Both the position numbers and the translations under genes were made by a program. The notes under the pieces were generated by a model. The model saw only the letters and a list, made by a program, of their open reading frames with translations, was not told the DNA's origin and made no database searches. 64,000 nucleotides of DNA from Clostridiales bacterium (GTDB lineage Bacteria; Bacillota; Clostridia; Christensenellales; Borkfalkiaceae). Shown here piece by piece: positions 1-64,000 of the stretch (within the stretch, counting starts at the first letter, position 1; each line of letters begins with the position of its first letter). The stretch covers positions 1 through 64,000 of the forward strand of contig SVHH01000006.1 of NCBI GenBank assembly GCA_015055945.1, read 5' to 3'.

Positions 1-130
1 TACCGATAAATCCAACCTTTGCACCTGCGTTTTTAGCGTTTACCGCAACGTTAAAGGGCGCGCCGCCGCAAAAGGACTTAAAGGTCAAAACGCCGTCTTT
101 AGTTTCCCCGACCATATCGGCAAGTATCAT
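1..130 (-). CDS. PfkB-family sugar kinase, N-terminal part (runs off window)
   Basis: The frame reads from an ATG at 130 off the left edge of the window. The visible 43 residues contain DMVGETKDG and GGAPFNVAVNAKNAGAKVGF, which match the N-terminal substrate-binding region of ribokinase/fructokinase-like PfkB kinases (phosphorylation of a free sugar in the cytosol). A purine-rich AAGGACAAGGATAAGG stretch lies just upstream. Oddly, the usual first strand with a conserved Gly-Glu is replaced by MILADM, so the gene begins a few residues late, and the start lies beside the stop of a truncated GH88 gene. Family membership is clear; whether the protein is intact is not. Confidence 0.75.
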   Translation of the reverse strand, partial: MILADMVGETKDGVLTFKSFCGGAPFNVAVNAKNAGAKVGFIG

Positions 131-141
131 ATCAAAGTACC

Positions 142-819
142 TTATCCTTGTCCTTTTCTTACCCCTAAAACGGCGTTAGGTTTTTCCGTATCGTGAACAA
201 CTATATGGTTTACTGAACCATCCGCACGAACGTGATCACGCATAGTCATATCTGCATGGCGCATAGCTATTTTTGCAAATCGAGCATCTCCGATTTCTTT
301 GCTCGCCCAATAAAGTATCGGAATATTCATCATGCAGTCAATTATAGACCATCCTGCAACTTTTTCTCCCCATGTTCCATCATTCCAGCAACGAATGTAA
401 TCGCCCGATATATTATACCTACTCATAAGCGACATTGCCGCAATTAGATTGCGGTTTTTTGAATCGATATTTCCTGTCAAACGGTAATTCACTCCACTTG
501 TCAAATGCCACATAAACCCAACGTCATGATGCCATTCTTGCATGTGCTTAAAGGCTTCATCTAATAATTTTTCAGACGTTTCAGCGGTAATTTTATAACA
601 TTCTCTTCCAGTACCAACGTACATAAGCCACATTAATCCGCCCCAAAACCCGTTGGTCCAATTCAATATGTTATCTTTACTGTCATCATGAATACCATTA
701 ATTGTTGTGTATGGAAGTTTGTACCTACTTTTAATCGCTGTTTTAGACAATTTTTTATCTAATTTATTCCAAACTGTATCTATCCAATCCTTATTATCAT
801 TTAATATCATGTGAAACAT
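142..819 (-). pseudogene. GH88 unsaturated glucuronyl hydrolase, C-terminally truncated
   Basis: About 225 residues resemble the N-terminal two thirds of GH88 (unsaturated uronyl hydrolases, usually about 370 aa), cytosolic enzymes that open the 4,5-unsaturated uronic acid left by polysaccharide lyases. NWTNGFWGG (about residue 53), HHDVGF (Asp99) and SIIDCMMN (Asp161) fit the family's two key aspartates at the usual spacing. The protein stops at ...GVRKGQG, where full-length members continue with a Ser-Trp-Ser-Arg-Gly-Gln-rich segment, so roughly a third is missing. The ATG at 819 has AAGGAAGG seven bases upstream, better than the GTG at 825. It follows a heparinase-like gene by 18 bases, a typical lyase-plus-hydrolase pairing. 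Probably inactive as read. Confidence 0.8.
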
Positions 820-837
820 ATTCACACCTTCCTTTAT

Positions 838-2490
838 TTATAGTTGAAACGTAAACTCCGCTATTATTTCGTTATTAGTAAACACTTCATAATCTATTAA
901 ATAAACATCTCTTATATTATCCGTTTCCTTGCGTGCAGGATTATGAGGTCTCTCTTTCCTGTGTGAAATTTCAGGTTTAATAGGCAGATTGCACAAAAGG
1001 CGCACATCTTTTATGCAAACACAACTTTCTTTTACGGTTGGCTCAATATCACTAACAAAGTGAAACGTTATCTTTTCTTTAATACCTTTACATTTATATT
1101 TTACAAAAATACAATCCTCTTCTGTTTGATACTCTACAATTATGTTTTTCGGATTATTCGCATAGGCTTTAGCAATGTCTATTACAATAGAATTTTCGCT
1201 TTGATTTAATATTTCTCCTTTGTACTGACTACCGTACATTTGCAATTCTCCATCGACAATAGGAACGCTGTGCGAAAGAGAGTTACAAGCAAATATTTTA
1301 TACCTTTGCTCATCAATCCCGAAATATTCTTTAGTGTAAAGCCCGGCACCAAAATCACAAATTATTCGTTCATTATTTTTTACAATTTGAAAAGCACCAA
1401 CGTCGTTATGGTTGTGTATTATACCATTATTACCGCCATGCGTGGTAAAAGAATACTTTTTGCGCTTACGAATAAACACTTCAGCTTTTTTATAATAAAT
1501 ACTGCTTTCCTTAAATAAATTCTTTTCAGGCTTATCAAAAGTTACTGTTCCGACCAACCCACGCAAACCTAAACCTGCATGGCTTGGCAAAAATTCCGAT
1601 ACTTTATTAAATGCAAAATCATTAACATATAACAGTTTAATAGTATAAGCGCTGTTTGCATCCATATTCCACGTTGGATAACCTCCATCGGCATAAGGCA
1701 AATAAATATCTTCGCTCATTTTAGCATTTTCAACATAACAAATAACATTCTTAACCTTTTCCGAATCAATAAAATCAGGTCGAATATTACATAATTTCTC
1801 ATAAATCTCAAAAAACGCACAAAATGCCGTAAAACCATATTGCCAATAATTGACACCTTCATAGCAATAACCTTCTTCATCAAAACCTGACAAAAAAGAT
1901 TTAAATGTATTAAATAAACGATCTTTAACACTTTCAAAACGCTCAGGAAAAAGATAAAGATATGCAAGTCCTACGCCACATCCACAAACTGCCGCCCAAT
2001 TACAATCGGTAGAATCCCACCAAAAGGAATTGTTCTCATACACTTGAATAACTTTATTAAAAACGCTCTCTCTGACTCTGTCTTGAATAATTCTTGATAA
2101 TTTATCACCAAAAACATATAGTGTTTCTGCCAGCATTCTAGCCGTTTCGGTAGAAAACAATTCAAGTTTTAAATATGCATGTGCGGGAACAATCCAAGTA
2201 AACTCGTCGCAAATTGACGCTATGATTTCTTCTAGTTCTTCTATGTATTTATCATCAGAAATTGCTAAAACCTGCAATACGGTTAATCGTGCACGCTTAC
2301 CAAAAAACTGTGTCTCAAACGTTTTTCTATCTCCAGCAGAAAAGAAAAGCTTATAATTTGAAAAAGAAAGGTTATTAATAGGTTTATCTTTGATATTATC
2401 TTGATAATAAGTCTTAAACTTTTCAATATATTTTTTTCCTTTTTCTGTCTGTGACATTTTACTTAAATTTTCATAACTGTAAATATACAT
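838..2490 (-). CDS. Heparinase II/III-family protein (polysaccharide lyase-like)
   Basis: 550 residues with the two-part layout of heparinase II/III-like lyases: an N-terminal alpha/alpha toroid (about 1-300, with WWDSTDCNWAAVCGCGVG and YCYEGVNYWQYGF) and a C-terminal beta-sandwich domain with THGGNNGIIHNHNDVGAF, where the HNHND motif carries the usual His and Asn residues. Such enzymes cleave uronic-acid glycans by beta-elimination. No signal peptide is visible, so the enzyme is probably cytosolic and acts on imported oligosaccharides. The start has AGGAG upstream. It sits between a transporter gene upstream and the GH88 fragment downstream, consistent with a small uronan operon. The exact substrate (heparin-like, alginate-like or other) cannot be assigned. 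Confidence 0.85.
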   Translation of the reverse strand: MYIYSYENLSKMSQTEKGKKYIEKFKTYYQDNIKDKPINNLSFSNYKLFFSAGDRKTFETQFFGKRARLTVLQVLAISDDKYIEELEEIIASICDEFTWIVPAHAYLKLELFSTETARMLAETLYVFGDKLSRIIQDRVRESVFNKVIQVYENNSFWWDSTDCNWAAVCGCGVGLAYLYLFPERFESVKDRLFNTFKSFLSGFDEEGYCYEGVNYWQYGFTAFCAFFEIYEKLCNIRPDFIDSEKVKNVICYVENAKMSEDIYLPYADGGYPTWNMDANSAYTIKLLYVNDFAFNKVSEFLPSHAGLGLRGLVGTVTFDKPEKNLFKESSIYYKKAEVFIRKRKKYSFTTHGGNNGIIHNHNDVGAFQIVKNNERIICDFGAGLYTKEYFGIDEQRYKIFACNSLSHSVPIVDGELQMYGSQYKGEILNQSENSIVIDIAKAYANNPKNIIVEYQTEEDCIFVKYKCKGIKEKITFHFVSDIEPTVKESCVCIKDVRLLCNLPIKPEISHRKERPHNPARKETDNIRDVYLIDYEVFTNNEIIAEFTFQL

Positions 2491-2509
2491 AATTTAACTC
2501 CTATTATTT

Positions 2510-3967
2510 TTATACAAACAAACCACCGAACCCGATAGCCAAAATTCCGCAAAACCCAAACAATAATGCTAATTTTTGTTTTTTTGTTATTTTTTCTTTA
2601 AATATAATAATTGATAAGATTGTCGTTGCTACAATGCCACCACCATTTACAGAAGGAAAAACAACTACGCTTGGTAATGCCCCTGCCAAAAAGACGTTAA
2701 TACTATTCATTAACCCCATAATTACGCCAGTTGCAACGATAAAGACTAAATATTTCCATTGTATTTTTTTTAGGCTAAACGTATTATGGTCAAACTCATC
2801 TTCTTTTTCAACATGTTTCTTGCGTTTTATAAACCAAATTAACAACACGATAAATAAACTGATTATAAGCATGAAGAAAAATGAAACTTGAACAAAATTC
2901 TCTACTTTAACATTAGGATATTCAAATTTCAACATTTTTTGAAAGCAACCTAAACTTCCCGAAAAAAGACAACTAGTTATGCTAATTAAAAACCACTTAA
3001 TCCCACACTTTCTATCTTCCGTTTTTACCGATAATCCAAAAGATAACACTATTGTACTGCAAAGTGTAAATGTCGTTGCTTCCTCAACAGCTCCATTGTA
3101 CTCATCAGCAAAAGCAAGTGCCAAGACAGCTGTAGGCATTGCAAAAGCAAAAAATATTGACACAACTACGTCTTCTTTAAGTTGACAAATTTTATTGAGT
3201 AAAATTGCTATGCATACACTAACAACTGGAACAACTATAAGCTTTATAAATGAAACAAAATACATCTTCCATGAGGAAAAAACTTTTTTAAAATCAACAG
3301 TCGCCATTTTCATACCCAGTATTGTCATTGAAAGTGGTATTACAATATTTTTAAAATAATCCGAACAGGTTAATAATTGAGGCACTAATTTATTGAAACC
3401 AATTAGATTTAGAATAATTCCTATAACAAAAGCTATCAATACTGGATTTAATAATATTTTTTTAAAAACTAATAATTTTCTGTCCGCTGACACAAGATAC
3501 ACACCAATGGTATACGCAAGCGCATTTGTAATAATATTAAGTATGATTAGATAAATAAATATTTTACTTTCGCCACCAAACACAGCTACGACGAGCGCAA
3601 CACCTAAAAACCCATTGTTTGAAAAAATTTCGCAAAACCTTTCCATCCCCTTTCTTTTTTCATCAGCAAGTTCATCGTATATCTTCTTATTTTTAGTCGT
3701 AGTAAACTTCGACGCGAAAAAAAACGCAAAAGTTAATACAATACCTATAATAGTTGTCCAAATAATGTTAAGGCAATCTTCCACGTTCAGTTGCACACTT
3801 AACGTTCCTGACAAGACCAAAAACGGTAGCCCTACATAAATCAACAGTTTTGAAAGGGTGTTTGAATGTTCTTGCTTAAACACACCAAATCTTGTCAGCA
3901 AATAGCCCGGTATAGCAAGCACCGTAAATATTATTACGTTTATAAACATAATAACAAAAGCATTCAT
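2510..3967 (-). CDS. AEC-type transporter fused to the second half of a DMT/EamA transporter
   Basis: A 485-residue membrane protein. Residues 1 to about 314 match an auxin-efflux-carrier (AEC) family permease, with SNNGFLGVALVVAVFGG and FAMPTAVLALAFADEY. From about 315 the protein changes to a pattern typical of the C-terminal half of EamA/DMT transporters, including LAGALPSVVVFPSVNGGG and SIIIFKEKITKKQKLALLFG. The AEC part stops within its last helix and the DMT part lacks its first half, so this may be a deletion-made chimera (junction near 3025) rather than a designed fusion. The chosen ATG at 3967 is preceded by AAGGAG; a longer frame from 4006 has the ribosome binding site inside it. 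It is first in the operon with the heparinase-like and GH88 genes and divergent from AraC regulator 1. Confidence 0.7.
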   Translation of the reverse strand: MNAFVIMFINVIIFTVLAIPGYLLTRFGVFKQEHSNTLSKLLIYVGLPFLVLSGTLSVQLNVEDCLNIIWTTIIGIVLTFAFFFASKFTTTKNKKIYDELADEKRKGMERFCEIFSNNGFLGVALVVAVFGGESKIFIYLIILNIITNALAYTIGVYLVSADRKLLVFKKILLNPVLIAFVIGIILNLIGFNKLVPQLLTCSDYFKNIVIPLSMTILGMKMATVDFKKVFSSWKMYFVSFIKLIVVPVVSVCIAILLNKICQLKEDVVVSIFFAFAMPTAVLALAFADEYNGAVEEATTFTLCSTIVLSFGLSVKTEDRKCGIKWFLISITSCLFSGSLGCFQKMLKFEYPNVKVENFVQVSFFFMLIISLFIVLLIWFIKRKKHVEKEDEFDHNTFSLKKIQWKYLVFIVATGVIMGLMNSINVFLAGALPSVVVFPSVNGGGIVATTILSIIIFKEKITKKQKLALLFGFCGILAIGFGGLFV

Positions 3968-4012
3968 CACGCATCTCCTTAATATCTGCCAAAGTCCAGT
4001 TTTCACTACAAG

Positions 4013-4028
4013 TTTATCACACGATAAA
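4013..4028. promoter_or_regulatory. Palindromic operator candidate TTTATC-N4-GATAAA
   Basis: A perfect inverted repeat, TTTATCACACGATAAA, about 46 bases upstream of the transporter start and in the divergent intergenic region shared with AraC regulator 1. Position and symmetry suggest a protein-binding site; the protein is unknown. Confidence 0.45.
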
Positions 4029-4059
4029 TTTATAAATCTTGTTTTTTTTTAAACAATCA

Positions 4060-4094
4060 TTGCTATTTTTTTAATAATCCGTTGCGATTTTTTA
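4060..4094 (+). promoter_or_regulatory. Two direct repeats, candidate AraC-type operator
   Basis: TTGCTATTTTTTT begins at 4060 and TTGCGATTTTTTA at 4082, giving 22-base spacing (about two helical turns). AraC-family proteins commonly bind such tandem direct repeats. The pair ends 21 bases before the -35 box of the regulator gene, a position compatible with autoregulation or control of the divergent operon. Confidence 0.45.
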
Positions 4095-4115
4095 AATTTA
4101 TTTTTTATTAATGTG

Positions 4116-4144
4116 TTGACATAATACTGTTAAGTCGCTATAAT
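4116..4144 (+). promoter_or_regulatory. Consensus sigma-A promoter of AraC regulator 1
   Basis: TTGACA at 4116-4121 and TATAAT at 4139-4144 are separated by exactly 17 bases. Only six bases separate the -10 box from the ATG at 4151, so the predicted transcription start falls on or beside the start codon and the message should be leaderless. Confidence 0.85.
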
Positions 4145-4150
4145 TAAGGC

Positions 4151-4984
4151 ATGAGTAATATAGTTTTCACACCTAAAACTTCATTTTCAAACCCCAATTC
4201 GCCATTGGATTTTCATATTTGGAAAAACAATCCCGTTGCAATGCACAAACACGAATACTATGAATTTTTATTCTTCCAAAAAGCCCCTGTTAATCATTTG
4301 ATAAATGATAAAAGCATCATATTGCAACCTGGCTGTTTGGCTTTAATAAAGCCAAGTGATAAGCATAGCTTTTTATTTGATAAAACTAGTCCTGCCCAAC
4401 ACGTTAATCTTGCGGTAACACCTAGTTATTTTGAAAATACTTGCAATAACTTCTATGGCTCACTATTTCAAAATATTAATAAAACTGAATCTGAAATTTA
4501 TTTTCAATTATCCAAAGCCGAAACAGCTCAAATAAATTACTGGGTTAATAAAATCAATTTAGACTTTATAGAAAAAGAGCAGCAATCATCACCAAACGTT
4601 GTTTCCTTATTTTTATCTTGCACGTCTATTATATATAACTATATAAAAACCAACCAAAATTCATTTCCCGATTGGTTCGCAAGTATAATTAACACAATTA
4701 ACTCACAAGACTTTATAGACAAGTCACCAGAAGACATATATTCACTATTTCCTATGTCTGTGCCAGCGGTAATAAAATCCTTTAAAAAGTACGTAGGCAA
4801 AACACCTGTTGAATACTTAACAAACCTTAAAATCAACTATGCTTGCAACCTACTAAAGCATACCAACTATACAACTTTACACATTTCAAGCATAATCGGT
4901 TACGATTCACTTTCTCACTTCAATCACGTATTTAAAAAAATTGAAAGGGTTACCCCCTCTCAATACAGAAAACAAAACATTTAA
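4151..4984 (+). CDS. AraC-family transcription regulator 1 (cupin sensor plus HTH)
   Basis: 277 residues. The N-terminal part (about 20-110) has a cupin-like pattern with MHKHEYYEF and LQPGCLALIKPSDKHSF, a probable ligand-sensing domain. The C-terminal 100 residues form a double helix-turn-helix of the AraC type, ending in GYDSLSHFNHVFKKIERVTP followed by a typical SQYRK. It is divergent from the transporter-heparinase-GH88 operon, so it probably controls that operon in response to a sugar. It is one of only two plus-strand genes. The start lies six bases after a perfect -10 box with no usable ribosome binding site, pointing to leaderless translation. Confidence 0.9.
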   Translation: MSNIVFTPKTSFSNPNSPLDFHIWKNNPVAMHKHEYYEFLFFQKAPVNHLINDKSIILQPGCLALIKPSDKHSFLFDKTSPAQHVNLAVTPSYFENTCNNFYGSLFQNINKTESEIYFQLSKAETAQINYWVNKINLDFIEKEQQSSPNVVSLFLSCTSIIYNYIKTNQNSFPDWFASIINTINSQDFIDKSPEDIYSLFPMSVPAVIKSFKKYVGKTPVEYLTNLKINYACNLLKHTNYTTLHISSIIGYDSLSHFNHVFKKIERVTPSQYRKQNI

Positions 4985-5031
4985 ATCATAGTTATCTATT
5001 AAATATACTTTAATAACAGATAAAAACACAC

Positions 5032-5067
5032 AAAAAAAGAAGCCTTGTTTTTAAGACTTCTTTTTTT
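5032..5067 (+). terminator. Rho-independent terminator after AraC regulator 1
   Basis: AAAAAAAGAAGCCTT pairs with AAGACTTCTTTTTTT around a six-base loop with one mismatch and ends in a T run, 48 bases after the regulator's stop codon. Confidence 0.8.
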
Positions 5068-5110
5068 ACTTGTTTAGTTCATTAAAAGATTAACACTTTT
5101 TTATTTGTTG

Positions 5111-5160
5111 GATAAATAACGAATTTTTAAGTCTATCTTTTTAGGGGAAAATTTGGGGAG
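5111..5160. repeat. Dispersed intergenic repeat, copy 1
   Basis: ATAAATAACGAATTTTTAA followed by TTTTTAGGGGAAAATTTGGG. The first part recurs at 11416-11435 and the G-rich part recurs at 6886-6903 (TTTTCGGGGGAAAATTTGGG). These are diverged copies of one intergenic element of unknown nature. The gene-free stretch 4985-5279 otherwise holds only the terminator at 5032. Confidence 0.45.
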
Positions 5161-5279
5161 CAAAAACCTGAACTTCAATTGACAATATCTAATGATTTAA
5201 TACTTTCATTTTGCGGTTCGGCTTTGCCCCCGTAGTGAAACAGAGAGAAGATATGATTTGTTATAGACAAAGAAATATT

Positions 5280-6578
5280 TTATAATTCAAGACTATTCTC
5301 TTTAAGAAGGAAGTCTAAAACGTTCATAATAACGTAGCCTTTTTCATTTCTCCAAAGTTTAGTTCTATCTTGGGTAATAATAATCTTCTTAAAGGAATCA
5401 TCTATACGGTCAAGCGATGCTTGCTCTTGCGCCATTTTTTCAATATTCGGGATAGAGAACGCCGATTGAATGTAATAGCGTTGATTTCCTTTGTTGCATA
5501 CGAAGTCAATTTCTAAATGTTTGGTAGTGCGCTTTCCGTTTTCATCTCTAACAACGTGTTCTATAATACCAACATCAACGTTAAAACCGCGCATAACGAG
5601 TTCGTTATAAATGATGTTTTCCATTATGTGGGTTTGTTCTTGTTGTCGGAAATTAAGTCTTGCATTGCGAAGTCCTACGTCGCTAAAATAATATTTAAAT
5701 GGTGAGTTAATATATTTTCTACCTTTAATATCGTATCTAGTTGCTTTACGTATTAAGAAAGCGTCTAAAAGATAATCAACGTAGGTTGATATAGTTTTGT
5801 CAGCGGTTTTAATTCCATTTGAAGCAAAGGTTTTTGCTATTTTGGTTGGGTTGTTAAGCGAACCAATAGAAGATGCTAGTACATCAACCAAAGTATCAAT
5901 AGCAACGTCGCCACGTAAGTTGTTGCGCTCTATAATATCTTTAATATAAGTGTTCTTAAAAAGGTTATTTAGATATTCCGCTTTTTCTTCATCGGTTTCT
6001 AAACCCAAAAGCATAGGCATTCCGCCGTAGGCGGAATATTCATCCCAAGCATCGTATTTATCGCCGTTTTTATATACCGAGTAAAACTCAGCAAAAGAAA
6101 GCGGATTAACGTGAATTAAGTCACCACGACCACGAAATTCGGTAGCGATGTCAGAAGATAAGAACTTAGAATTACTACCCGTTACGTAAACGTCAACGTT
6201 TTTTAATCTTAACAAACCATTTAATATTCCGTAAAGACGAATAGGCTCTTTAGATTTTATTTCTTCATCAGAAATTGCAAATTGCACTTCATCTAAAAGG
6301 AAATAAAATTTATCAGTTTCATTAGTTATTTTAGAGTAAAGGAACTTAGAAAGATTATCGGGATTTCTATATTCTCTATTGCGGTCATCATCAAGGGCAA
6401 GTTTAATAATTTGCTCTTTTTTAACGCCTTCGCTTAAAAGATATTCGTAGTAGAGGTTATTAAGAAGATAACTTTTGCCCGAACGACGAAGTCCGGTAAT
6501 AATTTTTATACTACCGTTGTTTTTCTTGCGAATAAGCTTGTTTAGATATAAATCACGTTTTATAACAAATTCTCCCAT
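5280..6578 (-). CDS. AAA-type ATPase with DUF4143 domain
   Basis: 432 residues. The N-terminal ATPase core carries Walker A GLRRSGKSYLL (29-39), Walker B FYFLLDEVQ (about 91-99) and the sensor region VYVTGSNSKFLSSDIATEF. The C-terminal third has the nuclease-like DUF4143 layout seen in a large family of prokaryotic ATP-binding proteins of unresolved role, often linked to mobile or defence-like islands. AAGGAG precedes the ATG. It is a single gene with no operon partner, flanked by diverged repeats and a tRNA fragment, which suggests acquisition with a mobile element. The family call is firm; its biological role is unknown. Confidence 0.9.
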   Translation of the reverse strand: MGEFVIKRDLYLNKLIRKKNNGSIKIITGLRRSGKSYLLNNLYYEYLLSEGVKKEQIIKLALDDDRNREYRNPDNLSKFLYSKITNETDKFYFLLDEVQFAISDEEIKSKEPIRLYGILNGLLRLKNVDVYVTGSNSKFLSSDIATEFRGRGDLIHVNPLSFAEFYSVYKNGDKYDAWDEYSAYGGMPMLLGLETDEEKAEYLNNLFKNTYIKDIIERNNLRGDVAIDTLVDVLASSIGSLNNPTKIAKTFASNGIKTADKTISTYVDYLLDAFLIRKATRYDIKGRKYINSPFKYYFSDVGLRNARLNFRQQEQTHIMENIIYNELVMRGFNVDVGIIEHVVRDENGKRTTKHLEIDFVCNKGNQRYYIQSAFSIPNIEKMAQEQASLDRIDDSFKKIIITQDRTKLWRNEKGYVIMNVLDFLLKENSLEL

Positions 6579-6778
6579 AACGCACTCCTTGCTTCAATAA
6601 AATTAGTTTTGTCATCTTTTTCCGTAATAAGTATAATATATTTAAGATAAAAAGTCAATAGGAAATTTGTATATTTTTGTAAAAAAGACAATCTAATATC
6701 ATCTTTTGTTTGGGGGATTTTTGGGGGATAAAATCTTGAAATCACTAGGGATTTACAAATGTTTTTTAACATACTGTT

Positions 6779-6806
6779 TTTGGTTCGAATCCCATTCTTT
6801 CCGCCA
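6779..6806 (+). other. 3' end of a tRNA (T-loop to CCA), likely integration scar
   Basis: The stretch contains the T-loop core GGTTCGAATCCCA followed by TTCTTTCCGCCA, which looks like the 3' acceptor strand, a discriminator G and the CCA of a tRNA gene. No matching 5' half (acceptor strand, D-arm or anticodon arm) is present upstream. Integrating elements that target tRNA 3' ends leave such fragments as attachment sites. It lies in the 6579-7143 gene-free stretch. Confidence 0.6.
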
Positions 6807-6861
6807 AAAACACAATATATTGTAGTTTTAGATTTTATGTAGGCACGATATATTGTGTTTT
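6807..6861. repeat. 14-bp perfect inverted repeat beside the tRNA fragment
   Basis: AAAACACAATATAT at 6807-6820 is perfectly mirrored by ATATATTGTGTTTT at 6848-6861 around a 27-base loop. It begins at the base after the tRNA-like CCA. It could be the old tRNA's terminator or part of an attachment site. Confidence 0.6.
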
Positions 6862-6942
6862 ATTTTTGCAAAAAATCGACTTTTCGGGGGAAAATTTGGG
6901 GAAAAATTCAAACCATTTTAGTTCGCAGTATTTTTATATCAA

Positions 6943-6974
6943 AAAAGCCGCTGATAGATATATCACCGACTTTT
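6943..6974. terminator. Degenerate terminator-like hairpin
   Basis: AAAAGCCGCTGATA and TATCACCGACTTTT pair around a four-base loop with two mismatches. It resembles the intact hairpin at 33532-33569 and the half-site AAGTCGGTGATA near 12611, so it is probably a diverged copy of the same terminator element. The rest of 6862-7143 shows no gene that I can support. Confidence 0.5.
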
Positions 6975-7143
6975 AACCGTCTTTAGATTTTTTAATCCCT
7001 ATGATGGTCAATCATTCTATTTAATTAAAGTGTATACCTATCCCTTTTTATTTTTACCAATAATTACTTTTGGTTTAGTATACATTATATCATTTAAAAA
7101 ATATAGTGCCTGAAAAAATCTTGCCGAATTTTGACTTTGTTTG

Positions 7144-7311
7144 TCAATTTTCTTTTACTACTTTTACGATAAAATTTTCTACGTCAACTGTAAACTCTTT
7201 TTTACAATGATGACAGAACAATAGAAAGTCTTTCATTATAGTTGCATGCTTAATCTTTACTCGTGTTTTACCGCCACATTCTGGGCAGATTATCCATTTC
7301 GTTTCTTCCAT
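7144..7311 (-). CDS. Cysteine-rich KTR-type small protein (55 aa)
   Basis: A 55-residue reading frame starts at the ATG at 7311. It has the pattern CPECGGKTRVKI and, 23 residues after the first Cys pair, CHHC, i.e. two Cys-rich knuckles around a Lys-Thr-Arg motif. This matches the 'cysteine-rich KTR domain' small proteins that are frequent in mobile elements of gut Bacillota; the paired Cys/His residues suggest zinc binding. Its upstream leader contains a small hairpin (7325-7339, GTTTGC-TAG-GCAAAC). It supports the view that 5-7.3 kb is the remains of a mobile element. Function unknown. Confidence 0.75.
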   Translation of the reverse strand: MEETKWIICPECGGKTRVKIKHATIMKDFLLFCHHCKKEFTVDVENFIVKVVKEN

Positions 7312-7399
7312 AGTCTTTAATCTTGTTTGCTAGGCAAACACCCTATACCAATAAAATTCCCTCTATAGTTTTTTATGGATTAAATGGCGATAAATATTA

Positions 7400-8293
7400 T
7401 TAAAACACACAATCACCCTTAAGCATCACTTTTTTAACGTTAAACTTGTCGTCTATTAAGATTAGGTTTGCCGTCTTTCCTACTTCAATGCTACCTACTT
7501 CATTATCTATACCGAGCAGTTTTGCTGGGTTAAGGCTTGCACATCTTACGGCGTGACATAGCCCGTATCCCGTATGCGTCATAAGGTTTTTACACGCATT
7601 ATCTAGCGTTAAGTGACTGCCTGCTAAATGCCCTTCATAGTCATAGTTTAGGTCTGGTCCATAAGCAATGCCGTCTTCTTCGTTATTCTTGTAATCTCCG
7701 CTTTGTGGCATTGAGTCGCTTATTAATATTACCTTTTCTATCCCTTTTGTCCTTACGATCATTTTTATCATATCCGCAGGTAAATGTACTCCTACTTGGT
7801 CGCATATTATCTCTGCATACATATCGGGGTTATACAGTGTGTATTCGTCACAACCTGCGCCTATCGTTCCTTGCGCAAAGCCTTTCGCTTTACCTGAATC
7901 GCCGTGGTGCGTTTGTACTTTTACTCCGTACTTGCTTACGCTTTTGCACTCTCTTGCAGTTGCCGTTGAATGTCCTAATGCAAATATGGCGTTAGGATTT
8001 TGTTCTTTAACATACTGCATAAACCCTTCTATCCCTTTTCTTGCGGGATCTATTGCCCATATCCTTGCAACGTCTTTAAGCTTATCTACTACTTGTTTGT
8101 ATTCTTTTTTATCTATCTCACCGTTCCAAAGTATACTGTTTTGGTTGCTGCCAAAACCGCTCATATACGGACCTTCCATATATAGTCCGTTTATGATTTT
8201 TCCAACGCCCGATTTTGACACTTTTAGTATCTTTTGTGCGCCGTCTAACATTTGCTTTTCAGTTAAATTACAATAACTCTTTGATTTTATCAA
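7400..8293 (-). pseudogene. nagA: N-acetylglucosamine-6-phosphate deacetylase, N-terminus missing
   Basis: 297 residues match NagA (about 380 aa in full), which deacetylates GlcNAc-6-phosphate in amino-sugar catabolism. Present are the metal-site Glu in YMEGPY, ALGHSTAT, THHGDSG, the catalytic-Asp region LISDSMPQ and the C-terminal ending with NLILIDDKF. About 90 N-terminal residues, including the first barrel strand with the His-X-His metal motif, are absent. The frame starts inside the 3' end of the DUF4432 gene (26-base overlap, no ribosome binding site), as if a deletion had joined the two genes. It is probably inactive. Confidence 0.8.
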
Positions 8294-9218
8294 GACCTAA
8301 AGGATTGCAAAGTCCCGGTTCTATACCTAAAACATATTCTTCTTCTCCCATCATCTTCCATTCGCAAAAGCGCGGAAGGTGATTTTTGTTATACCTAACG
8401 TAAAAACCCAAGTCGATTTTTTCGTTTATGATTGCAACTTCAACGTTATCGTCTTCAAAATCTATAAAATAGCACTTTTCAGCAATGTCTATAGTTGGCT
8501 TATGGAAGTTTTTGAAGTTTTTAATATCATCTTGAGCAAAATCATCATTACCCTTTACCGTCTTTTCCTTGCAATAAAGTTTTGCGTCTTCTGATAAAAT
8601 TGGGTAGCCGACGTTTATGTGATATAAAAGTGTTAGATAAAAGTCTCTCACTCCTTCGTTTAAGATAGTGTCTTTAATCTTGACTGCGTTTTTGCCAGCG
8701 ATAATTTCATAATCCCTTTTTAGGGTTACCTTTGTGCCGTGCAAAAAACCATTGCACATACTGCCAGAAAGAGTCATTTTGTAATCTTCTCCATCATAAC
8801 CTTCAGTATAACCTAATTGTTCGGCTGGGGTGTTTGCAATACTGCCATGCAAACCACAATAAATATCTCCGATAGTTTTGTTATTATATACGGCAGGGCC
8901 CCCGACATTATCAAGACCACATGTGGTGAGCATGCCAGCAAAAAAGCCTTTGAGCCAACCAAAGCCTTCTTTATCGTACATTTCTGGGGCAACAATGCCA
9001 CTTGGTGCAAGATAACTGACAGGAATACCTTTATACGAAAGATAGGAAATATCCATGCATCTTGATGGTAAAACTTCCATAAATAACCCACTTCCATTAT
9101 TCACTTGATACGCCTCAACGCCTTTTTCTTTACCTTCTTTATATTCTACGTGTTTTACCGAACATAAGTTTTTTATATTCCCATAATACTTGGCTATTTT
9201 TTCTTTACTTAATAACAT
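8268..9218 (-). CDS. DUF4432 / aldose-1-epimerase-like protein
   Basis: 316 residues of the DUF4432 family, a galactose-mutarotase-like beta-sandwich thought to act on sugar anomers. Visible family features are NNGSGLFMEVLPSRCMDISY, GFFAGMLTTCGLDNVGG, CGLHGSIANTPAEQ and the C-terminal GLCNPLG. It has no signal peptide, so it is cytosolic. AAAGGTG precedes the ATG. It seems full length, but its last codons overlap the truncated NagA frame, so its extreme C-terminus may have been changed by the same join. Its neighbours (SDR, NagA) suggest a former amino-sugar or uronate catabolic operon. Confidence 0.8.
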   Translation of the reverse strand: MLLSKEKIAKYYGNIKNLCSVKHVEYKEGKEKGVEAYQVNNGSGLFMEVLPSRCMDISYLSYKGIPVSYLAPSGIVAPEMYDKEGFGWLKGFFAGMLTTCGLDNVGGPAVYNNKTIGDIYCGLHGSIANTPAEQLGYTEGYDGEDYKMTLSGSMCNGFLHGTKVTLKRDYEIIAGKNAVKIKDTILNEGVRDFYLTLLYHINVGYPILSEDAKLYCKEKTVKGNDDFAQDDIKNFKNFHKPTIDIAEKCYFIDFEDDNVEVAIINEKIDLGFYVRYNKNHLPRFCEWKMMGEEEYVLGIEPGLCNPLGLDKIKELL

Positions 9219-9252
9219 TTTTCACCTTTAATTCTAAATAAAAAATCCTATA

Positions 9253-9693
9253 TCAATCCACTTCTTTCTTGCCCTCACGGACGTGAACGGTTATCCCACC
9301 GTCAGCAACCAAAATCGCTCCGTTCATGTATGAACCCTCGTCACTTGCTAAAAACGCCGCAACGTTTGCAATATCTTCTGATGTTCCCCATCTTCTCAAT
9401 GGCATATCAACGTTTAAAAGTTTATTTTCATCAAAGTTAGGATCATTTAAATTGCTTTCGTAAACCATAGGCGTCATTATTGAACAAGGAGCAATACAAT
9501 TTGTACGGATATTAAACGGACCATATTCTACCGCCATAGAGCGCGTTAAAGATATAGTTGCGCCCTTTGATGCCGTATATTCATCACACTGTGGTACACC
9601 TATTACTCCAGCACTTGACGAAGTATTTATTATACTACCACCACCCACTTTTTTTAATAGTGGAATAGCATACTTACTACAATATGTTATCAC
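9253..9693 (-). pseudogene. SDR-family oxidoreductase, N-terminal half missing
   Basis: 146 residues match the C-terminal half of a classical short-chain dehydrogenase/reductase (about 250 aa): GGGSIINTSSSAG (catalytic Ser), YTASKGA (Tyr-Lys pair), NCIAPCSIMTPM, and ASDEGSYMNGAILVADGG. The nucleotide-binding Gly-rich N-terminal strand is absent. The only start is GTG at 9693. The frame is open upstream to about 9790 but codes a non-SDR-like sequence. Upstream, AAAGGAG plus GTG near 9806-9820 leads into a six-codon dead end, possibly the remains of the original start. It is best read as a deletion remnant that cannot bind NAD(P) normally. Confidence 0.8.
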
Positions 9694-9837
9694 ATCTCTA
9701 TGTCTATTTGAATATAGAAAGAAGTCAAAAACATTAATAATATAGCCAACTATATATTGATAAACCTTAAACTTATACTTCCTTTATAACTGCAACCACA
9801 CTAATTCTCCTTTCTTTTAGTATAAGCATTTAAAATA

Positions 9838-9867
9838 AGAAAAAAGGTCTGCTTTTAGCAAACCTTT
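9838..9867 (-). terminator. Terminator downstream of hipA
   Basis: On the minus strand AAAGGTTTGC pairs with GCAGACCTTT (one mismatch) and is followed by a T run, 18 bases after the hipA stop. Confidence 0.75.
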
Positions 9868-9885
9868 ACTGTCTATTCTTATAAT

Positions 9886-11001
9886 TTAATCTTTGTTGTT
9901 AGTACTTGAACAAATTTTATCAATTTGTGTCATAATATCCTTGCATTTAGTTATAGATAATTTAAATTTCTTTGCCACCTCAAACATATCTTCTTTATTT
10001 GGATTTCCATTACCATTAACCGTCATTTCATGCTCAAATTTATCTTCTATACGCGTTAAATCATATGCCGGTGACAAAACGTAACCGCATAAATTCTCGT
10101 CATAAATAAAAGCAAAATTTTTGCCATGATCGTCTTTATTTTTATAAAACACGTTAAAACACATACGTCTAAATGCTTCATATAAATCTTCAGTTGGTCT
10201 TGCGCTAATTATTTGAATTACTTGAAACAAGTGCATATAATCCAAGTTAGGAATTTTATGAGTCGTTTCTAATAAAGCCGCAAGCGAAATCATGTGTATA
10301 CGTCTTTCCCCTATTCTATCAAAACGTTTGGTTCCAAAATAACCTGAACACAATTTTGAAGGAAACAGTTTATGCTCATTGACATTAATACCACAACGCA
10401 TGGCTGTTTCATTCGCTCTAAATTCTTTTACCCCAACATTCGGCGGATCAATCCTACACGCAAACTTAACTATCCATTCTTCATCGTCAATCTTTATATG
10501 AGCCTTTGGTCTTGCCCCACCACTAGAACCACCCAGTTTATAAATAAAATCCAAATCAACAGATTCACTTTCGTCATTTAATATTTTTTTGACTTCATCA
10601 GACAATTTATCAAAATCTAAATCATTATAAGTGGACTTAAACGATTGATTAGGTTCATAAGTCAACCCACCTAAACCATTATTATTAATTAGTGATAATT
10701 TAGTTAAAATAGGTAGTTGGTTTGGATTTATGCCTTTTTTCTGTAAAACTCTATTCATTAATAGTTCTCCCCAGCCATCAGGTAAAGAATCCCAGAAAAC
10801 GCCATATAATCCATTAAACTGTTCTTTTTTACTTACATATACTTTATTATCCAATGGCAGAGATAATGGAGAGATTGAAAAGCCGTTTTTTATCCATTCA
10901 TCGTCATATTGAAATGCAATTGTTGATGGTTTAATTTCAGCAAGATAACCAACTATCCTCTCATTATATTTAACAGTTACTTTTTTAACTTCTTTAATCA
11001 T
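9886..11001 (-). CDS. hipA: HipA-like serine/threonine kinase toxin
   Basis: 371 residues with the full HipA layout: an N-terminal couple domain (GLYGVFWDSLPDGWG), a Gly-rich loop GGSSGGARPK (about 157-166), the ATP-binding Lys in WIVKF, the catalytic loop NKDDHGKNFAF (about 288) and a metal-binding SPAYDLT (about 310). HipA kinases of type II toxin-antitoxin systems phosphorylate aminoacyl-tRNA synthetases and cause dormancy. The start overlaps the stop of the HTH antitoxin gene by four bases (ATGA), so the two are translationally coupled. It looks intact. The exact target is not predictable from sequence. Confidence 0.92.
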   Translation of the reverse strand: MIKEVKKVTVKYNERIVGYLAEIKPSTIAFQYDDEWIKNGFSISPLSLPLDNKVYVSKKEQFNGLYGVFWDSLPDGWGELLMNRVLQKKGINPNQLPILTKLSLINNNGLGGLTYEPNQSFKSTYNDLDFDKLSDEVKKILNDESESVDLDFIYKLGGSSGGARPKAHIKIDDEEWIVKFACRIDPPNVGVKEFRANETAMRCGINVNEHKLFPSKLCSGYFGTKRFDRIGERRIHMISLAALLETTHKIPNLDYMHLFQVIQIISARPTEDLYEAFRRMCFNVFYKNKDDHGKNFAFIYDENLCGYVLSPAYDLTRIEDKFEHEMTVNGNGNPNKEDMFEVAKKFKLSITKCKDIMTQIDKICSSTNNKD

Positions 11002-11288
11002 AAATCAAAATCCTTCAAATTAGTAATAATCTTATTACCAAACAGCATATTAAAATCTTCTAAACAACTTAATGCTTTTGCGATTTTCAATAGTGAAACC
11101 AAAGAAATTTCACCAGTGTTTTCAAACCTACGAATAGAAGCATACGATACACCTGATTTTTGAGCAAGAAGTTTTTGCGTCAGTTTGATTTCTTTCCGTC
11201 TTTCTTTTACCCTATCAGTTAAAGATACTAGTATTGACTGAATAGTTGGAGTGCTGACAAACTCATTTATATCAAAATTATTTTTCAT
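10998..11288 (-). CDS. hipB: HipB-like XRE-family antitoxin
   Basis: 96 residues with a Cro/C1-type helix-turn-helix (about 27-80, LTQKLLAQKSGVSYASIRRF). It should neutralise the adjacent kinase toxin and repress the operon by binding the two palindromes immediately upstream. The ATG at 11288 has no ribosome binding site and lies nine bases after a -10 box (TAAAAT), so the mRNA is predicted to be nearly leaderless. It is transcribed first, with hipA overlapping by four bases. Confidence 0.9.
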   Translation of the reverse strand: MKNNFDINEFVSTPTIQSILVSLTDRVKERRKEIKLTQKLLAQKSGVSYASIRRFENTGEISLVSLLKIAKALSCLEDFNMLFGNKIITNLKDFDL

Positions 11289-11290
11289 AG

Positions 11291-11306
11291 TGCTAATATT
11301 TTAGCA
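11291..11306. promoter_or_regulatory. HipB operator O1
   Basis: TGCTAATATTTTAGCA is a perfect palindrome (TGCTA-N6-TAGCA) overlapping the -10 box of the hipBA promoter. It shares the half-sites of O2, 40 bases upstream. Confidence 0.75.
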
Positions 11307-11326
11307 TTAAATTTAATATTTGTCAA
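11298..11326 (-). promoter_or_regulatory. hipBA promoter
   Basis: On the minus strand TTGACA (11326-11321) and TAAAAT (11303-11298) are 17 bases apart. The -10 box lies in operator O1 and the -35 box sits between O1 and O2, ideal for autorepression. Confidence 0.75.
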
Positions 11327-11330
11327 TAAA

Positions 11331-11348
11331 TTGCTAATATAATAGCAA
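11331..11348. promoter_or_regulatory. HipB operator O2
   Basis: TTGCTAATATAATAGCAA carries the same TGCTA-N6-TAGCA symmetry as O1, just upstream of the -35 box. Paired operators bound by a HipB dimer are known for hipBA loci. Confidence 0.75.
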
Positions 11349-11415
11349 AAAATATATTATTAATATAATATTTCTTTTACAGGCTTTTGTAATACTTAGC
11401 TACAATACTTACCTT

Positions 11416-11467
11416 GAATAAATAACGAATTTTAAATTTTTACTTTTTGGAGAATTTTTTAGGGAAA
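11416..11467. repeat. Dispersed intergenic repeat, copy 2
   Basis: GAATAAATAACGAATTTTAA then a diverged TTTTTAGGGAAAA-like run, matching the repeat at 5111-5160. No gene is visible in 11349-11555. Confidence 0.4.
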
Positions 11468-11555
11468 ACTTTATATTTTTTAGAGAATTTTATTTAACCC
11501 TTTTTTGTTATTCATTGTGGATATTGTATTAAATTCTCATATAAGTTTGTTTACA

Positions 11556-12212
11556 TTATTTTCCTTTATCTTCTTCAATGTGTGCCTTCGGAAGTTCCCA
11601 GTGATATTTTGTTGCAAACAATCTTAAAACAAATATTACTAATACGCCAACTAAAGTCGATATTGTCGCAAATTGAATTTTGATTCGTAATATATAAAAT
11701 ACAGTCGCCCCAACAATAGACGCTAATGCATAAACATGCTTTGTGAATATACTGATTTTTGACCTAGTGAAAATATCTCGCATCAATCCCCCGCCAACTC
11801 CTGTTAAAACACCCATTGTTACGCAAATAAGTATATTATATGAAAACCCATAATTTAAAGTCGTTTCCACTCCCATCACAGTGAATACCGCCAGTCCAAG
11901 CGCATCAAAATAATTATTTATCTCTTCAATTTTTTCTTGGATAATGGAAAATTTTCTCCCCTTAAAATATGCAAGCACGAATGTTAAAACGGCTGACAGA
12001 GCTGCAACCGCTACCAAATAGGCGTTATCAAATATTTTCGGTGGTAGCTGACCTACTAGTATATCCCTTGTAATTCCACCACCCACAGCAGTAATAACAC
12101 CTACCACTAAAACACCGAAAATATCAAATTTACTTCTTATAGCAACTAATGCCCCCGATATAGAAAATGCGATTACTCCTAAAATTTCCAAACAAAAAAA
12201 GACAGAGTCCAT
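11556..12212 (-). CDS. TRIC-family (UPF0126) membrane channel protein
   Basis: 218 residues, about seven hydrophobic helices in two homologous halves, each ending in the family signature: GGGITRDIL (about 44) and GGGLMRDIF (about 140). Bacterial TRIC homologues form trimeric channels. The ATG at 12212 is chosen because AGGAG lies seven bases upstream; a longer frame from 12230 begins next to the riboswitch P1 helix. The gene is preceded by a tandem glycine riboswitch, which ties its expression to glycine and suggests a role in glycine or related solute movement. It is monocistronic. Family and control are well supported, transport substrate is inference. Confidence 0.9.
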   Translation of the reverse strand: MDSVFFCLEILGVIAFSISGALVAIRSKFDIFGVLVVGVITAVGGGITRDILVGQLPPKIFDNAYLVAVAALSAVLTFVLAYFKGRKFSIIQEKIEEINNYFDALGLAVFTVMGVETTLNYGFSYNILICVTMGVLTGVGGGLMRDIFTRSKISIFTKHVYALASIVGATVFYILRIKIQFATISTLVGVLVIFVLRLFATKYHWELPKAHIEEDKGK

Positions 12213-12230
12213 GTTTACTCCTAAACACAT

Positions 12231-12380
12231 CTTTGTCTTTTTACCTGAAAGATTCTCTGCTATAAAACAAATTGCTTCTTCGGTAGCGTTAACGCATTCT
12301 CCAAAGTGTTGTCAAAAAGCGGTCCTTTTACCTGAAAGCATTACTTCTTCGGTGACGAATAATCGTTCTCTTCCGCTTTT
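12231..12380 (-). ncRNA. Tandem glycine riboswitch (gcvT type)
   Basis: Two aptamers in tandem on the minus strand. Aptamer 1 (12380-12314) has an eight-base P1, AAAAGCGG with CCGCTTTT, and the core CACCGAAGAAGTAAT plus CTTTCAGGTAAAAGGAC. Aptamer 2 (12306-12231) has P1 CTTTG/CAAAG, TACCGAAGAAGCAA and CTTTCAGGTAAAAAGAC. They are joined by a seven-base linker. These are the conserved elements of the cooperative glycine riboswitch. Directly downstream, the ribosome binding site lies in the loop of GTTTA-GGAG-TAAAC, which suggests translational control. Confidence 0.93.
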
Positions 12381-12412
12381 ATCACCCAACAATTACATAT
12401 TTATTTTTTTTG

Positions 12413-12441
12413 ATTATAATATATTTTATTAACAAATGCAA
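12413..12441 (-). promoter_or_regulatory. Promoter of the glycine riboswitch-TRIC transcript
   Basis: On the minus strand TTGCAT (12441-12436) and TATAAT (12418-12413) are separated by 17 bases, about 33 bases upstream of aptamer 1. Confidence 0.7.
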
Positions 12442-12544
12442 CTAAAAATTAAAAGTCATCAAAATTTTTTATACTTTAAATTGACATACATTCGATTTTT
12501 TAATTTACGATACCCATAAAACAAATAGATCAAATCGTAAGACG

Positions 12545-12629
12545 TTATTTAATACTTTCATTTTAATGGAAAATTAGAGCGTTTTGTTTCGCAATATTTT
12601 TAAAGCAAAAAAGTCGGTGATAGATATAA
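12545..12629. repeat. Dispersed intergenic repeat, copy 3 (composite)
   Basis: ATTTAATACTTTCATTTT here also occurs at 5193-5213, and GCAATATTTTTAAAG then AAAAAAGTCGGTGATAGATA resembles 6925-6960. This is a mosaic of the same intergenic sequences seen at 5.1 and 6.9 kb. The stretch 12442-12703 holds only this and the next hairpin. Confidence 0.4.
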
Positions 12630-12666
12630 AGAGAACCCAAAAGTTTGTTAAACTTTTGGGTTCTCT
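12630..12666. terminator. Strong hairpin at the end of locus A
   Basis: AGAGAACCCAAAAGTTT is perfectly mirrored by AAACTTTTGGGTTCTCT around a short loop. A T run follows on the plus strand, while on the minus strand the following bases are only T-rich. It lies 38 bases past the stop of the last locus A gene and upstream of the riboswitch transcript. Confidence 0.75.
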
Positions 12667-12703
12667 TCTTTTTTACAAATTGACTGTTTATTTAATTTTT
12701 CAC

Positions 12704-14146
12704 TCATTGCAAAACAAATACGGCATAGCCTTTTTCGCCAGACACTATAATAGTATCGTCTTCTATATTATAATCTATACTTTCGCCTTTTTCTAATAAA
12801 GTGGCGTCGCCTTGATATGGAACTTTTATTTCTTTATTTTCAAATACGTCAATATATAAATATTTTTTATCTTCAAACGATACTGTGTATACAGAGCCTT
12901 TATTTTGCTTAGGTATAAAGTATTTTTTATACGCTACGCCCTTAATCTCATTAAAATCTTTGTCTGTAAAAGTTGGATAATGTTTGCGTGTCAGAATTAA
13001 ATGCAAGACGTTAGACACGCTCTTATCGCGAACCTTTATTTCACCGTCATACACAGGCAAAAATCCACTAGCAAAGCCTAATCTATCTTGCCCTGTCCTA
13101 TCTCTAAAATAATCTACGACTCTTTCACAGGGGGAATTATTGTCTCTAAAATACTCTCTATTTAAAACAATATTTCTAGGGTAATTATTCCCAGCCGTAA
13201 TATTTGAAGGTTGAGAATAATCAAAGTGCCCCTCAGGCGTATCAAACGGCAAAATCTTTGGAAAATATCTCCAAATACCGCCGCTGTAGACGTCAAGTTT
13301 TTCTTGATTCATCAAGCCCATAAATTTTTGAACTCGGACGTTCATTAATTTTTTATAGTTAAAAATAGTAAGAATCGTTCCGTCGTCTAAAACGCGATAA
13401 ACCAAAGAACACGCCATCATCGGCTTTCCGTACTCGGCTAAATTAGGTTGACATTTATATCCGCCGTTAGGTCTTTGTTTACGCAAATCTTCCGCAACGG
13501 TTGCTGGATTAATTATGTCGTATTCTTCACGAATTTCAGCATAGTCGCAAATTATTTCACCGTTTACTACACGGTCTTTACCATCTATAAAAGCGTAAAC
13601 GTTTTTTGCTTTGTGTCTGATTGCCCTACATAAATCGGTTGCATTTTGCTTTTCAGGCAAAATATCTTCCGTATCGTTACCATTTTCAAGATATATTAAG
13701 TTTCCGACTATCTTCTTAACAAAAGAATAGTTTTCAACACTCTCGCCTACGTTTTCTGATACAAATATTAAATAATCTTCGTTTACAATAGTCAAAAGCG
13801 TGAATTTATTGCCTAAATCATCTTGCCATAGCGAGCCTACGTCGGCAAACGTTTTATTATGTTTTGGCGCATAAACTTGTACCGCACCATTGTGTCCGTG
13901 ATTTGCCCCGATATAACTATCATTTATGAAAACAGGCGCAGCTTCGTCGGTGTTAAGTGCAAAAGGAACGTCAATGTGCCAGTAGTCCCATTTATCCCTT
14001 TGCATAAGCCCCGATTCCATAAAATCAACAGGCTGATTATAACGATTAGAGCTTAATTCAACGCCGCGAAATTTTTGTATCAAATCGTATTTCTCGTCAA
14101 AATAAGTACGAAATAGCGCAAACCCTTTTGCAATACAAACAAGCAT
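12704..14146 (-). CDS. Unrecognised protein, last gene of locus A
   Basis: 480 residues without signal peptide or membrane segments. I do not recognise the family with confidence. The composition is beta-rich (many short Tyr/Phe-rich strands), with a conserved-looking stretch YIGANHGHNGAVQVYAP near residue 78 that contains two His and two Asn and could be an active site. By position, after a GH28 and a Gfo/Idh gene, it is probably a cytosolic carbohydrate-active enzyme such as a lyase or hydrolase. AGGAG precedes the ATG. An intergenic stem-loop separates it from the upstream gene, which may allow separate expression. Confidence 0.7.
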   Translation of the reverse strand: MLVCIAKGFALFRTYFDEKYDLIQKFRGVELSSNRYNQPVDFMESGLMQRDKWDYWHIDVPFALNTDEAAPVFINDSYIGANHGHNGAVQVYAPKHNKTFADVGSLWQDDLGNKFTLLTIVNEDYLIFVSENVGESVENYSFVKKIVGNLIYLENGNDTEDILPEKQNATDLCRAIRHKAKNVYAFIDGKDRVVNGEIICDYAEIREEYDIINPATVAEDLRKQRPNGGYKCQPNLAEYGKPMMACSLVYRVLDDGTILTIFNYKKLMNVRVQKFMGLMNQEKLDVYSGGIWRYFPKILPFDTPEGHFDYSQPSNITAGNNYPRNIVLNREYFRDNNSPCERVVDYFRDRTGQDRLGFASGFLPVYDGEIKVRDKSVSNVLHLILTRKHYPTFTDKDFNEIKGVAYKKYFIPKQNKGSVYTVSFEDKKYLYIDVFENKEIKVPYQGDATLLEKGESIDYNIEDDTIIVSGEKGYAVFVLQ

Positions 14147-14179
14147 TTTACTCTCCTACAATACTATTTTAATGTAAAT

Positions 14180-14215
14180 AATTTGGCACATGCAAACATT
14201 TACATATGCCAAATT
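14180..14215. other. Intergenic stem-loop within locus A
   Basis: AATTTGGCACATG and CATATGCCAAATT form a 13-base stem with one mismatch and a ten-base loop, between the Gfo/Idh gene and the last gene of the operon. There is no clear T run on the minus strand, so this may be an mRNA processing or stability element rather than a terminator. Confidence 0.6.
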
Positions 14216-14256
14216 ATTATACAACATTTATTTAATTTTGTCTAGAAAAAGAAAAA

Positions 14257-15471
14257 TTATTTATTGTTTTTACCGTGATCAGGATTTGAACAGCACCTTA
14301 TCGTAGGCACACCGCCGTCACTTGAATAGAAAGGCGTCTCCCTATCGTTTTCAAATTTACTTCTTTCACTTTCATCTTTCATATTCGGTATATCAAAAGG
14401 TTTGTTCTCTAATATACTACGGAAGGCAAGAATCCCTGCAACCGACATAGAAGTAGCAAAGTAAACGTCCATTTCCGGCTGACAATTTTCCCTTATGCAT
14501 TTAAAGAATTCGTGTATCGTGAAATAGTCACTACCACCGTGCCCATATTTTTTCAAGGTTTCAATATCAACGTCTTCCCATTCCGAACCCCATTCTGGCA
14601 AATATATATTGTTTTCTTGTTTGCCTTCCGGGATATCCCACAGATTGAAATTCAAAGCAACTTTGTTACCACCGCCTCTAATGTTTTCAATCTGACCTTT
14701 TGTACCGACTATCCTATAAGAATCTTCTCTAAACCCAAAACTTGCGTGCCCAAATACGCGGAAAACCGAATTATCATCATTAGTGATAAGCATTGCCGCA
14801 CCGATATCTCCAACATAAGGTCCGCCATTTACTTCTGGCTTATAAATAGGCATAGCAGTTACTTTCGTAGGACGAACCCCAGTAATCCACATAAGCGGCG
14901 CAAGCGAGTGAGTCAAATAATAAGTACGCGGCAAATGATAACGCCAATGTTCTAAAAACGGGTGTAAAGTTTTAGCAGTTTTTTCAGGATTAGGGTCTAA
15001 TTTATTCGCAGGGTGATTGTATTCGCCTTCGGCAAATAACAGTGTTCCAAGTTCGCCTTTTCTATAAATTCTGCGCATTTCTTGGTTGAATAACATATAG
15101 GGATAATTTTCTGCGAGCATATAGATTGTTTTATACTTTTCAACAGCCCTAACAAGCTCTACGGCTTCGGCAATCGTTCCTGCGGCAGTACATTCACTTA
15201 AAACAGGTATGCCTTTTTCGATACATTTAATAGCGTACGGCGCGTGTTCATGAAAATAATTACAAATAAACACCGCGTCCAAATCGTGTTTGATAAACTC
15301 GTCGAAATTATCATAAATAGCAAGATTTTCGCCCCAATATTCCTTTGCTTGTTGGCATCTTTCCTCGTCTTTTTCGCAAATTGCGACGAGTTCACCCTCG
15401 TTTGCCCTTACGATATCATAATAAGCACTTCCTCTGTTAACGCCAAACATTCCTAATCTAATTTTTTTCAT
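14257..15471 (-). CDS. Gfo/Idh/MocA-family oxidoreductase
   Basis: 404 residues. The N-terminal Rossmann fold begins LGMFGVNRGSAY (NAD(P) binding) and leads to VFICNYFHEHAPYAIKCI. The C-terminal alpha/beta domain is typical of the family, which oxidises or epimerises sugars and sugar acids. The usual Glu-Lys-Pro motif is replaced by SECTAAG, so the lysine common in this family is missing, as in some divergent subgroups. It is cytosolic and lies between GH28 and an unknown protein. AAAAGGAGG lies unusually far (25 bases) from the ATG, with a small hairpin GTGCT-TTAAT-AGCAC between that could shorten the effective spacing. Confidence 0.88.
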   Translation of the reverse strand: MKKIRLGMFGVNRGSAYYDIVRANEGELVAICEKDEERCQQAKEYWGENLAIYDNFDEFIKHDLDAVFICNYFHEHAPYAIKCIEKGIPVLSECTAAGTIAEAVELVRAVEKYKTIYMLAENYPYMLFNQEMRRIYRKGELGTLLFAEGEYNHPANKLDPNPEKTAKTLHPFLEHWRYHLPRTYYLTHSLAPLMWITGVRPTKVTAMPIYKPEVNGGPYVGDIGAAMLITNDDNSVFRVFGHASFGFREDSYRIVGTKGQIENIRGGGNKVALNFNLWDIPEGKQENNIYLPEWGSEWEDVDIETLKKYGHGGSDYFTIHEFFKCIRENCQPEMDVYFATSMSVAGILAFRSILENKPFDIPNMKDESERSKFENDRETPFYSSDGGVPTIRCCSNPDHGKNNK

Positions 15472-15522
15472 TTTATTCTTTCGTGCTATTAAAGCACCCT
15501 CCTTTTAATTTTTTATATATTG

Positions 15523-16905
15523 TTATTCGTTTGTTTGTACATTTACGTTTTCACATTTTTCAAAAACAAAATCTTTACGAATATCCTTTCGATCAACTTT
15601 TACCGTTACGTTGTCAAGAGTTAAACCGTCTACGTACCTAAAATAAATACCTTTTGCAGGTAAAATCCGCCCGTAATTATACACTTCAGGATAATCTTGA
15701 CACTCTTCGGGAACGTCTTTGTTATAAGCTGTAACGCCACCGTCAAGTTCAAAATAAGCATTTCTAATTGTTATATTTTCAAGCGGTATTCCCTGCAATC
15801 CGCAAACATTAGACGTCATTTGCCAAACGTCAGTATATTCTTCAGCAAAAAGTCCTGCAGCAATACCGAATTTTTTAGGATCTTGAAACCAGTCGTTAGC
15901 TTTAAAAGTATCGTAAAAGCAAGGAACAATTTCATAAGGTCCATACTCGCCCGTTGCCGTTATATTTTCAAAGAGAATATTGCGTATCCGACCTATTGCT
16001 CGGCCTTTAGGCCCTCTCATGCGCTTGCCTAAAAATACAAATAACGGTACGTTTACGTTTTTCATTTTAATATTTTTAATAGATATTCCGTCTATAATTG
16101 CGCCGTCAACACTTTCAATCCCAACGCCACATATTCTAGTATCGCATATATAAATATTATCAATTTGAATATTAGTAAATCCACCGTTTGATTCGGTACC
16201 GAATTTAATTGCATAGCAACGGCTTTTCAATTTACAATTCCATACATTTATATTTGAGCATATATCCAAACGGTTTAAAGTATACGAACTTTTAAATACT
16301 ATCGCATCGTCCCCTGCTTCTATTTCACAATCGTGAATACGTACGTTCTTGCAATTATCAGGTGATATTCCGTCTATATAAGTACGCATTTTAATTCCGT
16401 AAATATCGACGTCTTCACACCCAGCAAAATAAATGGCTAAGTCGGTTGCAAAATTCAATTCAAAATTGCTAAGCACTACTTTTTTGCAGTTCTTTAGCGC
16501 AATACATTTTGCGCCCCTATGCGCCATGTTGCGAACGTTTTCTTCGTCCCAAACGCTGCGCATATCAATCTTGGCATTTCCTGTTATTTTGATATTCTCT
16601 AAGTCAATGCCTATAAACATTGAACAATGAAAGCACGAATGCGATTTATCTTGATATAACGGATAATCTAATTTTTCGTCAGGGCAGTAATCGTTAAAAT
16701 CTAGGCTACCTAAAATCTGCGCCCCGTCATCAAAAACAATCTCAACGTTGCTTTTTAAAAACACGCTTGAAAGAACGTAAGTTCCTTTTGGGAAGAAAAC
16801 GCGCCCACCCGTCAAAGAACAAGCATTTATCGCCGCTTGAACGGCTTTTGTGTCAAGACTTTTACCGTCTGCGACCGCACCGTATTTTAAAACGTTGTAT
16901 TCCAT
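15523..16905 (-). CDS. GH28-family (polygalacturonase-like) glycoside hydrolase
   Basis: 460 residues of right-handed parallel beta-helix. It begins YNVLKYGAVADGKSLDTKA, the standard start of GH28/pectin-lyase-fold enzymes. The centre has YIDGISPDNCKNV and EAGDDAIVFKSS (paired catalytic-type Asp). The canonical Gly-His-Gly loop is replaced by KFGTESNGG, so this is a non-canonical subgroup whose substrate may not be homogalacturonan. No signal peptide, so probably cytosolic on imported oligosaccharides. It follows the second secreted protein of locus A by 49 bases. GH28 links the locus to uronic-acid or rhamnogalacturonan-type glycans. Confidence 0.85.
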   Translation of the reverse strand: MEYNVLKYGAVADGKSLDTKAVQAAINACSLTGGRVFFPKGTYVLSSVFLKSNVEIVFDDGAQILGSLDFNDYCPDEKLDYPLYQDKSHSCFHCSMFIGIDLENIKITGNAKIDMRSVWDEENVRNMAHRGAKCIALKNCKKVVLSNFELNFATDLAIYFAGCEDVDIYGIKMRTYIDGISPDNCKNVRIHDCEIEAGDDAIVFKSSYTLNRLDICSNINVWNCKLKSRCYAIKFGTESNGGFTNIQIDNIYICDTRICGVGIESVDGAIIDGISIKNIKMKNVNVPLFVFLGKRMRGPKGRAIGRIRNILFENITATGEYGPYEIVPCFYDTFKANDWFQDPKKFGIAAGLFAEEYTDVWQMTSNVCGLQGIPLENITIRNAYFELDGGVTAYNKDVPEECQDYPEVYNYGRILPAKGIYFRYVDGLTLDNVTVKVDRKDIRKDFVFEKCENVNVQTNE

Positions 16906-16954
16906 AATTCACTCACTTTTAGCCAAATAAATTCTAGCCGTCTTTTTTATCTTT

Positions 16955-18586
16955 TTAATTCACGTCAAAGACGTACGTTTTTTTATAAGTAACACCGTCG
17001 TATATAAAAGTATATTCTACTACCGTAGTTCCGTTTTGCGTTATAATTTCACCGTTATTTACAGCGACTTCGGTTTCACCAACTTTAACGTTTACACTAT
17101 ATTCTTCTGATAATATCGTTTCACCAGCTAAAAGCTTTGCCGTTGGCAATATAAACGTTTCACCTGCCGACGTTGGGGCAGCCTTTTTTTCAACGTCAAT
17201 AAACCCGAAAGTTATTGAGTCAATATAAATAGGAATGGAATTATTACCGTCGTGAAAACTCATTAAAAATTGTCCCGAACCTGCATTGTTAAAGGTTTTA
17301 CAAAAATTTTCGTGCCGCTCTTTTGCCGTATTCCCTTCGCGATTAGATAACAGTTCGTTTTTGGTAACGGTAAAATCATACCACTCTTTAGTGGGAACAT
17401 TTAATTCACGTTTAGTTCCGATGCAAAGCGAATGTTTTCTTATAGGCTCACCCGTTTTTTTATCCACGCCTTCCCAATCCATATAAAGCCTAACGGTAAT
17501 ACTATCAAAGTCTAAGTTCTTTAGGTATTCTAAACTACGCCCAAAACGCACAGCCAAAGCGTTCATGGATTTATAAGCAAGACAATAGCCAACGCCTTGC
17601 GCCCCTTTAAAACTTGCTAGCCACGTTCCCGATTGTTTTAGGTCGCCGCAATTACTCGTGTTCATATTAAGCGCGCTACCTTCGTGCGAAAAATCTTCCA
17701 AAAAGTTGTCTGCCATTTTAGGACGGAACATTATCACGGTAGTGCAAGTCTGTCCGTATACTTTTGCCGTAACGCTGCACACGCCCTCGGAAACAAGCGC
17801 GGTTACTTTTCCGTTTTTGTCCACCGTCGCCTTACTTTTATCTTGACTTTCCCAAACAACGTCAAATCCCAACTCTTCGGCATATCGTACGCTTAAATTA
17901 GCCGTATCACCTTGAGAAAGGCTCATTTTTGCCGTATTCATCTGAAAAACAATCGCGCCTTGGTTATTTTCTTTTTTGCCAGAAAGTTGGTTGAACGCAC
18001 GGCGTATCATAGAATCAAGCTCAGCCTTTTCACTTTGAGTGTAATTAGCGTTCTCTACCTTTGTAGCCGCAACGGCAACAGCTGCAAGACTTTTTATGTA
18101 CGACTTATCTTCCGTTGCATAAGTTCTTTTTCCGTCGCTATCCTGTTTATACGCAATACCGAAAAACTCACGGTTACTGTTTTTATATAAAACCTTAGAA
18201 ATACTACCTGAAATGAGATAGTCTCCCGAAGTTTGCTGAACAGGCGACGAGCGCATAATCAACACGTCTTCAGGCTTTATTTCATATTCATTTATCAAAA
18301 CGTCATAATAATCATCACCGAACGATAAGTTATATTCGTCAAACCAATCGTAAGGGATTATCATAACGTAATATTCACAATTATCTTCGTAAGCAGATGC
18401 AGTTAGTTTTGCCGTAAAGCGTATACCGCTATTATCGTCCAAACGAACTTCTGCTTTGGTCATAGAAAAATCTTCCGACGATGCCACCGCTTTTTGCGGT
18501 AAAATCGCAAAAAAACCAAGCAACAAACAAATAGTTGCAATAAAGGACAAAAGCCAAGTTAAAATAACCTTTTGTTCTCTTTTCAT
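16955..18586 (-). CDS. Secreted 'GIRF'-domain protein with Ig-like (Big_2) and binding module
   Basis: 543 residues with a signal peptide (cleavage about 35, KAVA-SS). Residues 40-210 form a domain shared with two other large secreted proteins here: EVRLDDNSGIRFTAKL, YYVMIIPYDWF, EFFGIAYK and a closing AVAVAATK helix. A Big_2-like Ig fold follows (about 225-290, WESQDKSKATVDKNGKVTAL), then a beta-sandwich module (about 295-470) with DSITVRLYMDW and IYIDSITFG, resembling a carbohydrate-binding module. No LPXTG or transmembrane anchor is visible. The AAGGAG of this gene overlaps the stop of the 48-aa lipoprotein gene (ten-base gap), so they are translationally coupled. Likely a surface glycan-binding protein. 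Confidence 0.75.
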   Translation of the reverse strand: MKREQKVILTWLLSFIATICLLLGFFAILPQKAVASSEDFSMTKAEVRLDDNSGIRFTAKLTASAYEDNCEYYVMIIPYDWFDEYNLSFGDDYYDVLINEYEIKPEDVLIMRSSPVQQTSGDYLISGSISKVLYKNSNREFFGIAYKQDSDGKRTYATEDKSYIKSLAAVAVAATKVENANYTQSEKAELDSMIRRAFNQLSGKKENNQGAIVFQMNTAKMSLSQGDTANLSVRYAEELGFDVVWESQDKSKATVDKNGKVTALVSEGVCSVTAKVYGQTCTTVIMFRPKMADNFLEDFSHEGSALNMNTSNCGDLKQSGTWLASFKGAQGVGYCLAYKSMNALAVRFGRSLEYLKNLDFDSITVRLYMDWEGVDKKTGEPIRKHSLCIGTKRELNVPTKEWYDFTVTKNELLSNREGNTAKERHENFCKTFNNAGSGQFLMSFHDGNNSIPIYIDSITFGFIDVEKKAAPTSAGETFILPTAKLLAGETILSEEYSVNVKVGETEVAVNNGEIITQNGTTVVEYTFIYDGVTYKKTYVFDVN

Positions 18587-18596
18587 ATTTTTCTCC

Positions 18597-18743
18597 TTAT
18601 GCGTAAATATCGTCCATTACTGGGTCGTTATATTCCCCAACAGGCGGACTCTCTACGTCAGGCTTATCTTGTTTACAAGCGGAAAATGCGCACGTTAAAA
18701 CGCATAAAACCGCCATCATAATCAACAATATTTTTTTCTTCAT
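18597..18743 (-). CDS. 48-aa small lipoprotein with C-terminal 'DP..DD.Y' tail
   Basis: A short frame from the ATG at 18743 (AAGGG upstream) encodes 48 residues: a hydrophobic signal with lipobox AFSAC (Cys23), a short linker, and the tail EYNDPVMDDIYA. That tail resembles NPYDPSLDDVYIP at the end of the Ig-like lipoprotein (21195-22964) and NYDPSLDDVYL of the 40-aa protein (20928-21050). It lies ten bases upstream of a large secreted-protein gene, the same position as the other two tiny proteins in the window. Function unknown. The coding call rests on the lipobox, ribosome binding site, tail and position. Confidence 0.8.
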   Translation of the reverse strand: MKKKILLIMMAVLCVLTCAFSACKQDKPDVESPPVGEYNDPVMDDIYA

Positions 18744-18780
18744 CTTATTTCCCTTAATTAAAATAAACGCTATATTAGGG

Positions 18781-18816
18781 AACTTCCTACCGCTGGAAAA
18801 ATCCAGCGGTAGAAGT
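18781..18816. other. Stem-loop after secreted-protein gene (locus A)
   Basis: CTACCGCTGGA and TCCAGCGGTAG pair perfectly around AAAA, extended by AACTT/AAGTT. It lies 67 bases after the 674-aa secreted-protein gene and before the 48-aa lipoprotein gene. No T run follows on the minus strand, suggesting mRNA 3'-end protection or processing within the operon. Confidence 0.75.
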
Positions 18817-18882
18817 TACCTATGATGTACATCAAATAATCTTATCTTTAATAAACAACAAAACTCAAAACTTTTCTAAAAT

Positions 18883-20907
18883 TTATTCAGCCGTAGTGGT
18901 CGTGTAGGTAACGCCGTCAACATATAAATTAACTGGACAATCCGCTGAAGGCACAGAAAACATTCTACCTGCTGCATTTCCAGTCCCTGTTGAACAGAAC
19001 GCTGATGCAAATTTGCTAATTTTTTCCGCCTCATTAGCACCCGTAAAGTTTGTAAGTATTTGTGCTTTTGTAAGCGTTACGTCCGTCCATTTATTTGCAG
19101 TAAGCGTCGTAATCTCATTACCTAAAATCTTCAACGTTACGGCTTTATCCACCATAATACGCCAGGTTATTGAATCTAACGTTCCCATCATAGCCGTAAG
19201 CTCTTCTGCCGTTCTTGCAAAACGCATCGTAGCATAGCCAGAACTACCTGACGTGATCGTTACTTTTGCAACGTTATAAGCAGTCTTGCCACTGCTGTCA
19301 GCTTGAGTTTCAACAAGACTGATATTATTTGCATTACCCGGTAATGCCATGTTAGAAGTAATGTAATTATTTAACGCAACACTTTTTGGAAGATTAAAGT
19401 TTTCTAATTCGTGCTCTTCCATTCTTATCGTACCAACGCTTACGTAATCGATATAGAACGTTACTTTTCCCTGCGTACCACTATCATAATTTTGACAGCC
19501 ACCATCATTGCCACCTATGATCTTACCCGTACCCGTATTGCAATACAGGTCCAAGAAAGAATTCCACTTTTCTTCGTCCGTACTACCTGTTTGTCCGCTA
19601 ATAAGACTTGCCTTCGTAACAGTGTAATAACTCCATGTGTTAACGGGATACGCCGTATATCCTCCATTGAAAAACCGTACACTCAAATTCGCAACTGCGT
19701 TAGGGCTAGTTGCGCAAAAACGAACGGTAATCGTTTCAATGTTCATTGCCTCAAGTTCCGCTCTGCTTGCATTCAACCTTAATCCACATGAATAGTACGT
19801 CTTATCTTTCGTCGCCTTACCAACACCATATCCTATATTGCCGTGAGCATCGGTATACGATTCCACCCATTCACCGCTACTAGTTGTTGGAATAATTTCA
19901 TAGGTGTTGATATCGTACGTTCTTGTAGAGCCATTTTCATTCTCGTAATGCGAAGCGGCAAAATCTTGCAACATACCCTCTGCCATTTTGGGAGTGTGGT
20001 AAACGATAAGATTTTTGGTTTCCCCTGCGATCTTTGCTTTCACGAAAGAGTAACCAGTTTCATCATTGACCGTCAACACGCCGTCTTCCGTGATGGCTGA
20101 AGTTCCATCCACCGAATATTCGATAGGTAGATCAAGTTTTTCCTCCTTGGGAAGACCAACCATTTCCAACGGGGTTACCGATCCTTTATCTAGCGTATAG
20201 TATACGTTTTGTTTAAATCCAACCTTAGAAAGGTCGAGCGTTGCGCCAGTTTCTGTGCCGTTGGTGATAAGATCGTATGCTCTATCAATGGTGGGTTTAA
20301 GGTTTGTTTTATCGCCATCAAAGTTTTCGTCGTTTAATGCAGCACCTGCTACCCAACAAATACTTCTAACAGATTTATCATTTCTTTCAGCGTAATTGCG
20401 CGTGCCGTTAGCCATCTCTTCGTATGCTATACCGAAAAACTTAGTGTTGCTGTTTGTGAAATGCACGTTACTAATCGTGCCTTTCAATTCGTACAAGTTG
20501 TCGCCTATTTTCTCGGGCTCAGTTTGCATAGTGATAAAGTCACGTTCGTTTACGTCTTCAGTTGCGGGATCGTCCACGTCGCTAAGACCTTTACCTATTA
20601 AGTGAGCGTAGTAATCGCCGTCTGCTGCGTTTTGAAGATCATAATCGGTTTCCGTTAGCCATTTTGCGGGAACTATCATAACGTAGTATTTAGAACCAGG
20701 TCTAACGGCTTTTGTTGTTGCTTTGAAACGGATACCATAGTGAGCGTCGGTACGAATTTCCGCGCCAACCATTTCAATCTTATAATCCGCTTCACTTATC
20801 GGTGTAGCAGTATCAGCAATAGCAACACCCGTTGCCGTGCTTATGAGTGCGGTGCACAACGCAACCCCTGCTAACCATTTAATAAGTTTATTTTTTCTTT
20901 GTTTCAT
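18883..20907 (-). CDS. Large secreted 'GIRF'-domain protein with two C-terminal binding modules
   Basis: 674 residues from the ATG at 20907, which has GGGAGG upstream; a frame from 20922 would place that site inside the gene. Signal peptide to about 31 (GVAIA-DTA). Residues 40-210 are the shared GIRF domain (EIRTDAHYGIRFKATTK, YYVMIVPAKWL, KFFGIAYEEM). An Ig-like linker follows, then two related beta-sandwich modules, each with a pattern IT.R, a Trp-containing turn, VTKASLISG or LTKAQILTN, a CSTGTG/CNTGTG loop and a closing YVDGVTY/YIDYVSV strand. Similar modules occur in three other proteins here. No anchor motif. Preceded by the 40-aa protein gene (20-base gap). Confidence 0.78.
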   Translation of the reverse strand: MKQRKNKLIKWLAGVALCTALISTATGVAIADTATPISEADYKIEMVGAEIRTDAHYGIRFKATTKAVRPGSKYYVMIVPAKWLTETDYDLQNAADGDYYAHLIGKGLSDVDDPATEDVNERDFITMQTEPEKIGDNLYELKGTISNVHFTNSNTKFFGIAYEEMANGTRNYAERNDKSVRSICWVAGAALNDENFDGDKTNLKPTIDRAYDLITNGTETGATLDLSKVGFKQNVYYTLDKGSVTPLEMVGLPKEEKLDLPIEYSVDGTSAITEDGVLTVNDETGYSFVKAKIAGETKNLIVYHTPKMAEGMLQDFAASHYENENGSTRTYDINTYEIIPTTSSGEWVESYTDAHGNIGYGVGKATKDKTYYSCGLRLNASRAELEAMNIETITVRFCATSPNAVANLSVRFFNGGYTAYPVNTWSYYTVTKASLISGQTGSTDEEKWNSFLDLYCNTGTGKIIGGNDGGCQNYDSGTQGKVTFYIDYVSVGTIRMEEHELENFNLPKSVALNNYITSNMALPGNANNISLVETQADSSGKTAYNVAKVTITSGSSGYATMRFARTAEELTAMMGTLDSITWRIMVDKAVTLKILGNEITTLTANKWTDVTLTKAQILTNFTGANEAEKISKFASAFCSTGTGNAAGRMFSVPSADCPVNLYVDGVTYTTTTAE

Positions 20908-20927
20908 TTTCTTACCTCCCATTAACC

Positions 20928-21050
20928 TTAAAGATATACGTCGTCTAAGGACGGATCGTAATTAAGTGGTGTCTGTGATTCGTTCATAATGTCCTTTGTC
21001 AACAATACTAGGTTAATTATTGCGGGAGTATAACTCTTTTTTGTTGTCAT
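20928..21050 (-). CDS. 40-aa small protein sharing the tail of the neighbouring lipoprotein
   Basis: A 40-residue frame from the ATG at 21050 with a strong AGGGAG upstream. The N-terminus follows the pattern K-K-x-Y-x-P-x6-L-x4-D-I-M, also seen in the 46-aa protein of locus B, and the C-terminus NYDPSLDDVYL nearly repeats NPYDPSLDDVYIP, the end of the Ig-like lipoprotein encoded just upstream. The DNA for the tail (20939-20961) matches 21209-21231 with one mismatch. It ends 20 bases before the large secreted-protein gene. No signal peptide or membrane segment. Unknown function; it could be a peptide precursor or a cofactor of surface assembly. Confidence 0.8.
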   Translation of the reverse strand: MTTKKSYTPAIINLVLLTKDIMNESQTPLNYDPSLDDVYL

Positions 21051-21194
21051 TGTCTTCTCCCTTACGCTTTTAGCGTATTTTTAATTTTTTGTTTTGAGTT
21101 TGTCTTTTTTCTAATAAGATTTGTGATTGCTTTGTAATACTTTTTTTAGTTGGTTTTTTTCTTTATTTCATCATTTCCACCCCCCACTATAGCC

Positions 21195-22964
21195 TTACGG
21201 AATATACACGTCGTCTAAAGACGGATCGTAAGGGTTATCTTCCTGTATTTCCTTTTTTTCAAAAGTGATACTGTCAAAATACATATCTAAACTTACACCA
21301 GATCCAGCAATAGCTGCGCTAAACAGTCTTGGTGCGTCGCCAGAGCCTGTCGAGCAGAAATTTTCAGCAAACTTTGCAATTTTTTCTTCTTGCGTTGCGC
21401 CTGACATAGCGTATAATATTTCCGATCTAGTAACGGTAATTTCCGTCCACTTGTTCGTGGGGATTTCTTTTGCTACACCAAACAGTTTTACAACAATCGT
21501 TTGGTCTTCACCATGTTTGACAAGAAGTCTAACAGTTAGCGTTTTCAAGTCTTGCATAATGCTTAATAGTTCGCTTTCCGTTCTATTGAAACGTACTGGA
21601 AGAACTTGATTTGTGTACCACATTTGTCCGTAAACAACGCCGTTTGCTACCGTTCCTTCGCCGTCAGTAAAACTTGCATAATGCGTACCTTTACGATCTT
21701 GCGCGAAGCTTACTGCGCCAGAAGCGACGTTATTCGTGCTTAAACCGTACGTGTAATCGTCTAATACGTTTTCAGCAAGTTCGGGCATACCTAAATAGAT
21801 TGCATCAACCCAAACTGGAAGACCTTTGCCCGTCATATCACCGATAGGCGCACCGAATATACGGCAACCGCCTTTGGATACGCCTGAGCCTGTAACGCTA
21901 TATGCCTTGGCAAAGTCCGCAATCTTTTCTTCTTCTGTTGCGCCTTGCATTTTGGAAAAAATTTGTTCCTTGGAAACACAAATTGCCGTCCATTTGCCAA
22001 CGGGAACAGTTTGCTGTACGCCAAAGAATCTAAATGCAAATTCTTCAAAGCCCTCTCTTTCAATCATAAAGTGCAAGGTGATTGCGTCAACTTTCTTAAT
22101 TATTTCCGTTAATTCCGCTTGGGTTTTATTAAATCTTCCTGCGGCAACTTGGTTACTGTACCAAATGGAAAACGCAACTACGCCGTTTGCGGTCGTTTCT
22201 TCGCTATCAGTCTTGGTCGCAAGATAAGTTCCGGTAGATGGTCCGCTCAAAAAGCTTAGTCCGCCTGTCGCATTCTCTACGCTGTTTGCGTGTCCAAAGT
22301 CTTCTAGCATCTTTTCAGGCATTTGAGGACGAACAACAATCGTTTTTTCATTCACGTACTCGTCGTTATATTTATCGATTGCAGTTGAACGCAAAGTATA
22401 CTTTCCTGCTTGTTGCGGTGTAAATTTTCCGTCCGTTATCGTCTGTTCTTTCTCCGAGCCACCGTCCATAAAATATACTTTTATAGTTGGTTCAAGTACG
22501 TCGCCCGTTACCTTTGTCGCCGTTACTGTCGGCAAGGTATAGACAGAGCCTACCGTACCAGTATACAATTTAGACGAATATATAAACTTCGGCGCGGATT
22601 TATCTTTTACTTCTATGGTAATTACACGCGTCTTTACTTCTCCGCTCGGCAATTGTACGCTTACTTTAATAGTATAGGGATTTAACGAATTAAGTTCAAA
22701 ACGGTTGAACGTTAGCTCTACGGGATTGTTCTCATGATCGGTTACTTCCACCGTGCCTTTATACACGTTATCTTCCGTATCAACTACCATAACGTAACTT
22801 GACACCGAGAAATCTTCGTATAGCGCGCCTTCTACCGTTACGTCGTTAAACCCGACAAGTTCAATCGCATTGTCTTTATCCTTACAGCCTACAAGTCCTA
22901 ACGCTGCACAAATCAAGGTTATCGCGCTTAAAATTAAGATAAATAATTTTTTGATTTTATTCAT
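21195..22964 (-). CDS. Ig-like surface lipoprotein with two binding modules and a short tail
   Basis: 589 residues. Lipobox LVGCKD (Cys27). Residues 35-120 and 125-220 are Ig/cadherin-like beta domains (YTGTVGSVYTLPTV, KFTPQQAGKYTLRSTAID). Two homologous beta-sandwich modules follow (about 225-400 and 400-570), each with QAELTEIIKKVDAITLHFMI or SELLSIMQDLKTLTVRLLV, a Trp-Thr strand, and a GSG loop before a YFDSITF-type strand. The protein ends with the extra tail NPYDPSLDDVYIP, reused by the 40-aa protein. AAGGAG precedes the ATG. Encoded 12 bases after the two-domain lipoprotein gene. Likely a surface glycan-binding protein feeding the ABC importer. Confidence 0.8.
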   Translation of the reverse strand: MNKIKKLFILILSAITLICAALGLVGCKDKDNAIELVGFNDVTVEGALYEDFSVSSYVMVVDTEDNVYKGTVEVTDHENNPVELTFNRFELNSLNPYTIKVSVQLPSGEVKTRVITIEVKDKSAPKFIYSSKLYTGTVGSVYTLPTVTATKVTGDVLEPTIKVYFMDGGSEKEQTITDGKFTPQQAGKYTLRSTAIDKYNDEYVNEKTIVVRPQMPEKMLEDFGHANSVENATGGLSFLSGPSTGTYLATKTDSEETTANGVVAFSIWYSNQVAAGRFNKTQAELTEIIKKVDAITLHFMIEREGFEEFAFRFFGVQQTVPVGKWTAICVSKEQIFSKMQGATEEEKIADFAKAYSVTGSGVSKGGCRIFGAPIGDMTGKGLPVWVDAIYLGMPELAENVLDDYTYGLSTNNVASGAVSFAQDRKGTHYASFTDGEGTVANGVVYGQMWYTNQVLPVRFNRTESELLSIMQDLKTLTVRLLVKHGEDQTIVVKLFGVAKEIPTNKWTEITVTRSEILYAMSGATQEEKIAKFAENFCSTGSGDAPRLFSAAIAGSGVSLDMYFDSITFEKKEIQEDNPYDPSLDDVYIP

Positions 22965-22976
22965 ATTCTCATCTCC

Positions 22977-24272
22977 TTAATTTACGCCTTCAAGTTTCTC
23001 GCCCTTTTCTAGACGGAAGTTGTCTAGGAATACTACCCATTCTTCGCCGTCCGCTGCTGGTAGCGTTGCGAACGTCATTGCAAATCCGCCAGTTTTTGTT
23101 ACGTACTCTTTTGCGTTTAAGCCTCGTGAAAGTTCCCAAAGAGAAATCTTATAACTAGTCCATTTTCCATACTCGGGACGTGGCCACGTATAATAGCCAT
23201 TAACGGGTGCCCAATCATATTCCTTCTTATCCTTAGATCCTTTCCATTTATTTGGGATAATGTGAGTTCCAGATTCCGTATATGCCCAAATTGCGTGATA
23301 TTGAGCGAACTTATCAGAATCGTTATACATATCGAAACAGAAGTAAGTACTTGCCCAGTCTTCTTCAGGGACTTTATCTAGCCCTGCCGCTTTCATTAGT
23401 TGTGCGGGTATGGTTACGTTGAAGTTGGTTTGTATGGTATTTGTACGCATTACGCGCAATACGTTTTCACCTGAACTAGCAGTAATATCATAGTCGGCTG
23501 CCTTTACGATTTTTACTTCGCCAATTTCTTCACGAACTTCTGCTCTATACGCGTATTTTTGCCAGATTTTTTCAAAGTCGCAAATTTCCGTCGTCGTATC
23601 CGTCTTATCTAGTTCTAAGCCACCGTCAATCGTTGCTTGTTCAGCTGCCTTGGTAAGCACTACGTTATCTAGATAAATACTTGGTGCTTGATCGGGATAT
23701 TCCACTCCCGTGTCAGGGAACTGGAAGTATACGCCCGATATTGCCGTTGGGTCACCTGCAATACTTAAAAACGTACAGTCTACTAGATAGCTCGCCCTCG
23801 TCCACGTTTTGGGCGCAAGCACTACTTTTTCGCCAGCCATAAGCGTTGCTGTTGAATTGTTGTGCGATGCTGCTAAACCAAACGTCATTGTAATGGCCTT
23901 TTCTGAATCGTTATACAAATACGCGCTTACTTCTTCGTAATAGGTAAAATCGGAATAATCATAATCGAACAGATCTGATTTTAAGGGCATTACAAAGCAA
24001 GGTGAAGTTATAGAAACTCTTCCACCGACTGGTTGCAACTTTGCCGAATAGTTACCGCCTTTTACAAACTTAGTGTCGGTATTTCTTGTTATACGACCAA
24101 AATAACCGTACAGTGCCATTGTTTGAAAGTTCGGTCCCCACTCTTCAAAATCAGCAAACATGATTTTACTGTCGTCTTTGACTTCTTCGGCTTTTTTATC
24201 TTTACAGCCAACAACGAACAAAGAAGTAAAACACGTTATCAATGCTAACAATAAACATATTAGTTTTTTCAT
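22977..24272 (-). CDS. Two-domain glycan-binding-like lipoprotein
   Basis: 431 residues. Lipobox FVVGCKD (Cys23). Two jelly-roll-like domains in tandem, starting IMFADFEEWGPNF and EICDFEKIWQKY and ending PSIYLDNVVLTK and VFLDNFRLEKGE. The 'DFE... LDN' framing is typical of carbohydrate-binding beta-sandwiches. A paralogue lies at the same position in locus B (40416-41735), sharing NTDTKFVKGG / NTDAKFVKSG and QPVGGR / QPFGGR. It follows the DUF4091 gene by 21 bases and has AAAGGAG upstream. Probably displays a glycan-binding surface near the importer. Confidence 0.8.
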   Translation of the reverse strand: MKKLICLLLALITCFTSLFVVGCKDKKAEEVKDDSKIMFADFEEWGPNFQTMALYGYFGRITRNTDTKFVKGGNYSAKLQPVGGRVSITSPCFVMPLKSDLFDYDYSDFTYYEEVSAYLYNDSEKAITMTFGLAASHNNSTATLMAGEKVVLAPKTWTRASYLVDCTFLSIAGDPTAISGVYFQFPDTGVEYPDQAPSIYLDNVVLTKAAEQATIDGGLELDKTDTTTEICDFEKIWQKYAYRAEVREEIGEVKIVKAADYDITASSGENVLRVMRTNTIQTNFNVTIPAQLMKAAGLDKVPEEDWASTYFCFDMYNDSDKFAQYHAIWAYTESGTHIIPNKWKGSKDKKEYDWAPVNGYYTWPRPEYGKWTSYKISLWELSRGLNAKEYVTKTGGFAMTFATLPAADGEEWVVFLDNFRLEKGEKLEGVN

Positions 24273-24293
24273 TTTTAGTTCACTCCTTTATTC

Positions 24294-26783
24294 TTATTTC
24301 CCATAAATCAATACGTTCTTTACGTATACGACCTTACTGTCTTCATTGTCCGTATCGCCAAACCACAAACGTACCTTTTCCATTGCGCCCATGGTCGCCC
24401 ATTGAACGTTTGCTAACGGTATTTCTACTAGCGTCGTCGTTTTCGGTTTTAATATCGCTTGAGGTCTTGCGCTATAAATGCTTTGTTTTTTATACTTGAC
24501 TGATAAGGTAAGCGGTATCTCTTTCGCGCTATCGTTATATATTGTGAAAATAACCTTTTCGGCATTTTTATTTGCCGCTTCGTTTAATTCAGAAGATATG
24601 AACGATATCATCTGCGAAGATCCGTCTAGCGCGTCTATCGCTAGTCTTGCGTATTGTCCGGTCATTCCGATCGTTTCCCCGTCCACTAGCGTCGGCGTTA
24701 CTGCCGCCGTATCTTCTTCAAAACAGTCATAGAAATTCTCTGCGCTAATGATTTGCGCCTTGCCGCCTACGTATTTTGTGTAAGAATAGGTCGTTCCGTT
24801 TGCTTCATATGAAAGGTCGATATAGTTTTCATTTTGGTCTAAATTAGTCGTGGTCGTATAAATCCAACCTTCACCGTGCGCTATGCGGTCGGTAAGCGTT
24901 TTACCATTGCTTTTCAACTCATAACCATCTTTAATATAAGCTTTTGTCGTTATCGTACCATCGCCATTATCCGTCGAACTTATAATGCAAAGTTCTGCCG
25001 GAGAATGCGCTGCAACCGCCGCCGCTAACAACGCTTCTCTTGCATCTACAAAGTTATCTACGCTTGCTAGTACTTGCGCGCTGCTATATAAACTTGAAGA
25101 TAGTGCAGAAACGAACTCGTCTGCAGGAAGTCCTAGTTCTTTATACTTTTGTTTCATTGCATAGAGAATTTCGTATTCTTCCATGCCGTCCCTAATGCCT
25201 TCTAGTCTCAACGTTGCCACCGGCTCGTCTAGACCGTACTGTCCGCCAGGTGCGAAAAGTACACCTTCATTACTTACAGCCAAACGATCATCCCAATAAT
25301 TATCATAATAATCTTCTTTCAAGCCGTAGTCGTTTACCGCCCAATATAAATTTCCTGCGATATCGTATTCGGCTTGCATCCAACTTAGCAAACGAGTGTT
25401 TAAGTTGGTCGTGTGCTCAAGATGATAATCGACGTAAGGATGAATCGGGTCGTTACAGCCGTACCACCAAAGCTCTACTGATTTTTCATCTAGACGATAT
25501 TGTTCTCTCTCACCTTCCGTATCTACAAAGTAGAACTTTGGACAGTAAGCATTAATGTAAGCATCAGTATTATAATCGGAATATTTATCCTGATACCAAA
25601 AAGTGCATACGTGCGGCATCACTCTTAGTGATGCAATCGCCTCTGCTTTAACTGAAGAAGTGATTGTAGTATCCGTTTCCAAAGCATCTGCCACTTTTTT
25701 TACCGTGGTGTTAAATATTTCACCGTTTTCCAAAATCTGCTCGTCGGGAAGTTTGCGTTGTATTGCTTCGTCCAAAATTACGTTATATACAATAAGCTTT
25801 TTGAACATATTAAAATCTTCTTCAAAAGATTTTTTTGCAATCGCGTACAAATACTTCTCAAAAATTCCCCTATCAATAACAGTACCCTTTGAACCTGCTA
25901 CTTCCTTATAAGGAATACTTAAACAACTAAGTCTTGGGTTTTTGAGCAAAGCGTATGCTTTTTCAAGCCAAGCTTGAATACCTTGGTCGCTGTGGTCATT
26001 TTCTTTATAGATACCAAACGGTGCAAGTCGGTATTCGATAAGCTTATCCGTGTAAGCGTCTATCATTCTTTGTGACGTATCTAATTCAGCGTGATGTGCG
26101 TTCCAGTTGGTAAGAAAGGTACTTTTTGCATGGGTTTCTGGATTGACTGTAAAATCAACCACTTCTACGCTAATAGGTACGTCCTTCGTATACGTTTTAA
26201 AGTCAATCGTCATTGTGCCCGTATACGTTCCTACTTTTTGGTCAAGTGCTGATTCCACCGTCATATAGACGCCTTGGTTTTCGTTCTTTACGATTTTATT
26301 TTCTTTATATTCTATAATTTTATCGAAAGGAACTATTGCATCGGGATAATATCCCAAAGGCGCGCCGTTCTTTTCACCGTTCTTTTCTACGATAAGATAT
26401 TTTTCGTGATATACACTAATCTGATCTTGATTAATAACAGCAGAGCCGTCAGAAGTTTTTAGGTCGCTAACTTTTACGTCGTAATAGTCAACGTCCACTT
26501 CGGGCGTAATAATAATTTGCGCGCCCTCGTATTCACCTCGTGCCATAACGATGGAAACTTTTGCGTCTTGCTTTACGTCGTCGTAATAAGTTGCATCGTT
26601 ATACTCTTCGCCGTTTTTATCTAAAAAGCTTTGTAACACTTTAATACTTGCATGGCAACCCCAGATATCTACGTTATCCGCAGAAACAGAGTTTGGGTCT
26701 TTCTTCCCACAAGAGCTAAAACAACTAAAACTCATCACCAAAGCAAGAATTATACATAAATTTCTTATTCTACTTTTCCACAT
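24294..26783 (-). CDS. DUF4091-family lipoprotein (glycoside hydrolase-like)
   Basis: 829 residues. Signal with lipobox FSSCGKK (Cys25). An N-terminal beta domain (about 60-210: ARGEYEGAQIIITP, KVGTYTGTMTI) precedes a large TIM-barrel-like region with LWWYGCNDPIHPYVDYH and the DUF4091 signature LFAPGGQYGLDEP then RLEGIRDGMEEYEILYAM (about 530-565). A C-terminal beta domain follows. DUF4091 proteins are found in glycan-use loci and are believed to be glycoside hydrolases; the activity of this one cannot be named. Lipid-anchored, so it acts outside the membrane. Paralogue of 41745-44291. Lies between the solute-binding protein and the two-domain lipoprotein. Confidence 0.85.
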   Translation of the reverse strand: MWKSRIRNLCIILALVMSFSCFSSCGKKDPNSVSADNVDIWGCHASIKVLQSFLDKNGEEYNDATYYDDVKQDAKVSIVMARGEYEGAQIIITPEVDVDYYDVKVSDLKTSDGSAVINQDQISVYHEKYLIVEKNGEKNGAPLGYYPDAIVPFDKIIEYKENKIVKNENQGVYMTVESALDQKVGTYTGTMTIDFKTYTKDVPISVEVVDFTVNPETHAKSTFLTNWNAHHAELDTSQRMIDAYTDKLIEYRLAPFGIYKENDHSDQGIQAWLEKAYALLKNPRLSCLSIPYKEVAGSKGTVIDRGIFEKYLYAIAKKSFEEDFNMFKKLIVYNVILDEAIQRKLPDEQILENGEIFNTTVKKVADALETDTTITSSVKAEAIASLRVMPHVCTFWYQDKYSDYNTDAYINAYCPKFYFVDTEGEREQYRLDEKSVELWWYGCNDPIHPYVDYHLEHTTNLNTRLLSWMQAEYDIAGNLYWAVNDYGLKEDYYDNYWDDRLAVSNEGVLFAPGGQYGLDEPVATLRLEGIRDGMEEYEILYAMKQKYKELGLPADEFVSALSSSLYSSAQVLASVDNFVDAREALLAAAVAAHSPAELCIISSTDNGDGTITTKAYIKDGYELKSNGKTLTDRIAHGEGWIYTTTTNLDQNENYIDLSYEANGTTYSYTKYVGGKAQIISAENFYDCFEEDTAAVTPTLVDGETIGMTGQYARLAIDALDGSSQMISFISSELNEAANKNAEKVIFTIYNDSAKEIPLTLSVKYKKQSIYSARPQAILKPKTTTLVEIPLANVQWATMGAMEKVRLWFGDTDNEDSKVVYVKNVLIYGK

Positions 26784-26804
26784 ATTTTTTTATCCTTTGA
26801 TTTT

Positions 26805-28430
26805 TTAATTACTTAAACCTGCAAGTGATAACGCCATGGACCAAGCACTATCCGTCCAATGTTTAATAGTATCATCATAAAAATCTTGTGCAGTTACCGT
26901 ATTAGTTGAGTTAGATAAAGTGGTATAATGCCCGTCGTTTACAAACGGTTTAACTCCACCAACAGCGCAAAGTTTATAAGAGCTGCCTTTCTTCAAAATG
27001 TTAATAGGCTGATCTTTGTTGCTCATATATGCAATACGATCTTTATGCAAAGGTGATAGCGTTTCATAAACTTCGGGTGCAGTTTCCTGTAAATCAAAAT
27101 AGAAATCAAGGGTAGAACCACTCGTGCCTTTTGCATACTCTACAATACCCCTATCGGTTGCCATAAATCTCAAGAAATCTATTGCAATATCTTTTCCCTT
27201 GGCATAAGCAGGAATAACGCTTTGTGCAGGACCTACTGAACATACAATACTTCTTGCTTCCTTTATTTTGTTAAAGTCTTTTTTACTTACGTCATAACCT
27301 TCGCCTTTAGGCTCGTTGCTGTTTGCGTCAATTGCTTTAACGAGTGCTGAAAGTTCGGCATCGTTTTCTATGGTCGTACACTTTTCAATAATACTGCTAA
27401 TAATTGGTGTCTTCATCATTTTGATAGTAGGAACTTCATAGTTTGCAGCAACCAAACGATCTACCGTTTCTTTCATTTCGTCTACGAAATAGTCGCCGTT
27501 ATAATGGAATACGGCAGCACCTTGCAAAAATCCAGTTTGAGCAACCATGAATTCTTGACTAAACGATTGAGGATTAATGAATCCGTTGTCGTAATCAAGC
27601 AAGGTTTCAATAACTTTTAAGGATTCTAATCTACCTTTTTGCTTAAAGATATCTTTAGAACGTTGTCCGTTTACAATTCCGTTAAAGAAATCGTCGTAGC
27701 CTTGCACGCCTTCGTATTGCGCCCACCAAGCTTCCAGCGCAGAGCCTTCCTTTTCCCAATAAGGCGCGTCCTTAGATTGCATAAATACGTATTGTGCAGT
27801 AGGATCTTCGTTTGCGTACTTGCTTGCATTTTCGTTCTTAATTTTATGACAAATTGCAATAAACTCGTCGGTTGTTCTCGGAACTTCTCCGTAAGTTTTC
27901 AATGCGTTTTCGTTATAAATAAACCCATAAATACCACTATAATAAGGTGCCATAAAATAACTAGTTTCACCTGTTTCGTCGTCTATGGTAGCCATACCCG
28001 CTTCTAGTGAATCGTTAAGTTTTTCCGAGTAGGTAATCTCTTCCCCTGGTACTTTTGCATTGTAAACCACTTCGGTAAGGTCAACTAGATCCTTAGCATT
28101 GCAGTAAGAATCAAAGCCATATCCAAAGAGCAAATCGAAGGTATTATCCTTTTCGCCTAACGCCAACTGGTCTCTTGCAAAATATACGCGATCGTTAAAC
28201 GTAGTCTTTATTTGCAATTCAGGGTATTTTTCTTTTACCCAATCCTGTTCTTTGAACGCTTCAACCGTGTTTCGCGCCCAGTCTGAGCCATACCCTTGTT
28301 CCAAAACGTAGATCTCAAGAAGTTGTTCGTTGTTCCCTTCTTCGTTTGTCTTCCCGCCGCCACAACCTGTTAAAAGCATTGCTGCGATCAAGACAATTGC
28401 CATAATTTTTGCTACAAAGTTTCTTTTCAT
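26805..28430 (-). CDS. ABC importer solute-binding lipoprotein (carbohydrate type)
   Basis: 541 residues. Lipobox LLTGCGG (Cys23). The body has the fold pattern of large family-1-type sugar-binding proteins: VEAFKEQDWVKEKYPELQI, FDLLFGYGFDSY, GFIYNENALKTYGEVP and FLRFMATDRG. It should capture oligosaccharides for the two permeases encoded just upstream in the operon. Paralogue of 44314-45999, sharing QDWVK.KYP, VPGE and AWWAQYEG/VWWTQYEG. AAGGAG precedes the ATG, 67 bases after the permease stop. No ATPase gene is in the locus. Confidence 0.92.
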   Translation of the reverse strand: MKRNFVAKIMAIVLIAAMLLTGCGGGKTNEEGNNEQLLEIYVLEQGYGSDWARNTVEAFKEQDWVKEKYPELQIKTTFNDRVYFARDQLALGEKDNTFDLLFGYGFDSYCNAKDLVDLTEVVYNAKVPGEEITYSEKLNDSLEAGMATIDDETGETSYFMAPYYSGIYGFIYNENALKTYGEVPRTTDEFIAICHKIKNENASKYANEDPTAQYVFMQSKDAPYWEKEGSALEAWWAQYEGVQGYDDFFNGIVNGQRSKDIFKQKGRLESLKVIETLLDYDNGFINPQSFSQEFMVAQTGFLQGAAVFHYNGDYFVDEMKETVDRLVAANYEVPTIKMMKTPIISSIIEKCTTIENDAELSALVKAIDANSNEPKGEGYDVSKKDFNKIKEARSIVCSVGPAQSVIPAYAKGKDIAIDFLRFMATDRGIVEYAKGTSGSTLDFYFDLQETAPEVYETLSPLHKDRIAYMSNKDQPINILKKGSSYKLCAVGGVKPFVNDGHYTTLSNSTNTVTAQDFYDDTIKHWTDSAWSMALSLAGLSN

Positions 28431-28497
28431 AACACATACTCCTTATTATGTATTTTGTTTTTTATTAATTGTTTTATTTAAATTAAACCTTTTTTAA

Positions 28498-29427
28498 TTA
28501 GCCTTTTAAGCCACCTACAGAGAAGTTCTTAAAGATAATATCCGAACAACATGCATACACTATGATCAACGGAACGGTAGAAATCATAAGTCCTGCATAA
28601 TAATACGGAATATCCCCCGAACGCGTCGCAGTTAGTTGCAAGCGATACAGACCAGCGGCAAGCGGTAAATAATCGGGATAAAGCAATAATGCGCTTTCAT
28701 AATCGTTCCACACCCCGATAAACGCGATAACGCAAAGGGTTACTATCGCCATTTTTGCTTGAGGTATCATTACTTTAAAAAACGCAGTAAAGTTATTGCC
28801 GCCGTCTAAAAATACGGCTTCGGCGTAGCTCCAAGAAATGTTCTTGAAAAAGGCGTACATAACCATAAAATTAAATCCGTAGCCCGTAAAGTTTGTTATC
28901 AACATTAAAATCGGATTATTATACGTTCCTATTGCGTGCGCAAGTCTTAAACTAGATGCCGTATTGCCTACGATAGGTACGGTCATTGTAAAAATAATTA
29001 TCGTGTAAATAAGTTCCTTACACCTAAAATTATATTTAGAAAGCACATACCCCGTACAACAACAAGTAAACACAGGGAAACATACACGGCAGAAACAAAA
29101 CCACAAGCTGTTAAGTAGCATTTGGAATAAATTAATGGGATTGCCTTTTGTATCAACTATCGACATTCCGAACGCCTTTACGTAGTTTTCAAAATGCCAA
29201 ACCTCAGGCATTGCAAAGGGATTATAACCTGGTTTTGTTCGCACTAAAACGTACGTCAACGCATCTTGAAAAGAATTTATAAACAAGAAAACCAAGGGAT
29301 AGAGAAGAAGTATGGCATATAATAGAAAAATAACAAAAACAACGCCAAATAGTATTTTTTCTCCGCCTGTACGTCTTGTCAAAACGTTTGCAGTATCATC
29401 TTTCTTCTTTTTTATTAACTTAGACAT
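28498..29427 (-). CDS. Carbohydrate ABC permease (MalG type)
   Basis: 309 residues with about six membrane helices and the permease EAA-like loop AEAVFLDGGNNFTAFFKVM then IPQAKMAI, which docks the ATPase. The C-terminus FKNFSVGGLKG is typical of MalG-type sugar permeases. It pairs with the gene 18 bases upstream (29446-30486). Paralogue of 46022-46918, which ends NLTIGGLKG. A GGGGGAGAAGG site precedes the ATG. Confidence 0.93.
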   Translation of the reverse strand: MSKLIKKKKDDTANVLTRRTGGEKILFGVVFVIFLLYAILLLYPLVFLFINSFQDALTYVLVRTKPGYNPFAMPEVWHFENYVKAFGMSIVDTKGNPINLFQMLLNSLWFCFCRVCFPVFTCCCTGYVLSKYNFRCKELIYTIIIFTMTVPIVGNTASSLRLAHAIGTYNNPILMLITNFTGYGFNFMVMYAFFKNISWSYAEAVFLDGGNNFTAFFKVMIPQAKMAIVTLCVIAFIGVWNDYESALLLYPDYLPLAAGLYRLQLTATRSGDIPYYYAGLMISTVPLIIVYACCSDIIFKNFSVGGLKG

Positions 29428-29445
29428 TTTTTCCTTCTCCCCCTT

Positions 29446-30486
29446 TTAGTATTCTATAGGATCAATGCGTTCAACAATTTTTCTAACCAACAAAATAAGT
29501 GGTACACCTAACATTGTGAAACATAACCCTACGCAAGCTACAAGCGAATATGCGCCTTCGCCACCGCCGTTTCCGTCACTTCCATACAATTGTCTAAATA
29601 TCCAGTACGAAATAGTGGACGTGTCGTATGCACCGTTAGTAAAAAGCAAAATCGGTCCAGACGAACTGAACACACCCGTCAGCATAAACACCATTTGCGT
29701 AGAGAACGTAGGCCATATCAATGGGAAAATAAGTTGCATTAATTCCCTAGCTGGACCTACACCGTCTAATTTAGCCGCCTCTAACACTTCAATGGGAATA
29801 CGCGCCATACCGCTAGAAAAGAGCAAGACGTTGGTAGTCATACCCGTGTATATACAGTAGAGCATAATGGTATTGGTTGCCGTTTCGTTTTTCGCCAACA
29901 ATCCAACGGGGTCGGGCGTTATACCAAACCATCTTTGAATTTGACCAAGAGGTCCAATAGGATTGATAAATTCCTGAAACGCCGTTACATATACAATAGC
30001 TGAAATAATCGCAGGCAAATAGAATACAATTCTAAACAGTTTGTAGCACATTATTCTCTTATAGAAGAAATACGCGATAATCAAACAAACCGGCGTATTG
30101 ATAAGCATCATAACCCCAAAATATTTCAAAGTGTTTATAATCGAAATACTTAAAGAATAAGTAGTATTGGCAGGGTTCGTTATCAAGTTCCAAACGTTTT
30201 TAAAGTTAATAAAACTCAATTCTCCCGTTGTCGGGTGCTCAAAAGCCATAAAAATGGATTGAATATTCGTGTAAAGCCAAAACACTCCCCAACTAATAAT
30301 AGGCAAAATAAGCATAGCTATGATAAAAATTTGATCACCGCGTTTTACACTCATATTTGTGGCTGTTTTTTTGCCGTTCTTCCAAAAGAGTTTTCGGGAA
30401 GTTTCGTATAAAAAATCTCCGACTCGCTCTTTTTTCGTTCGTTGATACTCGAACGACTGTTCGTTTTTCTTTTCTGTTGCCGTCAT
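29446..30486 (-). CDS. Carbohydrate ABC permease (MalF type)
   Basis: 346 residues with a cytosolic N-terminus and about six membrane helices. ISWGVFWLYTNIQSIFMAF is the first helix, and EVLEAAKLDGVGPARELMQL then IFPLIWPT is the EAA loop contacting the ATPase. Forms the transmembrane channel with the MalG-type partner downstream. Paralogue of 46930-47886 in locus B. AAGGAG precedes the ATG; an intergenic region with two overlapping hairpins separates it from the GH20-like gene. Confidence 0.93.
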   Translation of the reverse strand: MTATEKKNEQSFEYQRTKKERVGDFLYETSRKLFWKNGKKTATNMSVKRGDQIFIIAMLILPIISWGVFWLYTNIQSIFMAFEHPTTGELSFINFKNVWNLITNPANTTYSLSISIINTLKYFGVMMLINTPVCLIIAYFFYKRIMCYKLFRIVFYLPAIISAIVYVTAFQEFINPIGPLGQIQRWFGITPDPVGLLAKNETATNTIMLYCIYTGMTTNVLLFSSGMARIPIEVLEAAKLDGVGPARELMQLIFPLIWPTFSTQMVFMLTGVFSSSGPILLFTNGAYDTSTISYWIFRQLYGSDGNGGGEGAYSLVACVGLCFTMLGVPLILLVRKIVERIDPIEY

Positions 30487-30548
30487 ATTTTCTCCTTTTT
30501 ATATTTCATGCGTTATTATAAATCCGCATTATAAATCCGCCAAGAGTT

Positions 30549-30597
30549 TTTTCTTTGACGATTTTTTCGTCAAAGAAAAGGGCTAGCCCTTTTCTTT
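30549..30597. promoter_or_regulatory. Two overlapping, mutually exclusive hairpins
   Basis: TTTTCTTTGACGA/TCGTCAAAGAAAA forms a 13-base stem (30549-30579). A 26-base perfect palindrome centred on AAAAGGGCTAGCCCTTTT spans 30572-30597. They share 30572-30579, so only one can form fully. They lie between the GH20-like gene and the permease genes, where an attenuator or processing site would adjust enzyme-to-transporter levels. Confidence 0.55.
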
Positions 30598-30620
30598 CAT
30601 CTTCAAAGTATCCACGTTGT

Positions 30621-32462
30621 TTATACGTCTACTTCCGTGTACCCGTCGAATGCACCAACGCTTGCTATCGCTTCGTGCGAAAACAAATCTAAACGATTTC
30701 CTGCACACTTTCTGGACACGGCTTGTTCTAATAGCGTTTCATTAAGTTCAGGAATTTCTTCTATCTCGCCATTTAAGTAGGCTATCAATCTTTCTCTACA
30801 ACCTATTAAACGCCCTTTCAAGCCACACAAACGGATTTCCTGCACTTCCAAGCCGTTGGGTTTGTTTTCTGTGAGCCATTGTTTGCGATAACTTTCAATA
30901 AACTTTTCTAATAAGCCGATAGTTTTCAATAAGTCGTCGGCACAGTTATTGAGTTCGGTTTTATCTTTCTCTTGATATGCCTTTCTAAGCCTAAGACCCA
31001 TATCGTATTTGAGTTCCAAAACTGCGTTTAAGTCATACGCACTTTCAAAAACGTATCCATACTGACCATTTTTTAAATTCGCTATTGACTGCTTTGCTTT
31101 GGTGAAATACTTTTTATCTTCGGTGCTTATTGCCGTATCCGCGTAACCTAAAAACACGTCGTTATATAAACCGTATTTAGACGGATTACCAAGGTCTTCG
31201 GTGTATTTTCCAAACGTTTGCGCTTCTTCTAAACGCATATACTCGTTATAGTCATAACCTGTCAACGCTTGAAATTCTCTCTCCAATCGCTCATTAGACA
31301 AACCGAGCGACGTATATGAATAACACATAATAGCAGGCAGAGTTGCAAAAAGCGAACACTCTCCACCGTTATCTCCCCACACCGTTTCCATTAAACTCTT
31401 TATGTTAAAACTCTTCGCCGCCTCTATCGCTGCTTTGGCTACCTTATTTGAATAGGTAAGGTGTGGAATAAATCCTCTAATATCTTCCACCGTGCCACCA
31501 GCAAACCAAATCTCGTTATTGAATTGTTTATGTATTCCTAATAATTTGCCATATTCTTCAGCGTTTACGTAATGATAATCCCAATGGCACAGTGTGACTT
31601 CTTTAGGAATTTTATTTAGTATCTCTTGCGGTATTAACACTTCGTCGTTTTTATCGTGACCGTTTCTACCTTCAATAGCAGTACGCCAAAACATATCGCT
31701 CCACATTATCGGTTTTAAGCCGTATTTTCTTGCGATCTCACATATCTTTTGCAAATGTACGCATAAAATTTCAAACCTTGGCGCAAGCCCGTTTTTATTA
31801 AGATATTTGCCACGTCCAAGTAGCCACGCTTCATCCATACCGATATGTATTCTTCTACTTGCGTAACACTCGGATAACGTTTTGAACATATTGTCGATAA
31901 GCGCGTACGTTCTTTCTTCTCCAACAAACAAAATATCTTCGCAATCAAAACATTTAAAATGCGAGTATTTATATCTTGTCAATTGATTTAAGTGCGCTAG
32001 CGTTTGTATGCAAGGGATAAGTTCTATTCCCCATTGATTAGCATACGCATCTAACTCTTTCATCTCGGCTTTCGTGTATCTGCCGCGAAGATATCCAAAC
32101 ATAGGCTCATTCTCTACTTCATACGTATCTTCCGTATAAAGCATTAAGCTAGTATAGCCTATCATTGCAAGATTACGAATAAGCTTTTTTACCGTTTGAA
32201 TATTTTTTACTGCGTTTCTCGAACAGTCCACCATTAAGCATACGTCTTTAAATTCATTTTTTTCTTCAATAACGTAGTCGCTGTCCGTGCCGTAAGTTTT
32301 GAGTATCAAGCCTGCACGCGCAACGTCACGAATATTTGCATAGTCTATGCGTACGCGCCCGTTTAAAACGTTGACTTTTAATCGGTTTTTTGACGACACA
32401 AATTCTGTTTCAGCTGGAAATACATAGCCTATCTCAACTAATTCTTTGAAAATTTGCTCCAT
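30621..32462 (-). CDS. GH20-like beta-hexosaminidase (cytosolic), first gene of locus A
   Basis: 613 residues. Residues 1-75 resemble the small N-terminal alpha/beta domain of GH20 enzymes. The TIM barrel runs from about 75: CLMVDCSRNAVKN, YTEDTYEVENEPMFGYLRGR, IPCIQTLAHLNQ and the catalytic Asp-Glu pair in IHIGMDEAWLLGRG (about 215). GH20 enzymes release terminal HexNAc by substrate-assisted catalysis; members of this branch may prefer other sugars. No signal peptide, so it acts on imported material. Paralogue of 34759-36321. It is divergent from the PocR-AraC regulator and starts the locus A operon. The start has only a weak AGGA. Confidence 0.85.
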   Translation of the reverse strand: MEQIFKELVEIGYVFPAETEFVSSKNRLKVNVLNGRVRIDYANIRDVARAGLILKTYGTDSDYVIEEKNEFKDVCLMVDCSRNAVKNIQTVKKLIRNLAMIGYTSLMLYTEDTYEVENEPMFGYLRGRYTKAEMKELDAYANQWGIELIPCIQTLAHLNQLTRYKYSHFKCFDCEDILFVGEERTYALIDNMFKTLSECYASRRIHIGMDEAWLLGRGKYLNKNGLAPRFEILCVHLQKICEIARKYGLKPIMWSDMFWRTAIEGRNGHDKNDEVLIPQEILNKIPKEVTLCHWDYHYVNAEEYGKLLGIHKQFNNEIWFAGGTVEDIRGFIPHLTYSNKVAKAAIEAAKSFNIKSLMETVWGDNGGECSLFATLPAIMCYSYTSLGLSNERLEREFQALTGYDYNEYMRLEEAQTFGKYTEDLGNPSKYGLYNDVFLGYADTAISTEDKKYFTKAKQSIANLKNGQYGYVFESAYDLNAVLELKYDMGLRLRKAYQEKDKTELNNCADDLLKTIGLLEKFIESYRKQWLTENKPNGLEVQEIRLCGLKGRLIGCRERLIAYLNGEIEEIPELNETLLEQAVSRKCAGNRLDLFSHEAIASVGAFDGYTEVDV

Positions 32463-32472
32463 AAAATCTTAA

Positions 32473-32493
32473 AATCCTATTACACCATTTTAT
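32473..32493 (-). promoter_or_regulatory. Conserved 21-base leader element, copy 1
   Basis: Plus-strand AATCCTATTACACCATTTTA plus one T matches 53981-54001 at 20 of 21 bases. Both copies start about five to six bases downstream of the predicted transcription start of a minus-strand operon (locus A here, the AraC regulator 3/locus B operon there). Probably a shared operator or leader element. Confidence 0.6.
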
Positions 32494-32505
32494 ATTGTTT
32501 TTTTG

Positions 32506-32511
32506 ATTATA
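32506..32511 (-). promoter_or_regulatory. -10 box of the locus A operon
   Basis: TATAAT on the minus strand with no recognisable -35 box 16-18 bases upstream, which is typical of promoters needing an activator such as the divergent AraC-type regulator. Confidence 0.5.
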
Positions 32512-32604
32512 ACTCTAAATTTTTTCCATTTATATATCAAATCAAAACAAAAAACTGCACTTTTGTATATTTTTATCAAATAAGACATTATTTCTCCTCA
32601 TCAA

Positions 32605-32633
32605 TTGACAAGTTATTTACTTAGTGTTATAAT
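32605..32633 (+). promoter_or_regulatory. Consensus sigma-A promoter of PocR-AraC regulator 2
   Basis: TTGACA (32605-32610) and TATAAT (32628-32633) are 17 bases apart, and the ATG begins six bases after the -10 box. This is exactly the geometry seen for AraC regulator 1, again predicting a leaderless mRNA. Confidence 0.85.
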
Positions 32634-32639
32634 CCAAAT

Positions 32640-33521
32640 ATGAATATAAAATACAATCATTCGAAAATTTTAAAACTACTAAACGACTTTTCTAACTGCA
32701 CCAATTTAACTGCAAGTCTTGCTTTTGACGACGTTTTACTTGAGTCTACAACTTTTACAACCGACGACTCTATTCAAGTAGGAACGAATTCATACGACGC
32801 ATCGTCAATGCATTTTTGTCATTATATTCACGAAAACGTTTCTAAAGACATTTGTCGTAAAAACGACCTGTTCTATTTAAACCAAGCTAAAAAAGAAAAG
32901 CGAACGATTATCATAACCTGTCATGCTGGATTATGCGAAATCATCACCCCCATCTTTCTTGATAACGTTATCGTAGGCTACATTATGTGCGGTATGTTTA
33001 TTGATGCCGAAGGAAAATATTCTTCAACTGAAAAAATTAAAGAAACTGCTAAAAAATATTCTTTAGACCAAACGACGCTACTTAACTTATACAGTAAATT
33101 ACCAGTATTAAGTAAGTCTACCGTAGAATCTGCGCTTAATATTTTAAATATTTGCATACAGCATATACTTCGTGAACATTTTTTAGAAGTTAGAAGCAAT
33201 GAACTTTCTGCACAGATTAAAGAATATATTTTAGACAATCTATCAGAAAATCTTACTACCGACCATTTATGCACCGTTTTCTTTACAAACAAGCAAAAAC
33301 TTCATAGTATTTTTAAAGAAAATTTCCACGATTCTGTCCACAACTATATCATTAAAAAACGCATTGAAAAAGCCAAAAATTTACTTAGTAAAAGTAATAA
33401 AACAATAGATACTATCGCTTCTGAAACAGGGTTCCCGAATTACAATTATTTCATAAAAATATTTAAAAAACGCACAGGCTTTTCCCCATTACAATTCAGA
33501 AAAAAGTTCTCTAACAAATAA
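32640..33521 (+). CDS. PocR-sensor AraC-family regulator 2
   Basis: 293 residues. The N-terminal part (about 10-165) is a PocR-type sensory domain: CHYIHENVSKDICRKND, IITCHAGLCEII and PIFLDNVIVGYIMCGMF. The C-terminal 100 residues form an AraC double helix-turn-helix ending TGFPNYNYFIKIFKKRTGFS then PLQFRKKF. Divergent from the locus A operon and lying between loci A and B, it is the likely activator of locus A. The preceding bases CCAAAT offer no ribosome binding site and the -10 box abuts the start, so translation is probably leaderless. Confidence 0.9.
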   Translation: MNIKYNHSKILKLLNDFSNCTNLTASLAFDDVLLESTTFTTDDSIQVGTNSYDASSMHFCHYIHENVSKDICRKNDLFYLNQAKKEKRTIIITCHAGLCEIITPIFLDNVIVGYIMCGMFIDAEGKYSSTEKIKETAKKYSLDQTTLLNLYSKLPVLSKSTVESALNILNICIQHILREHFLEVRSNELSAQIKEYILDNLSENLTTDHLCTVFFTNKQKLHSIFKENFHDSVHNYIIKKRIEKAKNLLSKSNKTIDTIASETGFPNYNYFIKIFKKRTGFSPLQFRKKFSNK

Positions 33522-33531
33522 CGTTATACAT

Positions 33532-33569
33532 AAAAAAGGTCGGTGATAAACTTATCACCGACCTTTTTT
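33532..33569. terminator. Bidirectional terminator between regulator 2 and locus B
   Basis: AAAAAAGGTCGGTGATA pairs perfectly with TATCACCGACCTTTTTT around four bases. It serves both the plus-strand regulator (stop at 33521) and the minus-strand locus B operon (last stop at 33623). Diverged copies occur at 6943 and near 12611. Confidence 0.9.
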
Positions 33570-33622
33570 GCCGCTTAGCAAAAGGCTAAGCGGTTGGTTT
33601 TTTTATTTGAACTATTCTGTTT

Positions 33623-34738
33623 TTATTTACATACGTAAATTTCTCTTCTTGAATTTTCGGTTGTATCATACGACAATAATTTTCCGTCAATAGAAAATCT
33701 TGCGTGCAAATCACACCTAACGTCAGTATTTTTTGCTGGTTCACTATACACCGAAAAAAGTTTTTCCATGCGGTCAGATTCCATTTCATACCTATAAACC
33801 GAACGGACGCCGCCTTCTTCGACGTATCCGTCGCCTATAAACGACTTGCCGTCGGGCGCAAAATTGACGTGAATATCGCCTTTATCAGTTATATGGTTTC
33901 TTAGTCTTTTCTTCTCTCCACTTATCAGATCGAAAAAATACACACCGTATTCGGGAAGTCCCGACCATATAGCAAGAGTTTTATCGTCCTTAAAAGAATA
34001 ATGAGAGTTGACCTGAAATTTTGTCATTTGACGGAAATTGCCGTTTAAGTCGCCCACAGCAAGCACCGTACCCCATTTTTTGCCTGTTTCGGGGAAGTTT
34101 CTCAATAGGATTACAAACTCTGTTCCCGACCGATTAAAGGTTATATGATTTACCACTAATTTGCTATCCGTAAAGGGCGGTTCGGAAAATATCTTTTTCA
34201 TATCAAAGTATGACGAAACCAAACGGCTGTTGCCTAAAATTAAATCGACTTCAAAAATACCGTCGGTCTTCGGCGCGTTATCCGAAAAATACTCGTCTTT
34301 AATATTAGAGTAGCCGTAACCTGGTCTAAAATCAAAAATTCTAGCAAAGTTAATGGATAAACCTTTCTTTCTGTCTTTACTTACCGCACCGAGCGGCATA
34401 GAATATCTGCGAATTTCCTTTCCATCGATACCGACCACGCGAGAAATAAATTTTTCACCGTCGAAGTCGTTAAATAAAACGCTTTTTCCGTCTTCAAACC
34501 AACTAAGTAGTGCGCCTTGCTGAAAGTTCCACGAACAAGTTTCGGCTATTTTATAAAACTTTTTTTCTGCTATATTTATATACCCGATATCTGCAATATC
34601 AGTTTTTAAGGGAAGTCTATCGCGAAATTTTACCCTATGCGCTAGGTGCATTGAATTAGTTTTGTCAAACGGTTGCAGATCGTAATAACCGAAAAAGTAT
34701 TCGTATCCGTCATTAGGTGTTACGTTTATTCTTTCCAT
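33623..34738 (-). CDS. Beta-propeller (TolB/WD40-like) protein, last gene of locus B
   Basis: 371 residues with repeated propeller-blade patterns: NPDGY-like start TPNDGYEYFFGYYDLQPFD, then GALLSWFEDGKSVLFND, NRSGTEFVILLRNFP, HVNFAPDGKSFIGDG and LHARFSIDGKLLSYDT. No signal peptide. Proteins of this shape occur beside glycan-degrading enzymes; oligogalacturonide lyases are one propeller family, but the lyase residues cannot be confirmed here. AAAGGG precedes the ATG, 20 bases after the GH20-like gene. Substrate and activity unknown. Confidence 0.65.
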   Translation of the reverse strand: MERINVTPNDGYEYFFGYYDLQPFDKTNSMHLAHRVKFRDRLPLKTDIADIGYINIAEKKFYKIAETCSWNFQQGALLSWFEDGKSVLFNDFDGEKFISRVVGIDGKEIRRYSMPLGAVSKDRKKGLSINFARIFDFRPGYGYSNIKDEYFSDNAPKTDGIFEVDLILGNSRLVSSYFDMKKIFSEPPFTDSKLVVNHITFNRSGTEFVILLRNFPETGKKWGTVLAVGDLNGNFRQMTKFQVNSHYSFKDDKTLAIWSGLPEYGVYFFDLISGEKKRLRNHITDKGDIHVNFAPDGKSFIGDGYVEEGGVRSVYRYEMESDRMEKLFSVYSEPAKNTDVRCDLHARFSIDGKLLSYDTTENSRREIYVCK

Positions 34739-34758
34739 ATCTTTTCCCTTTAATATCG

Positions 34759-36321
34759 CTAAATGGTGCCTGCGCTCATTAGAGTAAAATACTGAGTATC
34801 GTATTCGGGGTGTGACAGCGTATCTTGCGTAAGTTCTTCGATACTGTCAACCACGTCAGAAAGATAATCGCTTATACGCTCTTTACAGTCTTTAAGCCTT
34901 TGAATAACACCGCCGATCCTTACCGTTTGAACTTCAAACCCAAACGACTTGTTTTCTTTATGCCACATAATTTTTAGTTTCCAATAGAACTTTTCAATTC
35001 TATTAATTATCTCGTCACACTCGTCTATAAACGGTTTTAACGCGGGTTTGCCTGACGCATACGCATTTCTTAATCTAACACCGAAATCGTACTTTAATTC
35101 TAAAACGCTACTTAGTGCTGCAATACAATCGAATATGTAAGAAAATTCGCCCGTTCTCTCTACGGCTGCGGTAAGCTGCTTAGTGTATTCTGCATAATTA
35201 ACCGCCCCGTTATCTTTAACGTATTCGTCGTTAAGACCTAAAAGACAATCGTTATAAAGATGCATTGAACTTATATATTCTCTTCTGTCCTTTGCGCCGT
35301 TCACTTTTGACAATAGAGCAAAATCGTCCATATCTACGCCGAACAAATTGTAAAAGCCATCTTTAATTTTCTGACAATCAAAGTTGCCGTCGGAAAATTG
35401 TTTTAACGCATAAAATAACGGCAAAGACGCAAAGTACGAACACTCTCTTCCACCGTCGCCCCAAGCGCAGAAAAAGATATTGTCTATATCGTGCTCAATC
35501 GCGCTTTCTATCGCAGGTTTCATGGTGTCGAAAACTTTATCCCACAGAGGAACAAATCCACAACACGTCCAAACCGAGCCGAAAAACCATACGGGCGCGC
35601 CGATTTCTGAATAGGTTTTGAACATGCTGTCGTAATCGCTCTTATTGTAGTGATAATAATCCCAGTACGCTAGCGTTACGTCTTCGGGGATTTTGTCTAC
35701 TATATGCTGTGGTATCTTTATATTTTTTCCGTAAGGCTCACCGTTGTTTGCAAGCCTAAAAAACATATCGCTCCACATATGCGTAGTAAATCCGTATTTT
35801 TTTGCAATATCAACTACTTTATTTAGGTGACGAACGAAAACTTCCAAACGGTCTTGATAACCATACTTATCTAGGAATTTCCCCTTGCCCATCATATGCG
35901 CCTCGTCCATACCTATATTTACAAGCCTTGATGAAAAATTCTCCGCTAAAGTCTTAAATATTTTATCTATAAGTTGGTAGGTTTTAGGCTCGTCAATAAG
36001 CAAAATATCGTTGACGTCCAAAACGTCCCTATACTCGCGATGGCGTACAAGGCTGGTAAAATGCGCTAAGGTCTGTATACAAGGAATTAACTCAACGCCT
36101 TTACTTATAGCGTAAGCGTCAATCTCCTTAATTTCTTCTGCCGTATATCTACCACGCATATAACCAAAGTAAGGCTCGTCCTTAATCTCAAAAGTATCTT
36201 CGGTGTAAAGTTCAAGCGCATTATAGCCCATTTTACTTAAGGCATCAATCATGTGCTTGACTTCGCTTACTTTCATAACTCCGTTTCTTGAACAGTCAAG
36301 CATCACGCCGTAACGTTTCAT
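34759..36321 (-). CDS. GH20-like hexosaminidase-type enzyme (locus B)
   Basis: 520 residues beginning directly at the TIM barrel (YGVMLDCSRNGVMK), without the N-terminal domain of its paralogue 30621-32462. YTEDTFEIKDEPYFGYMRGR, IPCIQTLAHFTS and the Asp-Glu pair in VNIGMDEAHMMGKG (about 135) are shared. Cytosolic, acting on imported oligosaccharides. TTAGGAG precedes the ATG. It follows the large secreted-protein gene of locus B after a stem-loop, and is followed by the propeller protein. Two copies with different N-termini suggest different linkages or positions in the same type of glycan. Confidence 0.85.
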   Translation of the reverse strand: MKRYGVMLDCSRNGVMKVSEVKHMIDALSKMGYNALELYTEDTFEIKDEPYFGYMRGRYTAEEIKEIDAYAISKGVELIPCIQTLAHFTSLVRHREYRDVLDVNDILLIDEPKTYQLIDKIFKTLAENFSSRLVNIGMDEAHMMGKGKFLDKYGYQDRLEVFVRHLNKVVDIAKKYGFTTHMWSDMFFRLANNGEPYGKNIKIPQHIVDKIPEDVTLAYWDYYHYNKSDYDSMFKTYSEIGAPVWFFGSVWTCCGFVPLWDKVFDTMKPAIESAIEHDIDNIFFCAWGDGGRECSYFASLPLFYALKQFSDGNFDCQKIKDGFYNLFGVDMDDFALLSKVNGAKDRREYISSMHLYNDCLLGLNDEYVKDNGAVNYAEYTKQLTAAVERTGEFSYIFDCIAALSSVLELKYDFGVRLRNAYASGKPALKPFIDECDEIINRIEKFYWKLKIMWHKENKSFGFEVQTVRIGGVIQRLKDCKERISDYLSDVVDSIEELTQDTLSHPEYDTQYFTLMSAGTI

Positions 36322-36376
36322 TGTCCTTTTCTCCTAATTTTTGCTAAGATTTTTTGTGATATTTTGCGCACCAAAC

Positions 36377-36402
36377 CCGACCGTGCTATTTTACACGGTC
36401 GG
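36377..36402. other. Stem-loop after secreted-protein gene (locus B)
   Basis: CCGACCGTG and CACGGTCGG form a perfect GC-rich stem with an eight-base loop, 31 bases after the stop of the 644-aa secreted protein. No T run follows on the minus strand. It matches the placement of the stem-loops at 18781 and 63110. Confidence 0.7.
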
Positions 36403-36433
36403 TCGTGCTTTTAATTAATTGTTATTATTATTC

Positions 36434-38368
36434 TTAAACGTTTTCAAAGAATATATCGCCGATGTAGATAGCAGAATTGCTTTGATCAATTCCAACAGGT
36501 CCACCTAATCCGAATAATACGCAATGAGTATAATTATTCGCTTCTAAAAGAGCTATATAATCATCTATTGAAATAGTTGCCTTTTGCCACACTTGATGCT
36601 TATTAGAAGTTGTGGACCTCGTACTTGATATTCCCGCAGTCAAAAGGAAACTTTTGCCGCCGCCAGATTCAGCAAGGAAATTTATATAATGACTGTCTGC
36701 AGTTTTAGTTAAACTGAACGCCCACCATAAAGAAACGCTATTATATACTTTTTTTAACGTAGCAAAATCTGTTTGTGTCAAAGTATTAAGTACTCTATAC
36801 TCTCCGTTAAAAGCACCTACTGGTTTATATCTAGCCGCATTACCTTCATAGTCACCACTTATAGCACTCAATTCAGTAGATCCTGCCGCTGCATAATTTA
36901 AATAAGTTGTAGTTGTGTTTCCATTATAATTAAACGTTTTATAGTTAGCTGAAGTTACAGTAAGTATTTCTGGAGAAACAACTAATTCAAAAATAATGTC
37001 GCTGATATAGATTTTTGAACTATCCGCACTTATATTGCTTGGATTACCTAACCCAAATAAGACCACGGAAGACGTTGCTACTCCTTCGCTTTCTGTTGCT
37101 ATAGCAATATAATCAGATATGCTTATAGAAACCTTGTTCCATACTTTATTTGCACTTACATACTTTGTCCCATAAATACCAGCCTTACCAAAAAAGCTAT
37201 TTTCCGTGAAAGAATTATAGTTTTTCGAAGTCAAGAAATTTAGATATCCGCCACTTGCTAATTCAGTAAGATTTACAGCGTAATATAACGTAACAGTATT
37301 ATAATCTTCTGCAATTCTATTAAGTTCGTCTAACGTGTAATTGTTTTTAACCTTATATCCTATAGAATAGGACGAAACAGGCTTAACTGTTGCGGCATTT
37401 CCCATGTAGGTTTCACCTGTAAAGTCTGTCAATGTATCAGCACTAGCAAAACCTAGTAAAGAAGTGTCATTATTAACACTATAATTTTTATGTGTTCCAT
37501 TTACAACCTTATTGACGTTAGGTTCGCCAACCTTGACTGTTGCCGTGCGGCTTATTGTGCCGAGTTTTGCCGTTATGGTCGTTGTGCCAAGTTTTTCGCC
37601 ACGGGTTATTTCACCGTTTTGATTTACCGTTGCAACTTCTGTGTCGCTACTAGTCCAAATAGGTGTTAAGTTCTCGGGTATAGTTGCGTTGACGGTGGGT
37701 TCTGCCGTTTTATAAAGGTCGGTAGTAATAGAAGTGTTGCCAAACTTAAAGTTGGATACGTCAACTGCTCCGTCCACGTATGATTTTAACGTGCCGAACT
37801 CGTCGTCTGCGATATTATCTGCAAGCGCGCTACTTGCAACCTGTGATATTGATCTGGTTTGAGGATTAGTTGCAAAAACAGGCTCACTATTACCTACTTT
37901 AATACAGCCGTTTGCTATAAGTTTAGTACCGAAGTTTTCTGACGGAAGACCTGCAACGACAGCGTTAAAGCTATAAACTGCCTCTTGCGCCTTTTCGCCT
38001 GCCGCGTGCGTAACGAGTTTTTCGCAGTTATAAGTAAAGCGTGAAGTTGATGCTTTTGCACTATCTTTCATATCGGCTTCGGTCTTTACGGTTGCTTCGT
38101 CAACGTAAATAGTTAGTTTAGAATCGGTTAATTCATCATAGTAATCTTTATTTACTAGCATAGTAAAACGAATACCCGTAACGTCTTTATATTCACCATC
38201 AGTGGACTTTAATCTTACTTCTGCGCCCTCGCTCATATAGATTGTGGATACAGAAGGAAGGTCGGTTGCTGCTAAGGTCTGTTTGGGTATAAACGTAAAC
38301 GCGCATAACGCCATACAGATTGCTGAACAGAAAACTAGAAGTTTTAACAATACGTTTTTCTTAGTCAT
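36434..38368 (-). CDS. Large secreted 'GIRF'-domain protein with Big_2 and two binding modules (locus B)
   Basis: 644 residues. Signal peptide to about 33 (TLA-ATD). Residues 45-210 form the shared domain (SEGAEVRLKS, TGIRFTMLVNKDYYDEL, GCIKVGNSE). A Big_2 Ig domain follows (about 220-290: IWTSSDTEVATVNQNGEI). Two homologous beta-sandwich modules come next (about 295-470 and 475-644), each with GNAA...P, a GYKV/EYRV NNYT or NTLT motif, a W.K..ISI.DYIA segment and a closing SSKIYISDIIFE or SAIYIGDIFFEN. No cell-wall anchor motif. The start lies 13 bases after the 46-aa protein gene with AAGGAGG overlapping that gene's stop, so they are coupled. Confidence 0.78.
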   Translation of the reverse strand: MTKKNVLLKLLVFCSAICMALCAFTFIPKQTLAATDLPSVSTIYMSEGAEVRLKSTDGEYKDVTGIRFTMLVNKDYYDELTDSKLTIYVDEATVKTEADMKDSAKASTSRFTYNCEKLVTHAAGEKAQEAVYSFNAVVAGLPSENFGTKLIANGCIKVGNSEPVFATNPQTRSISQVASSALADNIADDEFGTLKSYVDGAVDVSNFKFGNTSITTDLYKTAEPTVNATIPENLTPIWTSSDTEVATVNQNGEITRGEKLGTTTITAKLGTISRTATVKVGEPNVNKVVNGTHKNYSVNNDTSLLGFASADTLTDFTGETYMGNAATVKPVSSYSIGYKVKNNYTLDELNRIAEDYNTVTLYYAVNLTELASGGYLNFLTSKNYNSFTENSFFGKAGIYGTKYVSANKVWNKVSISISDYIAIATESEGVATSSVVLFGLGNPSNISADSSKIYISDIIFELVVSPEILTVTSANYKTFNYNGNTTTTYLNYAAAGSTELSAISGDYEGNAARYKPVGAFNGEYRVLNTLTQTDFATLKKVYNSVSLWWAFSLTKTADSHYINFLAESGGGKSFLLTAGISSTRSTTSNKHQVWQKATISIDDYIALLEANNYTHCVLFGLGGPVGIDQSNSAIYIGDIFFENV

Positions 38369-38381
38369 GACTTTTTCCTCC

Positions 38382-38522
38382 TTAAATTACGTCGTCCGAC
38401 CAGTATTGAATATGGTCGCCGTTACTTTGGTCGACGCTTTGACCTGTAGTTGATGTGGTAAGCACGTCGAGCGGTTCAAGCATATCTAGGTATGCCGTTG
38501 GGGGTAAATACTTTCTTTTCAT
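38382..38522 (-). CDS. 46-aa small protein sharing the tail of the locus B lipoprotein
   Basis: 46 residues from the ATG at 38522 with a near-perfect AAAGGAGG. The N-terminus KRKYLPPTAYLDMLEPLDVL follows the same K-K-x-Y-x-P ... D-(I/V)-(L/M) pattern as the 40-aa protein of locus A. The C-terminal part VDQSNGDHIQYWSDDVI repeats VDQDNGDHIQYWQ, the end of the upstream Ig-like lipoprotein, including a 25-base identical DNA stretch. No signal peptide. Positioned between that lipoprotein and the secreted protein, as in locus A. Function unknown. Confidence 0.82.
   Translation of the reverse strand: MKRKYLPPTAYLDMLEPLDVLTTSTTGQSVDQSNGDHIQYWSDDVI
38400..38424. repeat. 25-bp exact direct repeat encoding the shared tail, copy 1
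   Basis: The 25 bases starting CCAGTATTGAATATGGTCGC are identical at 38592-38616. They code the GDHIQYW tail in both the 46-aa protein and the 605-aa lipoprotein. Confidence 0.9.
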
Positions 38523-38585
38523 AGAAATATCCTCCTTTATCTATGAATTATTTATTTTTTTTAACTAGTCCATAGGTTAGGTCGA

Positions 38586-40403
38586 TTATTGCCAGTATTG
38601 AATATGGTCGCCGTTATCCTGATCAACGTCTTGAACTATCGGCGCAGGGGTTGGCTCATTTGGCGCGTTAGGATCTTCGGTTTTTGAGAAAATTATATTG
38701 CCCAAATAGAACGCAGAGTTTGGAACGTCTATCGTATTGACGTCGCCCGTACGGAATAAAACTGCATATTTATAATCATTTTCTTCCAGTAACGCTAAAT
38801 AATCTTCAAACGATATAGTCGTTTTTTGCCAAGCCTTGTTTGTTTCCGAACTGTCGTTCTTCATGCCCAAAATTCCGCCTTTTAGCAAGATACTGTTACC
38901 GCTAGTTTCTGGCAAGAAATTTAAGTAACAACTTGAATTTCCCGCAGTAGGCGTAATACTGAAAGCCCAGTATATCGTAACGTATTTATATTGATTTTTA
39001 ACACTTTCCAACTGCGCTTTGGTGTAGTTGTTTGTAATCCTATACTGTCCGCCGTGTCCAGCAGCAACTTTCATTTTAACGGCGTTACCCGTATAATCTC
39101 CGCTAAGCGTTTCAAGCTCGCTTGAACCTAATGGCAGATAATTTACGTAATTAGAGTTTGAATATCCGTTATAGTTATAGTAACTATAATTGTCTTGATT
39201 GACTATAAACGATTCGGCAACGACGTTGTCAAAGAATATATCACCGATAAATATTGCCGACTTAGTGTCAGATATCTTCGTGCCCCTATTTGCAAGCCCG
39301 AAAAGTATAAAATACTGATAATCGGTTTCTTCAACTAAAGCGATATAATCGTCGATACTTATTGAAATTTTTCGCCACGTTTTGCCTTGCGCCGTATAAT
39401 AGGTTTTAAGCGCGTTCGCTTTGCCGAAAAAGCATTGATATTCTAGACCTGTCGACGTGTTTTTATTTAACAGATATATTTCGCCGTTCTGGTTTTCAAG
39501 TTCTACTAAGTCAAACGCCCACCAAAGTGTAACGTGGGTATAGCTTTTCTTGACTTGATCTAGCGTTTCTTTAGGATAAACGTTTTTAACCCTATATTCA
39601 CCGTTATAGGCGTGCTGCGCCGTAAACCTTGCCGCGCTGCCGTCATAGTTTCCGCTATACGTTTCAAATAGTCCTGAATCGGTAGAAACCACGCTCACCC
39701 TACTTGAATTACTTTCGTGATAAATCCTAGTTATCTGCTCTTCGTCGTTGGCTTTGACGACGTAAGGAAGATATTTTGCAAGGTCTTCAACTTCAAATTC
39801 AAGCTTTGCTATTCCTTCTACCCCTGCGCTATTTACCGCGCGGTATATAAAGTAATAACTGCCAGCCGTCGTAGGTGTAAAGGTCATATCCGCTACGTTA
39901 TATTCCTGTTTTTGCTCACCATTTTCCGTTATCAAAAACATTTCCACGGTGTAATCTTTAATTTCACCGTCTTCATAGTCGGCTACCGTACAAGTAGGAA
40001 TAGAGTACGTTCCGCCAACGTAGTACTTTGATGCTACTGCCGTCGTTATCACGGGTGCAGGCGCAGTAACGGTTATGGTCACCGTTTTTTCAAAGTCCTT
40101 TTTTCCTATCTTTACCGAATAGTTGACGGTGTAGCCATCGTAACTTTTAACCACGAACTTTGCGCCTTCGTAACTGACGGCGTCGCCGTTTGCGTCGGTA
40201 ACAGATGCGGTCATTTCATAAAGATTGCCGTCGGTATCTTCCGCAGTAGTTTCCAAATTGAAAGTTGTGCCGTAGCTTACCGATTGAGTGGTGTTCTCCC
40301 AGTTTTTAAGTTCAACTTTGTTTGAGCAGCTAACCACAAAAGCAGATATGCAAACCGCCAAAATACAAGCAAGACTTATTTTGATTAAACGTAAGTTTTT
40401 CAT
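38586..40403 (-). CDS. Ig-like surface lipoprotein with two binding modules and a short tail (locus B)
   Basis: 605 residues. Lipobox FVVSCSN (Cys26). Two Ig/cadherin-like domains (about 30-115 and 115-205: YYVGGTYSIPTC, FTPTTAGSYYFIYRAVNSAG) precede two homologous modules (about 225-395 and 400-575) with WWAFDLVELEN, W.KISISIDDYIALVEE and SAIFIGDIFFDN. After a Pro/Asn-rich linker it ends VDQDNGDHIQYWQ, a tail reused by the 46-aa protein. Same position and layout as 21195-22964 in locus A, although the modules are of the locus B subtype. Likely a surface glycan-binding protein. Confidence 0.8.
   Translation of the reverse strand: MKNLRLIKISLACILAVCISAFVVSCSNKVELKNWENTTQSVSYGTTFNLETTAEDTDGNLYEMTASVTDANGDAVSYEGAKFVVKSYDGYTVNYSVKIGKKDFEKTVTITVTAPAPVITTAVASKYYVGGTYSIPTCTVADYEDGEIKDYTVEMFLITENGEQKQEYNVADMTFTPTTAGSYYFIYRAVNSAGVEGIAKLEFEVEDLAKYLPYVVKANDEEQITRIYHESNSSRVSVVSTDSGLFETYSGNYDGSAARFTAQHAYNGEYRVKNVYPKETLDQVKKSYTHVTLWWAFDLVELENQNGEIYLLNKNTSTGLEYQCFFGKANALKTYYTAQGKTWRKISISIDDYIALVEETDYQYFILFGLANRGTKISDTKSAIFIGDIFFDNVVAESFIVNQDNYSYYNYNGYSNSNYVNYLPLGSSELETLSGDYTGNAVKMKVAAGHGGQYRITNNYTKAQLESVKNQYKYVTIYWAFSITPTAGNSSCYLNFLPETSGNSILLKGGILGMKNDSSETNKAWQKTTISFEDYLALLEENDYKYAVLFRTGDVNTIDVPNSAFYLGNIIFSKTEDPNAPNEPTPAPIVQDVDQDNGDHIQYWQ
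38592..38616. repeat. 25-bp exact direct repeat encoding the shared tail, copy 2
   Basis: Identical to 38400-38424 and located at the 3' end of the 605-aa lipoprotein gene, 192 bases from the other copy. Confidence 0.9.
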
Positions 40404-40415
40404 ATAAATCCCCCC

Positions 40416-41735
40416 TTATTCAGCCACTACTTTTTCTATCCTTATATTGTCTATAAGGATATATCTATCTGCATAGTCGCCACTTTTAGCGTAACCGCTC
40501 CAAGCAAAGCGGATGTATCCTGGATCAGAAACGTAACTGGGCAATTGATTATCTATCGCGCTCTTCGTTTCCGACATTGCTTTAAAGTTAGAGTGGTAAG
40601 TAAAATAGTTCCACTCTTTAGCCTTAGTGGTTATAGACGTACTTGAATAGTCCTTTATTTTCTCAGTATTGATAAACGCTAAGCTCATTGAATCGGTAAC
40701 GCTAGAACCGTTAAACACGTCCATACAGAAAACGTAGTTTTCGGGGTGATTATCGATATCTTCGCCTATAAAGTCGATTGCCGCTTTCATTATTTCGCCG
40801 TACATAAACATACCGATATATTCAGCATACTGTTGCGCGCCGTGCTTTTTTTGTATTAGCAACGCTTGCGAATTTTCTAAATCGCAAACTGCGCCGTAAT
40901 CGCCAGCAAATACTTGTTTAACCACGGGTGAACCTGCACCGATTGCGCTACTTAGAGTACCTGTAAAGAAGTACCAAGACTGCCCTGGCGTTTCAAAGTC
41001 GCAGATGACGAAACTATCTCTTCCGTCGGCGGTGGTTTGTTTCTTTATAGGGACTTCTAACTCGGTAGGTCTTTCTTCGTCTGTGTATTTAATAGACAGT
41101 TGGTCCATATATAAATCGGGCGCGTCGTTAAAGTCGTTAGACCAAACGTAATCAAACTCAATCGCTATACCTAAAACTTGTTCTAAGTTAAGTCCGTGAA
41201 GTTTAAGCCTTGCAGTATTGACTTTGTATTCTATAAAATTCCAACCGGGTTTTACGGTGTAATATTCGGTCGGCGTTCTTTTGACAAGGTCAAGTCTTGG
41301 TCTATCTTTTGACGAACTAATTTTACCTGCCTGAAAACCTATTCCGATTTCGTACTCATACTCTTCTTCATTATAGAGCCAAAAGGATACCGTATCCACT
41401 TTGGAAAAGTCACCGTAAGCAAGTTCAGAAAACCTTGTTGAAACGGTAGGTATTACCATAAACGGATTTGCCGTGTTGTTTATTATCCTACCGCCAAACG
41501 GTTGGATATGCAGAGAGTTTTCACCGCTCTTAACGAATTTAGCATCGGTATTCTGCTCTAATCTTCCGAAACGATTGAATACGTTTATAAGTTGGATATC
41601 TCTATCAAACACTTCAAAGTCGTTGATAACTACCCTATCGCTTTCCTGGTCTTTTGATTTTGAGCAAGCAGTTACGCCAAAGAGTAGCACTACTGACAAA
41701 AGCAACGATATTAGTTTAATAATCTTTTTCATCAC
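40416..41735 (-). CDS. Two-domain glycan-binding-like lipoprotein (locus B)
   Basis: 439 residues. Lipobox VTACSK (Cys24). Tandem jelly-roll-like domains framed by VVINDFEVFDRDIQ ... DLYMDQLSIKY and SFVICDFETPGQSW ... ILIDNIRIEK. It shares RFGRLEQNTDAKFVKSG with GYFGRITRNTDTKFVKGG of its locus A paralogue. It follows the DUF4091 gene by nine bases. Probably binds glycan at the cell surface. Confidence 0.8.
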   Translation of the reverse strand: MMKKIIKLISLLLSVVLLFGVTACSKSKDQESDRVVINDFEVFDRDIQLINVFNRFGRLEQNTDAKFVKSGENSLHIQPFGGRIINNTANPFMVIPTVSTRFSELAYGDFSKVDTVSFWLYNEEEYEYEIGIGFQAGKISSSKDRPRLDLVKRTPTEYYTVKPGWNFIEYKVNTARLKLHGLNLEQVLGIAIEFDYVWSNDFNDAPDLYMDQLSIKYTDEERPTELEVPIKKQTTADGRDSFVICDFETPGQSWYFFTGTLSSAIGAGSPVVKQVFAGDYGAVCDLENSQALLIQKKHGAQQYAEYIGMFMYGEIMKAAIDFIGEDIDNHPENYVFCMDVFNGSSVTDSMSLAFINTEKIKDYSSTSITTKAKEWNYFTYHSNFKAMSETKSAIDNQLPSYVSDPGYIRFAWSGYAKSGDYADRYILIDNIRIEKVVAE

Positions 41736-41744
41736 CGTGCCCCC

Positions 41745-44291
41745 TTAACTATAAACCGACATATCTATAAAGTAGATACAACTGCGCGCTGCGTCCCCTT
41801 TACTTCCGATCTGGATACGGATATTTTCTATACCCTTTATCCTTCTCCACAAGAATCCGTCAATGTTGTTTATTATCAAGATGTTTTCACCGGGTTTAAT
41901 CTTTATCGAGTTGTCGTAAGTTGAGTATCCCGATTCGCCGTTAGCATACTTTAAGAGTATACTTGCGCTTATTTCTTCTTCCGCCGTGCTATATAGTCTT
42001 ACGACGAATTTCCTATCTTTCGCGCTTAGTTTTTTAATGACGTCTTTATCAATAAGTAAGAAGTCTTGCGCTGCATCTTTTGCCTCTCCTAAACTTATAG
42101 GCAGATATTTTTCGCCTGCCGCAGCATTAGGATTAACCGTGGTAGCGTCTATAAGTTCGCCCACTTCCACAGGCGTTGACTTATCGCTACGTCTATTTAT
42201 AATCTCGTTGTCATAAGCGTACGCTGCGTCGTAACTTATCGCAGAATCGCCCAGATTAAACTTAACGCCACAACTTGCGCCGTCAGCAGTTACCGAAAGG
42301 TCTAGTTCGTCACCGCTATCAAGCGACGAAGTAATAGTGTAAACGTAGCCGTTGCCCTTTGCTATTTTACTAGTTATAACTTCACCCTTGTTTTTAAGGT
42401 CGCTATTGTCGGAATATACAGTAAACTCGTATTTTCCCGCTATTTCTTTTACGTCCATTACGCAAACTCTACTAGACGAACTTGCAAGTTCAAACAAGTC
42501 TAATAAAAGCGCGCGTTGTTTTTCAAAGTTTTTACTTGTCGTATTTACCTTTGTTCCCGAATACATAGTATCGTAAAGGTAGAACATAACCGCTTTTTCA
42601 TCAAAGTCTACGCCTATTTCTTTTGCCACCGTTTTATAAATTTCAGACATAGAATAAATCATTTCATACTCTTCTAGTCCGTCGCGAATTTGCTCTAATC
42701 GCATTGACGGTAACGGTCCGTAAACGCCGTATTTTGCGCCCGGGTAAAGAAGTAGCCCTTCTCCGTCGGTGGGAACTATTCCGCCGTAATAGTCTTCTGG
42801 CATCGTACTCTGTCCGTTAATTACCGATTGATAAGAAGACGTGGACCAGTAAAGATTGCCTTGAATATCATAGTCTTTTTGCATCCATGATAAAACTCTT
42901 GCTGAAAGCAAGGTGTCGTCTATGTGATAGGTCGGATAAGGATATTCGGGGGCAGTACAGCCGTACCACCAAAGTTCGTTATCTTCACTAAGTCTATACT
43001 TTTCTCTCGCCTCTTCCGAACTCATAAACTGGAACTCGGGTGAGTACACGAAATCTTCGTTTTCTAAATCTAGGTCAAGATTTAGATAGGTACATTGCGT
43101 TACGACGTGCGGAACGTTATCAAGGCTAGTTATAATCTGGTCGAACATTGCGTGGCCATTTACCGACGGATCTGCTCTCAGTTCTTCAATAACGTTGTTT
43201 TTGCATTGTCTTACTACGTACGCCCACTCGTCTATACACTCTATAACGTAATCCATCGTATAGTTGTTATACTTAACAAAGTTAAGTTCAGGCTCGTCGT
43301 AACCGTAAATAACCGCTTTTGCAAACGGATCTACGTTTTCCTTAAACCCTTCGTAGGCAATCGCCTTAAAATATTTTTTCAAAAGCGTTGGGTTATAAAC
43401 GTGATGTCCTTTTAGTTCTCTGCCGTTAAGATATACTCCGCCGCCCTTACAGTTCATTGCAAAGTAAGGTATATTGTAGGTTGGGCACTCTTTAAGTTTT
43501 GCGTATTCGCAAACCCTTTCCGCGTAATACTCTGCGTCGTAGCTTGCTAAGATAACGTCGTTACACCCCACCCTGTAATCAAACAAGAATTTATTGTACG
43601 CATCGTACATCTCTTCGGTTTCGTCAAGTTCGCCACGGTAAAAATACCATTCGTTAAGGAATATACTCTTGGTATGCGTTTCTGCGCCTATTGCAGCGTT
43701 TACAACGGTTAAACTTAGCGGTATGGATTTATTTTCTCCACCGATAGTTACTGTAATTTGTCCAGTATACGTTCCAGACGCCTGATTTTCAGGGACGTCA
43801 AAACTTACGTATAATCCCTGATTGCTGTTTGCAGGAATTTGGTTTTCCTTTACCTTTTTTACGCCGTCAAACGGAACTAGACAATCGGGATAAAAGCCTT
43901 GGTCAATATAGTATTCGTCCGCACCCGTTATCTCGACGTATTTTTGGTGATAAACCTTGACGTTATCTTTTGAAAAGGTATTATCGCCACTAGTCAAATC
44001 GCCTACGGTTACGTCGTATGAATCGACCGCTTTTTCCTTGGTCGTCATTATTATCTGCGCTGCCTCTTCTTCGCCCTTAACGGCGGAAACGTTGAGTTCT
44101 GCGCTCTTTTTTATCTCGGCGTACGCGTCGATATTGTTTTGTAACACCTTTTCAGTCGAATAGGTTGACCAAAATTCCACGTCGCCGATTTTAGCAAAGT
44201 TGCCGTCGGATTTTTTATTGTCACACGCCGACAGCAGCATTGTAAACGCCAAAGCACACGGCAGTATTCGTTTTAGAACTTTATTTTTCAT
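41745..44291 (-). CDS. DUF4091-family lipoprotein (locus B)
   Basis: 848 residues. Lipobox LLSACDN (Cys23). N-terminal beta domain, then a barrel-like region with LWWYGCTAPEYPYPTYH, DYYGG and the signature LLYPGAKYGVYGP then MRLEQIRDGLEEYEMIYSM, matching RLEGIRDGMEEYEILYAM of the locus A paralogue 24294-26783. A C-terminal beta domain (IKPGENILIINN) closes the protein. Lipid-anchored, extracytoplasmic, probably a glycoside hydrolase of unknown specificity. It lies directly after the solute-binding protein gene. Confidence 0.85.
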   Translation of the reverse strand: MKNKVLKRILPCALAFTMLLSACDNKKSDGNFAKIGDVEFWSTYSTEKVLQNNIDAYAEIKKSAELNVSAVKGEEEAAQIIMTTKEKAVDSYDVTVGDLTSGDNTFSKDNVKVYHQKYVEITGADEYYIDQGFYPDCLVPFDGVKKVKENQIPANSNQGLYVSFDVPENQASGTYTGQITVTIGGENKSIPLSLTVVNAAIGAETHTKSIFLNEWYFYRGELDETEEMYDAYNKFLFDYRVGCNDVILASYDAEYYAERVCEYAKLKECPTYNIPYFAMNCKGGGVYLNGRELKGHHVYNPTLLKKYFKAIAYEGFKENVDPFAKAVIYGYDEPELNFVKYNNYTMDYVIECIDEWAYVVRQCKNNVIEELRADPSVNGHAMFDQIITSLDNVPHVVTQCTYLNLDLDLENEDFVYSPEFQFMSSEEAREKYRLSEDNELWWYGCTAPEYPYPTYHIDDTLLSARVLSWMQKDYDIQGNLYWSTSSYQSVINGQSTMPEDYYGGIVPTDGEGLLLYPGAKYGVYGPLPSMRLEQIRDGLEEYEMIYSMSEIYKTVAKEIGVDFDEKAVMFYLYDTMYSGTKVNTTSKNFEKQRALLLDLFELASSSSRVCVMDVKEIAGKYEFTVYSDNSDLKNKGEVITSKIAKGNGYVYTITSSLDSGDELDLSVTADGASCGVKFNLGDSAISYDAAYAYDNEIINRRSDKSTPVEVGELIDATTVNPNAAAGEKYLPISLGEAKDAAQDFLLIDKDVIKKLSAKDRKFVVRLYSTAEEEISASILLKYANGESGYSTYDNSIKIKPGENILIINNIDGFLWRRIKGIENIRIQIGSKGDAARSCIYFIDMSVYS

Positions 44292-44313
44292 AATAAACTC
44301 TTTATGTGATAGA

Positions 44314-45999
44314 TTAATATTTTGCCTCGCCTATCATCTGTTCCCAAGCCGTACCGTTCCAGTGGTCTTTTTCTGCGGCTATGATATCTTCAGGCGATAT
44401 TCTTTGATCTTCGTCAAGAATAAAGTTTACTTCAAACTTACCGTTATAAAATAGTGCTGTCAAACCTGCCGAACCAAGCTTAGTTGCGTCGTTTGCTGGA
44501 AGTCTTAACATCGGATAGTTGCTTGTTCCTGCGGCGAGTTCAAGTTTGCTCTTGCTTATAGGATCAAACGAATCGTATAATTCGGTATTCCCCTTGATAT
44601 CGTAAGTGGTTGGGAAAATTATGCCTTTACTTGTTCTAGCAAAATTTTCTATTGCCATATCAGAATACATAAATCTTAAAAAGTCCGCAGCAAGTGCTTT
44701 TGCTGGCGAATATTCGGGAACTACCGCAACCTGTCCGCTAGCAGCAGAAGATGCCGATACCTGACGAGCTTCTGCAACCTTTTCATAATCGGATTTTTTA
44801 ATGCCGTCAATCTTTGATTGAGAATCCGCCCAAAGTTTGTCTGCATCAATTTCCTTAATGATAGATTGCAAAGTCTTGTCGTAAGCAGCCCTTTCTTGAT
44901 CGGTTAAATCATTGTAATAGTCTTTATCTCCGTGAGTATAAAGATCTAGCGTTTCAACTATGGAACTTATAACAGGCATCTTCATATAACGGATATCGTA
45001 TCTCTTGCCTTCTTTTTCCATAGTTTCAATTTCTATCTGCATTTCGCTCGAAAAATAGTCGCCGTTATAGTGGAATACACCGTTTCCGTATAAGAAGTCG
45101 GTCTGTATAGTCTTATACGCGGCTGAGTTCTTATTCTCATAGCCGTATTTAGATAAAATCGTTTCAATAGTTTTTAAGGCTTCAAGTCTTCCTTCTTGGT
45201 CGAATATAGCGGTAGACGGCTTTTTATCTTCAACTGGGTCGTAACCGTCAAAATAGTTTACGTATCCTTCATAGCCTTCGTACTGAGTCCACCAAACGTT
45301 AAACGTAGTTTTCCAGTAACCGTTGTCGGGACATGATATAATAACCGTATCAAGTCCTTCGCCACGGTGAGAACTATATTTTTTGCTCTGTATTTCCGCG
45401 CCAACAGATAGGAATTGTTCGGTAGTTAAAGGTATTTCCATTTTAAGTTGTTCAACTAAAATGTCGTGATTATATAGCATTCCCATAAGTCCGTCTATAT
45501 AATTTACGGCGTAAAAACTTTCGTTACCGTCCGCACGCGCAGGTGCATCTACCCTATACATAAATTGCTTTACGTTATCTGGTACTTTGTCAATAACCTT
45601 AACGCCGCTCTCACCAGGTACTTCCGCTAAATATACGCTGTCGGTCAAATCTGCTACAAGACCAGTTGATTCAAAACCTTTTAAGTTTACGCCGAACAGT
45701 ACGTCGAATTTATTTACCGACGCGCCGTTGGTTATCTTTTCTCTCGCGTTGATATCGTTTGCATCGTAAAGAAAATTAACTTGCAAATCAGGGTATTTAT
45801 CCTTTACCCAGTCTTGGTTTTTAAATAGTTCAATGTTCCCTTCTAACCATTCTTTTCCGTACCCTTTATATAAAAGGTAGATGTCGAGAGTTTGCGGATC
45901 GTCCGATCCAGCCGCATTTTTACTGCTACATGCAGTTGCGCTAAAGCAAACAACTAAAGACATTAATAACGCTATAAATTTGGTTAATCTTTTCTTCAT
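44314..45999 (-). CDS. ABC importer solute-binding lipoprotein (locus B)
   Basis: 561 residues. The ATG at 45999 is preferred because AAAGGAGAG lies seven bases upstream and a signal peptide with lipobox SATACSS follows immediately; a longer frame from 46038 overlaps the permease gene. The body matches large carbohydrate-binding proteins (NIELFKNQDWVKDKYPDLQV, FDVLFGVNLKGFES, GMLYNHDILVEQLK, FLRFMYSDMAIENFA). Paralogue of 26805-28430. Supplies oligosaccharide to the permeases just upstream. Confidence 0.92.
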   Translation of the reverse strand: MKKRLTKFIALLMSLVVCFSATACSSKNAAGSDDPQTLDIYLLYKGYGKEWLEGNIELFKNQDWVKDKYPDLQVNFLYDANDINAREKITNGASVNKFDVLFGVNLKGFESTGLVADLTDSVYLAEVPGESGVKVIDKVPDNVKQFMYRVDAPARADGNESFYAVNYIDGLMGMLYNHDILVEQLKMEIPLTTEQFLSVGAEIQSKKYSSHRGEGLDTVIISCPDNGYWKTTFNVWWTQYEGYEGYVNYFDGYDPVEDKKPSTAIFDQEGRLEALKTIETILSKYGYENKNSAAYKTIQTDFLYGNGVFHYNGDYFSSEMQIEIETMEKEGKRYDIRYMKMPVISSIVETLDLYTHGDKDYYNDLTDQERAAYDKTLQSIIKEIDADKLWADSQSKIDGIKKSDYEKVAEARQVSASSAASGQVAVVPEYSPAKALAADFLRFMYSDMAIENFARTSKGIIFPTTYDIKGNTELYDSFDPISKSKLELAAGTSNYPMLRLPANDATKLGSAGLTALFYNGKFEVNFILDEDQRISPEDIIAAEKDHWNGTAWEQMIGEAKY

Positions 46000-46021
46000 A
46001 ATTTTCTCTCCTTTTTTGGTT

Positions 46022-46918
46022 TTATCCTTTAAGACCACCTATGGTCAAATTTTTCATCATTTTTTCAGCCATGAACGCGTAGATAATTAGAACAGGTATC
46101 ATACTTATTACTAGTCCTGCGTAATATAGCGGCTGACCAAATCTATCAATGGTTAATGAGATAAAATAAAGTCCCATTGCAACGGGTGGTGTGGACGGCA
46201 TATACATCATAAATTGATAATATTCGTTCCATTGCCCTATAACACCCTGCACCATCATTGCCGAAATCGCTGGAAGCGCAAGCGGTAACATAACGTATAT
46301 ATACGCCATAAAGTTTCCACCGCCGTCAACGAAAACCGATTCCGCATAGTCCCATGAAAGTCCTTTAAATATTGCGTAGTAAATTAGGAAAGAACTATTG
46401 AACCCACTTACACCCGTCAAGATGACGAAAAGCGGACCTTTATTGTAAATCCCCATTTTATCAATAAGTTTCATGGTTGCGCCCGTTGTTCCAACGACGG
46501 GAACCATTAGCGTAAACAGTATTAATGCGTGTAGGAATTTTTTACCTTTACAGTCGTATTTAGCAAACAAGTACCCCGTTGTAACCGGCCAAAACAAGCA
46601 CCACGTATTAGCGATAAGTATGTACCAAAGACTGTTGGTTATCATACCGAAAAAGTTTACGCCGTTGTGTTCCATGTGCCCGAAAGCATCAATATAGTTT
46701 TCAAAATGCCATACAGTCGGGATTGCAAACGAACCGTTTTCAAGTATGGTTATACTGTATAAACTTTTATCGTGAAAGGATTGAAGTAGTAGCCATATTA
46801 AAGGCACGATAAGCGACAGAGCGTAAAGAGTGAAAATCACGAACATAAACGTATGAACGACCAACTCACTCTTGGTTTTTTTCATAAATATATAACTAGT
46901 ATCTTTAACTTTTTTCAT
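46022..46918 (-). CDS. Carbohydrate ABC permease, MalG type (locus B)
   Basis: 298 residues, about six membrane helices, EAA loop SWDYAESVFVDGGGNFMAY then VMLPLALPAI and C-terminus KNLTIGGLKG. Pairs with 46930-47886, 11 bases upstream. Paralogue of 28498-29427. AAGGAGGTGCGAC precedes the ATG. Confidence 0.93.
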   Translation of the reverse strand: MKKVKDTSYIFMKKTKSELVVHTFMFVIFTLYALSLIVPLIWLLLQSFHDKSLYSITILENGSFAIPTVWHFENYIDAFGHMEHNGVNFFGMITNSLWYILIANTWCLFWPVTTGYLFAKYDCKGKKFLHALILFTLMVPVVGTTGATMKLIDKMGIYNKGPLFVILTGVSGFNSSFLIYYAIFKGLSWDYAESVFVDGGGNFMAYIYVMLPLALPAISAMMVQGVIGQWNEYYQFMMYMPSTPPVAMGLYFISLTIDRFGQPLYYAGLVISMIPVLIIYAFMAEKMMKNLTIGGLKG

Positions 46919-46929
46919 GTCGCACCTCC

Positions 46930-47886
46930 TTAGTATTCCACCGTGGGAACGTAGTCTAAAAGTTTACGGAACAGCATGACTATAGGGAAAGATACAAGCG
47001 TCATAACAAGCCCCATTGCAGAAACCAAGTTAAACTGTCCGTTTGCAAATATACCGCCTGCATAAACGCGTTCAAATATCCAGTAGTTAAGCGTTGTTGT
47101 CCTTAAAACGTTAGTTTCTGGTGCAAGTAGTAGTATCGGTCCGCTGGAATTTAATATTCCCGTACACGAAAGGATAAGTAAGGTCGATAAGGTCGGCCAT
47201 ATAAGCGGTAAAATCAAGTAGTAAAGTTCACCGAACGGTTTAACGCCCTCTAGGCGCGCTGCCTCTAATACTTCAACGGGGATTCTGTTCATTGCGCCAC
47301 AGACTAAAAGCAAGTGTCCGTGTACGCAAAGCCACGTCGTATACACCATAATGGTATTAGTTGCGGTATCGGGATTACCCAAAAATCCGCCCTTAGGAAT
47401 TTCCACGCCGATACTGGTTAAAAGTTCACCTATCGGACCAGACGCTGCAATAAACTGTTTAAATACACCGCTGATTGCAACGGCTGAGATTATTGCAGGA
47501 AGATAGAATATATATCTAAACGCCTTGTAACCAAAAATCTGCTTATACAAAAAATAACAAAAGATAATCTGTATAGGATAGTGAACTAGTATCCCCAAAA
47601 AGAAATACTTCATTGTGTTTACAAAACCTACCGCTAGTGAGTTTGGCGAGTCCATACCTGCGGTTATGCTCTTCCAAACGTCCTTAAAGTTTATCAAAGA
47701 CCACTCGTTAGTTATAGGATCTTGAAACGCTTGTACGAACGACTGAAAATTTACGTACCAGTAAAATATTAGCCAACTGACGAGCGGAATCGCCAACCAC
47801 CCCCAGAAAAAGGCAAGTTGCTTTCTTCTAAAATAGTTGATAGGCTTTTTTGTTTTGGTTTGATTTTCTTTGTCTAACTTTTGCAT
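46930..47886 (-). CDS. Carbohydrate ABC permease, MalF type (locus B)
   Basis: 318 residues, about six helices. IPLVSWLIFYWYVNFQSFVQ is helix 1 and EVLEAARLEGVKPFGELYYL then ILPLIWPT is the EAA loop for the ATPase. Paralogue of 29446-30486. Its start overlaps the end of the DUF4838 gene by 13 bases, so the two are translationally coupled. The ATPase must come from elsewhere, as with shared MsmX-type ATPases. Confidence 0.93.
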   Translation of the reverse strand: MQKLDKENQTKTKKPINYFRRKQLAFFWGWLAIPLVSWLIFYWYVNFQSFVQAFQDPITNEWSLINFKDVWKSITAGMDSPNSLAVGFVNTMKYFFLGILVHYPIQIIFCYFLYKQIFGYKAFRYIFYLPAIISAVAISGVFKQFIAASGPIGELLTSIGVEIPKGGFLGNPDTATNTIMVYTTWLCVHGHLLLVCGAMNRIPVEVLEAARLEGVKPFGELYYLILPLIWPTLSTLLILSCTGILNSSGPILLLAPETNVLRTTTLNYWIFERVYAGGIFANGQFNLVSAMGLVMTLVSFPIVMLFRKLLDYVPTVEY

Positions 47887-50342
47887 TTATTAGCCTCCGT
47901 GCTGTTTACTAGCGTAAACTCCTTGAAATTTTGTTTGCTCCACAGTCCGAACCCCTGCCAGCCTGCAACGCCGAACTTGTCCGAAACGTAGGCAAAAGAA
48001 CCGTAAGGTTTTGCCGTGTCTACACTTTCACCCAAAACAGCGAAAGGTATAACTTGAACGTGGAAAAGGTATCTTTTGTCTTTATCCTTATCCAAACGCG
48101 CAAAGTTTTTCGTATAAACTCCGTCGGGTATCTTGATGCTTTTTATTTCACCGTTATTTACGTAAAAATCGCCCTGTTCGTTTTTGTTTGCGTCGGTAAA
48201 CCCACTAGTGTAGCCGTAGTACACCGATTGATTTACAACGTCGCCGCCTATATACGTTTCAGACAGCGCAACTATTTGCTTTCCATTCTCTCTATAATAA
48301 AGTTTTCTTCCGCTATCGGTGACTTTAACTTGGCTTAGTTCTCTATCGTGCAAGGTATATCCAAAATATAGGTTTTCTTTGTCATAAACTATTCTTAAAG
48401 AAAACTTAGTTTCTTCGGGATAAAATTGAAGTGTCCTTGCGTTTCTAAGCACGGTTAAGGGTTTTACATTGTTCCAAAAACTTTCAGGGTTATTCTCATA
48501 GTCCATTTCTGTCTTGGTTAAAAGCGTGCGTCCGTCACCATCAAAGTAGCTGACTTCGGCATTTTCAGCAACGAAGTTTTTATACTTTTCAATCTCTACG
48601 CTTACAACCTTGTATATGCTGTTAACCTTTCTTATTACCGACGGTGTCGTCGCCTTTTTTGTTGCGGTGGCTAGCACACTTAAGACCTTATCGTCAATCC
48701 CTGCGCCTACTACCATTTGCAAGTAATAAACGTCGCCGCCCGTCGTATACCATACGGTCGCAGGGGTTTTATCCCAACCGCTTTCAATCAACTTAAAGTA
48801 TTCAAAGATTTCTTGCGCGCATTCTTTATACACGACCTTCGTATATCTTCTTAAAAGCTCATCAACGTCAAGGTCGGGATTCCACATAAGTTTACTCACC
48901 GCCCAAACGTACGCCTCGTTCATATCGAAAAACTGTATTTGGTTTTTCTGACTATCGCTTAGGTTTTCAATAAAACTGCAATCGGTAACCATTTCCACGG
49001 TTATGCCTTTAACGCCGATAGTCCTAAACCATTTAAGATTTTCCTTGACCGTTTTAAGAATAGGTCTTGTATAAGTTGAGCCGCTAAACGTTTGCCAGTA
49101 GGCGTATACGTAAAGCTCGTCGGTCTTTTTCGACCACTCTTCTAAATTCTTTCTTATTCCAGCGTTACTGCTATCCGTCAAATCCGTATAAGGATATTTT
49201 TCGTTAGTGAATATAGGCGCGTATAAAATCTTTAAGCGTTTATCTATATCTATTGCTGGGACAAGCTCTGTGTAAATATAACTAAACACCTGCAAACTAG
49301 TTCCCGGTCTAAGCTTATTTATCTCTTTAATAAGTCGGTTTACAAAATTAAAATACACGGTGGACTTATAGTTAGCCTGACTAGGATAAACCACCGTTCC
49401 GTCGTCACAAGTAAAGGGTTGTTCGTGTAACTTTACGCCGTTTCCCATAACGAAAAAGCAAGAATTATCGGGCATAGTCCAATGTAAAATATCTTCACCT
49501 TTTAGTTCGCCCATATCTTTGACGACACGCTGTGCTAACACCTTCGGCAGGTCCTTATTAAAATAGTTTGGAAAACTCTCGTACCCACCGAACGCAGACT
49601 TAGGTTTTCCGTCTATACCCGTCATAAAATATTCTGGGTGTTCTGTCATAAGGTCGTCGAACACTTGCAAACTTCTAACGCGCTTGCCGTTATGGAACAC
49701 ACCGAAGTTTCGCCACTCGTCGTCTATACTGTGAAAAAATGAATTGCATTTGTTCCTTGCAAGATTTTCCGCCGTGCCGTAGTCTATATGTCCTACCCCG
49801 TCCGAACCTAAACCGCAAAGATTAAACGACCTAACCGAAAAATCACAGTTACATATAAAATCGGTATCTGTAAAATCACACGCATCTACTTTTAAGTATT
49901 GCAGGCTCTCTTCTTTTGCGCCTCTTGAAAACACGACGGGCAAGTTTCTTTCAATAAGTTCACACACGCCGTAATACACGCCGCGCGAAAGGTGCGATAA
50001 AACGTACACCGCGCCGCTTTCTTTATAAACTGCAAAGTCCTCGCCTTTTACCTTTTTTGAAAGGCTTTCAGCCTTTTTGCTTTTAACGCAAGAAAATGTC
50101 GAAAAAACAAAACCTTGGTTTATTTTTTCGAGTTCTAAACTACTAGATATTACAGCATTTTTTGCTAGCGTTTTTGAGATTGCCGACTTAAATAGTTCCG
50201 CCGCGCTTAAAACCGTATTATCTGCATTTATGGGAATATATACGTTAAAGTGTTTACTATCCATATTTCTAAACCGCGCAATTTTTTCGCACGATATTCC
50301 ACCTTTATATTTTACCATACCAAGCGTTAAAGCTCCATACAC
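47874..50342 (-). CDS. DUF4838-family enzyme with C-terminal binding domain
   Basis: 822 residues. Residues about 35-150 resemble the small alpha/beta domain that precedes glycan-hydrolase barrels (GVYYGVCELIERNLPVVF). The barrel region (about 160-560) has the DUF4838 pattern: LHWTMPDNSCFF, SYIYTELVPAIDIDKRLKI, LYAPIFTNEKYPY, and LEEWSKKTDELYVYAYW. The C-terminal 200 residues form a CBM9-like beta-sandwich (FSLRIVYDKENLYFGYTLHD). No signal peptide. DUF4838 proteins occur in glycan loci and are taken as glycoside hydrolases; substrate unknown. The start is uncertain: no strong site precedes 50342, and ATGs at 50318 and 50264 are alternatives. Confidence 0.75.
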   Translation of the reverse strand: MYGALTLGMVKYKGGISCEKIARFRNMDSKHFNVYIPINADNTVLSAAELFKSAISKTLAKNAVISSSLELEKINQGFVFSTFSCVKSKKAESLSKKVKGEDFAVYKESGAVYVLSHLSRGVYYGVCELIERNLPVVFSRGAKEESLQYLKVDACDFTDTDFICNCDFSVRSFNLCGLGSDGVGHIDYGTAENLARNKCNSFFHSIDDEWRNFGVFHNGKRVRSLQVFDDLMTEHPEYFMTGIDGKPKSAFGGYESFPNYFNKDLPKVLAQRVVKDMGELKGEDILHWTMPDNSCFFVMGNGVKLHEQPFTCDDGTVVYPSQANYKSTVYFNFVNRLIKEINKLRPGTSLQVFSYIYTELVPAIDIDKRLKILYAPIFTNEKYPYTDLTDSSNAGIRKNLEEWSKKTDELYVYAYWQTFSGSTYTRPILKTVKENLKWFRTIGVKGITVEMVTDCSFIENLSDSQKNQIQFFDMNEAYVWAVSKLMWNPDLDVDELLRRYTKVVYKECAQEIFEYFKLIESGWDKTPATVWYTTGGDVYYLQMVVGAGIDDKVLSVLATATKKATTPSVIRKVNSIYKVVSVEIEKYKNFVAENAEVSYFDGDGRTLLTKTEMDYENNPESFWNNVKPLTVLRNARTLQFYPEETKFSLRIVYDKENLYFGYTLHDRELSQVKVTDSGRKLYYRENGKQIVALSETYIGGDVVNQSVYYGYTSGFTDANKNEQGDFYVNNGEIKSIKIPDGVYTKNFARLDKDKDKRYLFHVQVIPFAVLGESVDTAKPYGSFAYVSDKFGVAGWQGFGLWSKQNFKEFTLVNSTEANKCKS

Positions 50343-50420
50343 ATAAATCTTAACTTATTGCAAAATAGTATCGCTATAAATACCTTCCGTTTTTCGTTCA
50401 AAAACTGCAACTAAAAACGC

Positions 50421-51407
50421 TTAGTTTTCTTTTATTAAATCGAGTATAAATTCGAGCGAATTAACGGCTGACGAAAGGGTTGCCCGTTCCACCTTTTCCT
50501 TTAAACGTATTCTATCGGTAAAATATTTGAGTTCGTTTATGTATCCGCCCTGTTCGGAAACGTTACCGCCCTTAAAACCTTTCAGAGTTTCGCTACTCTT
50601 TTCTAGGCTAGGACAGAACGCGCCGTTATCGTCGTAAACGGTTAATTTCCCACGGTCGTATTCGACTACGGCTTTTTCAAACACTACCCTATAATACATA
50701 TTAAAAGGATAGCTCGGCGGCAAATACCAAGTCGCCTCTACGCTTACACAGAAATCTTCATAATTACAAATGGTAGTCACGTAAGAATTGTGCTCGCCGA
50801 TAGTATTCTTTATAAAGTTCTTTGTTTTAGGCGTGCCGAAAAGATAAAGCATAAAGTCCACGTCGTGTATATGCAAGTCCACTATCGCTCCGCCCGAAAG
50901 TTTACTGTTTTTAATCCAGCCTTTTGAACTCCAGTTTGGTGACGGACTTATTCTCTTAAACGAGGCGTTTACTACCTTGCCGTACTCGCCACTATCCACT
51001 ACCTTTTTAAGGAATGCGTATTCGTCCCAAAACCTTATAACCTGACCTACCTGCACTTCTGCGCCCGTTGCTTTCTGCTTTTCAAGCAGGGTGTTGCATT
51101 GTTCCATATTCAACGCAACGGGTTTTTCAATAAACACGTATGGCACTTTATCCATTGCCTTAACCGCATACTCGGTATGTAAAAAGGTAGGCAAGCAAAT
51201 ATCTATCGCATCAAGTTCAACCGTATCTATTAGTTCTTTTGCGTCAGTAAATGCTTTTGCTCCGCAACTTTCTGCAACTTTACGCACGGTTTCTTCGTTA
51301 ATATCTGCTACGGCTACTACGTCGACACCTTCTATGTTTGAATAACAATCGGCGTGCATTTTACCCATATAATTACAACCTAAAATTCCTATTCTTACCT
51401 TTTTCAT
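50421..51407 (-). CDS. Gfo/Idh/MocA-family oxidoreductase (inositol dehydrogenase-like)
   Basis: 328 residues. Rossmann start GILGCNYMGKMHAD (NAD(P) binding), ICLPTFLHTEYAVKAMD, the family lysine in YVFIEKPVALNMEQC, and GGAIVDLHIHDVDFMLYLFG, whose Asp-His pair is typical of inositol-type dehydrogenases. Cytosolic sugar oxidation or epimerisation. With two isomerase-like proteins upstream it forms a metabolic cassette at the head of locus B. GGAGGG precedes the ATG. Confidence 0.9.
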   Translation of the reverse strand: MKKVRIGILGCNYMGKMHADCYSNIEGVDVVAVADINEETVRKVAESCGAKAFTDAKELIDTVELDAIDICLPTFLHTEYAVKAMDKVPYVFIEKPVALNMEQCNTLLEKQKATGAEVQVGQVIRFWDEYAFLKKVVDSGEYGKVVNASFKRISPSPNWSSKGWIKNSKLSGGAIVDLHIHDVDFMLYLFGTPKTKNFIKNTIGEHNSYVTTICNYEDFCVSVEATWYLPPSYPFNMYYRVVFEKAVVEYDRGKLTVYDDNGAFCPSLEKSSETLKGFKGGNVSEQGGYINELKYFTDRIRLKEKVERATLSSAVNSLEFILDLIKEN

Positions 51408-51418
51408 TTTTCCCTCCG

Positions 51419-52252
51419 TTATCTAAGCGATAGCATATACTTTGCCGAACGCTCTAATATACTCTTTACGTTTTCTACACCTAAATACTCTACCGTAAAA
51501 TATCCGTCGTAACCGTTTGATAAAAAGTTATTTACTATTTCTTTAGTCGGTGCTTTACCTTCACCTACGGGAACGGAAATCTTTGCATACGAAAACTCGT
51601 TGGACCCGACCTTAGGCTCTATTAAATAATCTTTACAATGAACGTGTACGCTATGATCCTTAAAAAGTTGATATGCGTAAAATACGTCTTGTCCGTTCAA
51701 GTAAAAATTGCCTATATCAAAAGTAAACTTTAACCCGTCGGCGTTATCGATCAGCCACTTTATTTGGCTTATATACGAAGTTATGCTGTTGGGACTTCCA
51801 AACGATTCTATGGTTAAAGTTACGCCCTTTTCTTTTGCGTATTCAGCCGTGCGCCTTATTGCCAAAAGCGTTCTTTTAGCCTTTTTATTTTTTTCCAAGA
51901 ATTCAACCATGGCTTGTTCGTTCTCTTTCATAAAAGAAGTGATCTCGTCATTATCAAACAAGCCTGCTAGCAACATTACTACCTTTGCGCCGCTTTTTAC
52001 TGCGTAATCGATAAGTTCAGTCGCGTCGGCGTCTTTACCGCTAATTAAGTCGTACGCGCCGTATACGTTGCGCACGATTAAACCGTGTTTTTTAAAAAGG
52101 TCAAGAGCGTCAGGGTAAGCGTCTATTTCGTCTTTATCAATATCGATTGCCGTATATCCAAGGTCTTTTGCGTACTTAACGGCTGTTTCTAACGTCCAGT
52201 TTTCCTGTTCTGCTAGCCTTATTAAATACAAGAAAAATACCGATAATTTCAT
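51419..52252 (-). CDS. Sugar phosphate isomerase/epimerase-like TIM barrel, copy 1
   Basis: 277 residues of the xylose-isomerase-like (AP endonuclease 2) superfamily. Metal-binding-type segments are visible: LTIESFGSPNS, LKFTFDIGNFYLNG, VHVHCKDYLIEP and GYFTVEYLG. These enzymes interconvert ketoses or inositol-type intermediates in the cytosol. It lies between another member of the same superfamily and a Gfo/Idh protein, a common trio in inositol- or unusual-sugar catabolism. AAAGGG precedes the ATG. Confidence 0.87.
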   Translation of the reverse strand: MKLSVFFLYLIRLAEQENWTLETAVKYAKDLGYTAIDIDKDEIDAYPDALDLFKKHGLIVRNVYGAYDLISGKDADATELIDYAVKSGAKVVMLLAGLFDNDEITSFMKENEQAMVEFLEKNKKAKRTLLAIRRTAEYAKEKGVTLTIESFGSPNSITSYISQIKWLIDNADGLKFTFDIGNFYLNGQDVFYAYQLFKDHSVHVHCKDYLIEPKVGSNEFSYAKISVPVGEGKAPTKEIVNNFLSNGYDGYFTVEYLGVENVKSILERSAKYMLSLR

Positions 52253-52275
52253 TGTTAGTCCCTTTTATAAAGTTT

Positions 52276-53115
52276 TTATTTCTCGCCTACTATATTCTTT
52301 AAGTACGTAACGGTGTCTGCTATATCGCTCTTTTGCTTATCCCCACTAATTTCTCTTTCTATGGTAAAAGGTCCGTCGTACCCACACTCTATCAGCATAG
52401 GAATTAACACTGGAAAGTTAGCAAGACCTTCGCCCACCTTAACTTCTCTGCCGAGTTTCATGCCGTCCGTTGGGTACAAGCCGTCCTTTACGTGCGTATT
52501 GCGGACGTATTTGCCGAAAACTCTTACGGCGTCAACCGAGTTTGCTTTACCGTAAAGGATAAGGTTTGCCATATCGAAATTTATAAATGCGTTGCCAGTA
52601 CCGATTTTCTCTATCGTTCTAAGAAGTGTTACGGGTGTTTCTTGTCCTGTTTCAAACAAGAAGTTTTGCCCCCTGCTCTTATATGACAAGCAAAGTTTTC
52701 TGAGCGTTTTTATGAGCGGTTCGTACTCTTTATCGGTAAGGTTTTCGGGGATAAAACCAACGTGGGTTGCAATATCTTTAACACCTATCTTCTCTGCAAA
52801 AACAGATGCCGCTTCTAATTCTTTAACCCTTATCTTTCTAAACTTTTTAGGTACGATACCTAAGGTTATCGGTCCTTCGGTGAAGTTCCACTCGTTTTTT
52901 CCAGACCAACCAGCCCATAAAAGCGACACGTTAAATCCCGTTTCTTTTACTGCCGAGACTATTTTTTCAGCCACTTGATCGGTATAGCCTTCACCTGTAG
53001 GAAAGCATAACTGACAGCTTGAAATGCCCATTTCTTGGGCTTCGATAAATCTTTCCTTAAAATTAAGTTTTTCCTTTAATTCGCCTTCGTAGCGGATTAA
53101 AACACCTATATTCAT
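52276..53115 (-). CDS. Sugar phosphate isomerase/epimerase-like TIM barrel, copy 2
   Basis: 279 residues of the same superfamily as 51419-52252: SSCQLCFPTG, LFETGQETPVTL, AFINFDMANLILYG, VRNTHVKDGLYPT and GPFTIERE supply the metal- and substrate-binding ends of the barrel. Its start overlaps the stop of AraC regulator 3 by one base (TAATG), with AAAGGAGA inside the regulator's end, so regulator and enzyme are coupled. Substrate unknown. Confidence 0.87.
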   Translation of the reverse strand: MNIGVLIRYEGELKEKLNFKERFIEAQEMGISSCQLCFPTGEGYTDQVAEKIVSAVKETGFNVSLLWAGWSGKNEWNFTEGPITLGIVPKKFRKIRVKELEAASVFAEKIGVKDIATHVGFIPENLTDKEYEPLIKTLRKLCLSYKSRGQNFLFETGQETPVTLLRTIEKIGTGNAFINFDMANLILYGKANSVDAVRVFGKYVRNTHVKDGLYPTDGMKLGREVKVGEGLANFPVLIPMLIECGYDGPFTIEREISGDKQKSDIADTVTYLKNIVGEK

Positions 53116-53960
53116 TATCGTTCTCCTTTCATTCCGCTGTCGTGTCTAAATTCCGACGGCGTCACTTTGTAGATTTTCTTAAAACAGTTTGAGAAATGCG
53201 CAGGCGAATAGAAAGATAATTCTTCTGCTATCGCCTCTATTTGCATAGACGAACTTGACAGTAAAAACGCGGCTTTTTTAAGTTTTTCACGGCGAATATA
53301 CGCTTTCGGGGACATCTTAAAAAACTGCTTAAACACCTTGAAAAAGTGATTTTTTGAAAAGGAACACAGTTCTGCAAGGTCGGCAACTAAAAAGTTCTTA
53401 TCTATATTTTGACTGATGTAGAGTGCAACCTTTTTCATACTCTCTTCGTACGGCGAAGAATCGCTGTAATCGTTTATCTTTGAGTGCACGTCCAAGATTA
53501 TTGACTGAGCAAAAGTGTTTGCTTTACAACAGTTGATGTAGTTGTTTGTGTTTAACAGCCACACAATGGACTCCATTGAATTCCTTTCGGTATCCGATAG
53601 CGGTATTTCAAAGATTTGGTCTAGTTTAACTTTGAAGTTGTTTATCCTAAACCATACCGTATAAAACTCCCAACCGTCTTCCCCTGCAATAAAGTTTATG
53701 CAGCTCTGATAATGAACGAATATAACGCAATTCTCTTTCAATTCGTATTCACCCTTGGTCGTAACTATTTTTCCACAACCTTTTATAGTGCGAACATATC
53801 CCACGAAATCGTTCTGCCAACAGAGTGCTTTTTTGTAATCGTTATAACTTCCCTTAAACGACGGTTTTGCAATACTTATATATGCCGATACAAGGTTTGT
53901 CGATATATTTATTTCTTGATGATTAAGACCGTATTTATCAGTTACGTTTACGTTGGTCAT
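53115..53960 (-). CDS. AraC-family transcription regulator 3, head of locus B
   Basis: 281 residues. N-terminal cupin-like sensing region (about 45-130: VGYVRTIKGCGKIVTTKGEY, CVIFVHYQSC), C-terminal AraC double helix-turn-helix with FLVADLAELCSFSKNHFF and ELSFYSPAHFSNCFKKIYKV then TPSEFRHD. Unlike regulators 1 and 2, it is transcribed with the genes it probably controls and has a normal leader (about 46 bases) with AAGGGG. A 21-base element shared with the locus A leader lies just after its predicted transcription start. Confidence 0.9.
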   Translation of the reverse strand: MTNVNVTDKYGLNHQEINISTNLVSAYISIAKPSFKGSYNDYKKALCWQNDFVGYVRTIKGCGKIVTTKGEYELKENCVIFVHYQSCINFIAGEDGWEFYTVWFRINNFKVKLDQIFEIPLSDTERNSMESIVWLLNTNNYINCCKANTFAQSIILDVHSKINDYSDSSPYEESMKKVALYISQNIDKNFLVADLAELCSFSKNHFFKVFKQFFKMSPKAYIRREKLKKAAFLLSSSSMQIEAIAEELSFYSPAHFSNCFKKIYKVTPSEFRHDSGMKGER

Positions 53961-53980
53961 CTGTTTTTCCCCTTATTTTT

Positions 53981-54001
53981 AATCCTATTGCACCATTTTA
54001 T
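53981..54001 (-). promoter_or_regulatory. Conserved 21-base leader element, copy 2
   Basis: Plus-strand AATCCTATTGCACCATTTTA plus one T; differs from 32473-32493 by a single base. It sits at about +5 to +25 of the predicted locus B transcript, the same place as copy 1 in the locus A transcript. Confidence 0.6.
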
Positions 54002-54012
54002 TGATATTTTTT

Positions 54013-54040
54013 ATGATAGCATAAATTTTATCGTTGTCAA
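54013..54040 (-). promoter_or_regulatory. Promoter of regulator 3 / locus B operon
   Basis: On the minus strand TTGACA (54040-54035) and TATCAT (54018-54013) are 16 bases apart. The predicted start near 54006 leaves a leader of about 46 bases. Confidence 0.7.
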
Positions 54041-54108
54041 TAGCCTTTCAAATAGTTAAGATTTTAATGAAAAAGTGTGATACTTTTATGATAGTTTTTG
54101 CAGTAAAT

Positions 54109-54142
54109 AAAAAAATAAGCGGTGTTTTCCGCTTATTTTTTT
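54109..54142. terminator. Terminator between the 666-aa gene and locus B
   Basis: AAAAATAAGCGG pairs perfectly with CCGCTTATTTTT around six bases, with T runs on both strands, 19 bases after the 54161 stop. Confidence 0.88.
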
Positions 54143-54160
54143 GCAAGTTGTTATGATTTT

Positions 54161-56161
54161 TTATAAGTTTAATTTGCCTACTTTTTTTATGCCGTTTTTC
54201 GTCCTTTCATACACTCCCGTTTGATAGAGTTTTAGGTTATCTTTAACTTTTATATTATCAATGATAAATTCTTTTACGGTATCCGCAGATAGGTTGGTGA
54301 CTAAATAATACTCCTTTTCGCCTAGTTTTTTGACTGCAAACAATGAGTATACCACGCCGTCTATCCTATTCTTTAAACCAAGATTTTTAAGCAAGTCTTT
54401 TAACAGTTTAACCCTATAATGCGTATAAAATCCGTCACCCCAGTTGCCTTTACATAAGTATGTTATTACCTTTCCGCCAAGCGCGTTTTTATAGCTTACA
54501 AAACCTGCGCTTTTCTTCCCTTCGGGGGACATAAACTCTGAAAGGACTTCCGCTTTCTCGCACAATTTTGCCGAGTACCAACACCCTGCCGGTGCTCTTG
54601 ACGGGACTTTAATATTCGTTCCGTCTGCTCTTGAAAATGCGTTTATTATTTCCGACTGCGCGTTTGAACTTTGAACGCTTACTTTATTTATACCTATATA
54701 CTCACAGTATCCCCTTTCAATCAATTTTTCCGCACCGCCAGCGTCGATAAGCACACCGCCCGATAAAACTGTTTTAAGTTCGGTATCAGTTAAAATATTA
54801 GCAGTATACGCATCTAGCGCAACCACGCCTTTACAATCTAGTTCGTCGACGTTTTTAAACGCGCAAGGAACACCGACCTTTAATAAATACGAGTGAATAT
54901 ATCTCTCTCCGCCACGTAAATGCGAATAGGTTGCGCCGTCATTTGCGCTGTACCTATACCCACCTTTTCCAGTTGTAGGAATTACTACGCCATACTCTGA
55001 AAATTCATCTAGATTTAACGAACGAAGTTTATTTAAAAATTCCTTTTCATCTTTAAGCATTTTGCCGTAATTCGGCTCGTCAGATAACGCACAGCCTTCC
55101 AAGTCGTAAAGAGAAAGAGTTATATCCTTACAGCCTGTAAACGCCGCCAAGGCAAGTTGAAAAGACGTTGCTGCTCTTGACTTTGCATAAACCGTAAACC
55201 TTGTGTTTTCCACTTCGGGACAAAACTCTGCGCATCCATCGAAAGTTTCCCTAACGTGCGCTCTCATCTGCGATAAAAGGGAATAGCACGAAGTAAAGTC
55301 TTTTGGATTTCCTTCTTGATACGGTCCGAAAGTCGGGCGTAACATAACGGTATCTCCACCGCCTAGCGCGGATAAAAACTTTCCCCAGTCCCTGCCTTCT
55401 GCCGAGTGCGAATCGGGCGCGCTGGTCATAAGCGCGATTTTGATTCTAGGGTTTACGTCGTGAACGGTTTCGTAAATCCATTTTGCGGTATCAGCCATCG
55501 TTTCAGATAAAAATTCAAGGTATGCTTTCCTAGCAAAAGTTGGTTGGCCTTTTTGAAGTATTTCTTTAATCAAACTTTCTCTATCGTAGTTTACGCCATA
55601 TTTCTTATTGAACAATGCAAGGTGGTTATCACAAAAACAATAATGGTCGATATAATTGCCGTTATACAGTTGCGGATTGCCGTGACCGTGAAGTCTTATA
55701 TCGTCGTCTATCCAAATAACGTCGGGATCGGTTTCTGCCCAAACTTTAAGCCGCTCGCTAGACTTAGCCCTAAACTTTTCGCCGATAGGACAGCCGCAAG
55801 CCGACTGATTGCCGTGCTGGTCAACTAGATGTTCCCAGTCGTATTTATATCTAAAATCCACGCCTGCCGTCGTTGCACCCAACAGATTTTGGAAGTTGAG
55901 TTGATAACTTATTCCATGTTTTTTAATCTCTTTTATATACGGCAACATTTGGTCGCGCCAAGATTTTGCGTATTCGGGGGTATCGGGCATATAATAAAAG
56001 TTAGGGTCTAATGCGACGTAAAAGATTACTGCCCCCACTTTGTTTTCTTTGCAAAAACTTAGCAATTCATCAAACCGCTTTTTAGTAAACTCTGCACTAA
56101 AATTAGGCTCTACGGGCAAATAATATCTTAAAATATATCCAAATTCTTTTTTATCTTTCAT
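54161..56161 (-). CDS. TIM-barrel glycoside hydrolase-like protein (GH42-like layout)
   Basis: 666 residues without signal peptide. An N-terminal TIM barrel (about 1-370) shows VIFYVALDPNFYYMPDTPEY, VIWIDDDIRLHGHGNPQ and FCPEVENTRFTVYAKSRAA, with acidic residues that could be catalytic. The middle (about 380-500) resembles a flavodoxin/GATase-like domain (GVVIPTTGKGGYRY, LSGGVLIDAGGAEKL), and the C-terminus is a small beta-sandwich (YYLVTNLSADTVKEFIID). That order recalls GH42 beta-galactosidases, but the family cannot be assigned. It is a single gene with its own consensus promoter and terminator. Confidence 0.65.
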   Translation of the reverse strand: MKDKKEFGYILRYYLPVEPNFSAEFTKKRFDELLSFCKENKVGAVIFYVALDPNFYYMPDTPEYAKSWRDQMLPYIKEIKKHGISYQLNFQNLLGATTAGVDFRYKYDWEHLVDQHGNQSACGCPIGEKFRAKSSERLKVWAETDPDVIWIDDDIRLHGHGNPQLYNGNYIDHYCFCDNHLALFNKKYGVNYDRESLIKEILQKGQPTFARKAYLEFLSETMADTAKWIYETVHDVNPRIKIALMTSAPDSHSAEGRDWGKFLSALGGGDTVMLRPTFGPYQEGNPKDFTSCYSLLSQMRAHVRETFDGCAEFCPEVENTRFTVYAKSRAATSFQLALAAFTGCKDITLSLYDLEGCALSDEPNYGKMLKDEKEFLNKLRSLNLDEFSEYGVVIPTTGKGGYRYSANDGATYSHLRGGERYIHSYLLKVGVPCAFKNVDELDCKGVVALDAYTANILTDTELKTVLSGGVLIDAGGAEKLIERGYCEYIGINKVSVQSSNAQSEIINAFSRADGTNIKVPSRAPAGCWYSAKLCEKAEVLSEFMSPEGKKSAGFVSYKNALGGKVITYLCKGNWGDGFYTHYRVKLLKDLLKNLGLKNRIDGVVYSLFAVKKLGEKEYYLVTNLSADTVKEFIIDNIKVKDNLKLYQTGVYERTKNGIKKVGKLNL

Positions 56162-56205
56162 TTGCTAGTTACACCTTTTTTATTTTACTCGCTGAACTTT
56201 ATTAA

Positions 56206-56234
56206 ATTATAGATTATAAAAAACAAGGTGTCAA
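56206..56234 (-). promoter_or_regulatory. Consensus sigma-A promoter of the 666-aa gene
   Basis: On the minus strand TTGACA (56234-56229) and TATAAT (56211-56206) are 17 bases apart, about 45 bases upstream of the ATG at 56161. Confidence 0.85.
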
Positions 56235-56289
56235 TAGATAATCCCGATTTATAAAAAACTGAATATTATTTTACAAGTTAAATAAATTA

Positions 56290-56330
56290 TTATGCAAAAA
56301 GAGCAAGGTGGCTTGCTCTTTTTTGCATAA
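56290..56330. terminator. Bidirectional terminator after the CDF transporter
   Basis: TTATGCAAAAAGAGCAAG and CTTGCTCTTTTTTGCATAA form a long hairpin with a GTGG loop and T/A runs on both sides, 20 bases after the transporter stop. Confidence 0.88.
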
Positions 56331-56349
56331 TATATGATTTTTCTTTGTA

Positions 56350-57474
56350 TCAGTTGGTCGGCTCTACCGTGATTACGGCGTAGTATTGTTCGCCAAGAGT
56401 TTTTATTCTTTTTTCTATAGTTTGTTTTATTTGATTTTTATTTTCAATAAGCGCATACGGAACAGCCACGTCAAACAAAACGTTGGTTCGGTTTTCGCCG
56501 AACACCACCCTAAAATCGTGGATTGTAAAACATTCGTTTATCTCATTTATTATTGTTTCCACCTTTTCTTTTAGTTGGTTTACCCTTTCGTCGTCGACTA
56601 CAATCGGGTCTAAATGTCCTGTTAAAACTATATTCGTATCTTCAATAAAACTTTTCTCTATAAAATCAACGAGTTCGTGCGAAACTAACACGTCTACACT
56701 TGCATCAACTTCGATATGCGCGCTGGCAAAGTACTTATTAGGTCCGTAACTATAAACGGACAAGTCGTGAACGCCTAAAACCCCAGTATAGGTCATTATC
56801 TTTCTTTTTATCTCAAAAAGCATTTGTTCGTCTACCGCTTGACCTATGAGTTTTGAAAACATATCTTTAAGTATCCCTACCGCAGAATAGGCAATGAACG
56901 CCGCGACCAAGATCCCTGCGTAACCGTCTACGTTTACGCCCGTAAATTTATACACGCATAACGACGCTAATACCACAAAGGTTGAAATGCTGTCTGTTAA
57001 ACTGTCGGTTGCAGTTGCTTTTAATATGTCGGAATTTATCCGTTTAGCAACTGCTCTATAATAAATAAACAAGCAAAGTTTTGCTAATATCGACACCACT
57101 AAAACCAAAACTAACACGATAGAAAAGTCCACTCCTATCGGTGCGATAATTTTATTGACCGATTCCATTATGGTTTCAAACGCCACTAAAAGTATCAAAA
57201 ACGCAACCGCCAAAGAACAGACGTATTCTATACGTTCGTGTCCGTAAGGGTGTTCTTTATCGGCAGGTTTTGACGACAACTTAAAAGATATCGTAGATAT
57301 TATACTGCTACCGCAATCGGTTAAATTATTAAGCCCGTCCGCTAGCACCGATATTGCGCCGCTTATTATGCCTAGAACTATTTTTCCAACGGCAAGAATA
57401 GAATTGACTATAATGCCTATTATACTCGTACTTTTCCCCACTTCATCTCGGTTGGGTTTTACTTGGTTATCCAT
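56350..57474 (-). CDS. Cation diffusion facilitator (CDF) metal transporter
   Basis: 374 residues. Six membrane helices, metal-site motifs ADGLNNLTDCGSS (helix 2), EHPYGHERIEY (loop and helix 3) and TATDSLTDSIS (helix 5), followed by a cytosolic domain with GVLGVHDLSVYSYGPNKY and a long C-terminal extension (VETIINEINECF, ITVEPTN). CDF proteins export divalent metals such as Zn, Mn or Fe against protons. The ATG at 57474 has AGGG upstream; a TTG at 57492 is less likely. It is second in an operon with a DUF1295 protein, under a promoter with a palindromic operator. Confidence 0.92.
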   Translation of the reverse strand: MDNQVKPNRDEVGKSTSIIGIIVNSILAVGKIVLGIISGAISVLADGLNNLTDCGSSIISTISFKLSSKPADKEHPYGHERIEYVCSLAVAFLILLVAFETIMESVNKIIAPIGVDFSIVLVLVLVVSILAKLCLFIYYRAVAKRINSDILKATATDSLTDSISTFVVLASLCVYKFTGVNVDGYAGILVAAFIAYSAVGILKDMFSKLIGQAVDEQMLFEIKRKIMTYTGVLGVHDLSVYSYGPNKYFASAHIEVDASVDVLVSHELVDFIEKSFIEDTNIVLTGHLDPIVVDDERVNQLKEKVETIINEINECFTIHDFRVVFGENRTNVLFDVAVPYALIENKNQIKQTIEKRIKTLGEQYYAVITVEPTN

Positions 57475-57503
57475 ATATCTTTTCCCTATCAATTTTTAAC
57501 ACG

Positions 57504-58352
57504 TTATTTTTTTATGGGCAAAAGCATGCGCGTTGCCTTTTTATATTCGGTAAATCCGTCTTTTCTTGACTGACGCTTATCTGCCATAGGAATACTTACG
57601 ATTAAGAACATAAGCGTGTTTACTAGTGCGCCTAGTGCTAAATACCACGCGGACGGTACTGCACATATCACGGCAAGCGCAATTCCCCACCACATAAGTA
57701 TTTCGCCAAGATAGTTTGGGTGGCGAGAATATTTCCATAGACCTTTGCGGATAAACCCGCCCACCTTAGAGTTTCTAAACGATTGCATTTGAATATCTGC
57801 AACGAGTTGCAAGGTGGCTGCGCCGCACGACACTAGTATAAATAATACGCTAAACACCGTGACGTCCAAATCGTTTATAAACGCGTAGACTGCCGGTAAA
57901 CAGCAAAGGTAAACTACGAGCGTCGGAAACATATGTATTCCTAAGAAGTTTATAACCGGATATAACTTGCCCGTTTTTTCATTGAGCATAGTATATCGCC
58001 AGTCTTGGTGGTTAAGTCCGTGAAAGGTATACGCCCAGTTTGCCGTTAGCCTTATCCCCCAGTAGAATACTGCAATCAAAATTAGGATACGCATAACGGT
58101 CAATTCTTTACCTATTGCAAAACATAAGACAATAACTAGCGGTTGAACGCTCCAGTAAGGGTCGTAAACCGACGCGTTTTTTAATATTACGCTGAATATA
58201 AACGTAAATACCGTTGCGATAACGTCTGCTAAAAGTAATTTTAGAAACACGCTTTCTATCGGCAAAAGTATATACGACACTATCCCGACGGCAATTGCTA
58301 GGGCGTAAATAACGCCTACTACTATAAAACTTTTTACTCTACTGTCTTTCAT
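57504..58352 (-). CDS. DUF1295-family membrane protein (isoprenylcysteine methyltransferase/steroid-reductase-like)
   Basis: 282 residues with about eight membrane helices. KNASVYDPYWSVQPL, YWGIRLTANWAYTFHGLNHQ and the C-terminal WKYSRHPNYLGEILMWWGIA are family features; the Arg-His-Pro-Asn-Tyr segment binds a nucleotide or methyl cofactor in related enzymes. Function in bacteria is unclear. GAGGAG precedes the ATG. First gene of the two-gene operon with the CDF transporter (29 bases between them). Confidence 0.87.
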   Translation of the reverse strand: MKDSRVKSFIVVGVIYALAIAVGIVSYILLPIESVFLKLLLADVIATVFTFIFSVILKNASVYDPYWSVQPLVIVLCFAIGKELTVMRILILIAVFYWGIRLTANWAYTFHGLNHQDWRYTMLNEKTGKLYPVINFLGIHMFPTLVVYLCCLPAVYAFINDLDVTVFSVLFILVSCGAATLQLVADIQMQSFRNSKVGGFIRKGLWKYSRHPNYLGEILMWWGIALAVICAVPSAWYLALGALVNTLMFLIVSIPMADKRQSRKDGFTEYKKATRMLLPIKK

Positions 58353-58370
58353 TTTCTCTCCTCTTTGGTA

Positions 58371-58406
58371 CTAGAATATTCTAGCATTAAATATAAGTTG
58401 TGTCAA
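58371..58406 (-). promoter_or_regulatory. Promoter and palindromic operator of the DUF1295-CDF operon
   Basis: On the minus strand TTGACA (58406-58401) and TAGAAT (58383-58378) are 17 bases apart. The perfect palindrome CTAGAATATTCTAG (58371-58384) covers the -10 box, so a repressor bound there would block transcription. No regulator gene is adjacent. Confidence 0.7.
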
Positions 58407-58419
58407 CAATCAAAAACAA

Positions 58420-58458
58420 AAAATCGGAAAACGATTATTCTCTTCGTTCTCCGATTTT
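58420..58458 (-). terminator. Terminator of the GH78-containing operon
   Basis: On the minus strand AAAATCGGA pairs with TCCGATTTT (with further pairing ACGA/CGT inside), followed by T-rich TTGTTTTTG, 21 bases after the 58480 stop. Confidence 0.75.
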
Positions 58459-58479
58459 GTTAAGTCTATTAAATGCTCG

Positions 58480-60339
58480 TTAATCTAGCAGTTTTGAAAA
58501 ATAGTACACGGGCAAAGCCGACCAGCCGTGGCACAAACTACCCGCGCCACGGAAAGCAGATAAGCCTTCTTCGGTTTCCCAAAACGTGGTTGCACCTGCA
58601 TCTAACATTTTTTTATAACGCCGTTTAATATCGCTGATTATATACTCTTTATACTCGTCGCCAAAAGTCAACAACGCGTCGTATACGAATCCACGCATTG
58701 CAAGCGTTGCTTCAACCAAGGTATCATCTTTTACAAGTTTTTCGGCAAGCGATTTATCACCTAGACCTATAAGCAAAGCAAGCGCGTTGCCTAACTGACT
58801 TCTGTTGTCCTTTTCGCTAGATATTTTAAACGTTCCGTCAGGCAGACGAAAATACTTGGCAATGTTTTCCTTTAAGCCGTCTACTTTTACGGGCATTGAA
58901 AGATATTCGTTATACCTTTCAACGACGTATACTAACAGACAGTTCAAAATAATACTGTACGTCGTTTTATCCTCGGGTGGGCGGAAACCGTTGGAAAACT
59001 GATTCCACTCGTAAAAATTCCATTGCGGTTTACCAAACTCTGGTAATAAGCCCGTATCGTCTATGCTTGAAAAATATTTATCTAATATCTTGTCTATTGC
59101 AGGTCTTACTTCGTCAAGTAAGGTCATATCGCCCGTAATTTCAAGATATTCGCACACGGCGAGAATATAAAAAAGTGAAAAGCTTGGAATCGTTCTATCG
59201 TGCTTTATCGGGAAACAAATATCAAGAAGATCGTATTCGTTCATACCCTTACTCATAAAAATAAGATTTGCCCTTTGATAGTCGTACCCTTTAAACGCAT
59301 AATAACCGCACATCATTTGGTGTCTACTATCCAAAGCGTAAAGTGCTTGTTCACGCCACGGGCAGTCTTCGTAATGCTCAAACATACAGCAACGCAAGGT
59401 ATGTACCGAAACGTCGTATATCTGCTGAATAAGTTTATCGCTAAATTTTTTGTCCTTACGCTCCACGTCGTAATAAACTTCTTTAAGTCCTAGATAGTTG
59501 ATTTTTATAGGCTTTTCAAAGAAAACCTGCAAGTATCTTCCTGCTAATCTTCTAAAACAGTTGGTATACTTATTACTGCCCTTTTTAAGGATTATTTCCA
59601 CGCTAAAATCGCGGTTGCCGATTATTTGTCTTACGCCCCCGTCGGCAATATGTTCGCCGTAAGCAATGGTTATTTTTTGCGTTTCTTCGCTCTCAATATC
59701 CAAATCTAAAAAGCCTACGCTTTCTCTTTTTAGGTCGATAAGCGCGGTGCTTTCAGAACTGAAAACCACCGCCGTATTTACACGCTCACCCATTAATAGT
59801 TGCTTTGTGGGTCGCTTTGTAAACAGCAAGGGTTTTTCAACTTCTACACTCTCGCAATACTTGCTTTTTACCGTGTTCAAATCATAACAAAAACTAAGCC
59901 CTAGCTGGATTGTAATAGTCTTTAAGTATCCGTTTTTGTATTCGTTCATTTGTCTGGATAGGGTTTGTTCGTTGCTAAATGCAAGAATATTTCCGTCCTG
60001 AACCACTTCAAAAATAACCCCTGCGTCTGCACCGACGTAAGTCATACACTCTTCGCCGTTGTGCCAAACTTGGATTTTTAATACGTTGTTTTTTCTGCAA
60101 TACTTAGTTAAGTTTATTTGATCGTAAAATTTGTAGTAAGGATAATCAGAACACCTTGAAAACGCCACTATTTGGTCGTTTAAGTAGGCGCAAAAGGTGC
60201 CGTCGTAAGACACTTTTAAGAATACGTCTGACGGGTTTTCTACGTTAAATTCCGTGTTAAACTCCGCGTACTCGTCCTTGTATGCGCCACCTGTTTTCCA
60301 TATCCATTTGGTATTTTTGTCAAATACTGTACTTTGCAC
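58480..60339 (-). CDS. GH78-like alpha-L-rhamnosidase
   Basis: 619 residues. N-terminal beta domains (about 1-300: WKTGGAYKDEYAEFNTEF, YDGTFCAYLNDQIVAFSR) are followed by an (alpha/alpha)6 barrel with YEDCPWREQALYALDSRHQ (about 318), which corresponds to the GH78 acid-residue motif, and DAGATTFWET with LCHGWSALPVYYF near the end. GH78 enzymes remove alpha-L-rhamnose. It is shorter than typical members and has no signal peptide, so it is cytosolic. The start is GTG at 60339 with AAAAGGAAACGAAC upstream. Last gene of a third glycan operon. Confidence 0.85.
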   Translation of the reverse strand: MQSTVFDKNTKWIWKTGGAYKDEYAEFNTEFNVENPSDVFLKVSYDGTFCAYLNDQIVAFSRCSDYPYYKFYDQINLTKYCRKNNVLKIQVWHNGEECMTYVGADAGVIFEVVQDGNILAFSNEQTLSRQMNEYKNGYLKTITIQLGLSFCYDLNTVKSKYCESVEVEKPLLFTKRPTKQLLMGERVNTAVVFSSESTALIDLKRESVGFLDLDIESEETQKITIAYGEHIADGGVRQIIGNRDFSVEIILKKGSNKYTNCFRRLAGRYLQVFFEKPIKINYLGLKEVYYDVERKDKKFSDKLIQQIYDVSVHTLRCCMFEHYEDCPWREQALYALDSRHQMMCGYYAFKGYDYQRANLIFMSKGMNEYDLLDICFPIKHDRTIPSFSLFYILAVCEYLEITGDMTLLDEVRPAIDKILDKYFSSIDDTGLLPEFGKPQWNFYEWNQFSNGFRPPEDKTTYSIILNCLLVYVVERYNEYLSMPVKVDGLKENIAKYFRLPDGTFKISSEKDNRSQLGNALALLIGLGDKSLAEKLVKDDTLVEATLAMRGFVYDALLTFGDEYKEYIISDIKRRYKKMLDAGATTFWETEEGLSAFRGAGSLCHGWSALPVYYFSKLLD

Positions 60340-60351
60340 GTTCGTTTCCTT

Positions 60352-61662
60352 TTACTGCTCGTCTGAATAAAATTCTTTTATGTTTACAATGCGGTTTTCT
60401 TTTCTTGACCTTTCAGCCGCATAACAAACCATGTGTCCGCTAATCGAATCGGACAACACCGTAGTTGACGGTGACGTCTGTTCTCCACCGAAAAATTTAA
60501 CAAGGTCAACCATAATATTATAGTCGCCGCCATAATGACCGATAGTTGCGTTGTCGATTTTTCCAAGGTCAACTACACCGCTTAAATCAATCGTTTCTTC
60601 GCTCCAACGAGCGTCTTCTCTTCTATATTTTCTTACGGTATATTTGTTTTCGTTTATGTACCCTACGACTTCACCGCGCTCACATACTATGTGTATGTGT
60701 CTATCGGGTTTACATGCTCCGCCGACTACCGTCAAAACTAATAACGAACCATCTTCAAAACTTACGTTTACCGTTTGTCTATCAACGATATCCATGTCGG
60801 TTTTATAAACGCATTTGCCGAAGTCGCTATACTTTAAGTATTCAAGTTTTTCTTGATCGGTAATCTGGTCTAGGGGTTTTCCCAAATCGTAATACGCGGT
60901 GTACGGAATACTGCCGTTTTTGAACTCGAAGTGCACCGCTTCGTAGTCGCAATCACTTTTTAGCGGACAGTCTACGCAATACTCTGCGCTTCCCTTTGGT
61001 GCGTTCTCTGGGCAATACTGTTTTCTTGAACCGAAACTTTGAATCCACTCAGGTTTGGTTGTGTTGTTTATCCAGCAACCAAGGTCTATATCGTGACAGG
61101 TTTTCGCAAGCAACAGTCCCGAACCGCATTTTAATTCGCTGCGCCATTTTCCCCTTACGTAAGAGTTTATAAAGTGGCGGTGGCTTATGTGTTCGTTCAT
61201 CTGGATATTTACGATTTTGCCGAGTTCTCCGCTATTTATTAGCGTTTTTATTTGACGATAAAATTCAGTATACCTTAAAACGTGACAAACTGCAACCTTT
61301 AAGCCTTTTTCTTTTGCTATATTCTCAAGGTCTAAAAGTTCTTCATAGTTTGCAGTAACGGGTTTTTCAATGAGCATATTGTAGCCGTGCTCTAAAACCT
61401 GCTTACCCGTTTCATAGTGCATTTGATCCATCGTTGCATTGATTATAAAATCACACGTCTTTTTTGCCGCAAAAAAATCTGCTAAGGAAGAAAATATGTT
61501 TTCTTCTTTTAGATTGTATTTTTCACGAGCTTCTTCGCGCCTATTGGGGTCTAATTCTATTACGCCCTTAACTTCTAAAAGGTCGGGGTGCTTAATTGCA
61601 TACCTTGAATATACTTTACCCCTTGCGCCGTAGCCCAAAACGAAACAACTTAATTTTTTCAT
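60352..61662 (-). CDS. Gfo/Idh/MocA-family oxidoreductase with Cys cluster
   Basis: 436 residues. Rossmann start FVLGYGARGKVYSRYA, family lysine in YNMLIEKPVTANYEEL, and GLLLAKTCHDIDLGCWINN with the Asp-His-type active-site region. Around residue 225 a cluster of Cys residues (QYCPENAPKGSAEYCVDCPL then KSDCDY) suggests a structural metal site, a known variant in this family. Cytosolic, NAD(P)-dependent sugar chemistry. AGGAG precedes the ATG. Lies between a TIM-barrel GH-like protein and GH78 (12-base gap). Confidence 0.88.
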   Translation of the reverse strand: MKKLSCFVLGYGARGKVYSRYAIKHPDLLEVKGVIELDPNRREEAREKYNLKEENIFSSLADFFAAKKTCDFIINATMDQMHYETGKQVLEHGYNMLIEKPVTANYEELLDLENIAKEKGLKVAVCHVLRYTEFYRQIKTLINSGELGKIVNIQMNEHISHRHFINSYVRGKWRSELKCGSGLLLAKTCHDIDLGCWINNTTKPEWIQSFGSRKQYCPENAPKGSAEYCVDCPLKSDCDYEAVHFEFKNGSIPYTAYYDLGKPLDQITDQEKLEYLKYSDFGKCVYKTDMDIVDRQTVNVSFEDGSLLVLTVVGGACKPDRHIHIVCERGEVVGYINENKYTVRKYRREDARWSEETIDLSGVVDLGKIDNATIGHYGGDYNIMVDLVKFFGGEQTSPSTTVLSDSISGHMVCYAAERSRKENRIVNIKEFYSDEQ

Positions 61663-61671
61663 GATGATCTC

Positions 61672-63060
61672 CTACTTTGTCGGGATTAAATATACTGCCG
61701 CTCCCGATGCGAGTGTCTTTGTGTATTTGCCGTCTTTAAGTTCTTTCTTGCCCTTATATCCGCACTCTTCTTGCGTTCCGAAATAATATTCTTCAACGTG
61801 TGTAAATTCTCCGTCAAACTCTGCCGTGAAATTTACTTCACCAAGATTATATACGGTATCCGCTGCGTTAGATATCATGTATAAATACTGCGAATTATAT
61901 TTTGCCATCTCGGTTGTTAAAATAAGGTCGTTATCTACCGAAAGATTTTTTAAGTATTTAAACTCGTAACCATTATCGAAGTTTTCTGTTATTGATAAGT
62001 AGTAAAAGTCGGTGTTATAGAAGAACTTTGCGCCCTTATAATTAAAAGGCTGAATTACCTTTGCAAAGTCTTGAAATTCTTTTATTACCTTTTTACCGTT
62101 ATAATAAGTGGGATTTTTTTCGCCGTTAGCACGCACGAAAGACGACTTCGCAACGTACTTATCGTCAGACCCACCGTGTGCCATATAGGTATAAAATCCG
62201 ATATCTTTTGCGCCAAACCCAACGACGGCGTTCATTTGTAGGTACATATTGAACTTATCGACTTCTCTAAATATGCAGTTTTTAGTGTCGTACGCTTGTA
62301 GAATAAAGGAAAATTCTACGTCGCGCTTTCTACACTCTTCGGCTAAAATTTGCAGAGAAGTAAAATACGTAGATAAAAATCTTCCCCTACGGAAAGGATA
62401 ATCGTCCACGCAAAGTCTATTCGCCTTGCAACCGTCTAAATATCTTGTAATATACGTTCTAAACGCTTGGTTTATGCTTTCATATTCCTTGTCGGGAACA
62501 AAGACGTTTGAGTTTATATACGTCCTCGATTTATCGGGATTTACTGTTATTAGTCGCTCGTAGTTTATAGGCAGAAGATTTATGTGAATATAAAAATCTT
62601 CTATGCCGAGTTTATCCGTAACCCTTCTTATCGAACGGTAAACGGTGCAAAAACTATCCGTTTCATAATACTTTGGCTCGTCCCTTAAATCTACGCCGAT
62701 TACGTCCGATAAATAGTCGTTTAGACAGGTTAGAACATATTCGTCGAGTTGGTCTTCCGTCTTAAATTTACAGTCCTTTTCGCCTAAAAGTTTGTCTTTT
62801 AAGAAAATTAAGTCGATAAGCCTACCGTCACGCATAATAAATTCGTTTATGCCGTGTTTTTTTGCAAGTTCGATAGTCTTTTTAGCATCAGAATTTTGAT
62901 AATCGCCGCCGTTAAATTGATTAAGCCCCGTTAAAAGATAGCAGTTAAACCCTGCATCAACGAAATCTTTCATTACCGAATCGTCGTGGCGACATATTCC
63001 AACCGACCCTGGTGCGGTATACGCGTAAACGCGAAACTTATCTTTTATTTTTTTGTCCAT
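61672..63060 (-). CDS. TIM-barrel glycoside hydrolase-like protein
   Basis: 462 residues, no signal peptide. A barrel-like N-terminal region (about 1-330) has DAGFNCYLLTGLNQFN, ELAKKHGINEFIMRDGRL, DVIGVDLRDEPKYYE (a 'Gly...Asp-Glu-Pro' motif frequent in GH-like barrels) and DVEFSFILQAYDT; a beta-sandwich follows (YLYMISNAADTVYNLGEV). I cannot assign a GH family. The ATG at 63060 (AAGG upstream) is preferred over a GTG at 63105, which falls close to the upstream stem-loop. It follows a secreted-protein gene and precedes a Gfo/Idh gene. Confidence 0.65.
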   Translation of the reverse strand: MDKKIKDKFRVYAYTAPGSVGICRHDDSVMKDFVDAGFNCYLLTGLNQFNGGDYQNSDAKKTIELAKKHGINEFIMRDGRLIDLIFLKDKLLGEKDCKFKTEDQLDEYVLTCLNDYLSDVIGVDLRDEPKYYETDSFCTVYRSIRRVTDKLGIEDFYIHINLLPINYERLITVNPDKSRTYINSNVFVPDKEYESINQAFRTYITRYLDGCKANRLCVDDYPFRRGRFLSTYFTSLQILAEECRKRDVEFSFILQAYDTKNCIFREVDKFNMYLQMNAVVGFGAKDIGFYTYMAHGGSDDKYVAKSSFVRANGEKNPTYYNGKKVIKEFQDFAKVIQPFNYKGAKFFYNTDFYYLSITENFDNGYEFKYLKNLSVDNDLILTTEMAKYNSQYLYMISNAADTVYNLGEVNFTAEFDGEFTHVEEYYFGTQEECGYKGKKELKDGKYTKTLASGAAVYLIPTK

Positions 63061-63109
63061 AATATATGCCTTTTCGTCCTTAAAAACTCTGAATTTTGAT
63101 AACACAACC

Positions 63110-63138
63110 CCTACCTAGACAGTTTCTGTCTAGGTAGG
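63110..63138. other. Perfect 13-bp stem-loop after secreted-protein gene
   Basis: CCTACCTAGACAG and CTGTCTAGGTAGG pair perfectly around TTT, 20 bases after the secreted-protein stop at 63159. The T run lies on the plus strand side; on the minus strand only GGTTGTG follows, so for the resident operon it looks like a processing or stability hairpin. Confidence 0.75.
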
Positions 63139-63158
63139 CTGTTGTTTTTTGTATTTAT

Positions 63159-64000
63159 TTAACCGTTGGTCTTGGTGTAAGGTTGACTAAATCTGAAAGT
63201 GGTATCGTTGCCTGCGCCTTTAACCGCTGCATACACAATGATCTTACCTACAAGATCACCTTCAGTTATATCAAGAGCGGTTTTCATCTCTTCTACAGTT
63301 ACACCAGTATCTAATTTCAACGAACAAATAGGCGTATATTCGGTTTCGTTTTCTTTTAGATACGAAAGAGCGATATCTGCATAAATACTTCCGTCAACGT
63401 CAATCATACCGTAGGTCAACTTATACTGCTTATTATCAACAGCGTTATTATGAAGTATTTCTGTAAAGTTGCTATTTTCTACACTTGTATAATTCGCAAC
63501 GTCATATTTGGTATAATAAGAGCTAGTATAATGATATCTATACGGACCGTAGAAGTATAAATTATTCTCAGTGTTTGCGGTAGCTTGAGATCCAGATCCC
63601 GGAGTAGTATACGTTCTACCACCAGATGCTATCATTATTCCGGCTCTATTAAAACCATCAATACTGTTACTGCCAGTAGAATCATATGCATTCATACAAC
63701 CGTCAATTTGGTCCGCAAAGAAAGTAACGTAAGGTACGTTATCACCAGTATAATAGAAATCAATATAAGTACCTAAACCATACAAGCTATCAAAACCAAT
63801 ATAGTTATTTTTAACTGCTTTCCACGTACCAATTTGACCATTTGTAACAGAGATACCCGTTAAGGTTACCGTGTCACAACGATCATTTATCGTTGCACCA
63901 CTATGTTTAATGTCTTCAAGCAATATATCTCTACTAAACGGCATTGAATAAGTAAAATCAGTATCGTATAAATCTTTAGTCCCTTTTAGGCAAGAATATA
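63159..64000 (-). CDS. C-terminal part of a probable secreted protein (runs off window)
   Basis: The frame is open to the right edge, giving about 280 residues of an incomplete protein. It is Gly/Tyr/Asn/Thr-rich and beta-strand-like (GLGTYIDFYYTGDNVPYVTF, GIMIASGGRTYTTPG, TFRFSQPYTKTNG), with no membrane segment. Composition and position, first in an operon of glycan enzymes and followed by a stem-loop, match the secreted proteins of loci A and B, but the visible domain is not clearly the same. The N-terminus, signal peptide and any anchor lie outside the window. Confidence 0.6.
   Translation of the reverse strand, partial: YSCLKGTKDLYDTDFTYSMPFSRDILLEDIKHSGATINDRCDTVTLTGISVTNGQIGTWKAVKNNYIGFDSLYGLGTYIDFYYTGDNVPYVTFFADQIDGCMNAYDSTGSNSIDGFNRAGIMIASGGRTYTTPGSGSQATANTENNLYFYGPYRYHYTSSYYTKYDVANYTSVENSNFTEILHNNAVDNKQYKLTYGMIDVDGSIYADIALSYLKENETEYTPICSLKLDTGVTVEEMKTALDITEGDLVGKIIVYAAVKGAGNDTTFRFSQPYTKTNG

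Follow-up and report, generated by a model that had tools for sequence, protein, structure and literature searches.

How does a protein of only 40 residues come to end in the same peptide as the surface lipoprotein encoded upstream of it? The question is raised by an operon (locus A) on the minus strand of the window, the whole stretch of 64,000 nucleotides analysed here, where the following features are found:

26805-28430, minus strand: ABC solute-binding lipoprotein (PF01547)
24294-26783, minus strand: GH123-like lipoprotein (PF22680, PF13320)
22977-24272, minus strand: 'DFE'-type lipoprotein, the anchor of the conserved operon
21195-22964, minus strand: Ig-like lipoprotein A, 589 aa, with the tail NPYDPSLDDVYIP beyond its last module
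21195-21236, minus strand: tail codons and stop of lipoprotein A
20928-21050, minus strand: mini A, 40 aa, with a Y-T-P leader, D-I-M-N-E-S and the core end NYDPSLDDVYL
20931-20960, minus strand: shared tail YDPSLDDVYL of mini A
18883-20922, minus strand: 679-aa secreted-type protein, after mini A; its true start is likely near 20904
18597-18743, minus strand: 48-aa mini-lipoprotein, with a lipobox-like signal (by eye), a short linker and the tail EYNDPVMDDIYA
16955-18586, minus strand: 543-aa secreted-type protein, 10 nt after the 48-aa lipoprotein and related to the 679-aa protein

Shared tails at locus A

The first-pass annotation described the 589-aa lipoprotein, the 40-aa ORF and the 48-aa lipoprotein as carriers of one C-terminal tail, and their coordinates, lengths and tails proved to be correctly given. 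The tail-coding DNA at 20939-20961 and 21209-21231 differs at a single position, again as it had reported (1 of 23 bases), with 90% identity over 31 bases; 2 of the 9 codons for identical residues differ between mini A and lipoprotein A. The tail of mini A scores 54 against that of lipoprotein A, above the maximum of 48 reached with foreign genes, which confirms a tail common to the surface lipoprotein and the mini-proteins; against the 48-aa lipoprotein it scores 35.

The pattern D-P-x-x-D-D-x-Y has three matches in the entire source genome (1,725,581 bases, 20 contigs, 95.7% complete), all inside 2.7 kb of locus A, and its reversed control has none in the same genome. Across 397 genomes of the family, D-P-x-x-D-D-[IMV]-Y is present in six, and occurs more than once only in the source genome (three times) and in G112 (twice). 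These whole-genome counts, together with the foreign-gene comparison given below, rule out chance as the source of the tail match.

A second case in the same window

Locus B is an operon with the gene order of locus A: two permeases, a solute-binding protein, a GH123-like lipoprotein, a 'DFE' lipoprotein, an Ig-like lipoprotein, a mini ORF and a secreted-type protein (the permeases, binding protein and GH123-like protein of locus B being named by resemblance to their locus A counterparts). Its features are as follows:

40416-41735, minus strand: 'DFE' lipoprotein
38586-40403, minus strand: Ig-like lipoprotein B, 605 aa, ending DVDQDNGDHIQYWQ after a P-rich linker
38589-38627, minus strand: tail VDQDNGDHIQYWQ of lipoprotein B
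38382-38522, minus strand: mini B, 46 aa, with a YLPP leader, DVLTTS and the core VDQSNGDHIQYWSDDVI
36434-38368, minus strand: 644-aa secreted-type protein, 13 nt after mini B

Mini B, which is absent from the first-pass account of the window, lies in a gap of 217 bases behind the lipoprotein B gene and has a ribosome-binding-type site, AAAGGAGG. Its core (VDQSNGDHIQYW) matches the end of lipoprotein B (VDQDNGDHIQYWQ) with a tail score of 73. Codons differ at 3 of the 11 identical residues, and eight consecutive shared codons are identical between core and lipoprotein tail, a run that suggests recent copying. Since the tails differ between loci A and B and match inside each, tail sharing is locus-specific.

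How common tail sharing is

To place these two cases we surveyed the tails of 137 minis (135 distinct, from 134 stretches) against same-strand neighbours within 2.5 kb, giving 326 pairs. The minis were the best-ranked results of motif and profile searches begun from A and B, and are therefore not a random sample. A background of 13,700 comparisons between minis and foreign genes had its 99.9th percentile at a score of 34 and its largest value at 48. At a score of at least 34 we found eight pairs, from 7 of the 137 minis, against 0.33 pairs expected: B (73), A (54), G495 (47), G112 (41), G166 (38), A with the 48-aa lipoprotein (35), G380 (35) and G181 (34). The evidence for sharing is strong in B, A, G495 and G112, and suggestive in G166, G380 and G181; in G166 and G380 the partner gene runs past the stretch examined. 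The other 130 minis have no neighbour tail match at score 34. With only 7 of 137 minis matching a neighbour, tail sharing is not the rule.

Pairs scoring 26-33 (L275, L340, L123, L205) were left uncounted; at 26 or above 12 pairs were seen against about 3 expected by chance. One pair at L079, with a score of 34, was discarded, as it involves a 26-aa ORF some 3 kb distant that is without a mini leader. In G197:C50 the two ends look alike by eye, but the score of 28 is within chance.

Tail sharing in relatives

When the Ig-like lipoprotein served as search anchor, 40 stretches yielded one more shared tail, that of G112; better results came from anchoring on the 'DFE' lipoprotein and, later, from the mini profile. 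G112, from a second genus, has an orthologue of locus A. Its lipoprotein is 237 aa long and has no C-terminal modules, yet it ends NSPRDPARDDIY, and the mini ends VFDPGRDDIYELT. Five of the seven identical tail residues are encoded by different codons, indicating that the peptide has been conserved, not the DNA. In G495, which belongs to a different family of the order, the lipoprotein is 172 aa long, and its signal is followed by a P/T-rich stalk and then by the ending SGYDPNEGELDPIP; its gene comes after a mini ending SGDPYEGEDDPIP, and 7 of the 11 identical residues use different codons. Simple tandem duplication of DNA is insufficient to account for the matches, because the codons of G112 and G495 have diverged. 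DPxxDD[IV]Y is kept on both mini and lipoprotein in two genera, and the four strongest partners (A, B, G112, G495) are all lipoproteins by their N-termini.

The expectation that tails would co-vary within loci was thus upheld in part: it holds for locus A versus locus B, and also for G112 and G495, but fails as a general statement, as only 7 of 137 minis match a neighbour.

Direction of copying

Which of the two proteins is the donor? In G125 (genus g3) a locus-B orthologue is present with the same flanking genes. The core of its mini, TENGDHLQGWGENW, keeps NGDH[IL]QxW (as NGDHLQGW), whereas its lipoprotein stops with the last module, in IYVGDIVFDNLN, and has no tail. Minis also lie behind Ig-like lipoproteins with no matching tail in G136, G113, G005 and G197:C22. 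Taken with G125, these loci show the core to be more constant than the lipoprotein tail. The suggestion that the mini reuses the tail of the lipoprotein is therefore unsupported; its direction is probably reversed, with the lipoproteins copying the core. G125 is one locus, and the absence of the tail there could instead reflect loss. Overall, we consider it likely that the lipoproteins captured the cores.

A class of small precursor-like proteins

The 137 minis examined belong to a large class with a YxxP-type leader, a Ser mostly 18-19 residues past the Tyr, and an acidic-aromatic C-terminus. A typical leader reads KK-x-Y-x-x-P ... D-[VI]-x-x-x-S. Among 95 distinct minis, 88 have the Ser 18 or 19 residues past the leader Tyr (or an aromatic stand-in) and 88 have a D five residues ahead of that Ser; candidate Ser residues 14-21 positions away were ranked by a score that favours D-[VIL], a permissive assignment, so that these counts lean towards the motif. 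A strict P at +3 from the Tyr is present in 59 of the 95 (mini A has P at +2), and the position is thus looser than in the LPP peptides discussed below. The last 15 residues of the same 95 comprise 26.5% D/E, 13.5% F/W/Y and 3.4% K/R.

None of 24 minis matches Pfam or NCBIfam at E 0.01, and PADLOC gives no match for minis A and B. A profile of 24 minis, which includes minis A and B themselves, scores 34 bits with mini A and 55 bits with mini B. With a threshold of E 0.3 it finds matches in 156 of the 396 genomes of the family, and in this sense, as a class, the small ORFs are conserved in relatives, as the reading of the first-pass annotation requires. An earlier profile, run over 200 genomes of the order, had matches in 18 at E 0.1, a part of them weak and inside long frames. 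The weak family matches (E above 1e-3, mostly in genera g7 and g9) and several of the order-level ones in long frames are probably false. Used alone, the mini profile is unspecific, matching eukaryotic PA2G4 at E 0.002; a PDB search with it returned only PA2G4 sequences, which we took as chance.

The gene context of the minis was tabulated for 81 of them. A gene starts within 50 nt downstream of 27, and 25 of these 27 genes have a signal-like N-terminus, compared with 83 of 205 other genes. On the upstream side, 26 of the 81 lie within 50 nt behind a gene, and 13 of those 26 genes are signal-like, many of the 26 being cut at the 5' end of the stretch. Overlaps of -4 between a mini and its neighbour occur.

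Candidate enzymes encoded elsewhere in the genome

The source genome encodes one PqqD protein (PF05402, 66 bits), a type of RiPP recognition element (RRE), which matches the lasso peptide B1 protein TbiB1 in the PDB at 5.5e-6. Its gene begins where a gene for an HprK-like P-loop protein ends. By a crude motif rule, P-loop kinase and PqqD occur together in 24 of the 30 best PqqD loci, and in four of the six misses the P-loop gene is present and the PqqD motif is not. The putative kinase has no Pfam family match at E 0.01 and falls far below the cut-off of NCBIfam HprK-type models, its identity resting on the P-loop and these models; a PDB search with it gave nothing useful.

An SpI-like gene adjoins PqqD in loci of genus g3 (L308, L311, L327, L328) and genus g14 (L250, L254), the g14 proteins sharing 48 of 113 and 46 of 114 aligned residues with that of L308. 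The L308 protein scores 19.6 bits in NCBIfam against a cut-off of 51.85, and its signal-peptidase identity rests on that sub-threshold match. A protein 44% identical to it is encoded on contig C1 of the source genome, which belongs to a different genus from L308. Minis A and B lie on contig C18 and PqqD on C10. Elsewhere the parts come together: G014 and G030 each have a mini lined up with kinase, PqqD and SpI-like genes, 153 bases separate the mini match from the PqqD match that follows it in G011, and the cluster of G565 comprises two precursors, an SpI-like protein, an ABC exporter and a fused P-loop/PqqD protein.

We compared the distribution of minis (E 1e-3) and PqqD (E 1e-8) over family genomes at least 90% complete and at most 5% contaminated; the mini and PqqD searches sampled 196 and 190 such genomes, and unlisted genomes were scored negative. 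Both were strong in 41 genomes, the mini only in 2, PqqD only in 7 and neither in 140 (Fisher 8e-32, and 1e-23 without the source genome's own genus), a statistic drawn from related genomes whose pattern partly follows genera. Minis at E 0.001-0.003 are present in five of the seven genomes scored as PqqD only. The two scored as mini only are G049, where PqqD is matched at 2.7e-4, and G057, which may lie outside the PqqD sample. Within genus g9, G329 alone is listed with strong matches to both; for G346 (74% complete) the lists give a mini at 7.5e-4 but no PqqD, and this genome may be outside the sample.

A model for minis and tailed lipoproteins

From leader, core and associated genes, we think it quite likely that the minis are RiPP-like precursors. 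Somewhat less firmly, we favour a fuller reading in which they are LPP-like precursors and, in a minority of loci, a neighbouring lipoprotein carries a copy of the core. The tiny ORFs would then be precursors composed of an N-terminal leader and a variable acidic-aromatic core. By analogy with LPP, one kinase/RRE set encoded elsewhere in the genome would bind the leader, the HprK-like kinase may phosphorylate the conserved Ser, and the SpI-like peptidase, encoded apart, may remove the leader, releasing a core that would be exported. Many minis, A and B included, are encoded beside the secreted-type surface protein of their own locus. The lipoprotein, as probable borrower, would hold its copy at its outer end, on Ig modules (A, B), a bare linker (the 48-aa protein) or a P/T-rich stalk (G495).

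What the copy does is a looser matter. The core could be a recognition element outside the cell, with the lipoprotein holding out that epitope, on a lipid anchor, for a locus-specific partner, perhaps the secreted protein of the adjacent gene. That the core is displayed or docked outside the cell via the lipoprotein is a tentative idea, which we rate as possible and doubtful. Equally speculative is its extension to a surface 'barcode', in which one trans-acting LPP-type set of kinase, RRE and peptidase would serve many scattered precursors, released phosphorylated core and lipid-anchored lipoprotein would show one locus-specific epitope on the cell surface, neighbouring secreted protein or glycan machinery would dock, and cores would be captured repeatedly.

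The lipoprotein tail might instead be primary, a sorting or docking tag which the free minis copy as decoys or chaperones. Matching tails within A, B, G112 and G495 agree with this, but most minis (130 of 137) have no matching neighbour tail at score 34, they have a common leader that the tails lack, and the G125 core is kept where the lipoprotein has no tail; we regard the proposal as improbable. The near-identity of the A and B tails in DNA (90% over 31 bases, with 2 of 9 and 3 of 11 codons differing) would also fit tails without a function, duplicated from the 3' end of the mini gene and kept alike by gene conversion. Such an origin is unlikely in our view, given that the peptide is conserved despite codon changes of 5 in 7 (G112) and 7 in 11 (G495), that DPxxDD[IV]Y stands on both proteins in two genera, and that lipoproteins unrelated to one another show such matches.

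Immunity lipoproteins often accompany exported bacteriocins, and the four strongest partners here are lipoproteins, so that a tailed lipoprotein could be an immunity protein or decoy for a bioactive core, in self-protection or signal sensing. We give this a small chance only: most minis have no such tailed neighbour, there is no sign of antibacterial activity in these data, and tail and core are alike, not complementary. The close spacing to downstream genes (27 of 81 minis, 25 of those genes signal-like) and the -4 overlaps would suit translation-coupled leader ORFs that tune the secreted gene downstream. That reading is highly improbable in the face of the 26 of 81 minis placed within 50 nt behind a gene, the conservation of leader and core at the protein level, the tails that match other proteins and the co-occurrence with PqqD.

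If the minis are LPP-like precursors, the family contains many genomes with several dispersed precursors of this kind, many of them beside surface-protein loci, and the presence of a core at the tip of some lipoproteins suggests that LPP-like peptides act at the cell surface. The loci described here give concrete sets of core, lipoprotein and neighbouring secreted protein.

Comparison with known systems

C-terminal tags on surface proteins are known from LPXTG/sortase and dockerin signals. The tails here differ in having no LPxTG, hydrophobic stretch or basic end, and the lipoproteins have no Pfam match to dockerin at E 0.1. Paeninodin-type lasso peptides resemble the minis in their [Y/W]xxP leader, PqqD-type B1 protein and HprK-like kinase, although no cyclase or B2 peptidase was recognised when the neighbours of the source PqqD were read by eye.

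The closest likeness is to the linear polyphosphorylated peptides (LPP), encoded by lppAKBSDN of Paenibacillus alginolyticus (Popov et al. 2026, PMC13381572). According to the parts of that paper used here, the precursors carry YxxPxVLxHQxIxFETxxS and variable C-termini, an HprK-like kinase adds several phosphates to one Ser, an SpI-like peptidase, acting with the RRE, cuts the leader, and the final product and its role are unknown (PMC13381572). In a search of the open-licence literature by title and abstract, LPP was dealt with in this paper only, and cores copied onto lipoproteins were not found. The first-pass annotation had known of no system with this layout: related RiPPs do exist in LPP, while the layout itself is absent from the same parts of PMC13381572.

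Judged against that description, the two systems have in common short YxxP-leader precursors with variable C-termini, a Ser 18 residues after the Tyr in LPP and mostly 18-19 here, and, as predicted from sequence for the present genomes, a discrete PqqD-type RRE, an HprK-like kinase beside it and an SpI-like peptidase. They differ after the P, where the minis have D-[VI]-x-x-x-S and LPP has FETxxS, and in gene placement, most minis examined being encoded away from the enzymes and many beside surface-protein genes. They differ also in the copying of cores onto lipoproteins, a word absent from the main text of PMC13381572. The minis are accordingly filed as LPP-like: minis A and B are encoded apart from the enzymes and fall outside LPP in the cluster sense, whereas in G014 and G030 precursor and enzymes share one cluster.

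Minis of the window's genome

Locus B holds a mini (a tiny ORF read as the precursor of an LPP-like RiPP, with a leader and a variable acidic-aromatic core) whose core end matches the C-terminal end of its own neighbouring lipoprotein; the first-pass annotation had not listed it. Searching the same genome with the mini profile gave seven matches by count, with five among the matches listed. Three further minis were located in fetched stretches (L numbers), one of them ~1.5 kb past the window end, and in none of the three was the core end matched by the tail of the upstream gene, the gene compared.

Window 38382-38522, locus B mini, tail shared within its locus
L188:10373-10522, further mini, own genome
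L189:6806-6955, further mini, own genome
L190:6651-6788, further mini, own genome

Secreted-type proteins of loci A and B

Three secreted-type proteins share a related N-terminal domain that centres on G-x-R-F and has no Pfam match above cut-off; Pfam assigns a Big_2 domain to two of the three.

Window 16955-18586, secreted-type protein
Window 18883-20922, secreted-type protein
Window 36434-38368, secreted-type protein

Minis and their neighbours in other stretches

Short lipoproteins built of a signal, a low-complexity stretch of stalk that is either acidic or Ser-rich, and an acidic-aromatic end lie close to minis in L257, L288 and L290 (1626-2111); one of this kind also occurs in L055 (5383-5616), where no mini was seen. 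None of these ends clearly matches a mini. Tandem mini pairs occur in other genera of the order (L162, L168, L182 and L171), some directly behind large secreted proteins whose end is a KALYLYYLAAYDYF-like domain. W-x-D triplets show an apparent recurrence among the cores of several minis (e.g. L046, L074, L137 and L152). L200:6349-10165 clusters two precursors with an SpI-like protein (a putative leader peptidase), an ABC exporter and a protein in which a P-loop part is fused to PqqD (a RiPP recognition element).
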